NCBI GenBank assembly: GCA_024239075.1
Contig: JANBVI010000058.1
Coordinates: forward strand, 1 to 40,465
DNA length: 40,465 bases
Source: Fischerella sp. CENA71
GTDB lineage: Bacteria; Cyanobacteriota; Cyanobacteriia; Cyanobacteriales; Nostocaceae
Reading direction: 5' to 3'
Shown here: in pieces, positions 1 to 40,465 of the stretch
Layout of the letters: each line of letters starts with the position of its first letter
Numbering within the stretch: position 1 is the first letter of the stretch
Translations under genes and position numbers: made by a program
The notes under the pieces: generated by a model
What the model was told of the DNA's origin: nothing
Databases searched by the model: none
The model's input: only the letters and a program-made list of their open reading frames with translations

Positions 1-523
1 TTACTTTGTACGGTTTATCTTTTACTAGCTTAAATTTGGCACGAGCTAATATTTCATGTGGACGGCGGCCCGTTGCAGCGATTAGCCCTACTGCTAACTC
101 GTGAGGATCTTCGCTGGTTAATAGTCTTTGAGTTGTTTGTATGTAACGCTCTGGGTCAATCTCCTTGCCGTTTTCTAACCTGTCTATGGTACGGGTTGAG
201 TTATTGCGATTCTCCCATTGCTCCTTATTCAATCCACACAGCAAAGGAACATAGTGCTTTAACTCATACCCCTTAACACTCCCGTCCGCATTGTGCTTGG
301 CGATTAATTCGGCGTTTTTGCCTTGCTCTAAGGGGACTGATTTAAAAAGCTTGTACAAACCGCAGCGACTTAATAAAGTGCCTAGCGATTTCTCGCTGTA
401 GTTGGTTTGTTGTTGTAGCCAATCATTGAACCTCGAGCAGTGGGGTTTAATTTCCTCAAAGCTCTGTAGGTTTTTAGTTGCCTCGAATAGTTCTTTGATT
501 TTTTCTTCCAGTGCTTTGCTCAT
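1..523 (-). CDS. Probable protelomerase (telomere resolvase), N-terminal part, cut by window edge
   Basis: The reading frame is open for 174 codons from ATG at 523 and runs off the left edge, so the C-terminus is missing. The N-terminal ~130 residues are charged and helical (SKALEEKIKELFEATKNLQS...). Residues 142-161 read ELAVGLIAATGRRPHEILAR; the TGRR-P-x-E pattern is the first catalytic-Arg region of the tyrosine-recombinase-like catalytic domain as it appears in protelomerases (TelN/TelK/TelA/ResT), which cut and reseal inverted-repeat sites into hairpin telomeres. Family assignment is by my own motif recognition. The start is supported by a GGAGG/GAGGA-rich leader just upstream; the ATG at 528 stops after two codons. 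The alternative is another phage-type tyrosine recombinase; the remaining catalytic residues lie outside the window, so function cannot be confirmed. Confidence 0.65.
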   Translation of the reverse strand, partial: MSKALEEKIKELFEATKNLQSFEEIKPHCSRFNDWLQQQTNYSEKSLGTLLSRCGLYKLFKSVPLEQGKNAELIAKHNADGSVKGYELKHYVPLLCGLNKEQWENRNNSTRTIDRLENGKEIDPERYIQTTQRLLTSEDPHELAVGLIAATGRRPHEILARAKFKLVKDKPYKV

Positions 524-556
524 CTCATCTCCTCTCCTCTCCTCTCCTCACCTCCT
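524..556 (-). promoter_or_regulatory. GAGGA-repeat ribosome-binding leader of the protelomerase-like gene
   Basis: On the minus strand the leader is an uninterrupted purine tract, GGAGG followed by several GAGGA units, ending at ATG 523. Several overlapping Shine-Dalgarno matches are present, which favours this start. Seen directly; that the tandem structure tunes translation by slippage or unit-number change is inference. Confidence 0.5.
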
Positions 557-558
557 TA

Positions 559-606
559 ACTAGTTATATTATATAATACTAGTTCTAGTATTTCGAGCAA
601 CTAGTT
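559..606 (-). promoter_or_regulatory. ACTAGTT triple repeat upstream of the protelomerase-like gene (putative operator/promoter)
   Basis: ACTAGTT occurs at 559-565, 578-584 and 600-606 (spacings 19 and 22 bp), with an extra CTAGTA at 585-590. The core ACTAGT is self-complementary, and the first two copies flank an AT-rich stretch (ATATTATATAAT) that could hold a -10 element for the minus-strand gene. The spacing near two helical turns suggests binding of a dimeric protein to one DNA face. The repeats are seen; operator function is inferred. Confidence 0.45.
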
Positions 607-630
607 CTATTTATTTTTGAGATTTTAATA

Positions 631-653
631 GCCCAACATGGTGAGTGTTGGGC
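631..653. terminator. Hairpin, 8-bp stem (GCCCAACA / TGTTGGGC)
   Basis: Perfect 8-bp inverted repeat with a 7-nt loop. No T-run follows on either strand, so it could be a protein-binding site or weak terminator rather than a strong intrinsic terminator. Confidence 0.35.
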
Positions 654-729
654 TGTGGGTGCAAAAAGATGTCGTATATTTTGCACTCATTTTCCCTTCT
701 GCGCGATCGCACTTCCACCAAAAAAACAG

Positions 730-757
730 AGGGGAGGTTTTTCGCCTCCCCTTGTTG
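730..757. terminator. Probable bidirectional intrinsic terminator
   Basis: AGGGGAGG (730-737) pairs with CCTCCCCT (745-752) around a 7-nt loop. It is followed by TGTTGTTTT on the plus strand and, read on the minus strand, by TCTGTTTTTTTGG, so it could terminate in both directions. Confidence 0.6.
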
Positions 758-780
758 TTTTCGTTATTACAATTTTGCCT

Positions 781-812
781 AATATATATCTTCCATCCGA
801 CAGATATATATT
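781..812. repeat. 11-bp perfect AT-rich inverted repeat
   Basis: AATATATATCT (781-791) and AGATATATATT (802-812) form a perfect 11-bp stem with a 10-nt loop. Function unknown; possibly a protein site or transcript-end structure. Confidence 0.35.
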
Positions 813-1163
813 CTTCCTTGAGAAAGAGGATAATTGTTGAGTTTGGTTACCCCAAGCGACCACTTAACACCATCGCTGTCGCGTTCCAAGGAAAGCGGCA
901 GCTTTATTAGTCTAACCACTATTTGCTGCGATCGCATGACTGACTTCAATCTTCAATTCAAATTACGCTACGCCATATCATCTCTGTACTTCGTATAGAA
1001 ACTTATCTATACAGTAGTATTGACTGTAGAAGTTGGTATCCGTAGCTGAGCCCACGAACAAACTAAACTTTACACAATAAACATTATCACCACAGTAAAA
1101 ACACGTTAACTTAGAAAAGTTATGTCTAATCAAAATTAATACATAAGCTTTAAGGTGTTACTA

Positions 1164-1361
1164 ATGAGTAAGAATAACGGAACAGAAGCGGCAGTTTTTG
1201 CAGCAGGTGGAGCTGCTGGGGGAGCTGGACTTGCAGCGATAGTTGGAAATATGGGTTTAGCAGGTGGTTTTGGTGGTATTGCCATAGGTGCAGCCCCTGT
1301 TATTGCTGCTGGTGCTGTTGTAGGATTAGCGGCATACGGAATCAAGAAGGCTTTTAATTAG
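1164..1361 (+). CDS. Small Gly/Ala-rich hydrophobic protein (65 aa), unknown function
   Basis: The ATG at 1164 has TAAGGTG at 1151-1157 as a plausible ribosome-binding site; the GTG at 1155 is an alternative in-frame start. After a short polar N-terminus (SKNNGTEA) almost the whole protein is Gly, Ala, Ile and Val, with GxxxG-like spacing (AGGAAGGAGLAAIVG, AGGFGGIAIG, AAGAVVGLAAYG), ending with the basic tail KKAFN. This predicts two packed membrane helices of glycine-zipper type. I do not recognise a named family. A holin-, bacteriocin- or membrane-anchor-like role is possible but unsupported. It stands alone between non-coding repeats, with a weak terminator-like hairpin just downstream. 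Confidence 0.5.
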   Translation: MSKNNGTEAAVFAAGGAAGGAGLAAIVGNMGLAGGFGGIAIGAAPVIAAGAVVGLAAYGIKKAFN

Positions 1362-1394
1362 ATTGCGTTTCTGAGGTAGGAAACACAGATATTT

Positions 1395-1434
1395 AGGCAC
1401 TGGAAGTTTAGCGGCTATCTAGTGCTTTGTTTTA
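1395..1434 (+). terminator. Possible terminator after the small Gly-rich ORF
   Basis: AGGCACT (1395-1401) and AGTGCTT (1421-1427, one G-U pair) form a 7-bp stem with a long loop, followed by a T-rich stretch (TTTGTTTTAT). The loop is long for an intrinsic terminator. Confidence 0.35.
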
Positions 1435-1554
1435 TGGGCAAATTGTTCTAAATTAGGTTTTATTTTTTCGCTAATCCCTGGAAACCCTTTCTGTATCAGG
1501 TATAGAGTTTACGTCACAAAAGTATAAAACAATGAACTTCTTTTTTTTAATACC

Positions 1555-1657
1555 TGGAGCATTTTGGAGCAAAACGGAGGCGATTTATTAGCATAATTTA
1601 TTGTTTTTTGAAGAAATTATCGTCAAATATTGCTCCAAATCGCTCCAAATTGCTCCA
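1555..1657. repeat. Inverted block of ~10-bp iteron-like repeats (TGGAGCA / TGCTCCA)
   Basis: Left arm: TGGAGCA at 1555-1561 and 1565-1571, plus a degenerate CGGAGGC at 1575-1581. Right arm, opposite orientation: TGCTCCA at 1631-1637, CGCTCCA at 1641-1647, TGCTCCA at 1651-1657. The unit period is 10 bp, so the copies lie on the same helical face; the two ~30-bp arms are imperfect inverted copies around a ~43-bp AT-rich middle. This layout fits a multi-site binding region (replication iterons, operator, or transposon end). Confidence 0.5.
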
Positions 1658-1762
1658 CAAAAAACAATTCTCAGAAAATCCCTGTAAAATCTTTCTAGCA
1701 AGACTTTCAGGCTGCTTGGAGCTAAGTACAGGACAAAAAGAAGTCAAAACGAGTCGAGAAAA

Positions 1763-1801
1763 GGGTTTCATGTAAATAGAGCAAAAATTGAATTGAAACC
1801 C
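1763..1801 (+). promoter_or_regulatory. Inverted repeat just upstream of the transposase start
   Basis: GGGTTTCA (1763-1770) pairs with TGAAACCC (1794-1801), ending one base before ATG 1803. In a transcript entering from outside the IS this stem could block initiation, a known way IS elements limit activation by read-through. No ribosome-binding site is visible between stem and ATG. Pairing is seen; function is inferred. Confidence 0.45.
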
Positions 1802-1802
1802 T

Positions 1803-2861
1803 ATGTCTGAGTTTAGTAGACTGCGCCCAATATTGGGAAAACACTTTGACTGGCATGGTGCGCGATTAACACTTTTGGCACAATTTTTAGTAGCAGTGAT
1901 TAGAGTACGTAGCGTTAATTTGTCAGAATTGTCAACAGCCTTTGTGGGACAAGCACTAGTGGCATCAAACTACAAACGATTACAAAGGTTTTTTCGAGAA
2001 TTTCGCATCGATTATGTAGAATTTACACGCAGTATTGCGGTTTGGCTCGCAATAAAGGAAGACTGGGTACTTACCCTTAATAGAACACAATGGGAGTTTG
2101 GTAGCCAAATGCACAATATCCTTATGCTTGGTATTGCTTATAAAGGAGTCGCAATTCCTCTTCTATGGACGCTTTTGCCAAACCGCTCAAATAGTTATGC
2201 TTATCAAAGAAAAGCACTACTGCATCGATTTCGACGGATTTTTCCAACCCAGAAGATTGCTTATTTAACCGCAGACCGAGAATTTATTGGTCAAGATTGG
2301 CTAAGTTATTTAGATGACAAATCTATTCCTTTTTGTATTCGCATTCGTGAATGTGACTATTTATATGATGGAAAACGTTCCCTTTCTTCTCGTGTGATTT
2401 TTAGCAACTTACAAGTCGGTGAAATTCAAGTCTTATCAAAACGTAGACGTATAGGCGGAATTTGGGTATTTGTAGTTGCAACCCGTTTAAAAGATGACAA
2501 GCTGTTGGTTCTCATTACCTCCAAACAACCAAAAGCAACTTTAGCTGACTATGCCCAAAGATGGCAGATTGAAACTTTGTTCGGTTGCTTGAAGTCCCGT
2601 GGTTTCAATCTTAAGGCGACTCATATTTCTCGTCGAGACCGTCTCAGCAAGATGCTTGCCTTGTTGACGATCGCCCTAGTTTGGTCGCTACATACTGGTG
2701 AATGGCAACACCAGCAAAAAAAATTACCTCTCAAAAAACATGGTCGTCCTGCCTGTAGTCTTTTTAGACTCGGATTAGATTTTTTGCGTCATGCCTTATT
2801 TAATCTTGATGCTCAACCTACACTCTTTCGACAATCTTTGAGTTTTTTGTCCTGTACTTAG
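1803..2861 (+). CDS. IS4-family transposase with Asn at the first catalytic Asp position
   Basis: The 352-aa protein has the layout of IS4-family DDE transposases. The usual LDRT motif reads LNRT, so residue 93 is Asn (codon AAT, 2079-2081) where the first catalytic Asp is expected. The second Asp is D158 in LTADREFIG, and the Y-R-E-K signature is intact (Y250, R253, E257, K264 in YAQRWQIETLFGCLK). Length and reading frame are full, with no frameshift. Known for the family: the three acidic residues hold the metal ions for strand transfer. Inferred: this copy is probably inactive in catalysis or a recent point mutant of an active copy elsewhere in the genome. Confidence 0.85.
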   Translation: MSEFSRLRPILGKHFDWHGARLTLLAQFLVAVIRVRSVNLSELSTAFVGQALVASNYKRLQRFFREFRIDYVEFTRSIAVWLAIKEDWVLTLNRTQWEFGSQMHNILMLGIAYKGVAIPLLWTLLPNRSNSYAYQRKALLHRFRRIFPTQKIAYLTADREFIGQDWLSYLDDKSIPFCIRIRECDYLYDGKRSLSSRVIFSNLQVGEIQVLSKRRRIGGIWVFVVATRLKDDKLLVLITSKQPKATLADYAQRWQIETLFGCLKSRGFNLKATHISRRDRLSKMLALLTIALVWSLHTGEWQHQQKKLPLKKHGRPACSLFRLGLDFLRHALFNLDAQPTLFRQSLSFLSCT

Positions 2862-2963
2862 ATCCACAGAGCAAGATTATAAATATCTAGGTATGGTGTG
2901 TTATTGCTGGGCTATATTATGACACTTCGTATTAAAGACCGCAGGTTAACAAGATAACTCTCA

Positions 2964-4379
2964 TCAAGATTGGTTATTTGTGCGATTCGGCACATCAGTT
3001 GTTAAGACTTGTAGAGCCTTCTCCAGAGCAGAATCGCGTCCAGCATTCAGATCCTTACTCTGGAACACAGTAACCAAGATATCTGGTGGGATACCTGCCA
3101 CGTCAAATATCTTACCGTCCTCTGTGAGGAAGAGTTCGTTGGGAAGACCGAACTGCCATTTATTGGGTAATTGACGATTCAGTACATCAGAGAAGACGCC
3201 TTGGGTGTTCTCGCCTACACGAATTACCTTGGGCTGACGCCCCATTAACGCTTGGGCAAATGTTTCAGCTGCGCTCACACTGTAGCGGCTGGTCAACAGC
3301 ACTACGGGGCCAAGAAAGCCCGGTTTAGCGTTTGGTCTGACAATGCTGGGCTGGGGCTTGGTAAAATGTGAGTAATTGTTCGGGTCGTTACGAGCTACCT
3401 TTGAATAAGCCAAATATGGCTTACTGGTAAGTCTCGAAGCAATCGCCAGTCCAAGAACATCTGAGCCTCCGTTATTGACTCTAACATCAATAACAAGCCC
3501 TTGAAGCTTTTTAGATCTGAAGACTGAATCGAGCGCAATTTCAAGTTCCTTGAATGCGTCTGCAAATAAACCACTATCTGTATACTCGGCAAAGCTAGTA
3601 AGCCGCAGATAGCCAATCGATGGATTTAGCATTCCGTAGGACACTTTGCCCTTAGCCCAAAAGCGAAGCGGCCCAGAAATATATTTGGTATAAATGATTT
3701 CCTCCGCTCGCTTAAATCCCTGCTCGCTCACTGGGTTGGAATCGAATCGGTTACTATCAAAAGATTTCTCAATGTCTTCTGCAATGATAGATGTATGAGC
3801 ATCCCTCAGAGGCTCAATCATTGAACTAAGAACCTTGAATAGTTGTTCAGGTGTAGTCTTTTGGGTGACTTGAGTCCGATACTTCTCGCGCACTGCGAAC
3901 CAGTTTACTTTTTTCATGGCAAATAGCGGGTAGTTCTCGTCGAAGTTTTTCCAGAACACCTCGAAATTTGTCTGAGGATTGTTTGTTACCGCTTGTTCGC
4001 ATACCAATGGTCTTCTAGGGATTCGTCGAAACACGATATCGGATACCGTACCCGCGAGGTTGACGCGCTTAGAGCCGTTTGAAGCATCGGGTTTGATTGT
4101 ATATTCCTCTATCTCAGGAGGAGTACCCTCCACAAACTTAGCCTTAGCTCTTGAGGGTATCTGAGTAACTTGGAGGGTGGTTTTGGAGGCAATGCAGCTA
4201 ATTTCCGTAACTTGATACCGACGTATTGTGTTCCCTTGAATTTCAAAGAGTAATCCGTAGCCGTCTGAACGCCAAACTCCATTCAGGGAATTGGCTGCTG
4301 CAATAACTGGCCCTAATAGTGCCGTAATCAGGAAGAACCCTGCTACAAACCTTATGCAGAAATTCACCAAGCGATTCAT
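2964..4379 (-). CDS. Exported S41-family (C-terminal-processing/tricorn-like) serine peptidase
   Basis: The 471-aa protein begins with a basic N-terminus and a hydrophobic segment (about 9-28, ending VIAAA), so it is probably exported or membrane-anchored. Residues ~30-120 form a small N-terminal domain; 138-200 match the helical segment before S41 catalytic domains (NFEVFWKNFDENYP...). The catalytic core spans ~245-440: GLVIDVRVNNGGSD (294-307) is the S41 substrate-strand motif, and YSVSAAE (366-372) carries the likely nucleophile S369. Where CtpA-type enzymes have Lys, this one reads GENTQGVF, so it resembles the tricorn/IRBP-like branch rather than the Ser-Lys CtpA branch. No PDZ domain is obvious. 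It stands alone between mobile elements; substrate unknown. Confidence 0.8.
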   Translation of the reverse strand: MNRLVNFCIRFVAGFFLITALLGPVIAAANSLNGVWRSDGYGLLFEIQGNTIRRYQVTEISCIASKTTLQVTQIPSRAKAKFVEGTPPEIEEYTIKPDASNGSKRVNLAGTVSDIVFRRIPRRPLVCEQAVTNNPQTNFEVFWKNFDENYPLFAMKKVNWFAVREKYRTQVTQKTTPEQLFKVLSSMIEPLRDAHTSIIAEDIEKSFDSNRFDSNPVSEQGFKRAEEIIYTKYISGPLRFWAKGKVSYGMLNPSIGYLRLTSFAEYTDSGLFADAFKELEIALDSVFRSKKLQGLVIDVRVNNGGSDVLGLAIASRLTSKPYLAYSKVARNDPNNYSHFTKPQPSIVRPNAKPGFLGPVVLLTSRYSVSAAETFAQALMGRQPKVIRVGENTQGVFSDVLNRQLPNKWQFGLPNELFLTEDGKIFDVAGIPPDILVTVFQSKDLNAGRDSALEKALQVLTTDVPNRTNNQS

Positions 4380-4597
4380 TTCAACTTTCCTTGATGCTAA
4401 GCGATATTATTGGGGTTGGTTTATCCATATTTAAAAAGGAGTTGATAAAGTTTATTTCAAGGCGACAAGATATATACTGCCATTTCACATCATCTGTCTT
4501 GTTCTCTTTTTTCTTGTCTTTTGTTTCATCAATCATTTTAATGATTGGTCTACCATGCGCGCACTTGTAAAATTAGCTCTAACCGCAAAGCTCTTAC
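4380..4597. other. Spacer upstream of the S41 peptidase
   Basis: No gene seen. It contains an 18-bp palindrome, CAATCATTTTAATGATTG, at 4530-4547 and pyrimidine-rich DNA; the promoter of the S41 gene presumably lies here. Confidence 0.4.
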
Positions 4598-4799
4598 TGT
4601 CACTTAAAGGATAAAGTGACCGTTTTTAAAGGATAAAATGGCCGCAGAACAGAACTTATGACAGAAGCGTATTTGAAACAATTGAATGCGATCGCTTGTA
4701 AAGTATGGCGAAAGTAGGGCGACGCAAAAATAAGCATTGCAGGTTTTTAGGGCGGCCACTTTATCCTTTAATTCCGGCCATCTTTTCCTTTAAGTGACA
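4598..4799. mobile_element. 202-bp miniature element with Tn7/Mu-type ends (TGT...ACA, paired 22-bp end repeats)
   Basis: Each end starts TGT and carries two directly abutting 22-bp repeats. Left: 4601-4622 and 4623-4644. Right, inverted: 4775-4796 and 4753-4774. The shared core is TTAAAGGATAAAGTGGCCG, with minor variation. Tandem end repeats behind TGT/ACA tips are how Tn7-, Tn5053- and Mu-like transposases (TnsB/TniA/MuA) recognise transposon ends. The ~108-bp middle has no convincing gene. No 5-bp target duplication is evident (CTTAC left, ATATT right). Its right tip directly abuts a TnsB C-terminal remnant. Confidence 0.7.
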
Positions 4800-4801
4800 A
4801 T

Positions 4802-5233
4802 ATTCCCTACTCAGAAGAATTTTTGATGGCGACACGCCCTAGCACACCCAAAGGACAAGCTCTAGTCCAACCAGGACAGGGAATTAAATTGAATTACCTT
4901 TATTACTGGAGTGATGCTTTTCGCAATCCGGAAGTAGAGAAAACCAAGGTGCCAGTGCGTTATGACCCCTTTGATATTGGTGTAGCCTACGCTTATGTAC
5001 AGGGACGTTGGGTCAAATGTATTTCACAGTACTACAGCACTTTTGTCGGGCGCTCCGAAAAAGAACTGCTATTAGCCACACAGGAAATTAGACAGCGTTC
5101 AAAGCTCTCGACTACCTCAACCTCAATCTCTGCAAAACGCCTAGCAGACTTTCTGGCTAACGTACAACCCACCTTCCGCACCCAAAGTGTCACACATCAG
5201 CAAAAAGTAGATGGAGTAGTACATAGCAACTAA
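4802..5233 (+). pseudogene. TnsB/Mu-type transposase, C-terminal remnant
   Basis: About 143 codons remain. From 4802 the frame reads IPYSEEFLMATRPSTPKGQ, then a C-terminal region typical of Tn7-like TnsB/TniA (Mu-transposase C-terminal beta-barrel): INYLYYWSDAFR-like text, VPVRYDPFDIGVAYAYVQGR, and GRSEKELLLATQEIR. The full protein would be several hundred residues; the zinc-binding, DNA-binding and DDE domains are absent. The ATG at 4826 lies inside the former coding sequence, so it is not a natural start. The same frame stays open into the miniature element back to a TAA at 4769-4771, so the gene was cut at 4799/4800. No tnsA, tnsC, tniQ or Cas gene lies nearby. Confidence 0.75.
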
Positions 5234-5434
5234 ATAGGATCTAAGAGAAAGTAGGCTTAATAGGAAGAAGTAGCATTAAGACAGAAATTGAATGAGAAAG
5301 TGAAGTTTGGTAACAAAGAACAAAGATAGAGAAAACCGAAGGAGTTAGAAAAATTAATTGATAACAGAAAAATAAATGATTTAATCACAACAGAAATTGT
5401 GGAGAAAACTGTTGTGAAATTGAAATCCGAAGAA

Positions 5435-5914
5435 ATGAGAATTCAAAACATAGACCACTTAGGAATAGTAGCAGGAATAATAGACGCTATAGTATTAGTA
5501 GAAATAATCAACGAATTAATAATCGAAGAGAAAGGAGAAAAAATAAGTGCGGGTCATGTAGTCAAAGCTATGATATTGAACGGGTTAGGATTTGTATCTA
5601 AACCTTTATATATGTTTCCTCAATATTTTGAAACAATAGCCTGTGAGCATTTAATAGGAGCCGGAGTCAAACCAGAATATCTCTCCCATGACTTGAAACA
5701 AGTAATTACACTTCTTTCAAACCTTTCACCAACAGTAACTTTTTGGGAGGCAAATTATCACAAAACCAATATCAAAATCCAAGAATTTCAAAACCTTTCA
5801 GCAATACCCAAAAAAGATGAAGATATCTTCTTTATGGACAAATATTGGAAAATCTTTCGGATCATTCATGAGTTGGAAAATAATCACATCGACATTTATT
5901 TAGAAGAAGAATAA
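5435..5914 (+). pseudogene. IS1634-type transposase N-terminal fragment with unrelated tail
   Basis: From ATG 5435 the first ~83 residues (MRIQNIDHLGIVAGIID..., KGEKISAGHVVKAMILNGLG, YMFPQYFETIACEHLIGAGV) match the N-terminal DUF4277 region of cyanobacterial IS1634-type transposases. After VKPEYL the sequence changes abruptly to a Lys/Glu/Asn-rich tail that does not look like transposase and is probably an out-of-family fusion. The tail has IFFMDKYWKIFRIIHEL, faintly like DUF1877 proteins, but this is too weak to call. The catalytic domain is missing. A GTG at 5399 would extend the frame by 12 codons. The flank 5236-5434 is A/G-rich with no gene. Confidence 0.65.
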
Positions 5915-5952
5915 ATGTGCTTCTTCAGTGCTTAGGGGTTATGTAAAAATAA

Positions 5953-6041
5953 GTTGGTCAACCTTATCTTTATTCAGCTCATTCAAGTTCTCGAGTAGAG
6001 TTCTTGCTGCGCCGGGTACGGCGCAGCCAAGGTTGACCAAC
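5953..6041. repeat. Nested inverted repeat, MITE-like (89 bp)
   Basis: Outer arms GTTGGTCAACCTT (5953-5965) and AAGGTTGACCAAC (6029-6041) are perfect 13-bp inverts. Inside sits a second perfect hairpin, GCTGCGCCG (6006-6014) with CGGCGCAGC (6019-6027). The form fits a small mobile palindromic element or a structured RNA; no target duplication is clear. Confidence 0.45.
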
Positions 6042-6080
6042 GCCCTTCCTACATGAATGCTTAGGCCAATCCTCGGGCGG

Positions 6081-6128
6081 AAAATGTCGGTGCCCTCGCG
6101 TTACCACGTGGACACCGACATTTTATTT
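6081..6128 (+). terminator. Intrinsic terminator-like hairpin
   Basis: AAAATGTCGGTG (6081-6092) pairs with CACCGACATTTT (6113-6124), a 12-bp stem with a 20-nt loop that ends in TTTTATTTT on the plus strand. Confidence 0.5.
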
Positions 6129-6223
6129 TCACCGAGATCCCAAAAAGAGCTTGGGCACCCGTGACAGTTTAAGAAAAAGTGCATTTTGTCAATCAGCTAA
6201 AATACTCAAAAAAAGTTAGTGAA

Positions 6224-6299
6224 AATGATAATCGTAGCTGGGGGTGGGGGAAGGAGGCGAGCGACGCTCGCCTCCTTCCCCCAATATTTGATTATCATT
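6224..6299. repeat. 76-bp palindromic repeat inside the IS left end
   Basis: Outer inverts AATGATAAT (6224-6232) and ATTATCATT (6291-6299) flank a near-perfect G/C-rich palindrome, two 18-bp arms (6246-6263 and 6265-6282) around a single A. It looks like an independent palindromic insertion; it would form a very stable hairpin in DNA or RNA. Confidence 0.5.
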
Positions 6300-6435
6300 A
6301 TCAAATAAGTTTTTGATAGGGCTAATCTTCTTCAAAACCAAGAGTGTTACAACAGAATAATTTTGTCAGCAGTGGGCAACGTTGTTATGTAAATTCAATG
6401 ATTAATCTCGGTAATGAAAATTTTGGTCTACCGCT

Positions 6436-7880
6436 ATGCCCAAGCGACAAAAACAAAATTCTGACCACGCACATAAACATAATACTCCTACTATAGATAA
6501 TGAAGTAATTTCTCAGCAATTAAAAGCTTTATTAACTCCAGCTATCTTTGCTCAAGAAAAATACTACAAGCAGTTAGGACTCCGAGATAGAATTATCAAT
6601 CTATCTTTCATGCTCAGTGCAGTATTAACTTTATTATGGCGGCAAGTTCCCGGAGTACAAGAATTAACAAAGCTTTTAGCGAGAGAAGATGTCCTATGGT
6701 GTCGTGCCACTCAGGTTGCTCAACAATCTCTATCACAAAGATTTTTAGTATTTCCAGCCGAATTATTTGAGCGAGTCTTTAAAGATTTATTACCTCAATT
6801 ACAATTAAATTGGCAGCAAAGGGTTAAAAGACCACTACCAGATAGTGTTAAGTATGCTCTGCATAACTTTGAAAGAATTTGGATAGCTGATGGCTCAACT
6901 TTAGAAGCATTGTTTCGTAAGCTAAAAAGCCTGGAAGATGCGAAAGTGGGGCAGTTAGCGGGGAGAATTTGTACAGTTATTGATTTGGTAACTCGTTTAC
7001 CTATAGAAATTTGGTTTCATACTAACTCCGCCGCATCCGAGACTAATTTTGAAGTCCCATTGCTGAATTTATTAACTGCTAATACTCTAATTTTACTTGA
7101 CCTTCGATTCATAAATTTAAAAAAGAGCGAAGCCTTTTTAAATTATTCGACAAGCCCCTTGATTTATCTAGGTGGTGGCACGGGCAAAGCTTTGCCCGTG
7201 CTAGGCTTCGCTCTTTTTTAAAAGGAGAAAACTGTGACAGAGGATTTTATCATTTTTTATTTTTTCAGCAACTAATGAATAAAAACGTTCATTTTATTAC
7301 CCGTTTAAAAGCCAAAGCCTCTATTAAATACTTAAAAATATTTAGTTACGACTATAATGTTAAAGACCGATTGATTCAACTTGGTACTGGGCGTGGTGGC
7401 GCACCTATTCTTACTTTACGTTTAATTGAAATTAAGTTTGGGCAAACTGTTTATTCTTATATTACTTCTGTTCTTGACCCAGAAATTTTACCTCCCTATG
7501 TCGTCGCTGATTTATACCGCCGTAGATGGAGAATTGAAGAGGCTTTTCACACCGTAAAACGATTACTTGGTTTATCTTATTTATGGACTGGTTCTATTAA
7601 TGGTATCAAGTTACAAGTCTGGGCAACTTGGTTATTTTATGCTGTGTTAGTTGATTTGGGTGATGCTGTTGCTGACGAATTATCTTTACCATTTGACCGC
7701 ATTTCTTTGGAGATGATTTACCGGGGACTTTATCATTTTAGTGTTGCCTATGACAAAGGTAATGCCGATGACCCGATTAAATACTTCGCTGCTCAAGAGA
7801 ATCAAGATTTAGGAGTAGTCAAATCTCTGCGGAAACCCGTCACCAAGCTGGATCTAGCCCCTTTTTTTGCACCCCCTTGA
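6436..7880 (+). pseudogene. IS4-family transposase, split by a 137-bp insertion
   Basis: The 5' part (6436-7101) encodes 222 residues with the first catalytic Asp in RIWIADGSTLEALF and ends at LLLD, whose D222 codon (GAC, 7099-7101) is the second catalytic Asp. The next bases 7102-7238 are foreign. Coding resumes at 7239 as RGFYHF, two frames away, restoring the DRGFY motif. The 3' part carries YRRRWRIEEAFHTVKRLLGL with the catalytic Glu and ends at 7880. Removing 137 bp gives one 435-codon frame, a normal length for the family. As it stands the gene yields a truncated product ending near 7221 and is inactive; the ATG at 7275 is only an internal Met. Confidence 0.85.
7102..7238. mobile_element. 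137-bp palindromic insertion (MITE-like) in the transposase
   Basis: The segment is flanked by TGAC on both sides (7098-7101 and 7235-7238), a likely short target duplication. Inside are perfect 20-bp inverts, TTTAAAAAAGAGCGAAGCCT at 7116-7135 and its complement at 7203-7222, and a perfect 22-bp palindrome at 7179-7200 (CACGGGCAAAG arm). Deleting 137 bp restores the transposase frame exactly, which fixes the insertion size. Confidence 0.75.
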
Positions 7881-8037
7881 CAAAGGAGCAATTCTCTTAA
7901 CCTGTCACGGATGATTTGTGGGTGAATGAGGGGTCAGGGGTCAGATCCACCATTCGCCACTATACCAGTATATTTATTTACATTTGAATCTTTCCAAGGC
8001 TATGATTGGCTATTCAATAGGGTATTGATAACAAATC

Positions 8038-9741
8038 ATGCCAAAATCAAAGCTCAAATCTCGGAAAAATAAAAAAACCAAAAAGCAGAAAAAACAGGAA
8101 ACTCCCACCCTTACTCTCAAAGAACGTTTAGCCCAAAAGCGCAAAGCAGCACAGGCGCGTCAAGAACTGATGAATCTACTGATTCCTGCAATTGGTGGCG
8201 GTTTATTTCTGGGCTTTATTCTTTTTTTATTAGCTGGAATTAAAGCAGCAATTCCAGCAGTAATGGGAATTATAGTCATGTCACTCGCCTACAAATATCC
8301 CCGTCAAGCTTTGTTTGCTTTTATTTTTTACATACCATTTGGGGGTACTATCACCTACTACATTGGCAATAGTCCCATACTGCAATTGGCAAAAGACTCT
8401 TTCTATGTTCCTGCATTAATTGCACTTTGGCAGAATTGTCGTCAACAGAGACTACCCCTAATTATTCCAGTGGGAATTAAAACTCCACTATATATTTTAT
8501 TAGGGTCATGTATAGTGACACTGTTATTTGTAAATGGTGGACAGCAGTTTAACCCGCCTCCTGTTGCACTTTTTAAAACACCACCAAAAGAATTTCCTAT
8601 TGGTATGGGAATTTTGGGCTTAAAAGTATTTTTAGGTTATGTACCTCTGATTGGTTGTATTTATTATTTGATTCGTAGTAAGCGGGATTTTTTATTGATT
8701 TCTCGGTTACAAGTTGTTTTAATACTTGTTGCCTGTGTACTAGGGTTTCTTCAATATTTATTATTATTAACTGGAATATGTGAAGGTACAAGAAATGCAG
8801 AAGGTGCTGCTTTATTTAAAGCTTCACTAGAAGCTAGATGTTTTTTTGGTGGTTCATTAGTCTATAGTCCTAGTCAAGGAATGATTCGCTTACCAGGAAC
8901 TTTTGTAGCACCTTGGCAATGGGCATGGTTTTTAATTTCTAGCACCTTTTTTACTTTTGCAACTGGCTTTAGTGACCCTGCTATTATTTGGCGAATTATC
9001 AGTTTAGCTTCAATGGCATCTGTATTTATTAATGCAGTTATTTCTGGACAAAGAATAGCTTTAGCTTTAGTACCCATTTGTTTTGTGATGTTACTTGTGC
9101 TGACAGGTCAAATTGGTAATTTAAAAAGATTTATTCCTATATTTGGTGGACTAGCCATTCTTTTGGGAATTGCGATCGTTAGTAATCCTACCGTTGTCCA
9201 AGAAAGAATGGACAGTTTTGTCGCCCGTTGGAATGCTTCTCCTCCCTATGAATTTATAGTTCAACAATTTGAAGAAAATTGGAAAACTGTAGACAGCCCA
9301 TTTGGAAGTGGTTTAGGTCGTGCGACTAATTCCGCACGTGCGATGGGATCAACAAAGCTAGTCGAAACCTATTATCCAAAAGTCATGTATGAAGTAGGAA
9401 TTTTTGGACTATTAGGATTTATTGGTTTAGTTACAACCTTAACAATTATTTGTTTTCGACAATATCGTTTGGTAAAAAACCGTAATTTCCGCAGTTACGG
9501 TGCTGCTATGTGGGTGTTTATATTGTTTATTAGTTACAACACCTATTACTATCCTTTAGATGTTGATCCTGTAGCTGTTTATTATTGGTTTGCTGCTGGC
9601 ATTCTTTTAAAACTACCAGTCATAGACAAAATGGAAAGACTGCAAAAATTTGGGGACAAAGGAGACAAGGAGGACAAGGGGGACAAGGTAGAAAACACAA
9701 AATTCACAACAACTAACAAATTACCAATGACTAATGACTAA
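8038..9741 (+). CDS. hpsL: Hormogonium polysaccharide biosynthesis membrane protein HpsL
   Basis: The 567-aa protein has a very basic N-terminus (SKLKSRKNKKTKKQKKQ), then about ten or more membrane segments from residue ~45 to ~530, with a large extracytoplasmic-type loop around 395-450 (ERMDSFVARWNASPPYEF, GSGLGRATNSARAMGS), the layout of Wzy/O-antigen-polymerase-like proteins. I recognise it as HpsL by sequence character and by its place before hpsN, hpsO and hpsP. Known: hps genes make the polysaccharide that filamentous cyanobacteria need for hormogonium gliding. Inferred: HpsL polymerises or exports the glycan. The C-terminus is odd: (G/E)DK repeats from a 9-bp tandem repeat (9652-9687) followed by residues encoded by AATGACT-type repeats, so the tail is probably repeat-derived and dispensable. 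The stop TAA overlaps the hpsN start. Confidence 0.85.
   Translation: MPKSKLKSRKNKKTKKQKKQETPTLTLKERLAQKRKAAQARQELMNLLIPAIGGGLFLGFILFLLAGIKAAIPAVMGIIVMSLAYKYPRQALFAFIFYIPFGGTITYYIGNSPILQLAKDSFYVPALIALWQNCRQQRLPLIIPVGIKTPLYILLGSCIVTLLFVNGGQQFNPPPVALFKTPPKEFPIGMGILGLKVFLGYVPLIGCIYYLIRSKRDFLLISRLQVVLILVACVLGFLQYLLLLTGICEGTRNAEGAALFKASLEARCFFGGSLVYSPSQGMIRLPGTFVAPWQWAWFLISSTFFTFATGFSDPAIIWRIISLASMASVFINAVISGQRIALALVPICFVMLLVLTGQIGNLKRFIPIFGGLAILLGIAIVSNPTVVQERMDSFVARWNASPPYEFIVQQFEENWKTVDSPFGSGLGRATNSARAMGSTKLVETYYPKVMYEVGIFGLLGFIGLVTTLTIICFRQYRLVKNRNFRSYGAAMWVFILFISYNTYYYPLDVDPVAVYYWFAAGILLKLPVIDKMERLQKFGDKGDKEDKGDKVENTKFTTTNKLPMTND
9652..9687 (+). repeat. 4 x 9-bp tandem repeat at the hpsL 3' end
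   Basis: Units GGGGACAAA, GGAGACAAG, GAGGACAAG and GGGGACAAG encode GDK-GDK-EDK-GDK. The 9-bp unit keeps frame, so copy-number change would alter only tail length. Confidence 0.7.
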
Positions 9742-9746
9742 TGACA
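9726..9746 (+). repeat. Heptamer repeat at the hpsL/hpsN junction
   Basis: Three copies of AATGACT/AATGACA span the last hpsL codons, its stop and the first hpsN ATG. This is the short tandem heptamer class common in heterocystous cyanobacteria. Confidence 0.55.
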
Positions 9747-10763
9747 ATTATTATGAATTTACCTTTAATTTCTGTTATTATTCCTACCTATGGTCGAGAA
9801 GAAATACTACGAGATAGTCTGATTGATGTATTGAATCAAGATTATTCAAATTTTGAAGTTTTATTAGTAGATCAAACTCCAAAACATGAACTAGAAATAG
9901 AAACTTTTTTATCGGAACAAGCTACAGCAAATAAAATTCAGTGGTTCCGTTTAAACTGGGCTAGTTTACCAGGGGCGCGTAATTATGCAGTGCGGCGCGC
10001 TAAAGGAGATATCATTTTATTTATTGATGATGATGTGAAGTTATACCCTGGATTTTTATCAGCTCATGCGAAAAACTATTTAGATAAACCAGAGATAGGG
10101 GCTGTTGCTGGGCGAGTTTTTGACAGAATGAAAATAGCTGATACTGTCCAAGGAAAAACCCAAGGAGATGCACCTTACAAGACTATTGAATATCTACCAC
10201 CCCAGGCAATGGACCCTGGTATTGCTTGGTATTATATAGATTTAGTGCATACAATCAAACCCCAAGAAGTGCTGACAGCGAGGGGTTGTAATATGTCGTT
10301 TCGTCGCGAGATTTTTACTAAGCATGGACTGCATTTTGATGAGAGATTTCGTGGTAGTGCAGTCCGAGAAGAATCTGATTTTTGTTTGCGGTTACGACAA
10401 ACTGGTTATAAGATTTGGTACGACCCAGAAGCTAGTTTAGTGCATTTAGGGGAAGAAACGGGTGGTTGCCATGATATTAGTATGCGATCGCTCAAATATC
10501 AACTTACTTTTTATCACAATCATTTTTTATTGGGTTTAAAAAACCTCACTGTTAGTCAAGCTTTACGCCTTTACATCCGTTTGTTTGACTGTCATGTTTT
10601 AGGACATCCTCCTTGTCACAAAAGTGGTTCCCCAATCAAAATTTTCACCCGTACCATTTTCTACACTTTAGGTTTTGCTAAAGCTTTAGGAAGCATCATC
10701 CAATCTCTTTGGAATGATGGTCAAATTTACACTCGTCTAGATAAGCAAGTTGATAGCCTTTAA
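9741..10763 (+). CDS. hpsN: Family 2 glycosyltransferase HpsN (hormogonium polysaccharide)
   Basis: A GT-A fold family 2 glycosyltransferase of 340 aa. The nucleotide-sugar-binding N-terminus is LISVIIPTYGREEILRDSL; the acidic metal-binding motif is FIDDDVKLYPGF (Asp96-98). REESDFCLRLRQTGYKIWY (~210-230) is the acceptor-side ED motif of the family. No membrane anchor is evident, so it probably works on the cytoplasmic membrane face adding a sugar to the hps repeat unit. It overlaps hpsL by one base (TAATG), implying translational coupling; the ATG at 9753 (MNLPLISV) is an alternative start, since the first ATG lies in a heptamer repeat. The gene name rests on context and my recognition of the set. 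Confidence 0.8.
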   Translation: MTIIMNLPLISVIIPTYGREEILRDSLIDVLNQDYSNFEVLLVDQTPKHELEIETFLSEQATANKIQWFRLNWASLPGARNYAVRRAKGDIILFIDDDVKLYPGFLSAHAKNYLDKPEIGAVAGRVFDRMKIADTVQGKTQGDAPYKTIEYLPPQAMDPGIAWYYIDLVHTIKPQEVLTARGCNMSFRREIFTKHGLHFDERFRGSAVREESDFCLRLRQTGYKIWYDPEASLVHLGEETGGCHDISMRSLKYQLTFYHNHFLLGLKNLTVSQALRLYIRLFDCHVLGHPPCHKSGSPIKIFTRTIFYTLGFAKALGSIIQSLWNDGQIYTRLDKQVDSL

Positions 10764-10835
10764 ATTCGATGATTGGTAGTTGATGATTACTTAATACAAC
10801 ACCTCATTAATTCATAACGAATTCTCTATACAAAC

Positions 10836-10882
10836 ACTCTGCGTTCCTCTGCGCTAACTCCGCACTCCTCTGCGTTTAAAAA
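10836..10882. repeat. Dispersed repeat, CTCTGCG-type
   Basis: ACTCTGCGTTCCTCTGCGCTAACTCC... ending GCGTTTAAAA; a related copy lies at 20425-20470. It fills most of the 164-bp gap between hpsN and hpsO. Confidence 0.55.
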
Positions 10883-10927
10883 TCACAATCATCTGCAAAA
10901 ATCCACATATTATCTATTAATTATATT

Positions 10928-12103
10928 ATGAAAATTTTAGTTGCTAGCCATAGCTATATTGTAGATATTAACTGTGAAAAATTACGGATTTCATCTCAGT
11001 TAGAATCAAATATTGAAGTAACAGTTGTAGTACCCAAAAAATGGCATCCGGGAGGAGTTCAAAACAAAATTATTGAAACTAAATATCGCCAAGAAGGTAG
11101 ATTTCGGATTGTTCCTATTTCTAACTTTAGTCCAAATCATCAAGGATTATTGACCTTTGGCACTGATTTAATATCTTTAATGCGACAGTTTCGCCCCCAA
11201 ATCATTCAAGTAGAACAAGGTTCGAGAAGTCTGGCTTACGCTCAAATGATTACCTTGAATAAACTTTTGGGACTACAAGCAAAAAACTTATTTTTTACCT
11301 GGTGGAACTTACCATACGAATTAAACTTTCCAGTTTCTTTATTAGAAAAATATAATCTCAACAATAGCCACGGTATTATATCTGGCAATCAAGATGGTGC
11401 TGAAATATTACGCCAACGTGGATACAAAGGATCAATTAAAGTTATGCCTCAACTAGGTGTAGATGAACGTGTATTTACACCTCAATCACAACCAGAATTA
11501 GCCCAGCAATTAGGTATTGAAATAGATGAATTTATTATTGGGTTTGTAGGGCGATTTGTGAAAGAAAAAGGGTTGTTGACTTTAATAGATGCTTTAACTC
11601 TTTTGCCAAAAGATAAACCTTGGAAATTATTGCTGCTGGGACGTGGTGACTTGCGAATAGAGTTGATGAATAAAGCCGCAGAAAACCAGATGCAAGACCG
11701 GATAATTATAGTAGAAAGTGTTCCTCATGATCAAGTTTATAAATACATCAACTTAATGAATACCCTGGTACTACCATCGGAAACAACATACAAATTTAAA
11801 ACATTAACTGCTATTGGTTGGAAAGAACAATTTGGTCATGTTCTCATTGAAGCAATGGCTTGTCAAGTACCCGTGATTGGTTCTGATTCTGGTGAAATTC
11901 CTCACGTAATTGGTGATACTGGTTTAGTATTTCCTGAAGGAAATGCCCAAACTCTTGCTGATTGCATTCTCAAATTAATAGAAAAACCAGATTTTGCCCA
12001 ACATTTAGGTGAAATGGGCTATCAAAAAGCAATGGCACAATATACAAATAAAGCTTTAGCAAAACAGCAACTAGAGTTTTATAGAGAGATTATTGATTTA
12101 TGA
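10928..12103 (+). CDS. hpsO: Family 4 glycosyltransferase HpsO (hormogonium polysaccharide)
   Basis: A 391-aa GT-B fold enzyme. The N-terminal half begins MKILVASHSYIVDINCEKLR and binds acceptor; the C-terminal half starts near residue 195 with the family 4 signature FIIGFVGRFVKEKGLLTLID. The E-x7-E motif region is FGHVLIEAMACQVPVIGSDS (~302-321), which contacts the donor sugar nucleotide. It is a retaining transferase by family; donor and acceptor unknown. It lies 164 bp after hpsN and 97 bp before hpsP in the same direction. Identity as HpsO rests on gene order and overall resemblance. Confidence 0.75.
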   Translation: MKILVASHSYIVDINCEKLRISSQLESNIEVTVVVPKKWHPGGVQNKIIETKYRQEGRFRIVPISNFSPNHQGLLTFGTDLISLMRQFRPQIIQVEQGSRSLAYAQMITLNKLLGLQAKNLFFTWWNLPYELNFPVSLLEKYNLNNSHGIISGNQDGAEILRQRGYKGSIKVMPQLGVDERVFTPQSQPELAQQLGIEIDEFIIGFVGRFVKEKGLLTLIDALTLLPKDKPWKLLLLGRGDLRIELMNKAAENQMQDRIIIVESVPHDQVYKYINLMNTLVLPSETTYKFKTLTAIGWKEQFGHVLIEAMACQVPVIGSDSGEIPHVIGDTGLVFPEGNAQTLADCILKLIEKPDFAQHLGEMGYQKAMAQYTNKALAKQQLEFYREIIDL

Positions 12104-12136
12104 ATTTATTCTAGTTTTGATGAATCGCGTGTGTTC

Positions 12137-12169
12137 AGATCCCCGACTTATTAAAGAAGTCGGGGATCT
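12137..12169. repeat. Dispersed hairpin repeat GATCCCCGACTT (copy 1)
   Basis: AGATCCCCGACTT (12137-12149) and AAGTCGGGGATCT (12157-12169) form a perfect 13-bp stem between hpsO and hpsP. A second full copy lies at 23054-23084 and a half copy at 40345. It could also attenuate transcription within the cluster. Confidence 0.65.
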
Positions 12170-12200
12170 ATAATTTCAAAAAACAAAATCTAAATTTTAA

Positions 12201-13388
12201 ATGAAAATTCTCCAAATAGTTCCCTCTATTTCCCTGATTTACGGCGGCCCAAGTCAAATGTTACTAGGATTAGCTCCGGCTTTAGCAAAAGAAGGTGTGA
12301 AAGTTACTATTTTGACAACTAATAGTAATGGTGATAATGGTCAAAAATCTTTGGATGTTAATTTAAATATTCCTATTCAGAAAGATGGCTATGAAATCAT
12401 CTATTTTCGTTGCGCGCCTTTTCGTCGCTACAAATTCTCTCTTGATTTATGCAAGTGGTTAAATCGCTACACCCAAGAGTTTGATTTAGCGCATATTCAT
12501 GCTTTATTCTCTCCTGTGAGTAGTGCTGCTGCGGCAATTTGTCGCTGTCGAAAACTGCCTTATATTTTGCGTCCTTTAGGTACTCTTGATCCAGCCGATT
12601 TACAAAAGAAAAGATATCTAAAACAAATTTATGCTGCGATATTAGAGCGTGATAATATTGCTGGTGCTGCTGCATTTCATTTTACTAGTGTTCAAGAAGC
12701 ACAAATTTCCGAAAGATTCGGAGTGAAAACACGAGATTTTGTGATTCAATTGGGTGTGATTCCTCCCCAAGAAAATAAGGAAAATATACGTAATCAATTG
12801 GGTATTGATGATGATATTCCATTGGTGTTATTTATGTCGCGAATTGATAAAAAAAAGGGTTTGAATTTGTTAATTCCAGCTTTGGAAAAACTTTTAGTTG
12901 AAGGGTTAAAGTTTCACTTTGTTTTAGCTGGAACAAACCCGCAAGAGCCAGATTATGAGAACAAAATCAAATCACAGATAGAGAATTCGACTTTGCGATC
13001 GCACACTACAATTACTGGTTTTGTCACAGGAAAATTAAAATCTAGTCTGCTACAAGCAGCTGATTTATTTGTTTTACCTTCCTACTACGAAAATTTTGGT
13101 ATCGCTGTTGCTGAAGCAATGGTAGCAGGAACACCTGTAGTTATTTCTGATCAAGTGCATATTTGTCAACAAGTCCAGGAAAGCGAGTCGGGATGGGTGA
13201 CTACAACAGACGTGCTAGCACTGACTGAGTCATTGCGTACCGCTTTGCAAAATCCTGCGGAATGTCAACAACGGGGATTAAACGCGAAAGAATATGCATT
13301 GCAAAACTATAGTTGGAATGCGATCGCTCGTCAAACCATCCAAGCATACAAGCAGATTTTAGCAGAGACGCGATTAATCGCATTGTAG
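12201..13388 (+). CDS. hpsP: Family 4 glycosyltransferase HpsP (hormogonium polysaccharide)
   Basis: A 395-aa GT-B fold family 4 transferase. The N-terminal MKILQIVPSISLIYGGPSQM carries the Gly-Gly-x-S acceptor loop. The C-terminal Rossmann half starts with VLFMSRIDKKKGLNLLIPAL (~210-230); the E-x7-E region is YENFGIAVAEAMVAGTPVVI (~295-315). It ends the hps set. The last residues (ETRLIAL) and stop are encoded by one copy of an AGAGACGCGATTAATCGC repeat, so the native C-terminus was probably altered by repeat insertion. The next gene is convergent. Confidence 0.75.
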   Translation: MKILQIVPSISLIYGGPSQMLLGLAPALAKEGVKVTILTTNSNGDNGQKSLDVNLNIPIQKDGYEIIYFRCAPFRRYKFSLDLCKWLNRYTQEFDLAHIHALFSPVSSAAAAICRCRKLPYILRPLGTLDPADLQKKRYLKQIYAAILERDNIAGAAAFHFTSVQEAQISERFGVKTRDFVIQLGVIPPQENKENIRNQLGIDDDIPLVLFMSRIDKKKGLNLLIPALEKLLVEGLKFHFVLAGTNPQEPDYENKIKSQIENSTLRSHTTITGFVTGKLKSSLLQAADLFVLPSYYENFGIAVAEAMVAGTPVVISDQVHICQQVQESESGWVTTTDVLALTESLRTALQNPAECQQRGLNAKEYALQNYSWNAIARQTIQAYKQILAETRLIAL

Positions 13389-13413
13389 AGACGCGATTAA
13401 TCGCGTCTTTACA
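13364..13413. repeat. Tandem copies of AGAGACGCGATTAATCGC, the second palindromic
   Basis: Copies start at 13364 and 13387. The second is part of a near-perfect 30-bp palindrome (13384-13413) that may also act as transcription terminator between convergent hpsP and the oxygenase gene. The first copy overlaps the hpsP 3' end. Confidence 0.6.
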
Positions 13414-13443
13414 ATAGTCATACATCCCTATACCCTCACACCC

Positions 13444-14880
13444 TTAATCTTTCGCTTTCCAAGTACCGTGAAAACTATGAGGAATCACACTGGGTAATTC
13501 CAACTTACACACGGGTTCTTCACTTAACCGATGGGCGTCAAATATCCAAACTTGACTGCGATCGCAATTTCCATCATAGACAACGGTTAAAATCCAAGCT
13601 TGTTCCGGGTTGTCTATGTCTGTTGCATAGATGGGTTCGCTGGGATAGCGATTGTCACCACAGTTTGCTTCGCTAAGAGTTTCGGTTTTGTGATCATAGC
13701 AAGCGATCGCATTCACTATTTCTTGGCTAATATCTGTCTCATCTCGGAAAGTCGATAAGTATGTGTATCTAGAGTTTTGTCCGACATTTTGGGGTGGTAC
13801 GCCAGGAAACTCACAATGACGATCTAATATTTGCTGAGTATTAGTAACTTTGCCTGTTTGCGGATTAATGTAAATTCGCGATAGTGTACTTTTAGCTGAA
13901 GTATGAGTTTCGCCTGTACGAACTTCTTTCAGGTATTCGTTGGTTTGAAAGTCTTGATAGCGGGCAATATCTACAATTACTGTACCGCTATCATCTACAT
14001 AACCATTAGCAAAATGCCACTGATACCAAGGTTCCGCTTCACTACGACTAATGATTTTCAAGGTTTCGCGGTCAATAACTAAAATTTGGGTTCCCTTACT
14101 AGGTTGCCATTGTAAAGCATCGCTAAAATTGCTCAACCCAGTTAAAGCTGAAAGCAGATTCAACCGCACTGGAGGAACACAAAATATGAGGTATTGTCCT
14201 GCTAAAACAAAATCATGCACCAAAGGAATACCATCAAGTTCATGAGCTGCTTTTTGGAAAATTCTGCCACTAGCATCGCTCTTATAAATATACAAAGTGG
14301 AATTTAACCCAGGAGTGATACCAAAGTTAAATATTTCCCCTGTTTGCGGATCACGTTTGTAGTGGGCGGAATAAGTTAAACCTTGAGTTAACTCACCTAA
14401 ATCATCTTCGCCATAAGTTTCCAAATTGTGCAAATTCAGGGCGTAGGGTTTACCACCTTCCCATAATGCTAATACTTTATCTGGCAGTGCTAGCACACTA
14501 GTATTAGCAACATTCTTGACTGGTTTGAACCATTTATTCCAAAATGCTCCCGGTGCTGTCATCCCATAGTTACCGTAAAGTAGTTTACCTGCTACTGCTT
14601 CTTCTTGGTAGCCAACAGTTTGAACATAACGGTAAACACCCGTAGCACTTGCATCATTAAAATGTACAGCCAGAATTGCTCCATCTCCATCAAACCAGTG
14701 TCCCATAGGCATATTGCCCCGCTCCATCCGTGCAGGCCCGTTGCGATATAATGTGCCGCGTAAACCAGATGGGATTGTGCCAGAAATTACAGGTAAGGGA
14801 GTGAGAGAAAATTCTTGAGCAGGTTGAGCTACTGCACCAGCCCAAGCTTTTTTTCTTAACTTGTCTTTAATTAAAGCCAT
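13444..14880 (-). CDS. Carotenoid cleavage oxygenase (apocarotenoid 15,15'-oxygenase type)
   Basis: A 478-aa carotenoid-cleavage/RPE65-family protein, a seven-bladed propeller with a non-haem iron held by four His: H173 (SAHYKRDPQTGE), H222 (LVHDFVLAG), H289 (WYQWHFANGY) and H471 (HSFHGTW). All four are present and length is normal. The blade-1 motif LYRNGPARME and GHWFDGDGAI are typical. Cyanobacterial relatives cleave apocarotenals at the 15,15' bond to retinal; the exact substrate is inferred. It is convergent with hpsP and 59 bp upstream of the next minus-strand gene. Confidence 0.88.
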   Translation of the reverse strand: MALIKDKLRKKAWAGAVAQPAQEFSLTPLPVISGTIPSGLRGTLYRNGPARMERGNMPMGHWFDGDGAILAVHFNDASATGVYRYVQTVGYQEEAVAGKLLYGNYGMTAPGAFWNKWFKPVKNVANTSVLALPDKVLALWEGGKPYALNLHNLETYGEDDLGELTQGLTYSAHYKRDPQTGEIFNFGITPGLNSTLYIYKSDASGRIFQKAAHELDGIPLVHDFVLAGQYLIFCVPPVRLNLLSALTGLSNFSDALQWQPSKGTQILVIDRETLKIISRSEAEPWYQWHFANGYVDDSGTVIVDIARYQDFQTNEYLKEVRTGETHTSAKSTLSRIYINPQTGKVTNTQQILDRHCEFPGVPPQNVGQNSRYTYLSTFRDETDISQEIVNAIACYDHKTETLSEANCGDNRYPSEPIYATDIDNPEQAWILTVVYDGNCDRSQVWIFDAHRLSEEPVCKLELPSVIPHSFHGTWKAKD

Positions 14881-14939
14881 AGAAAATTGACCAGAGAAAA
14901 GATGTAGGGGTTTAAGGGTATAAGGGTGTAAGAGAAAAA

Positions 14940-15530
14940 TTAGCTTTTGATGTTATCTGCTCGAAAGCACGGAGAAACGCCAAGGAATCCAAGGTAGCCC
15001 CCCAAAGCCAGTAATAACGAAATCATAATAGCTTGAAGAATGGGATACCGACCTGTACCTTCAATGAGAGAATTTTGAGGATTCTTTGCAGCATAAATAA
15101 CTGCAATCGTTGACTGATTAGGACTAGCGTTAAAATTAGGTTCAACAATTTGAGTCTTTGAAAAGTACTGTTTGCCATCATTTCTTGGCTTAGGTATTTC
15201 AGACTTGTTAAGACGAGAGTCAGAACCACTAAAAAACTTTTCTTGCAACTTTTGTTGCAGTTCAAATGATGAACTAAGTGAACCGCCGTTACCTGGTGCA
15301 GCAAATTCGTACGTAATATGATAACCCTCAATCCCTCCTGACTGTTTTACTAATACTTGGTAGCTAAGAATTTTAGCCTCAGTCTTGACTTGGGTACGCT
15401 TCAACTCATCCCATCTTTGCCACTCCTGTACCGTTTTACCCATAATTTGGCTACCAACTACAAGCAAAACTGCACTACCTACAATCGCCCTAAAATGGAC
15501 TCTAGAGATTCTTCTCAAGATAGTTTTCAT
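14940..15530 (-). CDS. DUF3592-like membrane protein (196 aa)
   Basis: Two membrane helices (about 13-31 and 163-184) flank a soluble domain. The middle pattern TEAKILSYQ (50-58), GYHITYEF (69-76), then IAVIYAAKNPQNSLIEG (142-158) matches the DUF3592 layout, in which a Y-x-P/K-NP-x-NS motif precedes the second helix. Between them sits an unusual Ser/Lys/Gln-rich loop (82-135). Function unknown. It follows the oxygenase gene position in the same orientation but is transcribed first; co-transcription with it is possible. Confidence 0.55.
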   Translation of the reverse strand: MKTILRRISRVHFRAIVGSAVLLVVGSQIMGKTVQEWQRWDELKRTQVKTEAKILSYQVLVKQSGGIEGYHITYEFAAPGNGGSLSSSFELQQKLQEKFFSGSDSRLNKSEIPKPRNDGKQYFSKTQIVEPNFNASPNQSTIAVIYAAKNPQNSLIEGTGRYPILQAIMISLLLALGGYLGFLGVSPCFRADNIKS

Positions 15531-15582
15531 ATTTCAAGATGCAAGACAAAGGATCACAAATCATACATTTGTAATAGCAGCA

Positions 15583-16035
15583 TCAGTCAGAAGAAACTAT
15601 TTGCTTGATGAATGTAACAACTCGTTCTACTTCTTGGAATCCTACTTTTGTATGGAACTCATAACTTACTGTGTTTTCCAGTAGAGCATCTGAAGCAAGT
15701 TCCACACATCCATTTTCAATAGCCCACTTTTGGGCATACTCGATTAAGAATTTACCCACGCCTTGTTTTCGATATTCTTCTTTCACATAAATTCCTTCCA
15801 CATATGCAACGGGACTTTGAGTAGCACCCGGAACATAGTCATAGCGAAGAGAAAGATTCATGAATGCGATCGCATCTCCATCCTCATCTCTGACTATAAA
15901 TCCAGCCTCACGAGGAGATTGGAAAATACTTGTCAGACTAATCTGTCTTTCTTCGCGTGATTCATCTGGCCATAATTTTAAAGTAAGGTCTAGCCACTCA
16001 TTGAAGTCATCTTGGGTAACTTTGACAATTTTCAC
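15583..16035 (-). CDS. GNAT acetyltransferase resembling aminoglycoside 6'-N-acetyltransferase AAC(6')
   Basis: With GTG 16035 as start (GAGG five bases upstream) the protein is 150 aa, the normal length of chromosomal AAC(6')-I enzymes. It reads WLDLTLKLWPDE near the N-terminus, RYDYVPGATQSPVAYVEGIY (64-83) across the substrate strand, EEYRKQGVGKFLIEYAQKWA as the acetyl-CoA pyrophosphate loop (R89-K95), ELASDALLENTVSYEFHTKV and GFQEVERVVTF. These follow AAC(6')-I of Acinetobacter/Salmonella type line by line. Known: such enzymes acetylate the 6' amine of aminoglycosides. Inferred: the natural substrate may be different. An upstream in-frame extension to 16122 exists but is atypical. Confidence 0.75.
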   Translation of the reverse strand: MKIVKVTQDDFNEWLDLTLKLWPDESREERQISLTSIFQSPREAGFIVRDEDGDAIAFMNLSLRYDYVPGATQSPVAYVEGIYVKEEYRKQGVGKFLIEYAQKWAIENGCVELASDALLENTVSYEFHTKVGFQEVERVVTFIKQIVSSD

Positions 16036-16148
16036 CAGAACCTCACATGCATACAGATACAAAAGACTTGTGTGTACACTGTAGCCCCGCAAGCGCTTAG
16101 GCTTGGGGAGGGTATACTGCATTTAGATGCAAAGCGCTGTAAATCAGC

Positions 16149-16988
16149 TTAAATCAAATTCTGATTTTTGTTCTTCACTCGCCCGTACAATTCTTCCATA
16201 GTTGCAATAAAAGAATTATCTTTTTGCCAAAAAGCTGGAAAATCACCTTGTTTCTTAATCAAAATAGCTGAAACACTACTTTTTGTCGGAACTTCTATTG
16301 TTTGCGGTAGCCTTTTTGTGCTTAACCAAAATTCTCTAGCAGTTGGCTTTTGAGTAACAGTTTGTTTTTCAACTTTTGTATAGAGTGAGGTGGAATTTTC
16401 TATTGGAATATCTTGATTATTTAGTTCAGCAGATAGAGCTTTCCCCAGAGGCGAATCAGCCAATTTTGCTTGTAATTCTGCTTTCGATAATCCCCGCAGT
16501 TCAAATAACAAAAATGGATTACTATCCAGTTGGGATGCGACTAAATAATAAACTCCAGCGATGTGTTTGCAGGGATTAGCGTAATCTGGACAAGAACAAC
16601 TTGTTGTAAAGTCCTTACGACTGTGTGGCAATAAATGTAGTCCTAATTCAGCAAAATTATCTTCTATATTTTCTGGAACCTCATTAAGCAACAGTCGAGA
16701 AACAATACTTGCTTTTGATGAAAGTTTGTCTATGGCTTGTTTCCAATTTGTTTTATTAATGGCTTTAATTTCTATCTCTATGTGGTAGGTAGGTTCTTTG
16801 TAAACACCAAAATAAGGATTAACTGAACCTCTGACTTGAGCAGTAATATGATTTTGTTCAATCTCAAAGCTTTTAACTTTACCACCACGCGCATAAGAAC
16901 GTCCGCGTTGGAGTCTACCTTCATCAGTAAATGCTTCTAGAGCTTTAATAAAGCGATCGCCCCACCAAGTGCGAGAAAATTTTGTCAT
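16149..16988 (-). CDS. SWIM zinc-finger protein partnered with a SNF2 helicase
   Basis: From the only sensible ATG (16988, AAAAGG upstream) the protein is 279 aa. A SWIM motif, C131-x-C133-x6-C140-x-H142 in SCSCPDYANPCKHIAGVYYL, would bind zinc. The N-terminus MTKFSRTWWGDRFIKALEAF and GRSYARGGKV are typical of the bacterial SWIM proteins coded beside SNF2 ATPases. The C-terminal third is Lys/Thr-rich and variable. It starts 48 bp after the stop of the SNF2 gene, so the two are probably one transcript and may act together on DNA or nucleoprotein; the role is unknown. Confidence 0.82.
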   Translation of the reverse strand: MTKFSRTWWGDRFIKALEAFTDEGRLQRGRSYARGGKVKSFEIEQNHITAQVRGSVNPYFGVYKEPTYHIEIEIKAINKTNWKQAIDKLSSKASIVSRLLLNEVPENIEDNFAELGLHLLPHSRKDFTTSCSCPDYANPCKHIAGVYYLVASQLDSNPFLLFELRGLSKAELQAKLADSPLGKALSAELNNQDIPIENSTSLYTKVEKQTVTQKPTAREFWLSTKRLPQTIEVPTKSSVSAILIKKQGDFPAFWQKDNSFIATMEELYGRVKNKNQNLI

Positions 16989-17036
16989 AGATTTAGCCTT
17001 TTGCAAAAGTTTTTTTAAAGAGGGTACACAGATGAT

Positions 17037-20000
17037 TTATTCTAAAATAGCGCTTTTGTTCAGTGAAATCAGTTGTTTAAATGCTTCGTTATCTAATTCT
17101 GTTAACCACGATTCATCACTACCAACAACAGCCGCAGAGAGTTTTTTCTTATCTTCAATCATCTGATCAATTTTCTCTTCTAGTGTGCCGATCGCCACAA
17201 ATTTATGCACAAAGACATTCTTTTTTTGACCAATCCGAAAAGCGCGATCAGTTGCTTGGTTTTCGACAGCCGGATTCCACCACCGATCAAAGTGGAAGAC
17301 GTGGTTGGCTTTGGTTAAAGTAATACCAACACCGCCTGCTTTGAGAGAAAGAATAAAAACAGATGGTTCTGTTTCCGGGTCTTGAAATTCGGTAATCATT
17401 TGTTCCCGGCGTTTGCGGTTAGTACCACCATGTAGATAGTAAGTATTGCAATGAAATGTATGTTTGATATGTTTTTCTAAGCTCTCGCATATCTCAGTAA
17501 ATTGACTGAAGATGAGCAAACTTTCTCCTTCAGAAATGACCTCTTCTACCATTTCTGCTAAACGACTGAGTTTGTGCGAGCGCTCGGTGGAAAATTCACT
17601 GTTGTCTTGCAAAAATTGGGCTGGATGATTACAAATCTGTTTTAATTTCATCAGTGTGGAAAGAATTAAACCTTTGCGTTGAATTCCCTCTGCTTCTTGG
17701 AGTTTTTCTTCTACGTCTTTAACAACAACTTCGTAGAGCGATGCTTGTTCTTTTGTCAGGTTAGTATATAGTTTTTGCTCTACTTTGTCAGGTAAATCAT
17801 TAATAATAGATTGGTCGGTTTTGACTCTCCGCAAAATCAAAGGTTCGACTAATTTTTTCAAAGTAGTTGATTTGATTTTGTTATTATCCTTTTGAATCGG
17901 AATCTCAAAAGACTTACGAAACTGCGCTTCTTTACCCAAATAACCAGGATTGAGAAAATTAAAAATTGACCAAAGATCGAGTAAGCGGTTTTCTACGGGA
18001 GTTCCGGTTAATGCTAGTCGGTGTTTTGCCGATAGTTTTAAAATAGCTTTAGTTTGTGCTGCTTTAGGATTTTTGATATTTTGCGCTTCATCTATTACTA
18101 TCCTTTGCCAATCGGTGCTAGTGAAAAGTTTTTCATCTTTACGAGCAAGAGTAAAGGAGGTAATGACGACATCATATTGCAGACTTGCGGCTTTAAAGTC
18201 AGCAGGATTTGAGATGCGATCGCTACCATGATGCACCATTGTTTTCAGATGCGGTGCAAACTTAGCTATTTCTTTTTGCCAATTTCCCACTACCGATGTC
18301 GGCGCAATTAATAATGTAGGTAACAATGACGCGGGGACATGTGGAAGAGGAGACGCGGGAAAATTCTCCGTGTCTCCCCCTCTCCGCGTCTCCCTGTCTC
18401 CCCCTCTCTGCGTCTCCCTGTCTTCAAAAACCTCCCTCTCCTGAACCAATCGAGCAATTACCTGCACCGATTTACCTAAACCCATATCATCCGCGAGACA
18501 GCCATTTAATCCCAATCTTTCGAGATATTCCAGCCACGATACACCGCGTTTTTGGTATTCTCGTAAAGTTCCTTGTAACTTTGCTAGTTCTGCAATTGGT
18601 TCTAGTCTGGTTTTGTCTTGCAACTTCGCCATCATTGCTGACAAAGCTTCATCATGTTCAACTTCCCACTCTTCACCAGCTTCTGCACTGCGTTGCATGA
18701 ACTCTAGCAAAGTCATTTCTGGTTTTTCGTTACCGTGGGACTGCCAAAATTCGAGTAATTGCTGCATTTTATCGCGATCGAGTTCCATCCATTGACCACG
18801 AAAATGCACAAGGGGAGACTTGGCGTTAATTAACTGTTCCCATTCTTTGGGGGTGACGACTTGATCCCCAATTGCTAATTCATACTGATACTGTACTAAT
18901 GAATCTAGACCAAAATAGCTTTTTGTTTTGCTTTTAGTTGCAGACTTCCCACTTGAAGCTTTCAGGCGAATTTTGGCACGACGGCGACCTGCGGGAGTAT
19001 ACCAAGCTGGTACGATGACTTTAAAGCCAGAGTCTTCCAATACCCAAGCACTTTCTTTGAGAAAGTCAAAAGCTTCTTCTAAACTCAATCGCATTCCTAT
19101 AGGGCGATCGCTCTCCAAACCCTGCCATAATTTAGGATACATCCGCGCTGCATAACCCAGTTTCAGCAGTAAATTAGTTTCAAAGTCTTTACCAAATTCT
19201 TTCTCCACCCCAGCTTTGGTTTTTTGATTCATAGACCAATAATCACCCAGTGCTAGCTTCAGCGAAGGATCTTGTTTGCTGGCTACTAAAAACTGCATTT
19301 GCCAGTTATCAATATTGTCTGGGGTAGGATCATACAACTGCAAGCAGAGGTGAAACAGAGAATCGCTTTGAGTCCGAGTAATTTTAGTTTTCCACGCCAG
19401 CCATTGCTGATATTCTGTGAAAGCTGCATCACCTGTCAAAGGGTTGTGACGGTTGGGATACAAGCAATAGTAAACTAGAGAATCAACGATTTGCTTGTCA
19501 AAAGCTGCTGTAGAGGGAGTATGAGTCAGCAAATCATGCAATAGAAATTCCGAAAAGTGGCGTAATAGTGTTTCTTTGTCGTAGAATTCAACTGCATCTG
19601 TTGGTTCTGTTGCACCCGCCACACAAATTAGTGGCATGTATTCAATATATTTTTTGATATTCGCTTCATATTGCTCGGAAATAATTTCCCAAGTCGCATA
19701 GATTTCAAATGCAGCTTTTTTGATGGACTTTTGTTTAGTTTTTTTCTCAGTAGTATTATTTAACTGTCGATATTTTAGTGCTGGAATATACTGGTCTTTT
19801 AAAATAACTTGTTTAAAAGCTTGGGTGTAGTGATACCAAAACAGGAGATCCGAACCCAATTGAATTTCACTGGAATTATAAAGTGCTAAAAAGTGAATAT
19901 CATTGAGTAATTTTATCGTGTTAATTGCGTTTGCAGAAGTGACTGTTTCATAACAGTCTACCTGCCAATATTGAAACTCCTGATAGTCTTCCGGGGTTTC

Positions 20001-20294
20001 AGCTTCGAGATACTTGCTTAATTCTGGTGAAGGTAAAGGTTGATTATTAATACTTGGCAAAACAAAATATTTGGGAGATATCCGTTGTGTTAGTACTGGT
20101 GCTACTTCTTTTACTCCCAATTCTGCTGTTAAAAATTTGACTAACTCTTCTTTTGGCAGATGTCCAGGGTGAATGTTTTTCTTAGTACTTTGTCGCTTTT
20201 TAACAACAGGAGTTTCTACCCACAAATAAAAATGACCAGACTGTATAAAATCACTCTCAGCATTCGGTATCCAAGTACCATGAAGGACTTTCAT
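17037..20294 (-). CDS. SNF2/Rad54-family ATPase (helicase-like)
   Basis: A 1085-aa protein. Residues 1-~560 include the bacterial SNF2-associated region (MKVLHGTWIPNAESDFIQSG at the N-terminus; DSLVQYQYELAIGDQVVTPKEW). The ATPase core starts near 575: LADDMGLGKSVQVIA (~597-610, Walker A), APTSVVGNWQ (Ia), VIDEAQNIKNP (~735, DEAQ/II), LALTGTPVENRL (III), LRRVKTD, IFSQFTEI, YLHGGTNRKRRE and ATDRAFRIGQ (~1018, VI). Known: SNF2 ATPases translocate on double-stranded DNA to remodel protein-DNA complexes. Odd: between motifs I and Ia lies a ~30-residue insert (DRETQRGGDRETRRGGDTE...) encoded by a G/A-rich minisatellite found elsewhere in this window. Confidence 0.9.
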   Translation of the reverse strand: MKVLHGTWIPNAESDFIQSGHFYLWVETPVVKKRQSTKKNIHPGHLPKEELVKFLTAELGVKEVAPVLTQRISPKYFVLPSINNQPLPSPELSKYLEAETPEDYQEFQYWQVDCYETVTSANAINTIKLLNDIHFLALYNSSEIQLGSDLLFWYHYTQAFKQVILKDQYIPALKYRQLNNTTEKKTKQKSIKKAAFEIYATWEIISEQYEANIKKYIEYMPLICVAGATEPTDAVEFYDKETLLRHFSEFLLHDLLTHTPSTAAFDKQIVDSLVYYCLYPNRHNPLTGDAAFTEYQQWLAWKTKITRTQSDSLFHLCLQLYDPTPDNIDNWQMQFLVASKQDPSLKLALGDYWSMNQKTKAGVEKEFGKDFETNLLLKLGYAARMYPKLWQGLESDRPIGMRLSLEEAFDFLKESAWVLEDSGFKVIVPAWYTPAGRRRAKIRLKASSGKSATKSKTKSYFGLDSLVQYQYELAIGDQVVTPKEWEQLINAKSPLVHFRGQWMELDRDKMQQLLEFWQSHGNEKPEMTLLEFMQRSAEAGEEWEVEHDEALSAMMAKLQDKTRLEPIAELAKLQGTLREYQKRGVSWLEYLERLGLNGCLADDMGLGKSVQVIARLVQEREVFEDRETQRGGDRETRRGGDTENFPASPLPHVPASLLPTLLIAPTSVVGNWQKEIAKFAPHLKTMVHHGSDRISNPADFKAASLQYDVVITSFTLARKDEKLFTSTDWQRIVIDEAQNIKNPKAAQTKAILKLSAKHRLALTGTPVENRLLDLWSIFNFLNPGYLGKEAQFRKSFEIPIQKDNNKIKSTTLKKLVEPLILRRVKTDQSIINDLPDKVEQKLYTNLTKEQASLYEVVVKDVEEKLQEAEGIQRKGLILSTLMKLKQICNHPAQFLQDNSEFSTERSHKLSRLAEMVEEVISEGESLLIFSQFTEICESLEKHIKHTFHCNTYYLHGGTNRKRREQMITEFQDPETEPSVFILSLKAGGVGITLTKANHVFHFDRWWNPAVENQATDRAFRIGQKKNVFVHKFVAIGTLEEKIDQMIEDKKKLSAAVVGSDESWLTELDNEAFKQLISLNKSAILE
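18326..18424 (-). repeat. Minisatellite inserted in frame within the SNF2 gene
   Basis: On the minus strand the units read GGGAGACGCAGAGAGG / GGGAGACGCGGAGAGG, repeated with variation. The same unit (GGGAGACGCGG) repeats at 32507-32565 in an intergenic spacer. Boundaries are approximate, judged from where conserved helicase sequence stops and resumes. Confidence 0.65.
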
Positions 20295-20424
20295 AACTCG
20301 AAGCCTCTAGATTTTCAATAAATTTTCATAGCTTTTGAATTACTGTATCAAAGCTGAGGTACATAGGATTGCACAGTTAATTTTTTCTTTTTATATTTTT
20401 ATTGCTTTACCCGATATCAGAAAA

Positions 20425-20470
20425 ACTCTGCGTACCTCCGCGTTACCTTTGCGCTCCTCTGCGTTGAAAA
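20425..20470. repeat. Dispersed repeat, CTCTGCG-type (second copy)
   Basis: ACTCTGCGTACCTCCGCGTT... followed by GCGCTCCTCTGCGTT; resembles 10836-10882. Confidence 0.5.
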
Positions 20471-20552
20471 TCTTACTTAACCATCACTTGTGATCGCAAA
20501 TCACGTTACAATCCTGACATCGACCACACCCAAGCCCCAAAGACCGAAAATT

Positions 20553-20581
20553 AAAAGGATGAGCTTATAGCCCACCCTTTT
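20553..20581 (-). terminator. Terminator hairpin of the subtilase operon
   Basis: Arms 20553-20565 and 20569-20581 pair over 13 bp. In minus-strand RNA the two non-Watson-Crick positions become G-U wobbles, while in plus-strand RNA they are A-C mismatches, so it fits the minus-strand transcript. A TTTTAATTTT stretch follows. Confidence 0.6.
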
Positions 20582-20701
20582 GTAAAGAATTGTAAAGATT
20601 GATATTAAAATAGACAAGGAACCATGAATTCACAATAGACGTCATAATGACAGGTGCCTTTAGTTTTGATGCTCTTCTACACAAAACTAGCCGAACTAAA
20701 A

Positions 20702-20989
20702 CTAAATTGTTGCATGTAAACGCCTGGGTGTACCTAAAGAGATAACCCGTGGATCTGCTTCTAATCTATATAAATCTGTTTCTGTGACTGTTGCCGTAAA
20801 TAGTTTCGGCGATATTTGGGCGCGGAGGTTAACAAAATTTGGTACATAACCATCTTCATTAACTTTCACCGTGATTGCAATTGGATGTTGAGGACTCTCA
20901 CTTTGTCGAGTCCAATCCCCCGTGTTCGGCTCTATTTTTTTGAGGTTATCGCCTGAACATTTAATCAAGCGTAAGTGTTTTTTCATCAT
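20702..20989 (-). CDS. Small protein (95 aa) resembling a stand-alone subtilase propeptide
   Basis: Not a named family to me. After a basic N-terminus (MMKKHLRLIK) it reads IAITVKVNEDGYVPNF and then FTATVTETDLYRLEADPRVI followed by SLGTPRRLHATI. This parallels the N-terminal prodomain of the adjacent subtilase, where VAVIAKVN is followed by RIVTGRIPVSRIKHIKKSSC, VVSLKPAQALKPTL. Both have a beta strand ending VKVN/AKVN, then TxxxxxxxDLxRLxxxPxVxSL, as in I9-type propeptides. The gene is 77 bp downstream of the subtilase in the same direction, ahead of a shared terminator. Inferred: it may fold as a free propeptide-like inhibitor or chaperone of the peptidase. Either of two adjacent ATGs (20989, 20986) could start it. 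Confidence 0.6.
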   Translation of the reverse strand: MMKKHLRLIKCSGDNLKKIEPNTGDWTRQSESPQHPIAITVKVNEDGYVPNFVNLRAQISPKLFTATVTETDLYRLEADPRVISLGTPRRLHATI

Positions 20990-21066
20990 TTGTTTAAAAC
21001 CAAATCATCCATTATAACATTACAGGAAAATTTAGTTAAATTATGCCTGAGATAATAATACCATAG

Positions 21067-22869
21067 CTAACTGGCCTTGTCTCGTACAGTTAACAATGCT
21101 CTATTTATATCGATCGCTCCATAACCGTAGCGTTCTGGCTGGTCAAGGATAGGAAAATTTTTTCGAGTACTAGCCATTAGAATATCACGAATTTCATCAA
21201 TGGTGAGTGACTTGTTGTACGAAAGGGCTTCAGCCAAGATTAAAGCGATCGCACCAGTGACAACAGGAGCAGCCATACTCGTACCAGACATACGTATAAC
21301 TTCAGTAGCTGTATTGGAAGCAGCGGCCCAGATATGATGACCAGGAGCAATCAAATCTGGTTTTTGTCGTCCATCACGAGTGGGGCCGGAACTAGAAAAA
21401 AATGACAAAGGCTTATTGATTTTACTATCATCGTAGGAACCAACCACAATGCTTTTATATCCGCAAGCGATCGTGTTGAGGGTGTGGCTATTATCGTGGG
21501 GAGGAAGAAAACGAGTTTGGCTGTTATCTTCACGCTCTATCCAAGCGTGAAATTTGCCATTGGTGACTTGAACACCGTGAAGACGTAGTGTCCAAATCCC
21601 TCCTGGTAAATCAGGTTCCATAAATACACAAATGACATTATCGCCATTGTTCGGGTCGGACTGGCGGTTAGTGAAGAAGATAATTGTATTGTCTTCAATG
21701 TCTACCACTTCTCCATTTTCTCCCAAATCCACCCGACCCAGACTAGTACCATCAGGAGCAATAATTTCTAACTGGAAGCGATCGCCTCCGTCGTACCATA
21801 TTTCTATCTCTTTCTGTCTGGGATTTCGGTTTGGAATTAGCCATTGGAGGTCAAAGTGACCATTCTGCAACACAATTCCCGACGCATGAATCCCTGTATC
21901 GTAGCTGTTTCCAGCAGCAATTACTATCGCTCGGTTTGGCTTTTCGGAAACTAAAGCATCAATACCCTGTTCAACTAAAGTTGTACCGTCATGGGGACCA
22001 CCGAACAATCCCAGACTAATATTAATGACACAAGGGCGATCGCCAGCAATATCACAGATATATCTCATTGCTTCTAGCAGCGCCACTGTATCGCCAAAAC
22101 AACTTTCTACAGCTTTTTGACCATTTTCAATCAAGGGAGTAAATTCATTTTGAGAAAGTTGGACAAACACGATATCTGCGCTGGGAGCTATACCTGAAAT
22201 ACCACTTCCTTGTCCGTTACCCACAGCAATATCCATAACGTGGGTTCCGTGCGCCCTATCTTCTAATTTATATTCCAAAGCAGCATAAGGATCACTTGCT
22301 CCAAGAGCTTGATTTATTTCATCCCGTTTATATTCTTGACCATAACCATAGGGACTTTTAGGACTAGAATGACCATCTTGATTCCAAAAAGCTAGCAATC
22401 TTGTAGAACCATCAGCATGACGAAAATTTTTGTGGGCAAAGTCACAACCAACATCAATAATACCGACTACAACTCCACTTCCCTGTTTTCCTAAAAAATC
22501 TTGTGGCGAAAGGTCTTGTTTAGTAGCAGTTTCTTTAATATTAATATCTAGAGTTGGTTTGAGTGCTTGTGCTGGTTTCAAGCTGACAACACAACTGGAT
22601 TTTTTTATATGTTTAATTCTGGAAACTGGAATTCTACCTGTGACAATTCGCTCACCATCGGGTGTACTACCCAAGTCAGCACCTGGATAGACTTCATTCA
22701 TAGATAGCCATTCCTTGAGATTATTTACTTTAGCAATCACTGCAACTTCTTCTTTTTCGGTTGATGTTGTAGCAGCTATAGCTATTCCTCGGCTTTTGCG
22801 TTCGAGAAGTCTTTGGAGTCGAGGGTCGATGTCAGTGAATATATCTGTTGATTCAAATTGCAATTCCAT
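21067..22869 (-). CDS. S8 (subtilisin-like) serine peptidase with inserted beta-sandwich domain
   Basis: A 600-aa subtilase with complete triad: D139 (VVVGIIDVGCDFAHKNF), H207 (AHGTHVMDIAVGNG), S531 (MSGTSMAAPVVTGA), and oxyanion N321 (VIAAGNS). Residues ~40-110 form a prodomain (VAVIAKVN...VVSLKPAQ). Between N321 and S531 a ~120-residue insert (~333-447, IEIWYDGGDRFQLEIIAPDG..., GIWTLRLHGVQV, FHAWIERE) looks like a beta-sandwich/jelly-roll, as in clostridial Csp-type subtilases. No signal peptide is visible at the N-terminus (MELQFESTDIFTDIDP), so it is probably cytoplasmic or exported by another route. The next gene encodes a propeptide-like protein. Confidence 0.88.
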   Translation of the reverse strand: MELQFESTDIFTDIDPRLQRLLERKSRGIAIAATTSTEKEEVAVIAKVNNLKEWLSMNEVYPGADLGSTPDGERIVTGRIPVSRIKHIKKSSCVVSLKPAQALKPTLDINIKETATKQDLSPQDFLGKQGSGVVVGIIDVGCDFAHKNFRHADGSTRLLAFWNQDGHSSPKSPYGYGQEYKRDEINQALGASDPYAALEYKLEDRAHGTHVMDIAVGNGQGSGISGIAPSADIVFVQLSQNEFTPLIENGQKAVESCFGDTVALLEAMRYICDIAGDRPCVINISLGLFGGPHDGTTLVEQGIDALVSEKPNRAIVIAAGNSYDTGIHASGIVLQNGHFDLQWLIPNRNPRQKEIEIWYDGGDRFQLEIIAPDGTSLGRVDLGENGEVVDIEDNTIIFFTNRQSDPNNGDNVICVFMEPDLPGGIWTLRLHGVQVTNGKFHAWIEREDNSQTRFLPPHDNSHTLNTIACGYKSIVVGSYDDSKINKPLSFFSSSGPTRDGRQKPDLIAPGHHIWAAASNTATEVIRMSGTSMAAPVVTGAIALILAEALSYNKSLTIDEIRDILMASTRKNFPILDQPERYGYGAIDINRALLTVRDKAS

Positions 22870-23053
22870 GAGAAAATAGTATTACCTGAAAACAATAGTT
22901 TAAGCCTGCAAATTATAGTTACAGTCTCTTTGCAATGTATTTCAGGAAAAATCAAATGAAATTACATAAAAGAAGGAAAGATTAACTAAAAAGCTTGCGA
23001 CATAGGGCAAATATTCTTGCTAGCAGAGTTTTTTTGTTGTTCTTGAGACAGAC

Positions 23054-23084
23054 AGATCCCCGACTTCTTTAAGAAGTCGGGGAT
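23054..23084. repeat. Dispersed hairpin repeat GATCCCCGACTT (copy 2)
   Basis: ATCCCCGACTTCTT (23056-23069) and AAGAAGTCGGGGAT (23071-23084) form a near-continuous palindrome in the 244-bp gap between the subtilase and hydrolase genes; it may terminate the hydrolase-side or antisense transcript. Confidence 0.65.
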
Positions 23085-23113
23085 ATATAAATCTGACCAC
23101 TAGTATATTTCTC

Positions 23114-24055
23114 TTAATAAGTCACGGGTGTTGGGAATTCAGTCAACAGAGGTAAGAATTTTCTCATTAAGCCAATTGTAACTGCTGGTAGTTCTAATTG
23201 TGGTGTCAATCCGACATCTTCTAACTCTTGGAAAAATTTAATTGCTTGCGGATTCATTTGAGCCAAACGATACCCAATTTCTGGGCTAGTAAATTGTGAT
23301 TTTTGACCCCAAATAATCGCGGTAGGAACTGTTAATTGTTGAATGTAGAGTGAGAGATCAAAACTCAAATCACCGCGTACAAAAGATAAAGCGGCGTATT
23401 CAGCATTTGGTTGCTTGGCTGATTCTAAATAAGCTTGGACAATTTCCTCATATATTCGGTTAGGACGAGCAAATTGTCGCTGTTCGAGAAAGCTACGAAT
23501 ACCATTTTCCGTTGCTACTCCAGTACTGTAAATGATTCTGTCAATCACAGGAACACTAACGAGTTGAGCAAAGAAAGTGCGGGAGTAATCTTGTCCAAAG
23601 TCAGAAATTCCAGAAGGAATAGTCACAATTAAAGACTTAAATAGTTCTGGGTGAGCGATCGCAACTCGAATAGTAAACGCTGCTGTCAAAGATGAAGCAA
23701 TCACTCTGACTGGGCCAGTACAAGTCTGTTGCAAAAACTCCCGAATCGTCATCAAGTAGTCTTCTATTGTGTAATTTCGTGCGGGATGCTCAGATCGACC
23801 CCAACCGATTAAGTCTGGTGCCAAAATGCGATACTCACTAGCAAATGCTGGATAAACTTTTGACCACTCATATGCAGAAGAACCTCCACCAAATCCGTGC
23901 AAAAATACTAGAGTCTCTAATTCTTCAGTAGCAACTTTGTTCTCTTGCCAAGGTAGACCAGCAGCAGTATAGTAAACCATCCTGCCTAACGAAGTAGTCA
24001 CAGAACTTTGTTCAAATCCTAATGGTATAAACATAGATTTTTGGTCAATGGTCAT
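23114..24055 (-). CDS. Alpha/beta-hydrolase-fold protein lacking canonical catalytic residues
   Basis: A 313-aa alpha/beta-hydrolase fold: LVFLHGFGGGSSAYEW (49-64, oxyanion HG), RILAPDLIGWGRSEHP (76-91), RVIASSLTAAFTIRVA (117-132, nucleophile elbow), IIWGQKSQF (247-255) and VGLTPQLELP (281-290). The elbow is A-S-S122-L-T rather than G-x-S-x-G; the strand-7 acid, normally GxxD, reads GQKSQ; and the catalytic His of the usual GHxPxxE motif is L283. The fold is intact, so it is probably a non-hydrolytic or divergent member conserved in cyanobacteria. The first ATG (24055) is in a TGGTCATT repeat; the next Met at 24034 (MFIPLGF) is an alternative start. Confidence 0.75.
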   Translation of the reverse strand: MTIDQKSMFIPLGFEQSSVTTSLGRMVYYTAAGLPWQENKVATEELETLVFLHGFGGGSSAYEWSKVYPAFASEYRILAPDLIGWGRSEHPARNYTIEDYLMTIREFLQQTCTGPVRVIASSLTAAFTIRVAIAHPELFKSLIVTIPSGISDFGQDYSRTFFAQLVSVPVIDRIIYSTGVATENGIRSFLEQRQFARPNRIYEEIVQAYLESAKQPNAEYAALSFVRGDLSFDLSLYIQQLTVPTAIIWGQKSQFTSPEIGYRLAQMNPQAIKFFQELEDVGLTPQLELPAVTIGLMRKFLPLLTEFPTPVTY

Positions 24056-24072
24056 TTGTCATTTGTCATTTG
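24046..24072. repeat. TGGTCATT/TGTCATT heptamer-type repeat at the hydrolase start
   Basis: GGTCAATGGTCATTTGTCATTTGTCATT covers the annotated start codon of the hydrolase-like gene and resembles repeats at 9726-9746 and 30540-30618. Confidence 0.5.
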
Positions 24073-24107
24073 GTGTTTATTCTCTCCCTTCCCTTGTCTC
24101 CCCTCTC

Positions 24108-24152
24108 TTCCCACACTTCCCACACTTCCCACACTTCCCACACTTCCCACAC
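24108..24152. repeat. TTCCCACAC x 5 tandem repeat
   Basis: Five perfect 9-bp units without spacers, in a pyrimidine-rich stretch. A variable-number tandem repeat. Confidence 0.8.
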
Positions 24153-24467
24153 TCCAACTCTCACACTCTCGCATTCTCCCTACATACCTCCAAAGACAGA
24201 TTAAATCCTGGTTTTCCTGAGCGATGCTTCTGGTGAAGTAGATGTAAAAGTACTGACTATGTTGTAAAGTTTCAGTAATTTTTTTTTCTAAGTTTTAAGT
24301 TTTTTGGCTTGTAAATCCCATAAATCCAATATTTTTACTAGTAACAGCGATCGCTGGCAAAGAAAACTCTCAGCTTTTGTTTATGGTAATCTATTCAGAA
24401 ACAATACTGGTGATTTTGAGCGTCAGTAATACTCGTAGGCAAGATCACCAATAACTAATAGTTCTCA

Positions 24468-24481
24468 CACAAAATTTTGTG
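24468..24481. promoter_or_regulatory. 14-bp perfect palindrome upstream of the orphan gene
   Basis: CACAAAATTTTGTG, centred about 84 bp before ATG 24559. A candidate dimer-binding site or hairpin; no partner is known. Confidence 0.3.
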
Positions 24482-24558
24482 CATTTTGAGAATATGTTTT
24501 TTCGTGCCTGATAGTTAGTAATCTGATGATTTTATAGAAAATACTGAGGTAGGGTGTC

Positions 24559-25131
24559 ATGTTCAAGCGAACTTATCTTCAATCTGATCAACAGCCAAAG
24601 TTTGAAGATCAAAAGTTAATGCTTGATAATTTTGATATTCAAGATATTCATAGTCAAATGCATAGAGTAGTTGACACTGAAAAGGTGGCTAGACCTAAGT
24701 CGATTGAGTTAAATATAGAAGACTTAAAATGCTTTGAAGTAGTGAAGCATCAGTATCAAAAATTGGGTGTAGTTTTTGACAATTGTATCGCCATACAGCC
24801 TTCAAACCCTGCTTTTGCGACTAATTCTGGTTCGATGGTACTGATGGGAGCGCCGAAAAGCGGATATTTAGAGGCTACTTTTTTGCAACCAGTCCAATTG
24901 GTTAGTGCTTTGGTAACAAGTTCACAGCGTTTGGCGCTTTCTGCATATAATTGCGATCGCCAACTTTTAACTCAAACAATATTACCAGGGGCTAATCTCG
25001 CTAATTCCGATTCTGCACTTCCTCCCAATACCCGCTTATCTGTGAAGGCTGATGAAATTTACAGTATCACTTTCTGTGCTTTTGATGGTCAATTTACCAT
25101 TGATGGCTTTAGTTTCTGTATTTCAGGCTAA
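24559..25131 (+). CDS. Conserved-looking cyanobacterial protein of unknown function (190 aa)
   Basis: No signal peptide or membrane helix. Residues 1-45 are polar and probably flexible (MFKRTYLQSDQQPKFEDQKL). From ~50 a compact beta-rich domain follows: IELNIEDLKCFEVVKHQYQK, LGVVFDNCIAIQPSNPAF, GSMVLMGAPKSGYLEATFLQ, LALSAYNCDRQLL, ADEIYSITFCAFDGQFTIDG, FSFCISG. Alternating strands with a terminal FDGQFTIDGFSF strand suggest a jelly-roll, carbohydrate- or ligand-binding-like fold. I do not know a function. It is divergent from the hydrolase-like gene and ends 134 bp before the convergent RHH-Mop gene. Confidence 0.6.
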   Translation: MFKRTYLQSDQQPKFEDQKLMLDNFDIQDIHSQMHRVVDTEKVARPKSIELNIEDLKCFEVVKHQYQKLGVVFDNCIAIQPSNPAFATNSGSMVLMGAPKSGYLEATFLQPVQLVSALVTSSQRLALSAYNCDRQLLTQTILPGANLANSDSALPPNTRLSVKADEIYSITFCAFDGQFTIDGFSFCISG

Positions 25132-25265
25132 GATACACAAGAATTGTTACTTGGATATAGATAAGCGATCGCTAAATAAATCTTACCCTATTTCATAAGT
25201 AATAATACTTAATTTTTTCCAAGATTCATAATTAAAACAAGAGTTTCTAATTATACCTCTAACCT

Positions 25266-25712
25266 TTATTCTTTGGCAATAACTATGTCTGTAGATTTAA
25301 TTACAGCATAGGCCTCTTCTCCCACCATTAGTTCTAATTCTTCGCTAGAAACTTTGGTAATAACGGAAGTTAGCTGGACTTTATGAACAATCTCTAGTGT
25401 AACTTCACTATTGACAGGCCCGTTCACGATTTTTGTGACAACCCCTTTCAGGACATTGCGCGAACTAACTTTTAATGGTTTCTTTTGAGTAGCAACTTCT
25501 GTTGATTGAGTACTAACATCTTCTGCTTTAGGAATGGTTGGTAATGAGACTAGGGAAACTGAAGATACTGAAGACTCTTTGTTGAGACTACGTACAAATT
25601 CCCGCAAAACCTCTGTCTTTGTGCGCTGAGATTGCTGACAAAACTCCTCCAGCATTTTTCGCTCTTCTTCAGAGGTTTGAAATGTAATCCATCCTTGTTC
25701 TTTTCTCGGCAT
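25266..25712 (-). CDS. Ribbon-helix-helix / Mop (TOBE) fusion, putative molybdate-responsive regulator
   Basis: From ATG 25712 the protein is 148 aa. Residues 5-43 (EQGWITFQTSEEERKMLEEF, CQQSQRTKTEVLREFVRSL) have the strand-helix-helix pattern of CopG/MetJ-type DNA-binding domains. A Ser/Thr-rich linker (46-80) leads to a Mop/TOBE domain (83-146): SSRNVLKGVVTKIVNGPVNS, EVTLEIVHKVQLTSVITKVS, GEEAYAVIKSTDIVI. Known: Mop domains bind molybdate or tungstate, usually as oligomers. Inferred: a molybdate-sensing repressor analogous to ModE but built on an RHH domain. TTGGTAG repeats directly upstream could be its own operator. A frame extension to 25766 would cross those repeats and is less likely. 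Confidence 0.75.
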   Translation of the reverse strand: MPRKEQGWITFQTSEEERKMLEEFCQQSQRTKTEVLREFVRSLNKESSVSSVSLVSLPTIPKAEDVSTQSTEVATQKKPLKVSSRNVLKGVVTKIVNGPVNSEVTLEIVHKVQLTSVITKVSSEELELMVGEEAYAVIKSTDIVIAKE

Positions 25713-25717
25713 TTTTT

Positions 25718-25766
25718 TACCAAATAAGTTGGTAGTTTGTTGGCAATTTTGGTAGTATCCTACCAA
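25718..25766 (-). promoter_or_regulatory. TTGGTAG/CTACCAA repeat cluster, candidate operator of the RHH-Mop gene
   Basis: TTGGTAGT occurs at 25729-25736 and 25749-25756 (20 bp apart), the second forming an inverted pair with CTACCAA at 25760-25766; TACCAA also lies at about 25719-25724. A further CTACCAA is at 25933-25939. Short inverted and direct sites spaced about two helical turns fit RHH-protein binding. Regulation is inferred. Confidence 0.5.
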
Positions 25767-26215
25767 CCGTTAATTTTATAAAAAAATCTCTTGGCTGTTC
25801 TCCTAATGAAAGGAAAACATTTTTTTATTTTAATTTTCTCACCATTTACTAATTTCCTACAGGCAATTTGCTTGCCACAATTAACTCCCTTTACATTAGT
25901 AGCACAATAAAACACCAACTTACTTGTGTGTACTACCAATTAAGGACTAAAGTCCTCACTACAAACCATTGATTTCTAAGAATGTAGAGATGAAGAAGCA
26001 GCAGTGTACAAGAGTGAAGCTACGTGCGAAGAACGCCAAGGGTTAAGGATTGAGACTTGCGAGAACCGTTAAAGAAAAATGGGCGATCTAGAGACAAACC
26101 TTTGCTGTGGTATGTGCGGTTAGATCACCTGCGGTTGATTTTAATGGTAAAGATTGATATTTGCAGTAGTGCTTTAGCCTGACTACAAATATTTTGGGAA
26201 CAAAAGTAACAAAAA
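25767..26215. other. 449-bp spacer between nifX and the RHH-Mop gene
   Basis: Contains one AGGACT...AGTCCT repeat (25942-25967), a possible operator half-site (25933-25939) and a diverged repeat copy near 26163-26190. No gene is seen; the region 25980-26160 has no recognised RNA motif. Confidence 0.5.
25942..25967. repeat. Dispersed repeat AAGGACTAAAGTCCT...CACTACAAACC
   Basis: An AGGACT/AGTCCT hairpin followed by CACTACAAACC. Related copies: 27619-27673, and a diverged one near 26163-26190. Confidence 0.55.
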
Positions 26216-26596
26216 TTAACTTTTTTGTAGAGCTTTACGCAACCACGGTGGAGGATTGCCCTTGAGGGTTTGCACCAACTTATTTAGAATACTATCAATC
26301 TCTTCTTCTTCTGATTGTGGTCTGACTGGCATGACACCTCTTTTAATTAACTTAGCAGCAGGAATACCACCGATTGATGCTACATAAACAATTGCACAGT
26401 CAGCTAATGCTTCAAGTTTTGATGCAGTTTTATCATCACTCTCAGCATTTTTATCTTGATTAGAACTACCAGGAAACTTCAGAGTTTCTATAAACTTATA
26501 ACCAGCATCTGAGATTTCATAAACATCTGCTTCTTGCGCCCATCCAAAGTGAGCATTAACATGAACTCTATCACTGGTTGTGAAGGCTATTTTCAT
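26216..26596 (-). CDS. nifX: Nitrogenase FeMo-cofactor carrier protein NifX
   Basis: A 126-aa NifX/NafY-type domain (dinitrogenase iron-molybdenum cofactor biosynthesis). The start MKIAFTTSDRVHVNAHFGWA contains the family's HFG motif; YEISDAGYKFIETLKFPG, ADCAIVYVASIGGIPAAKLI and the C-terminus GNPPPWLRKALQ are characteristic of cyanobacterial NifX. Known: NifX binds and passes NifB-co or an FeMo-co precursor during cofactor assembly by NifEN. Odd: none of nifB, nifE, nifN or nifW lies in this window, so this copy is away from the usual nif cluster or a paralog. The nearest upstream-side partner is the RHH-Mop gene downstream in the same direction, 504 bp away. Confidence 0.88.
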   Translation of the reverse strand: MKIAFTTSDRVHVNAHFGWAQEADVYEISDAGYKFIETLKFPGSSNQDKNAESDDKTASKLEALADCAIVYVASIGGIPAAKLIKRGVMPVRPQSEEEEIDSILNKLVQTLKGNPPPWLRKALQKS

Positions 26597-26984
26597 TCTA
26601 ATGATCCTCTCCTGAAGTTAGGAGTTGTAAATTATGAAGTGAGTCAAGATTTCAAAGTTTACGCTCAATATTCCTATTGACTCTTAAAATTGACTGCATA
26701 AATCAGGTATTATCACCTATTTTATCGAGTTATTTGCAGCGTCATTTTTGCTATGTGAGGCGATCTATGTTTCACATGATCTTTATTGTTGCCAATAAAG
26801 TGCGAGCGCAACACATAATTTTTGATTCCCCTAAAGTCAGGATAGCATATCACCAACTAACTGGCGATTTAAAATGTTAAAATAAGCTGATTTTTATAAC
26901 TATCTTGATATTAAATAACCAGAGAAAATTTTAGAGATTCAAGATAGAATTTAAAGCTTAAAATTGCTGTATTTGCAGTTACAA
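26597..26984. other. 388-bp spacer upstream of nifX
   Basis: Presumed nifX promoter region, including an AGGAGAGGATC-type ribosome-binding stretch just before ATG. GAGTCAA (26641-26647) and TTGACTC (26677-26683) form a 7-bp inverted repeat. An open plus-strand frame at 26677-26880 has no start signal or coding character. Confidence 0.5.
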
Positions 26985-27524
26985 CTAATCTGATAATAGA
27001 GAATTTGTATTCAATAATTGTGTGCTAATTTCTGTGGCGTCAGCTTGATGATGTTTGTTGTTTTCAAACAAGTGAGACATCCAAGGGATAGCAATGAGAA
27101 TTATGCCTAATACTACTAAAAATACTGATATTCCTATAATTTGCTCACGAGGAATTTCTAGTACACCACGTAAAATAACCTCTCGTAACGCAGAAACAAT
27201 GGTAATTTCTACTGCTGCTACTACTGATATTCGTTGTTGTTGTAGGTAATCAATTAACAGACGAAACAACTCTACCAGAATCAAAATAAACAAGATATCA
27301 GATGTAACTTGCCGTAAATCTAAGGGATGCAAAAGAGAGAAAAACATATCTCCCAATCGGATCAGCATCACACAAAATAAACCAACACAAAGAGAAATGA
27401 CAATAAAGTCTTGAAAAATTTCTAAGTTACCTACAATTCTATCTCTCTCGAACCAATAATTTAATCCTGTAATCAGGCGTTTGGGCATGGGGTCTCCGGA
27501 CAATTTAGACTCGTCCACTTCCAT
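26985..27524 (-). CDS. PsiE-family membrane protein
   Basis: From ATG 27524 the protein is 179 aa, with four membrane segments (about 38-60, 74-93, 100-118, 128-149). Between the second and third lies the conserved ELFRLLIDYLQQQRISVVAA, and the third runs into EITIVSALREVIL, the signature of the phosphate-starvation-inducible PsiE family. Function in the family is poorly known. It follows treY by 170 bp in the same orientation; a functional link is not shown. A TTG at 27539 gives five extra residues and is less likely. Confidence 0.8.
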   Translation of the reverse strand: MEVDESKLSGDPMPKRLITGLNYWFERDRIVGNLEIFQDFIVISLCVGLFCVMLIRLGDMFFSLLHPLDLRQVTSDILFILILVELFRLLIDYLQQQRISVVAAVEITIVSALREVILRGVLEIPREQIIGISVFLVVLGIILIAIPWMSHLFENNKHHQADATEISTQLLNTNSLLSD

Positions 27525-27618
27525 GATAAGCAATTCCAAATTCTTCTCAACCGTAACTTCGCCCTAGTTGGTTGTAACACTCATATCATGTCTACTCTAA
27601 AACTTATGAAGAAAGTTC

Positions 27619-27673
27619 GTAGTAAGGACTTTAGTCCTTATTTTTTAAGTATTAAAGTGCTTACTACAAACCT
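27619..27673. repeat. Dispersed repeat GTAGTAAGGACTTTAGTCCTTA...CTACAAACC
   Basis: Two nested inverts: AAGGACTTTAGTCCTT, and GTAGTAAG at the left end with CTTACTAC at the right. It lies between treY and the psiE-like gene and could act as a terminator or processing site. Confidence 0.6.
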
Positions 27674-27694
27674 TCAAAATAAGCTTGCAGAAAT

Positions 27695-30529
27695 CTATTC
27701 TGCTTCTTGACTTTTAGCTTCTGGGGTTGATGTTTCTACATGATTAACCAGCAAAGCTACGGGGAACTTTTGCAAAATCTCTCGCACCCACAGGGTATCT
27801 TCGCCTTGCACTTTCTGTCCAGTGATGGCGTCATACCAAACTTCAGAGGAACCAGCAGGGGGAACAATGCGGGTTTCGTGCCATACTTGTTCACCCAAAG
27901 GATACTCGCCTTCTTTAACCAAGGAAGTGAGGAAACGAGGAGCGATCGCAATTATTCTTGTGTCTGCTAATTCCCTAGCAAAAGTCACAACATGGCTTTT
28001 CAAGCTACCTGCTACTGATAATTTGACATAGGTTCCCCGTTGGAATACATCTAAATATTCTCGCCGTGCTTGTAAAAGTTGATAAGTCAGGAATAGCTTC
28101 ACTCGTCCATCTTCGGGGGTTTGCAGCAACTCTGCAATTAAGCCTGACATATCTTGTGCTGCTTTGGTTTTGATATCTTGCAGATATTCTTGTCGGATTT
28201 CAAAGTCTACCGGACGACGGTTATCCGGATCTACCAGACTTAAATCCCAAAGTTCCGATCCTTGATAAAAATCAGGTAAACCCGGAGCAGTTGCTTTCAC
28301 TAACGTTTGCGAGAGAGAATTTAAAATCCCATAGTGTTGAATTTTGCGTTGGAACGGACGGAAAGCTTCCAGAAATGGGTTATTATCAGGATCTTTCAAG
28401 ACGCGATCGGCAAAATTAGTAAAAGCATTTTCATAGGCTGTATCTGGTTTAATCCATTCTGTGTGGACTTTTGCCTCACGAATTGCTTTGATAATATATT
28501 GCTGTATCCGTTCGACAAAACCTGGATACTCTTCCTCTTTATAGGGAAAAGCCCCTATTAATGATTGGTAGAAAAAGTATTCATCGTTGGGAGTTGGTAC
28601 ATCCTGTTTATTGACAGTTTCTTTGTAGGGAGCATTAATCTCACGCCATTCTTTGAGATGAATTTCCCACTCTTCGGGAATTTCAGACAGTACATTAATC
28701 CGAGCGCGCATGTCTTCGCCACGTTTGGTATCGTGGGTAGAAGTAGCATTCATGGCGTGGGGCCATTGAGAAGCACGCTGTTGATTAAAAATATGAAAAT
28801 CTTCTAGAGAAATACCAAAATGTGTGGGATGGGAACCGACTTCATTTAGGGAGATCAGGCGATTATAGACATATAAAACTGTATCTTCTACACCTTTCGC
28901 CATCAATGGCCCGGTAAATTGCTGTAAACGCATCAAGAAATGCAACCATTGTTCCTGATCTTCCGGGGAGAGGTGTTCATCAATGTCAAGAATGAGAAAC
29001 TTTTCAATAAAGTTCAATTCGTTGAGGAAGTTAGGAATATTCTTTTTAGCTTGTGTCATCACTTGCTGAATATATTCCCGATCTGCTTTGCCAGCCCCTG
29101 CACTATTAATATATGTACGATAAACAGGGAACAGTGCCAAAATCTCTACTAAAGCAGCTTTTAAGCCATACATTGTAAAGTCACTAGCATAGCGATAGCG
29201 ACCAGAAATTTGCTTGAGTAACTGAGCTAAATTATCAATATCTCCTGCTAAGTGTCTGCTAATAATTAACCTTTTGTTTTGGTCAATTAATTCCTCGCAA
29301 GAAACTTTTCTTCCCAAAAAACGTTGATAAATAGTATCAAATTCTGATGCTGTAGATTGTTGACAAAAAATGCCATTCACTTGATTGAGGAAGTCATAAC
29401 CTGTTGTGCCTTGAATCGGCCAATTGATGGGCAATTCTTCATGGGGTTCAAGGATTTTTTCGACAACTAGGTAAACTTCAGGAGCATGTTCTCGTAGTAG
29501 ATTTAAATATTGTGCTGGATCATAAAGACCATCAATATGGTCAATTCTTAAGCCGCTAATTGTCCCTTCTTCAACCAATTTCAAGATACAAGCATGAGTA
29601 GTATGAAAAACTTGTTCATCTTCGATTTTGATCGAAATGAGATCATTGACAGTAAAAAAACGTCTGTAATTTAGTTCTTCATTACCTACTTTCCAGTAAG
29701 CAAGACGGAAAAATTGTTCAGCTAGTAAGTTTTCTAAATCGTTAAAACTTTCTGGCTTTCCAGGTTCACCATTGAATGTACGAATATTTTCTTCAATAAA
29801 TTCCTGAACTTCGGGACTATCATTCCATAGTTCCCATAACATGCGTTTGATAATAAGAATTTGGTCATAGCGTTCTCTTCCTTCTTCTCCTGATGGGATA
29901 TATTTCAACATGTAGAGAACACTTAAAAGTTTCATGAAATGGGGATGATCTCTACCTAGCTTATCCCGTATACGTCCTAAATCATAGGTAAAAACTTGAG
30001 AGTAAGATTCAATACGGATAGGAAACTTCAGTGAGTAATAGTTGATAGTTAACCCGTTTTCTTCATATTGAAGTTTGAGTTCTCCACTTTCTAAACAATC
30101 CCCACAAAATTTGCCTAAAAAAGGTGCTAAAACTTTGCCTTGATTTTCTGGATAATGATGATGCCAATTAATATCAAAAAACTCTCGATATTGAGAGTCA
30201 AAACCATTTTCTAGAACATCTACAAGCATATGATTTTGACTATCAAATGCCATATGATTCGGTACAATATCTTGCACCCAGCCGATATGAAAATGCTTAA
30301 GTTCTGCAACTAATTCTAAAAACTTCTCTTTTCCGCCTAATTCAGGATTAATTTGGTTGGGGTTAACAGTGTCGTAACCGTGAGTACTACCCTTTCTGGC
30401 AGTTAAAATTGGAGATGCGTATAAATTAGATATTCCTAGTTCTGCTAAATAAGAAGCGATCGCCTTGGCTTGATCAAAACCAAAGCTAGGAGTGAACTGT
30501 ATCCGGTATGTTGCTACTGGTATTTCCAT
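27695..30529 (-). CDS. treY: Malto-oligosyltrehalose synthase TreY
   Basis: A full-length 944-aa GH13 isomerase that turns the reducing-end alpha-1,4 bond of malto-oligosaccharides into the alpha-1,1 bond of a trehalosyl end. The N-terminus MEIPVATYRIQFTPSFGFDQ, YASPILTARKGSTHGYD (37-53) and DIVPNHMAF (87-95) are TreY hallmarks. Catalytic residues by family pattern: D330 (SGLRIDHIDGL), E357 (VVEKIL) and the Asp in STHDTKRGED (~595). Its product is the substrate of TreZ, encoded just upstream, with 95 bp of heptamer-type repeats between. Cytoplasmic. Confidence 0.93.
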   Translation of the reverse strand: MEIPVATYRIQFTPSFGFDQAKAIASYLAELGISNLYASPILTARKGSTHGYDTVNPNQINPELGGKEKFLELVAELKHFHIGWVQDIVPNHMAFDSQNHMLVDVLENGFDSQYREFFDINWHHHYPENQGKVLAPFLGKFCGDCLESGELKLQYEENGLTINYYSLKFPIRIESYSQVFTYDLGRIRDKLGRDHPHFMKLLSVLYMLKYIPSGEEGRERYDQILIIKRMLWELWNDSPEVQEFIEENIRTFNGEPGKPESFNDLENLLAEQFFRLAYWKVGNEELNYRRFFTVNDLISIKIEDEQVFHTTHACILKLVEEGTISGLRIDHIDGLYDPAQYLNLLREHAPEVYLVVEKILEPHEELPINWPIQGTTGYDFLNQVNGIFCQQSTASEFDTIYQRFLGRKVSCEELIDQNKRLIISRHLAGDIDNLAQLLKQISGRYRYASDFTMYGLKAALVEILALFPVYRTYINSAGAGKADREYIQQVMTQAKKNIPNFLNELNFIEKFLILDIDEHLSPEDQEQWLHFLMRLQQFTGPLMAKGVEDTVLYVYNRLISLNEVGSHPTHFGISLEDFHIFNQQRASQWPHAMNATSTHDTKRGEDMRARINVLSEIPEEWEIHLKEWREINAPYKETVNKQDVPTPNDEYFFYQSLIGAFPYKEEEYPGFVERIQQYIIKAIREAKVHTEWIKPDTAYENAFTNFADRVLKDPDNNPFLEAFRPFQRKIQHYGILNSLSQTLVKATAPGLPDFYQGSELWDLSLVDPDNRRPVDFEIRQEYLQDIKTKAAQDMSGLIAELLQTPEDGRVKLFLTYQLLQARREYLDVFQRGTYVKLSVAGSLKSHVVTFARELADTRIIAIAPRFLTSLVKEGEYPLGEQVWHETRIVPPAGSSEVWYDAITGQKVQGEDTLWVREILQKFPVALLVNHVETSTPEAKSQEAE

Positions 30530-30539
30530 GATTAGTTAT

Positions 30540-30618
30540 TAGTCACTGGTTATTGGTCATTGGTCATTAGTCATTAGCCATTGATCATTAGAATTACCAA
30601 TGACAAATGACTAATGAC
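30540..30618. repeat. Heptamer-type repeats between treZ and treY
   Basis: Runs of TTAGTCA/TTGGTCA followed by inverted AATGACTAATGAC fill the spacer; the two orientations could pair. Same class as 9726-9746 and 24046-24072. Confidence 0.6.
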
Positions 30619-30624
30619 AAAAGA

Positions 30625-32454
30625 CTATTGACAATAAACAACTACACTCTCAGGATTAAGTACAATTGTTTCCTGAGATTGTGTGTTTAATATTTCGGGT
30701 AACTGGGAGTTGTTACCACCCCAAGCAGGATCAGCCGAGTCCAGTTGTTTTTTCCAGGGAGCACTAGGTATATTTGCTTTTATCTTAACAACTTCTTGGC
30801 TAAAGTTCAGCCAACATAATACTTGGTTATTTTCACACCACCGTCGTAGCTGTAAAACCTTATTAGGTTCGATTACTAATGCTTCTAAGTTATGGCGATC
30901 CAAATTAGCAAGTGCAGGAATTTCCTTCCGCAGTTTGAGTAATTTTTGATAAAACAACCATAACATCCGGTGTTTGCCCTCATGACGCTTTTCCCAATTC
31001 AGGCGCGATCGCTTCATAGTTTCTACTGCTTGCGGATCTGGTGCTTCTTGACCATAAATTTCAAAAAACGCCGCAAATTCCGCCTTTCTACCTTCCCTCA
31101 CCCCTTTAATCAGCTCAGGATCACTATGACTGACAAAGTAAAGAAAAGGTGCTGTTTCGCCATATTCTTCACCCATAAACAACAATGGAACATAAGGAGA
31201 TAGCAAATAAGCTGCCGCAGTTAATTTTAACCCTTCAAAGGAGATTAGGGAGGTAAGGCGATCGCCCATCATTCGATTACCAACCTGATCGTGATTTTGA
31301 GAACAGACTACAAATTGCTGTGACAAACACCCGCTAGCTTCATTTCCGTGATAGCGATGACGATGGGGGGAGTAGTCCCAAGTGTAAACAAAGCTTTCGC
31401 CATATGCTTTGGCCAGTTGTTCTAATTGACCAAAATCTTGGTAGTATCCTTGATTTTCTCCTGTCAGTACAGTGTGTAAAGCATGGTGAAAATCATCACT
31501 CCATTGTGCGTCAATTCCGTAACCACCAACTTCGGGAGAACGGATAATCTGGGGATCATTCAAATCGCTTTCGGCAATCAGGTAGCGTTTATATCCTCGT
31601 TGCGAAAGTTCAGCAACTGCTTCGGCAATCTCTGCCAAGATATGTTTAGCGCCAAAATCATAAATAGCGTGGACTGCATCCAGACGCAAACTGTCAATAT
31701 GGAAAGTTTCTAACCAGTAAAGCGCATTCTGCACAAAGTAATTCCGCACCCCATCACTGTAAGGCCCATCAAAATTAACTGCACTACCCCAAGGTGTTTT
31801 GTAATGGTCAGTAAAATATGTACCGAATCCCCAAAGATAATTGCCTTCTGGCCCAAGATGGTTGTATACAACATCTAAAATTACAGCCATTCCTTGCTGA
31901 TGGCAGGCGTCTACTAATTTTTTCAAGCCATCAACGCCACCATAGGAATTTTGTACTGCATAGGGAAAAGTCCCATCATAGCCCCAGTTGCGATCGCCTG
32001 GAAATTGAGCAACTGGCATAATTTCAATTGCATTGACACCTAATTCCAGCAACTCCGGAATCCGAGGAATTATGGACTCAAATGTACCTTCTTCAGTAAA
32101 AGTAGTAACATGTAATTCATAAATAACCATTTGCTCAAGCGGAATTCCCCGCCACTCGGCATCACTCCAAGCAAAGCTGCTGTGGTCAACCACTTGCGAA
32201 GGCCCATGAACTCCCTGGGGTTGGGAATGAGAAGCCGGATCGGCTCGGTCAACTTGACCATCCAATTGGTAAAAATAGAGACATTCAGGCTCAACATTAT
32301 TAACAGTTCCCTGCCAATATCCCCTTTCATCCTTTTGCAGAGGGATAATTTTTTCGTCTGGGGCGACAAGATGAACAGCAACATCACCCTCTAAGGGAGC
32401 CCAAAGAGTAAACTTACAAGTGCGATCGCCTAAATATTGAGAACCGATATGCAT
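30625..32454 (-). CDS. treZ: Malto-oligosyltrehalose trehalohydrolase TreZ
   Basis: A 609-aa GH13 enzyme that releases trehalose from the trehalosyl end made by TreY. It starts with an E-set/CBM48-like domain (MHIGSQYLGDRTCKFTLWAP to ~95), followed by the (beta/alpha)8 barrel: IYELHVTTFTEEGTF, VILDVVYNHLGPEGNYL (191-207), LRLDAVHAI (nucleophile D259), LIAESDLND (acid E295) and SQNHDQVGNR (D389). All three catalytic acids are present. GNYLWGFGTYFTDHYKTPWG is TreZ-specific. It is 168 bp downstream of glgX and 95 bp upstream of treY, in a common direction. Confidence 0.93.
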   Translation of the reverse strand: MHIGSQYLGDRTCKFTLWAPLEGDVAVHLVAPDEKIIPLQKDERGYWQGTVNNVEPECLYFYQLDGQVDRADPASHSQPQGVHGPSQVVDHSSFAWSDAEWRGIPLEQMVIYELHVTTFTEEGTFESIIPRIPELLELGVNAIEIMPVAQFPGDRNWGYDGTFPYAVQNSYGGVDGLKKLVDACHQQGMAVILDVVYNHLGPEGNYLWGFGTYFTDHYKTPWGSAVNFDGPYSDGVRNYFVQNALYWLETFHIDSLRLDAVHAIYDFGAKHILAEIAEAVAELSQRGYKRYLIAESDLNDPQIIRSPEVGGYGIDAQWSDDFHHALHTVLTGENQGYYQDFGQLEQLAKAYGESFVYTWDYSPHRHRYHGNEASGCLSQQFVVCSQNHDQVGNRMMGDRLTSLISFEGLKLTAAAYLLSPYVPLLFMGEEYGETAPFLYFVSHSDPELIKGVREGRKAEFAAFFEIYGQEAPDPQAVETMKRSRLNWEKRHEGKHRMLWLFYQKLLKLRKEIPALANLDRHNLEALVIEPNKVLQLRRWCENNQVLCWLNFSQEVVKIKANIPSAPWKKQLDSADPAWGGNNSQLPEILNTQSQETIVLNPESVVVYCQ

Positions 32455-32506
32455 ATTGATTGTTGATTGTTGGTAGTTAGTAGTTAGGTGTGAGGGATTG
32501 GGGATT

Positions 32507-32565
32507 GGGAGACGCGGAGAAGGGGAGACGCGGTGACGTGGTGAAGGGGAGACGCAGTGACGCGG
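32507..32565. repeat. GGGAGACGCGG minisatellite between glgX and treZ
   Basis: Units GGGAGACGCGGAGAA, GGGGAGACGCGGTGACG and GGGGAGACGCAGTGACG. The same unit occurs inside the SNF2 gene (18326-18424). Confidence 0.7.
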
Positions 32566-32622
32566 AAATCATTATAAATTCTCTCCGTGTCGCCGTGTCC
32601 CCTTCCAATCCCCCATCACTAA

Positions 32623-34773
32623 TTAATCTTCCTCATCATGAGAAACTCTGCCCATACGTTGCAACATCACAAGCGATCGCGCTTCTACTTGTACGGGTTT
32701 ATCTTCGATGTAACGTTTACCGCGTTGTACAAAGCGGGGTTTGGTAGTATCAATTATGGTGAGCCATTCCCAATCTTGTAGTCCTTTAGGAATTATAAAT
32801 TCCACCATTTCGTAGTGGGCGTTGAAGAATAATAAAAAGCTTTCATCAATAATCCGTTCACCCTTTGGCCCTGGTGTGGCTATTTCTTCGCCATTGAGAA
32901 AAATGCCGATCGCTTTTGTAAAGCCATCGTTCCATTGTTCCTCTGTCATTTCAGCACCATCGGGGTTAAACCACAAAATATCATACACACCAGAACCGTA
33001 AATGGCTCGACCTTGGAACCATTTGCGTCGGCGTAACACTGGATGTCTGCGGCGTAAGTCAATTAATTGGCGAGTGAAGTCTAACAGTGCTTCGTTTTCT
33101 TCTTGCAAATCCCAATCTAGCCAGGAAATTTCGTTATCTTGACAGTAGGGATTGTTGTTTCCTCGTTGCGATCGTCCCATTTCGTCACCCATCACCAACA
33201 TGGGTACACCTTGGGAAAGAAACAGTGTAGTCAAGAAGTTCCGCAGTTGCTTTCGCCGTAGTTGTATTACTCCTCGGTCATTGGTGTCACCTTCAACACC
33301 GCAATTCCACGAGCGGTTATGACTTTCGCCGTCTCGGTTCTCTTCACCGTTGGCTTCGTTGTGCTTTTCGTTGTAGCTAACTAAGTCATGGAGAGTAAAG
33401 CCATCATGGGCAGTAATAAAATTTACACTAGCGCTGGGACTGCGGCCATTAAATTGATATAAATCGGAACTGCCTGTAAACCGATAAGCAAATTCTGCCA
33501 TGCGGCTGTCTTCTCCACGCCAAAAGTCTCGCACTGTATCACGATACTTACCATTCCACTCCGACCACAATAGGGGAAATTCGCCTACTTGGTAGCCTCC
33601 TTCACCCACATCCCAAGGTTCAGCAATTAATTTCACATCTGCCAAGGTTGGGTCTTGGTGGATAATATCAAAGAAAGCGGCCAGACGATCAACTGCATAT
33701 AATTCCCTAGCTAATGCTGATGCCAAGTCAAAACGGAAACCATCAATATGACATTCCAACACCCAGTAACGCAGACTATCCATAATTAGTTTCAGTACTT
33801 GGGGATGGCGGACGTTGAGAGAGTTACCACAGCCTGTGAAGTCCATATAGTAACGGTAATTGCCATCAACCAGACGGTAGTAGGAAGCATTATCAATACC
33901 ACGTAAGGATAAAGTTGGCCCCATGTGGTTGCCTTCACCCGTGTGATTGTAAACCACATCTAAGATCACCTCAATGCCAGCATTGTGTAATGCCTTCACC
34001 ATCTGCTTAAACTCCCTCACCTGCTGCCCTAGAAAACCAGTGGCACTATAACCAGAGTAGGGAGCCAAGTAGCAAATAGAATCGTAGCCCCAGTAATTTT
34101 TTAAGCGCTTATCTATTAAATGTCCGGGATATGCCAAAAAATGATGGATTGGCATTAATTCTACTGCCGTTATACCCAAGGATTGCAAGTGAGAAATTGC
34201 GGCTGGATGGGCAAGTCCGGCATAGGTTCCGCGTAACCTTGGGGGAATTTCTGGGTGTAGTTTGGTAAAGCCTTTGACATGAGTTTCATAAATCACAGTC
34301 TCATGCCAGGGAGTTCGCAGCAATTCGTCTCCTTCCCAATCAAAAGACTGATCAACAACAATTGATTTGGGAACTAAATGAGCATCATCAAGTTCCGAAA
34401 AACCTAAATCTTCATTGGGATCATCCCAAGGATAACCAAAGATTTCTGCACCAAAGCGGACATCGCCATCAATTGCCTTTGCGTAGGGATCAATTAATAG
34501 TTTGTTGGGGTTAAAGCGATGTCCTTCTTCTGGCGCAAAAGGGCCGTGGACTCTAAAACCGTACCTTTGTCCAGGGCCAATCCCAGGGACATAACCATGC
34601 CAAGTGAAGTTAGTAACTTCTTTAATTTCTAGCCGGGTTTCTCGACCTTTTTGATCGAATAAACACAATTCAACTTTTGTCGCATGTTCTGAGAAAATAG
34701 CGAAATTAGTACCCTTGCCATCCCAGTTTGCTCCCAGAGGATATGGTCTACCAGGCCAGAGTGAGAAGTACAT
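32623..34773 (-). CDS. glgX: Glycogen debranching enzyme GlgX (isoamylase type)
   Basis: From ATG 34773 (AGGAG nine bases upstream) the protein is 716 aa. The N-terminal CBM48 domain reads PGRPYPLGANWDGKGTNFAI; the GH13_11 barrel has EVILDVVYNHTGEGNHMGPT (268-287), DGFRFDLASAL (nucleophile D349), LIAEPWDVGEGGYQVG (acid E385) and FITAHDGFTLHDL (D457). Known: GlgX/TreX enzymes cut alpha-1,6 branches of glycogen. In this locus it probably supplies linear malto-oligosaccharides to TreY and MalQ. In-frame ATGs at 34800 and 34812 lack a ribosome-binding site. Confidence 0.92.
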   Translation of the reverse strand: MYFSLWPGRPYPLGANWDGKGTNFAIFSEHATKVELCLFDQKGRETRLEIKEVTNFTWHGYVPGIGPGQRYGFRVHGPFAPEEGHRFNPNKLLIDPYAKAIDGDVRFGAEIFGYPWDDPNEDLGFSELDDAHLVPKSIVVDQSFDWEGDELLRTPWHETVIYETHVKGFTKLHPEIPPRLRGTYAGLAHPAAISHLQSLGITAVELMPIHHFLAYPGHLIDKRLKNYWGYDSICYLAPYSGYSATGFLGQQVREFKQMVKALHNAGIEVILDVVYNHTGEGNHMGPTLSLRGIDNASYYRLVDGNYRYYMDFTGCGNSLNVRHPQVLKLIMDSLRYWVLECHIDGFRFDLASALARELYAVDRLAAFFDIIHQDPTLADVKLIAEPWDVGEGGYQVGEFPLLWSEWNGKYRDTVRDFWRGEDSRMAEFAYRFTGSSDLYQFNGRSPSASVNFITAHDGFTLHDLVSYNEKHNEANGEENRDGESHNRSWNCGVEGDTNDRGVIQLRRKQLRNFLTTLFLSQGVPMLVMGDEMGRSQRGNNNPYCQDNEISWLDWDLQEENEALLDFTRQLIDLRRRHPVLRRRKWFQGRAIYGSGVYDILWFNPDGAEMTEEQWNDGFTKAIGIFLNGEEIATPGPKGERIIDESFLLFFNAHYEMVEFIIPKGLQDWEWLTIIDTTKPRFVQRGKRYIEDKPVQVEARSLVMLQRMGRVSHDEED

Positions 34774-35289
34774 ACAGTCAAACTCCTGTTGCAGATTCAT
34801 CAGGCAGGACAATCAAGCTAACGCGTGTTACAAAATCTTGCCCAGCACAACACGCCCTAGCTTTTCGCAGTATCTCAAATATTAAGCTAAATAAAAAGTT
34901 TTGTAACTCAACCTGTTGGCATAAATTTTACTAATTCAGTAAATACTGACATCCCCACAAATGGTGATTTTTGTCAAATTTTTGAGAATTCACTTAGACA
35001 ATTTTGCTACATTTCTAGGCATAATCAAGCGATCGCTCGATTTCACAATTTCAAAAGACTCATTCCCAAATTTTCAAGATTTATTGACAAAATGAGGACG
35101 CTTGTTAAAGAAAGTTCAAATTCTTCTTATAGAGATACTCAAATTCGTTAGGAATCTTGCAAATCAAATAAAAAACTTACATCATCTGCCAGTTAATAGT
35201 TAGCAGTTGGTTGTTAACCACTAACTAACTACTAACCATCAATCACCAATAGCGAACACAACAAAGGTATTGATCAACGATCAACCGAA
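34774..35289. other. 516-bp spacer between treS and glgX
   Basis: AT-rich with one HIP1 site near 35030 and a stretch of CTAACTAACTACTAAC-like heptamers with GTTAGCAGTTGGTTG (35190-35245). The promoter of the glgX-treZ-treY genes is expected here; no consensus could be fixed. No gene seen. Confidence 0.5.
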
Positions 35290-38200
35290 TTACTTCGAGT
35301 TTTGCAACAATTCCAAAATTCGCTGCAAAGGAATCTCGATCCAATCCGGACGGTTTTGGAGTTCATAGTCTAACTCTAGGATGACTTTCTCTAACAAGAA
35401 AGCATCTAGCAAGACTTTTAACTCTCTGGGATGCTTGGGTATAAAAGCTGCATGGTCTGATGTTGCCAGGTAGGATTTTAAAAAGGCTACGCTAGACCAA
35501 CAGAAGAAGAACCGTTGCCAGTTTTCTGCTAATGGTAGTTCATCGGGACGCAATATACCGCTTTCTTTTTCGTTACGTAGACCAACACGAGCTGCATAGT
35601 AGAAGGATTGTATCATTGAGGCAACATCGCGTAGAGGCGATCGCTTCATGCGGCGTTCACTCAAGGCACGACTTGCGTTGCCCTCATAATCAATGATGAT
35701 AAAGTCTTTACCCGTGTACAATACTTCCTCTAAGCAATAGCTGCCATGAGTACGAATCCGCATAGCAGTGATTTTTTGATTCAAAATCTCCTGAAAGCGT
35801 CCTAAAATCAACTCACGTTGGTTGAGTACCAATTTTGCCAAAGGTTGCACATCATTAGGCAGTTGCATGACATGTTTGTTCAATCGCAACAATGCCTGAC
35901 CTGCCTGATTCCGCATATATTGGTAGATTGAGCGCTGGTAAAACGAAGAAAATGGCTCTGGTGCAAAGTTTTCATTTTCAATGTCAGATGCCAGTGCTAT
36001 GTGCATTTCAGCAGTACGTTGTCCCAGCAACTCTGCTACCAATAGGTAATTGCCCATGAATTCTTGAGCCATTTCCGGGATGGGAACCTCTAAGGCTGCT
36101 TGCAACAAGGAGGAGGGTAGCTCAATATCGGTTATATCTACATATTTTGGCAAAACTTGCTCAAAAAAGTCACGTAGACTGTCTAGTGCATGAGACCAAG
36201 TGTCGCGAATCTCTGGGACATATTTTCGCAAAATCCCCAATGTCATTGGTGCAGATCCTTTGGAGTGGTATTCTAATGCACCGACGATTGGGACTAGGTG
36301 TTCTGAGTGAGGTATACCTTGACTGGCTGAAGTTTTACTGAGAAACAGACCAATCTCTAAATCGGGGTTGATACCTGTTTCAACTTTACGGAAAATTTTG
36401 CAGAGCAGCCGATCGCCATAAATAATGCTTGTGTTATTATGTTCTCCTTTGAGTAAATGTGGTTCAAAGGGAGCATGACTAGTTTTATCGCTGATCTGAC
36501 TGAGAATTTCGGGAAAATCTTCTGTGGTTGTTGCCACTAATTTACCCTGCATACCTTCGTAAGTATGATGATGAGCGATCGCATCTAAGGGAATACTCAA
36601 AAAGTCTTGTTGTTTGAAAGCATCAAATAAAACTCCGGTTTCTTGTTTACCCTGGACATAAATTTGAGCTACCACTTCTTCAGTGTGAGTACTGAAGCGA
36701 TGATTACCAATACCATCTGTCTCATAGGCAAGGGTGAGAACGTAAGTTTGTGGATCGCTTTCTGTGTAGTCCACCCGTAATAAAATAATGTATGCCTGGG
36801 TGTCTTCGTGATTTACAGGAATTGCTTCTGTAATGTGGGTAGCTTGGATGATACGGGTTTTGCCATCGAACCAAGTACAACTACACAGGTAATCTGGCAG
36901 TATACTTTCAAGTGCTGTCCTTGCCTCACCTCTAGCAAAAATATTTTGCCACTTGCCACTCACTATGAGTTTGGGTATTTGGTTAGGAGTGCGAATTGGA
37001 CAAGTAAAGCTGGGTTGTGATTGTAATGTAAACCAGTAGAATGCATGGGGTCCCAAGCTGAGGAAGTAAGGAGAGTCGCTAATTACTGGAAAAGCGTTGC
37101 GACCAAAAATTTCTACCGGAACCATACCATGAAAGTGAGACAAATCTAATTCCACAGTTTGTACAAACCGTGAGAGATTAGCCACAACGAGAATGTGTTC
37201 ATCGTTGTAGTTGCGGGTAAAGGCTAGGACTTTGCGGTTTTCTGGATACAAAAATTCAAACGTTCCGCGACCAAAAGCCTGATAGCGTCCTCTAGTGGCA
37301 ATTAGTCGTTTAGTCCACCACCATAGGGAATTGGGGTTTGCCCGTTGTGCTTCGACGTTGACTGCTTCGTAGTGGTACTCTGGGTCTACAATCAAGGGAG
37401 CATAAAGCCTCTGGGGATTCGCACTACTAAAACCGCCGTTTCTGTCAGGACTCCACTGCATCGGAGTACGTACACCATTGCGATCGCCCAAATAAATATT
37501 ATCCCCCATGCCAATCTCATCACCGTAGTACAACACCGGTGTACCTGGCAAAGACATTAACAAAGCATTCATCAACTCAATCCGGCGACGGTTATTACCC
37601 ATCAACGGCCCCAGACGGCGACGAATACCCAAGTTGATCCGGGCTTGAGGATCTTGGGCATAAACTTTATACATGTAATCCCGGTCTTCATCACTGACCA
37701 TTTCTAAAGTCAGTTCATCGTGATTACGTAAAAATAGCGCCCATTGGCAGTTATCGGGAATTGGCGGCGTCTGTTGCAAAATGTCAATTATAGGGAAGCT
37801 ATCTTCCATATGTAACGCCATATACAGACGTGGCATCAAGGGGAAGTGAAAATCCATGTGACACTCATCCCCTTGCCCGTAATACTCAACCGCATCTTCA
37901 GGCCACTGGTTTGCTTCAGCCAGTAACATCCGATTAGGGAACTTAACGTCTACATGGCGGCGCAATTTCTTTAAAAACTCGTGGGTTTCTGGTAGGTTCT
38001 CGCAGTTGGTTCCCTCCCGTTCATAAAGATAAGGTACTGCATCTAAACGCAGTCCATCCACACCCATCTCTAACCAAAAATCAACAACATTAAATAGAGC
38101 CTGTTGTAGTTCTGGGTGTTCAAAGTTTAAATCTGGTTGGTGAGAATAAAAGCGATGCCAATAGTACGCCTTTGCTACAGGGTCCCATGTCCAGTTAGAG

Positions 38201-38664
38201 GTTTCAAAATCCTTGAAGATGATCCGCGTATCCTGGTACTTTTCAGGAGTGTCACTCCAAACGTAAAAATTTCTGGCTGAACTGCCCACAGGCGATCGCC
38301 GCGCCCGTTGAAACCAAGGGTGTTGATCCGAGGTGTGATTAATGATTAACTCAATAATGACGCGAATTCCGCGTTCATGGGCAGCTGTTAAAAAAGTCTC
38401 AAAGTCTTCTAAATTACCGTATATGGCGTTGACACTAGTGTAATCTGAAATGTCATAGCCATCATCACGTAATGGCGAGGGGAAAAAGGGCAGTACCCAA
38501 ACTGCGGTGACTCCCAAATCTTGCAAGTAATCTAACTTCTGTGTTAACCCACGAAAATCGCCAATGCCATCGCTATCGCTATCGGCAAAGGCACGTACAG
38601 GCACTTCGTAGATTACAGCATCTTTAAACCAAAGCGGATCGTCCTTCAAAATCGGATTTTGCAT
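35290..38664 (-). CDS. treS: Trehalose synthase fused to maltokinase (TreS-Mak)
   Basis: A 1124-aa two-part enzyme. Residues 1-~560 are a GH13 trehalose synthase / maltose glucosyltransferase (LWFKDAVIYEVPVRAFADSD at 11-30, RVIIELIINHTSDQHPWFQR at 101-120, DGLRLDAVPYLYEREGTN with D208, LLAEANQWPEDAVEYYG with E250, FLRNHDELTLEM with D316). Residues ~590-1115 are a maltokinase (Pep2-type) domain with DFIIIDYEGNASRALSERRM near 990-1010 and SPLRDVASMIQSF after it, the catalytic and metal-binding segment of that kinase-like fold. Known: TreS interconverts trehalose and maltose, and maltokinase makes maltose-1-phosphate. In actinobacteria this feeds GlgE; no glgE lies in this window. The promoter region is shared with divergent malQ. 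Confidence 0.92.
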   Translation of the reverse strand: MQNPILKDDPLWFKDAVIYEVPVRAFADSDSDGIGDFRGLTQKLDYLQDLGVTAVWVLPFFPSPLRDDGYDISDYTSVNAIYGNLEDFETFLTAAHERGIRVIIELIINHTSDQHPWFQRARRSPVGSSARNFYVWSDTPEKYQDTRIIFKDFETSNWTWDPVAKAYYWHRFYSHQPDLNFEHPELQQALFNVVDFWLEMGVDGLRLDAVPYLYEREGTNCENLPETHEFLKKLRRHVDVKFPNRMLLAEANQWPEDAVEYYGQGDECHMDFHFPLMPRLYMALHMEDSFPIIDILQQTPPIPDNCQWALFLRNHDELTLEMVSDEDRDYMYKVYAQDPQARINLGIRRRLGPLMGNNRRRIELMNALLMSLPGTPVLYYGDEIGMGDNIYLGDRNGVRTPMQWSPDRNGGFSSANPQRLYAPLIVDPEYHYEAVNVEAQRANPNSLWWWTKRLIATRGRYQAFGRGTFEFLYPENRKVLAFTRNYNDEHILVVANLSRFVQTVELDLSHFHGMVPVEIFGRNAFPVISDSPYFLSLGPHAFYWFTLQSQPSFTCPIRTPNQIPKLIVSGKWQNIFARGEARTALESILPDYLCSCTWFDGKTRIIQATHITEAIPVNHEDTQAYIILLRVDYTESDPQTYVLTLAYETDGIGNHRFSTHTEEVVAQIYVQGKQETGVLFDAFKQQDFLSIPLDAIAHHHTYEGMQGKLVATTTEDFPEILSQISDKTSHAPFEPHLLKGEHNNTSIIYGDRLLCKIFRKVETGINPDLEIGLFLSKTSASQGIPHSEHLVPIVGALEYHSKGSAPMTLGILRKYVPEIRDTWSHALDSLRDFFEQVLPKYVDITDIELPSSLLQAALEVPIPEMAQEFMGNYLLVAELLGQRTAEMHIALASDIENENFAPEPFSSFYQRSIYQYMRNQAGQALLRLNKHVMQLPNDVQPLAKLVLNQRELILGRFQEILNQKITAMRIRTHGSYCLEEVLYTGKDFIIIDYEGNASRALSERRMKRSPLRDVASMIQSFYYAARVGLRNEKESGILRPDELPLAENWQRFFFCWSSVAFLKSYLATSDHAAFIPKHPRELKVLLDAFLLEKVILELDYELQNRPDWIEIPLQRILELLQNSK

Positions 38665-38774
38665 AGTTTATACAACCTATTGGCAATAAGTTATTGTACA
38701 AGGGAGACTCGCAACCTGGTTGAAATTTTAGACCTTTTTGTATTACCTGATACCGAATTTCTGAGGATTTTGTG
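38665..38774. promoter_or_regulatory. Divergent promoter region of treS and malQ
   Basis: Only 110 bp separate the two start codons, so both promoters must lie here or overlap. AT-rich, with GAGG at 38763-38766 as a likely malQ ribosome-binding site. No operator is recognised. Confidence 0.45.
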
Positions 38775-40295
38775 ATGAGTTTTCAAAGAGCAAGCGGAAT
38801 TTTGTTACATCCTACTTGTCTGCCTAGTCAATTTGGCATAGGTGATTTAGGTCATTCAGCTTACGAGTTTGTGGATTTTTTGCAGAGAAGCGGTCAAAGA
38901 CTGTGGCAAATTTTGCCATTAGGACCCACGGGCTATGAACATTCACCCTATACAATGAATTTTAGTGCTTTTGCAGGAAATCCACTGCTGATCAGTCTAG
39001 AGCAGTTGGTACAAGAGAATTTACTATCCCAAGAAGAATTGACGCTGCCACCAAAAGGTGCAGCAGATAACCCCAATCGAGTTAATTTCGATGCAGTAAT
39101 TCCTCTCAAGATGAAAATTCTCCGTCTTGCTTATGAACGCTTCCAGCATTCCCTGACGGAAAAATCAAACCCTGAGTATGAACAATTTTGTCAGATGCAA
39201 TCGGCTTGGCTCGACGATTACGTCTTGTTTATGGCGCTACTAGAAGCCAACGAAGGCAAAGCGTGGAGTCAGTGGGAAAGTGCGATCGCTCGCCGTGAAC
39301 CCAATGCCTTACAAGCCGCGACTGAAGAGCTCAACAACGAAATACAATACCATAAATTCTTACAATTTAAATTTTTTCAGCAGTGGTCACAACTACGTGC
39401 CTACGCCAACGGCAAAAACATCCAAATTGTTGGAGATATTTCAATTTACGTTTGTCACAACAGTTCTGATGTGTGGGCAAATCCTGATATTTTTCAACTC
39501 GACTCACAAACCCTAGAACCTGCTTATATTGCGGGTGTGCCACCAGATTACTTTAGCGCCACTGGGCAACTCTGGGGAAATCCAGTTTACGACTGGGAGA
39601 AATTGCAGCGAACTAACTTTGCCTGGTGGATCGAACGTTTCCGAGCCACATTGCAATATGTAGATATTGTCAGAATTGATCACTTCCGGGGTTTTGAAGC
39701 TTACTGGCGCGTACCTGCTGGTGAAGAAACAGCTATTAATGGCGAATGGGTAAAAGCACCAGGAGTAGAATTTTTTGAAACTCTGGGAACAACTTTAGGT
39801 AGCTTGCCCGTGATGGCAGAAGATTTAGGTATTATTACACCAGAAGTAGAAGACTTACGCGATCGCTTTGACTTTCCAGGAATGCGAATCTTGCAATTTG
39901 CTTTCGGTGGTGGTTCAGATAATGCTTACCTACCTCATCATTACATTCAAAATAGCGTAGTTTACCCAGGAACCCACGATAACGAAACTACACTAGGTTG
40001 GTGGCAAGATGGAGCCAAACCCGAAGAAAAGCAAATGGTTGCTAAATATCTGGGTTACGATTCGCCAGAAGAAATATTGGAAATCAATTGGGAATTCATT
40101 CGCACAGCTTTAGCTTCTGTCGCTGATTTAGCAATTCTTCCGCTCCAAGATATTTTGGGTTTAGATAACAGCGCCAGAATGAACGATCCAAGTGTGAACG
40201 CAGGTAACTGGCGTTGGCGTTACACCAGTTCTGATTTACTCACATCAGAGTTAAGTCAAAGATTGTTAGAGATGACACAACTCTACAGTCGTTGA
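38775..40295 (+). CDS. malQ: 4-alpha-glucanotransferase (amylomaltase) MalQ
   Basis: From ATG 38775 the protein is 506 aa, the usual length of bacterial/plant DPE1-type GH77 amylomaltase. Signatures: RASGILLHPTCLPSQFGIGD (5-24), GPTGYEHSPYTMNFSAFAGN (50-69), IVGDISIYV, AGVPPDYFSATGQLWGNPVY (253-272), VRIDHFRGFEAYW (nucleophile D302), MAEDLGIITPEV (acid E349) and PGTHDNETTLGWW (D402). All catalytic acids are intact. It transfers alpha-1,4-glucan segments and releases glucose, rebuilding longer chains. A GTG at 38772 is a less likely start. Confidence 0.94.
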   Translation: MSFQRASGILLHPTCLPSQFGIGDLGHSAYEFVDFLQRSGQRLWQILPLGPTGYEHSPYTMNFSAFAGNPLLISLEQLVQENLLSQEELTLPPKGAADNPNRVNFDAVIPLKMKILRLAYERFQHSLTEKSNPEYEQFCQMQSAWLDDYVLFMALLEANEGKAWSQWESAIARREPNALQAATEELNNEIQYHKFLQFKFFQQWSQLRAYANGKNIQIVGDISIYVCHNSSDVWANPDIFQLDSQTLEPAYIAGVPPDYFSATGQLWGNPVYDWEKLQRTNFAWWIERFRATLQYVDIVRIDHFRGFEAYWRVPAGEETAINGEWVKAPGVEFFETLGTTLGSLPVMAEDLGIITPEVEDLRDRFDFPGMRILQFAFGGGSDNAYLPHHYIQNSVVYPGTHDNETTLGWWQDGAKPEEKQMVAKYLGYDSPEEILEINWEFIRTALASVADLAILPLQDILGLDNSARMNDPSVNAGNWRWRYTSSDLLTSELSQRLLEMTQLYSR

Positions 40296-40344
40296 ATAAC
40301 TTCCTACAGAAATTGGGAGATTCCTAAATCATTCGTTAACCACA

Positions 40345-40358
40345 AGATCCCCGACTTT
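40345..40358. repeat. Half copy of the GATCCCCGACTT repeat (copy 3)
   Basis: AGATCCCCGACTTT downstream of malQ without its pairing half; a decayed copy of the family at 12137 and 23054. Confidence 0.45.
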
Positions 40359-40362
40359 TCTC

Positions 40363-40433
40363 AAGATACAGCTGGCGAATAGGGGGTATGACCCCCTAAT
40401 ACAGATCAAGAAGTGAAATCAGAAGATACAGCT
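40363..40433. repeat. AAGATACAGCT direct repeat around a G/C hairpin
   Basis: AAGATACAGCT at 40363-40373 and 40423-40433 flanks the hairpin TAGGGGGT (40380-40387) / ACCCCCTA (40391-40398). The hairpin may end the malQ transcript, though no long T-run follows. Confidence 0.4.
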
Positions 40434-40465
40434 AGTTGAGAATCTAGTGACATCTCATTTGCTCA

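Follow-up and report, generated by a model that had tools for sequence, protein, structure and literature searches.

A predicted telomere resolvase of a cyanobacterial subfamily, encoded on a Fischerella plasmid with hairpin-type ends and in a second copy beside chromosomal sequence

The 40,465-nucleotide stretch of Fischerella DNA analyzed here (the window, which is the whole of contig G000:C58) begins with part of a gene that, we are confident, encodes a hairpin telomere resolvase of the TelA/TelK/ResT kind. Sequence comparison places the enzyme in a cyanobacterial subfamily carried by hairpin-ended linear plasmids, the window copy being a second, most likely full-length copy joined to chromosomal sequence. 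As judged from the assembly, this one genome has two near-identical copies, the window gene and a gene on the plasmid contig C94. The basis in hand is the family, the fold, the conserved catalytic residues and the repeated co-occurrence of gene and terminal palindrome.

Results

The window gene is read from the minus strand (2–523), with an ATG at 523 and 174 codons that are still open at base 2. It represents the first 174 codons of a gene interrupted by the contig edge. The features of this region are listed below.

2..523, minus strand: PF16684 telomere resolvase gene, N-terminal 174 codons, with a TelA-like helical domain and the start of the catalytic domain
53..73, minus strand: TGRRPHE, box I; second Arg codon at 62-64, catalytic-type, aligned with TelA Arg255
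1..121: exact 121-bp overlap with C94:7022-7142, diverging thereafter, read as an assembly k-mer overlap
558..565: AACTAGTT box, of the motif class AACNNGTT, which clusters at telomeres of related linear plasmids
599..606: second AACTAGTT box, 41 bp from the first
543..1028: upstream region with patches homologous, by sequence comparison, to the resolvase-carrying contigs C94, G004:C5 and G002:C137
1513..1717: further plasmid-like patch, 80% to C94:13573-13779
1803..2861, plus strand: IS4 family transposase (NF033591, E 1.7e-75), between the plasmid-like patch and the rest
8022..40465: chromosomal side; matches measured at 8022-9465 and 8022-9551, the rest assigned from gene content

PF16684 was the sole Pfam family matched by the window fragment (hmmscan; 43.5 bits, E 3.4e-11; gathering score 27), and TelA structures from Agrobacterium were matched over the same stretch by phmmer (best E 0.0049). 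A preliminary description of the window had noticed a telomere-resolvase gene here and proposed such a profile search; the match is far above chance and confirms the observation. The TGRR-P-x-E catalytic-arginine region it named is the TGRRPHE of box I, whose second arginine aligns with TelA Arg255, a residue with a role given in the accessible part of PMC3558466. PF16684 was found at three places in the genome: the window, a full-length gene on C94, to which the window fragment is 95% identical in protein sequence, and a divergent gene on C47. The C47 paralogue (G000:C47:35503-36087) has a histidine at the aligned nucleophile position and is possibly inactive. Sequence matching the window gene's 5′ end and the DNA upstream of it is found about 2 kb away.

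Plasmid-like sequence surrounds the start of the gene. C94 patches were matched by window 1-523, 543-713, 703-964 and 1513-1717, and the resolvase contig G002:C137 by 543-1019. The 40–41 bp box spacing upstream of the resolvase recurs in Fischerella NIES-4106 plasmid4 and G004:C5. From 8022, the window matched two large contigs, G004:C1 (6.7 Mb) and G003:C1 (3.5 Mb), in a comparison that ran to ~9.5 kb; neither the window left part nor the end of contig C66 was found in the 17–18 kb beyond that point in either of them. By these comparisons the left part is an accessory insertion at a chromosomal locus, and the resolvase copy is linked to the chromosome, with fragments of linear plasmids and insertion sequences as neighbors. 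A linear plasmid probably brought it in, either by integration or by recombination. The earlier suggestion of an integrated or formerly linear replicon, or a domesticated resolvase, fits this arrangement: plasmid-like patches lie in the first 1.7 kb, from ~8.0 kb onward the sequence is conserved in chromosomes of relatives, and a plasmid with hairpin-type ends carries a near-identical copy. The long perfect palindrome anticipated near the gene is absent: the window contains no telomere palindrome, and its only perfect palindrome with arms of at least 12 bp is at 7189. Telomere half-site-like matches were not enriched in the window (34 found against 39.6 expected; pattern AWATTAACRGACG, 3 mismatches), and one isolated half-site at 27251-27263 stands without a palindrome. 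A small Gly/Ala-rich hydrophobic frame of 65 codons at 1164-1361 (+) had no Pfam or NCBIfam match.

The contig break looks like an assembly effect rather than a biological truncation. The last 121 bp of contig C66 are identical to C94:6259-6379, and two equal 121-bp overlaps into one C94 region would be left by an exact repeat that a de Bruijn assembler had collapsed. The C66 end holds the last 183 codons of such a resolvase gene; together with C94:6380-7021 and window 1-523 this part implies a gene of 1719 bp, a multiple of three and in frame. Because the window start and the C66 end are exact 121-bp copies of C94, the window gene most likely continues in frame and at full length into C66 through the collapsed repeat, and biological truncation at the window edge was set aside in favor of an assembly break. 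As a direct reading, the leftward extension proposed earlier ends with the contig, and the gene is carried further by the overlaps with C94 and C66. Similarly, the window itself holds only the arginine of the catalytic set; the remaining residues (Lys, second Arg, His and Tyr) are all present in the C94 sister and would be supplied through the assembly overlap. By positions computed from C94 gene coordinates, R153, K180/181, R274, H303 and Y323 fall in the shared 884 bp, over which the catalytic core of the window copy appears identical to that of C94. Outside the shared core, dN/dS to C94 was 0.08–0.09 (N part) and 0.06–0.07 (C part), indicating purifying selection on the window copy. Low ratios outside an apparently identical core suggest two selected copies and hint at gene conversion.

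It is quite possible, if somewhat short of probable, that the window copy is nevertheless a functionless relic, a chromosomally integrated linear-plasmid fragment dragged by IS elements, and that the C94 plasmid copy does all the work. Plasmid patches and IS elements intermingle around it, and the telomere palindrome missing from the window has no counterpart in the last 20 kb of C66, which lack the telomere motif. On another contig, C38, the upstream box pair and 209 bp of the sequence that precedes the resolvase are retained with no PF16684 gene, and the same perhaps holds for C43. However, both sequenced parts of the window copy are open, and the dN/dS of 0.06–0.09 and the apparent identity of the 884-bp core argue for a gene under selection. 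Such a selected copy may act in trans on other replicons. A precedent is provided by some Agrobacterium strains in which, according to the accessible part of PMC13293297, the enzyme is encoded on the circular chromosome and serves another replicon.

We regard it as unlikely that C66, C94 and C58 are joined in the assembly graph only, which would leave the window gene truncated or chimeric and make the plasmid-like end of C58 a misjoin through an IS. The contigs are of short-read style and the joining region is a collapsed repeat, but both overlaps are exactly 121 bp, the total is in frame at the expected 1719 bp and, on the C58 side, plasmid-like sequence adjoins the gene within one contig.

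The full-length C94 sister protein matched PF16684 better than did the window fragment (95 bits, E 5.2e-27; cut-off 27 bits). Its active site is complete, as in its relatives, with R153, K180/181, R274, H303 and Y323 forming the Arg, Lys, xxxR, His, Tyr set. Its fold is of the TelA/TelK two-domain type, like TelA, TelK and ResT rather than integrases, at about 16–22% identity in structure alignments. With TelA of Agrobacterium, ResT of Borrelia and TelK of phage phiKO2 the protein shares the PF16684 catalytic domain and the Arg-Lys-(K)xxR-His-Tyr active site, and with TelA and TelK also the N-terminal helical domain. The system as a whole shares with theirs a palindromic target at the ends of linear replicons. 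It differs from TelA in a spacing from His to the aligned Tyr that is ~10 residues longer, and from all three in its telomere core and in a C-terminal region made up of a coiled coil and a domain that, also when searched alone, had no Pfam match.

An ordinary tyrosine integrase, the alternative raised in the preliminary description, was rejected, as the C94 protein had no PF00589 match at E 0.01 and its fold is far closer to TelA/TelK/ResT. A true integrase on the same plasmid matched PF00589 (E 3.8e-23), not PF16684. Profile, fold and the conserved catalytic set of the C94 sister thus uphold the assignment to the telomere resolvases. That the protein is a tyrosine recombinase resolving plasmid dimers or integrating plasmids at palindromic sites, making no hairpins, is highly improbable: it has the same superfamily fold, and one full-length gene belongs to a record that is labelled circular and lacks a telomere motif, but the missing PF00589 match and closer fold, the palindromes at contig ends and the hairpin ends inferred from reads for Nostoc N6 (PMC5987646, accessible part) all count against it.

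C94 (27,441 bp) encodes a ParA-type ATPase (Pfam) and a CyRepA1 replication protein, the latter above its curated cut-off. Its last 110 bp form a near-palindrome centered on CTGTTAATA-AA-TATAAACAG, and its first bases, TATTAACAGACGAACTGGTTATAT, are the same half-site as at the right end. Both ends bear the same telomere motif, one end of the assembled sequence reading through the near-palindrome. In the right-end palindrome (L008:13430-13541) an A-A mismatch lies five bases from the center, besides the non-complementary AA center. This mismatch, outside the 6-nt center, counts against the hairpin model, because resolution within that center should erase it. A beta-lactamase-family (PF00144) gene lies in the C94 subtelomere, and in Fischerella NIES-4106 plasmid4 genes annotated as beta-lactamase are mirrored inside the terminal repeats (beta-lactamase loci L010:1063-2676 and 36687-38300; L007:1145-2758).

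Palindromes of the C94 kind also start C38 and lie within C43, both non-complementary at two central bases; C38 has the telomere and no PF16684 gene. Close to the hairpin-type telomere of C38 (G000:C38:1-4808, L058) are genes for a Mu/TnsB-like transposase, TniB and TniQ, a Tn7/CAST-like set. The internal C43 palindrome, GTCTGTTAATAAATATTAACAGAC (G000:C43:58263-58306, L059/L074), lies inside a contig of 70 kb, flanked on one side by box-rich DNA and on the other by frames that look transposase-like by eye; it is perhaps a joined or integrated telomere.

The C94 motif resembles the hairpin ends published for linear plasmids of Nostoc N6. According to PMC5987646, the strain carries 10 plasmids, of which 3 are linear, closed covalently by hairpins and ending in AAATTAACRGAC; the main text of that paper contains neither 'telomer' nor 'resolvase'. 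Among the N6 plasmids contained in the collection searched by tblastn, the C94 protein found exactly the 3 linear ones. These plasmids (pNPM8, pNPM9 and pNPM10) resemble the C94 system in their AAATTAACRGAC ends, inverted terminal repeats and a subfamily gene on each, although the public record of pNPM9 is labelled circular. The present genome differs from them in belonging to the Fischerella group, in its variant core and in its extra chromosome-linked copy. For Nostoc ATCC 53789, 2 of 12 plasmids are given as linear in the accessible part of PMC7118181, and both carry the resolvase gene, one being found only by a second query.

Several further records have terminal repeats. Fischerella NIES-4106 plasmids 4 and 7 and Calothrix NIES-22 plasmid8 were all deposited as circular. 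In the two Fischerella plasmids, inverted repeats reach the record ends, 2.9 kb long (99%) in plasmid 4 and 1.5 kb long (100%) in plasmid 7, and the Calothrix plasmid has a perfect palindrome at each end (arms of 49 and 73 bp). Nostoc C052 plasmid H (44,291 bp) almost mirrors itself, and its telomere palindromes lie at 14179 and 38103; such a record would be expected from reading round a closed dumbbell of ~22 kb. Exceptions were Calothrix PCC 7716 plasmid p8, the full-length gene noted above on a record labelled circular and lacking the telomere motif, and UHCC 0926 pn6, circular, with a gene lacking its N-terminus. The inverted repeat of Anabaena PCC 7122 pANACY.06, another record deposited as circular, is interrupted, and this plasmid lacks a telomere palindrome of the C94 kind.

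Among 388 genomes of the order, PF16684 was present in 71 and the palindrome pattern RTCYGKKRATNNNNATYMMCRGAY in 12 (0 for the reversed control); the related genomes are not independent, and since this pattern and the telomere 30-mer used below were designed from telomeres of resolvase plasmids, the counts test co-occurrence and position, not discovery. PF16684 was carried by 9 of the 12 pattern genomes (G271 weakly) and not by G146, G346 and G087. Imperfect sites were those of G271, G146 and G346, while G087 and the two own-genome sites on C38 and C43 fail at two central bases only. All 7 other genomes among the 388 with a perfect palindrome carry PF16684. Every one of their 10 perfect palindromes is within ~63 bp of a contig end, 9 of them on a PF16684 contig and the tenth on G226:C107. 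Both ends bear palindromes in G383:C76 and G231:C53, whose inverted repeats measure 1,094 bp (100%) and 785 bp (98%), respectively. The palindromic target is thus found at the ends of gene-carrying linear replicons in C94 (near-palindrome) and in contigs of 7 other genomes (perfect). RTCYGKKRATNNNNATYMMCRGAY was lacking in 62 of the 71 PF16684 genomes; our guess is that these have other subfamilies or broken assemblies.

Two peptide patterns applied to genome contigs gave 48 subfamily loci, all cyanobacterial as judged by record title. The telomere motif lay within 110 bp at 10 of their 48 contig ends; of the 38 ends lacking it, L135 resembles a trimmed telomere and L165 a variant one. The telomere 30-mer matched 5 of 72,556 plasmid records, all 5 among the 30 with a resolvase tblastn match. 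Outside cyanobacteria, distant plasmid matches (~25–33% identity) occurred in Pseudomonas, Vibrio, Xanthobacter, Enterobacter and Escherichia, and no phage relative was confirmed among viral contigs by two queries in a search that finds near relatives only. As far as sequences can tell, this enzyme and this telomere sequence are repeatedly found together in many filamentous cyanobacteria. It is very unlikely that the palindromes at contig ends arose artificially, by misassembly of inverted repeats on circular plasmids: several records are deposited as circular, but the same core stands at contig ends in several genomes, contigs with the core at both ends (G383:C76 and G231:C53) have the long terminal repeats given above, and the accessible part of PMC5987646 provides independent read-library evidence for N6.

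Variant telomere cores were seen at the end of G035:C117 (L086) and the start of L165 (GTCCGGGGATTATAATCCCCGGAC and GTCCGGTAATTTAAATTACCGGAC), both followed by an AAC box after GGACAT; core and enzyme may therefore co-vary. The PF16684 contig G004:C8 starts with a 61-bp palindrome of odd length and different sequence (G004:C8:1-61, L060), possibly another telomere type. The 14,262-bp contig G001:C42 (L063) is a perfect palindrome over its whole length (center 7131) with a PF16684 match in each half, either another telomere type read through or an artefact. Some genomes have many PF16684 places, 9 in G010 (L035, L042, L048, L052 and L054-L057 among them) and 8 in G340, which suggests several linear replicons or relics per strain.

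AACNNGTT boxes numbered 2–10 per terminal 500 bp in nine plasmids or contigs, against 0.16–0.41 per 500 bp in the rest. There were also 1–4 in the 300 bp before each of ten resolvase genes, including the 2 in the window at 558 and 599. Their presence at telomeres and upstream of resolvase genes points to a shared binding protein.

Discussion

By analogy with characterized enzymes, the C94 enzyme very probably seals linear-plasmid ends into hairpins. A dimer would bind the palindromic junction left when replication copies through a hairpin, with the core GTCTGTTAATTT|AAATTAACAGAC, or CTGTTAATA-AA-TATTAACAG in the present genome. The tyrosine would cut each strand near the center, and the overhangs would fold back and be resealed to give two hairpin ends. 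For this enzyme class, the accessible parts of PMC3558466 and PMC10686437 describe cuts 6 bp apart at the junction center, a 3′-phosphotyrosine and refolding into hairpins. A hairpin apex of two unpaired bases would be compatible with the AA/TT center of the own-genome core. The AACNNGTT boxes suggest that a telomere-binding protein, perhaps the resolvase itself via its C-terminal domain, may also bind its own promoter.

To our knowledge, Borrelia, Agrobacterium and a few phages are the main known sources of hairpin telomeres in bacteria. A plasmid-borne protelomerase with hairpin ends is shared with the Rhizobiaceae linear plasmids and Agrobacterium linear chromid described in the accessible part of PMC13293297, whereas the replication protein here is CyRepA1 and the telomeres are different. 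Many relatives, for example on Nostoc plasmids, already bear the NCBI annotation 'protelomerase family protein'. This is a name by domain only; no telomere is given among the matches listed, and several carriers are deposited as circular. Among the papers listed by our literature search, outside which most subscription literature lies, none connects cyanobacterial linear plasmids with a telomere resolvase, apart from a single mention of cyanobacteria, given without a reference, in PMC3558466.

A wider joint reading is offered tentatively, as one we would sooner doubt than assert. Filamentous cyanobacteria would harbor widespread, mostly unrecognized hairpin-ended linear plasmids, often deposited as circles, with their own telomere core and subterminal AACNNGTT arrays that recur in the resolvase promoter. 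Their resolvase would be of two parts, the C-terminal telomere-binding module being fused in one subfamily and encoded by a separate neighboring gene in another. The chromosome-linked copy described here, its core kept identical by gene conversion, would then serve other linear replicons in trans.

In a range of cyanobacteria the analysis links the gene to a telomere sequence and to a terminal position, and it makes a testable system out of one report of hairpin plasmids and a scatter of 'protelomerase family' annotations. The C94 protein with CTGTTAATAAATATTAACAG or GTCTGTTAATTTAAATTAACAGAC is a ready enzyme and palindrome pair for biochemistry, and the telomere provides a search key for misassembled linear plasmids. 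The window copy offers a case for asking how linear replicons enter and leave the chromosome.
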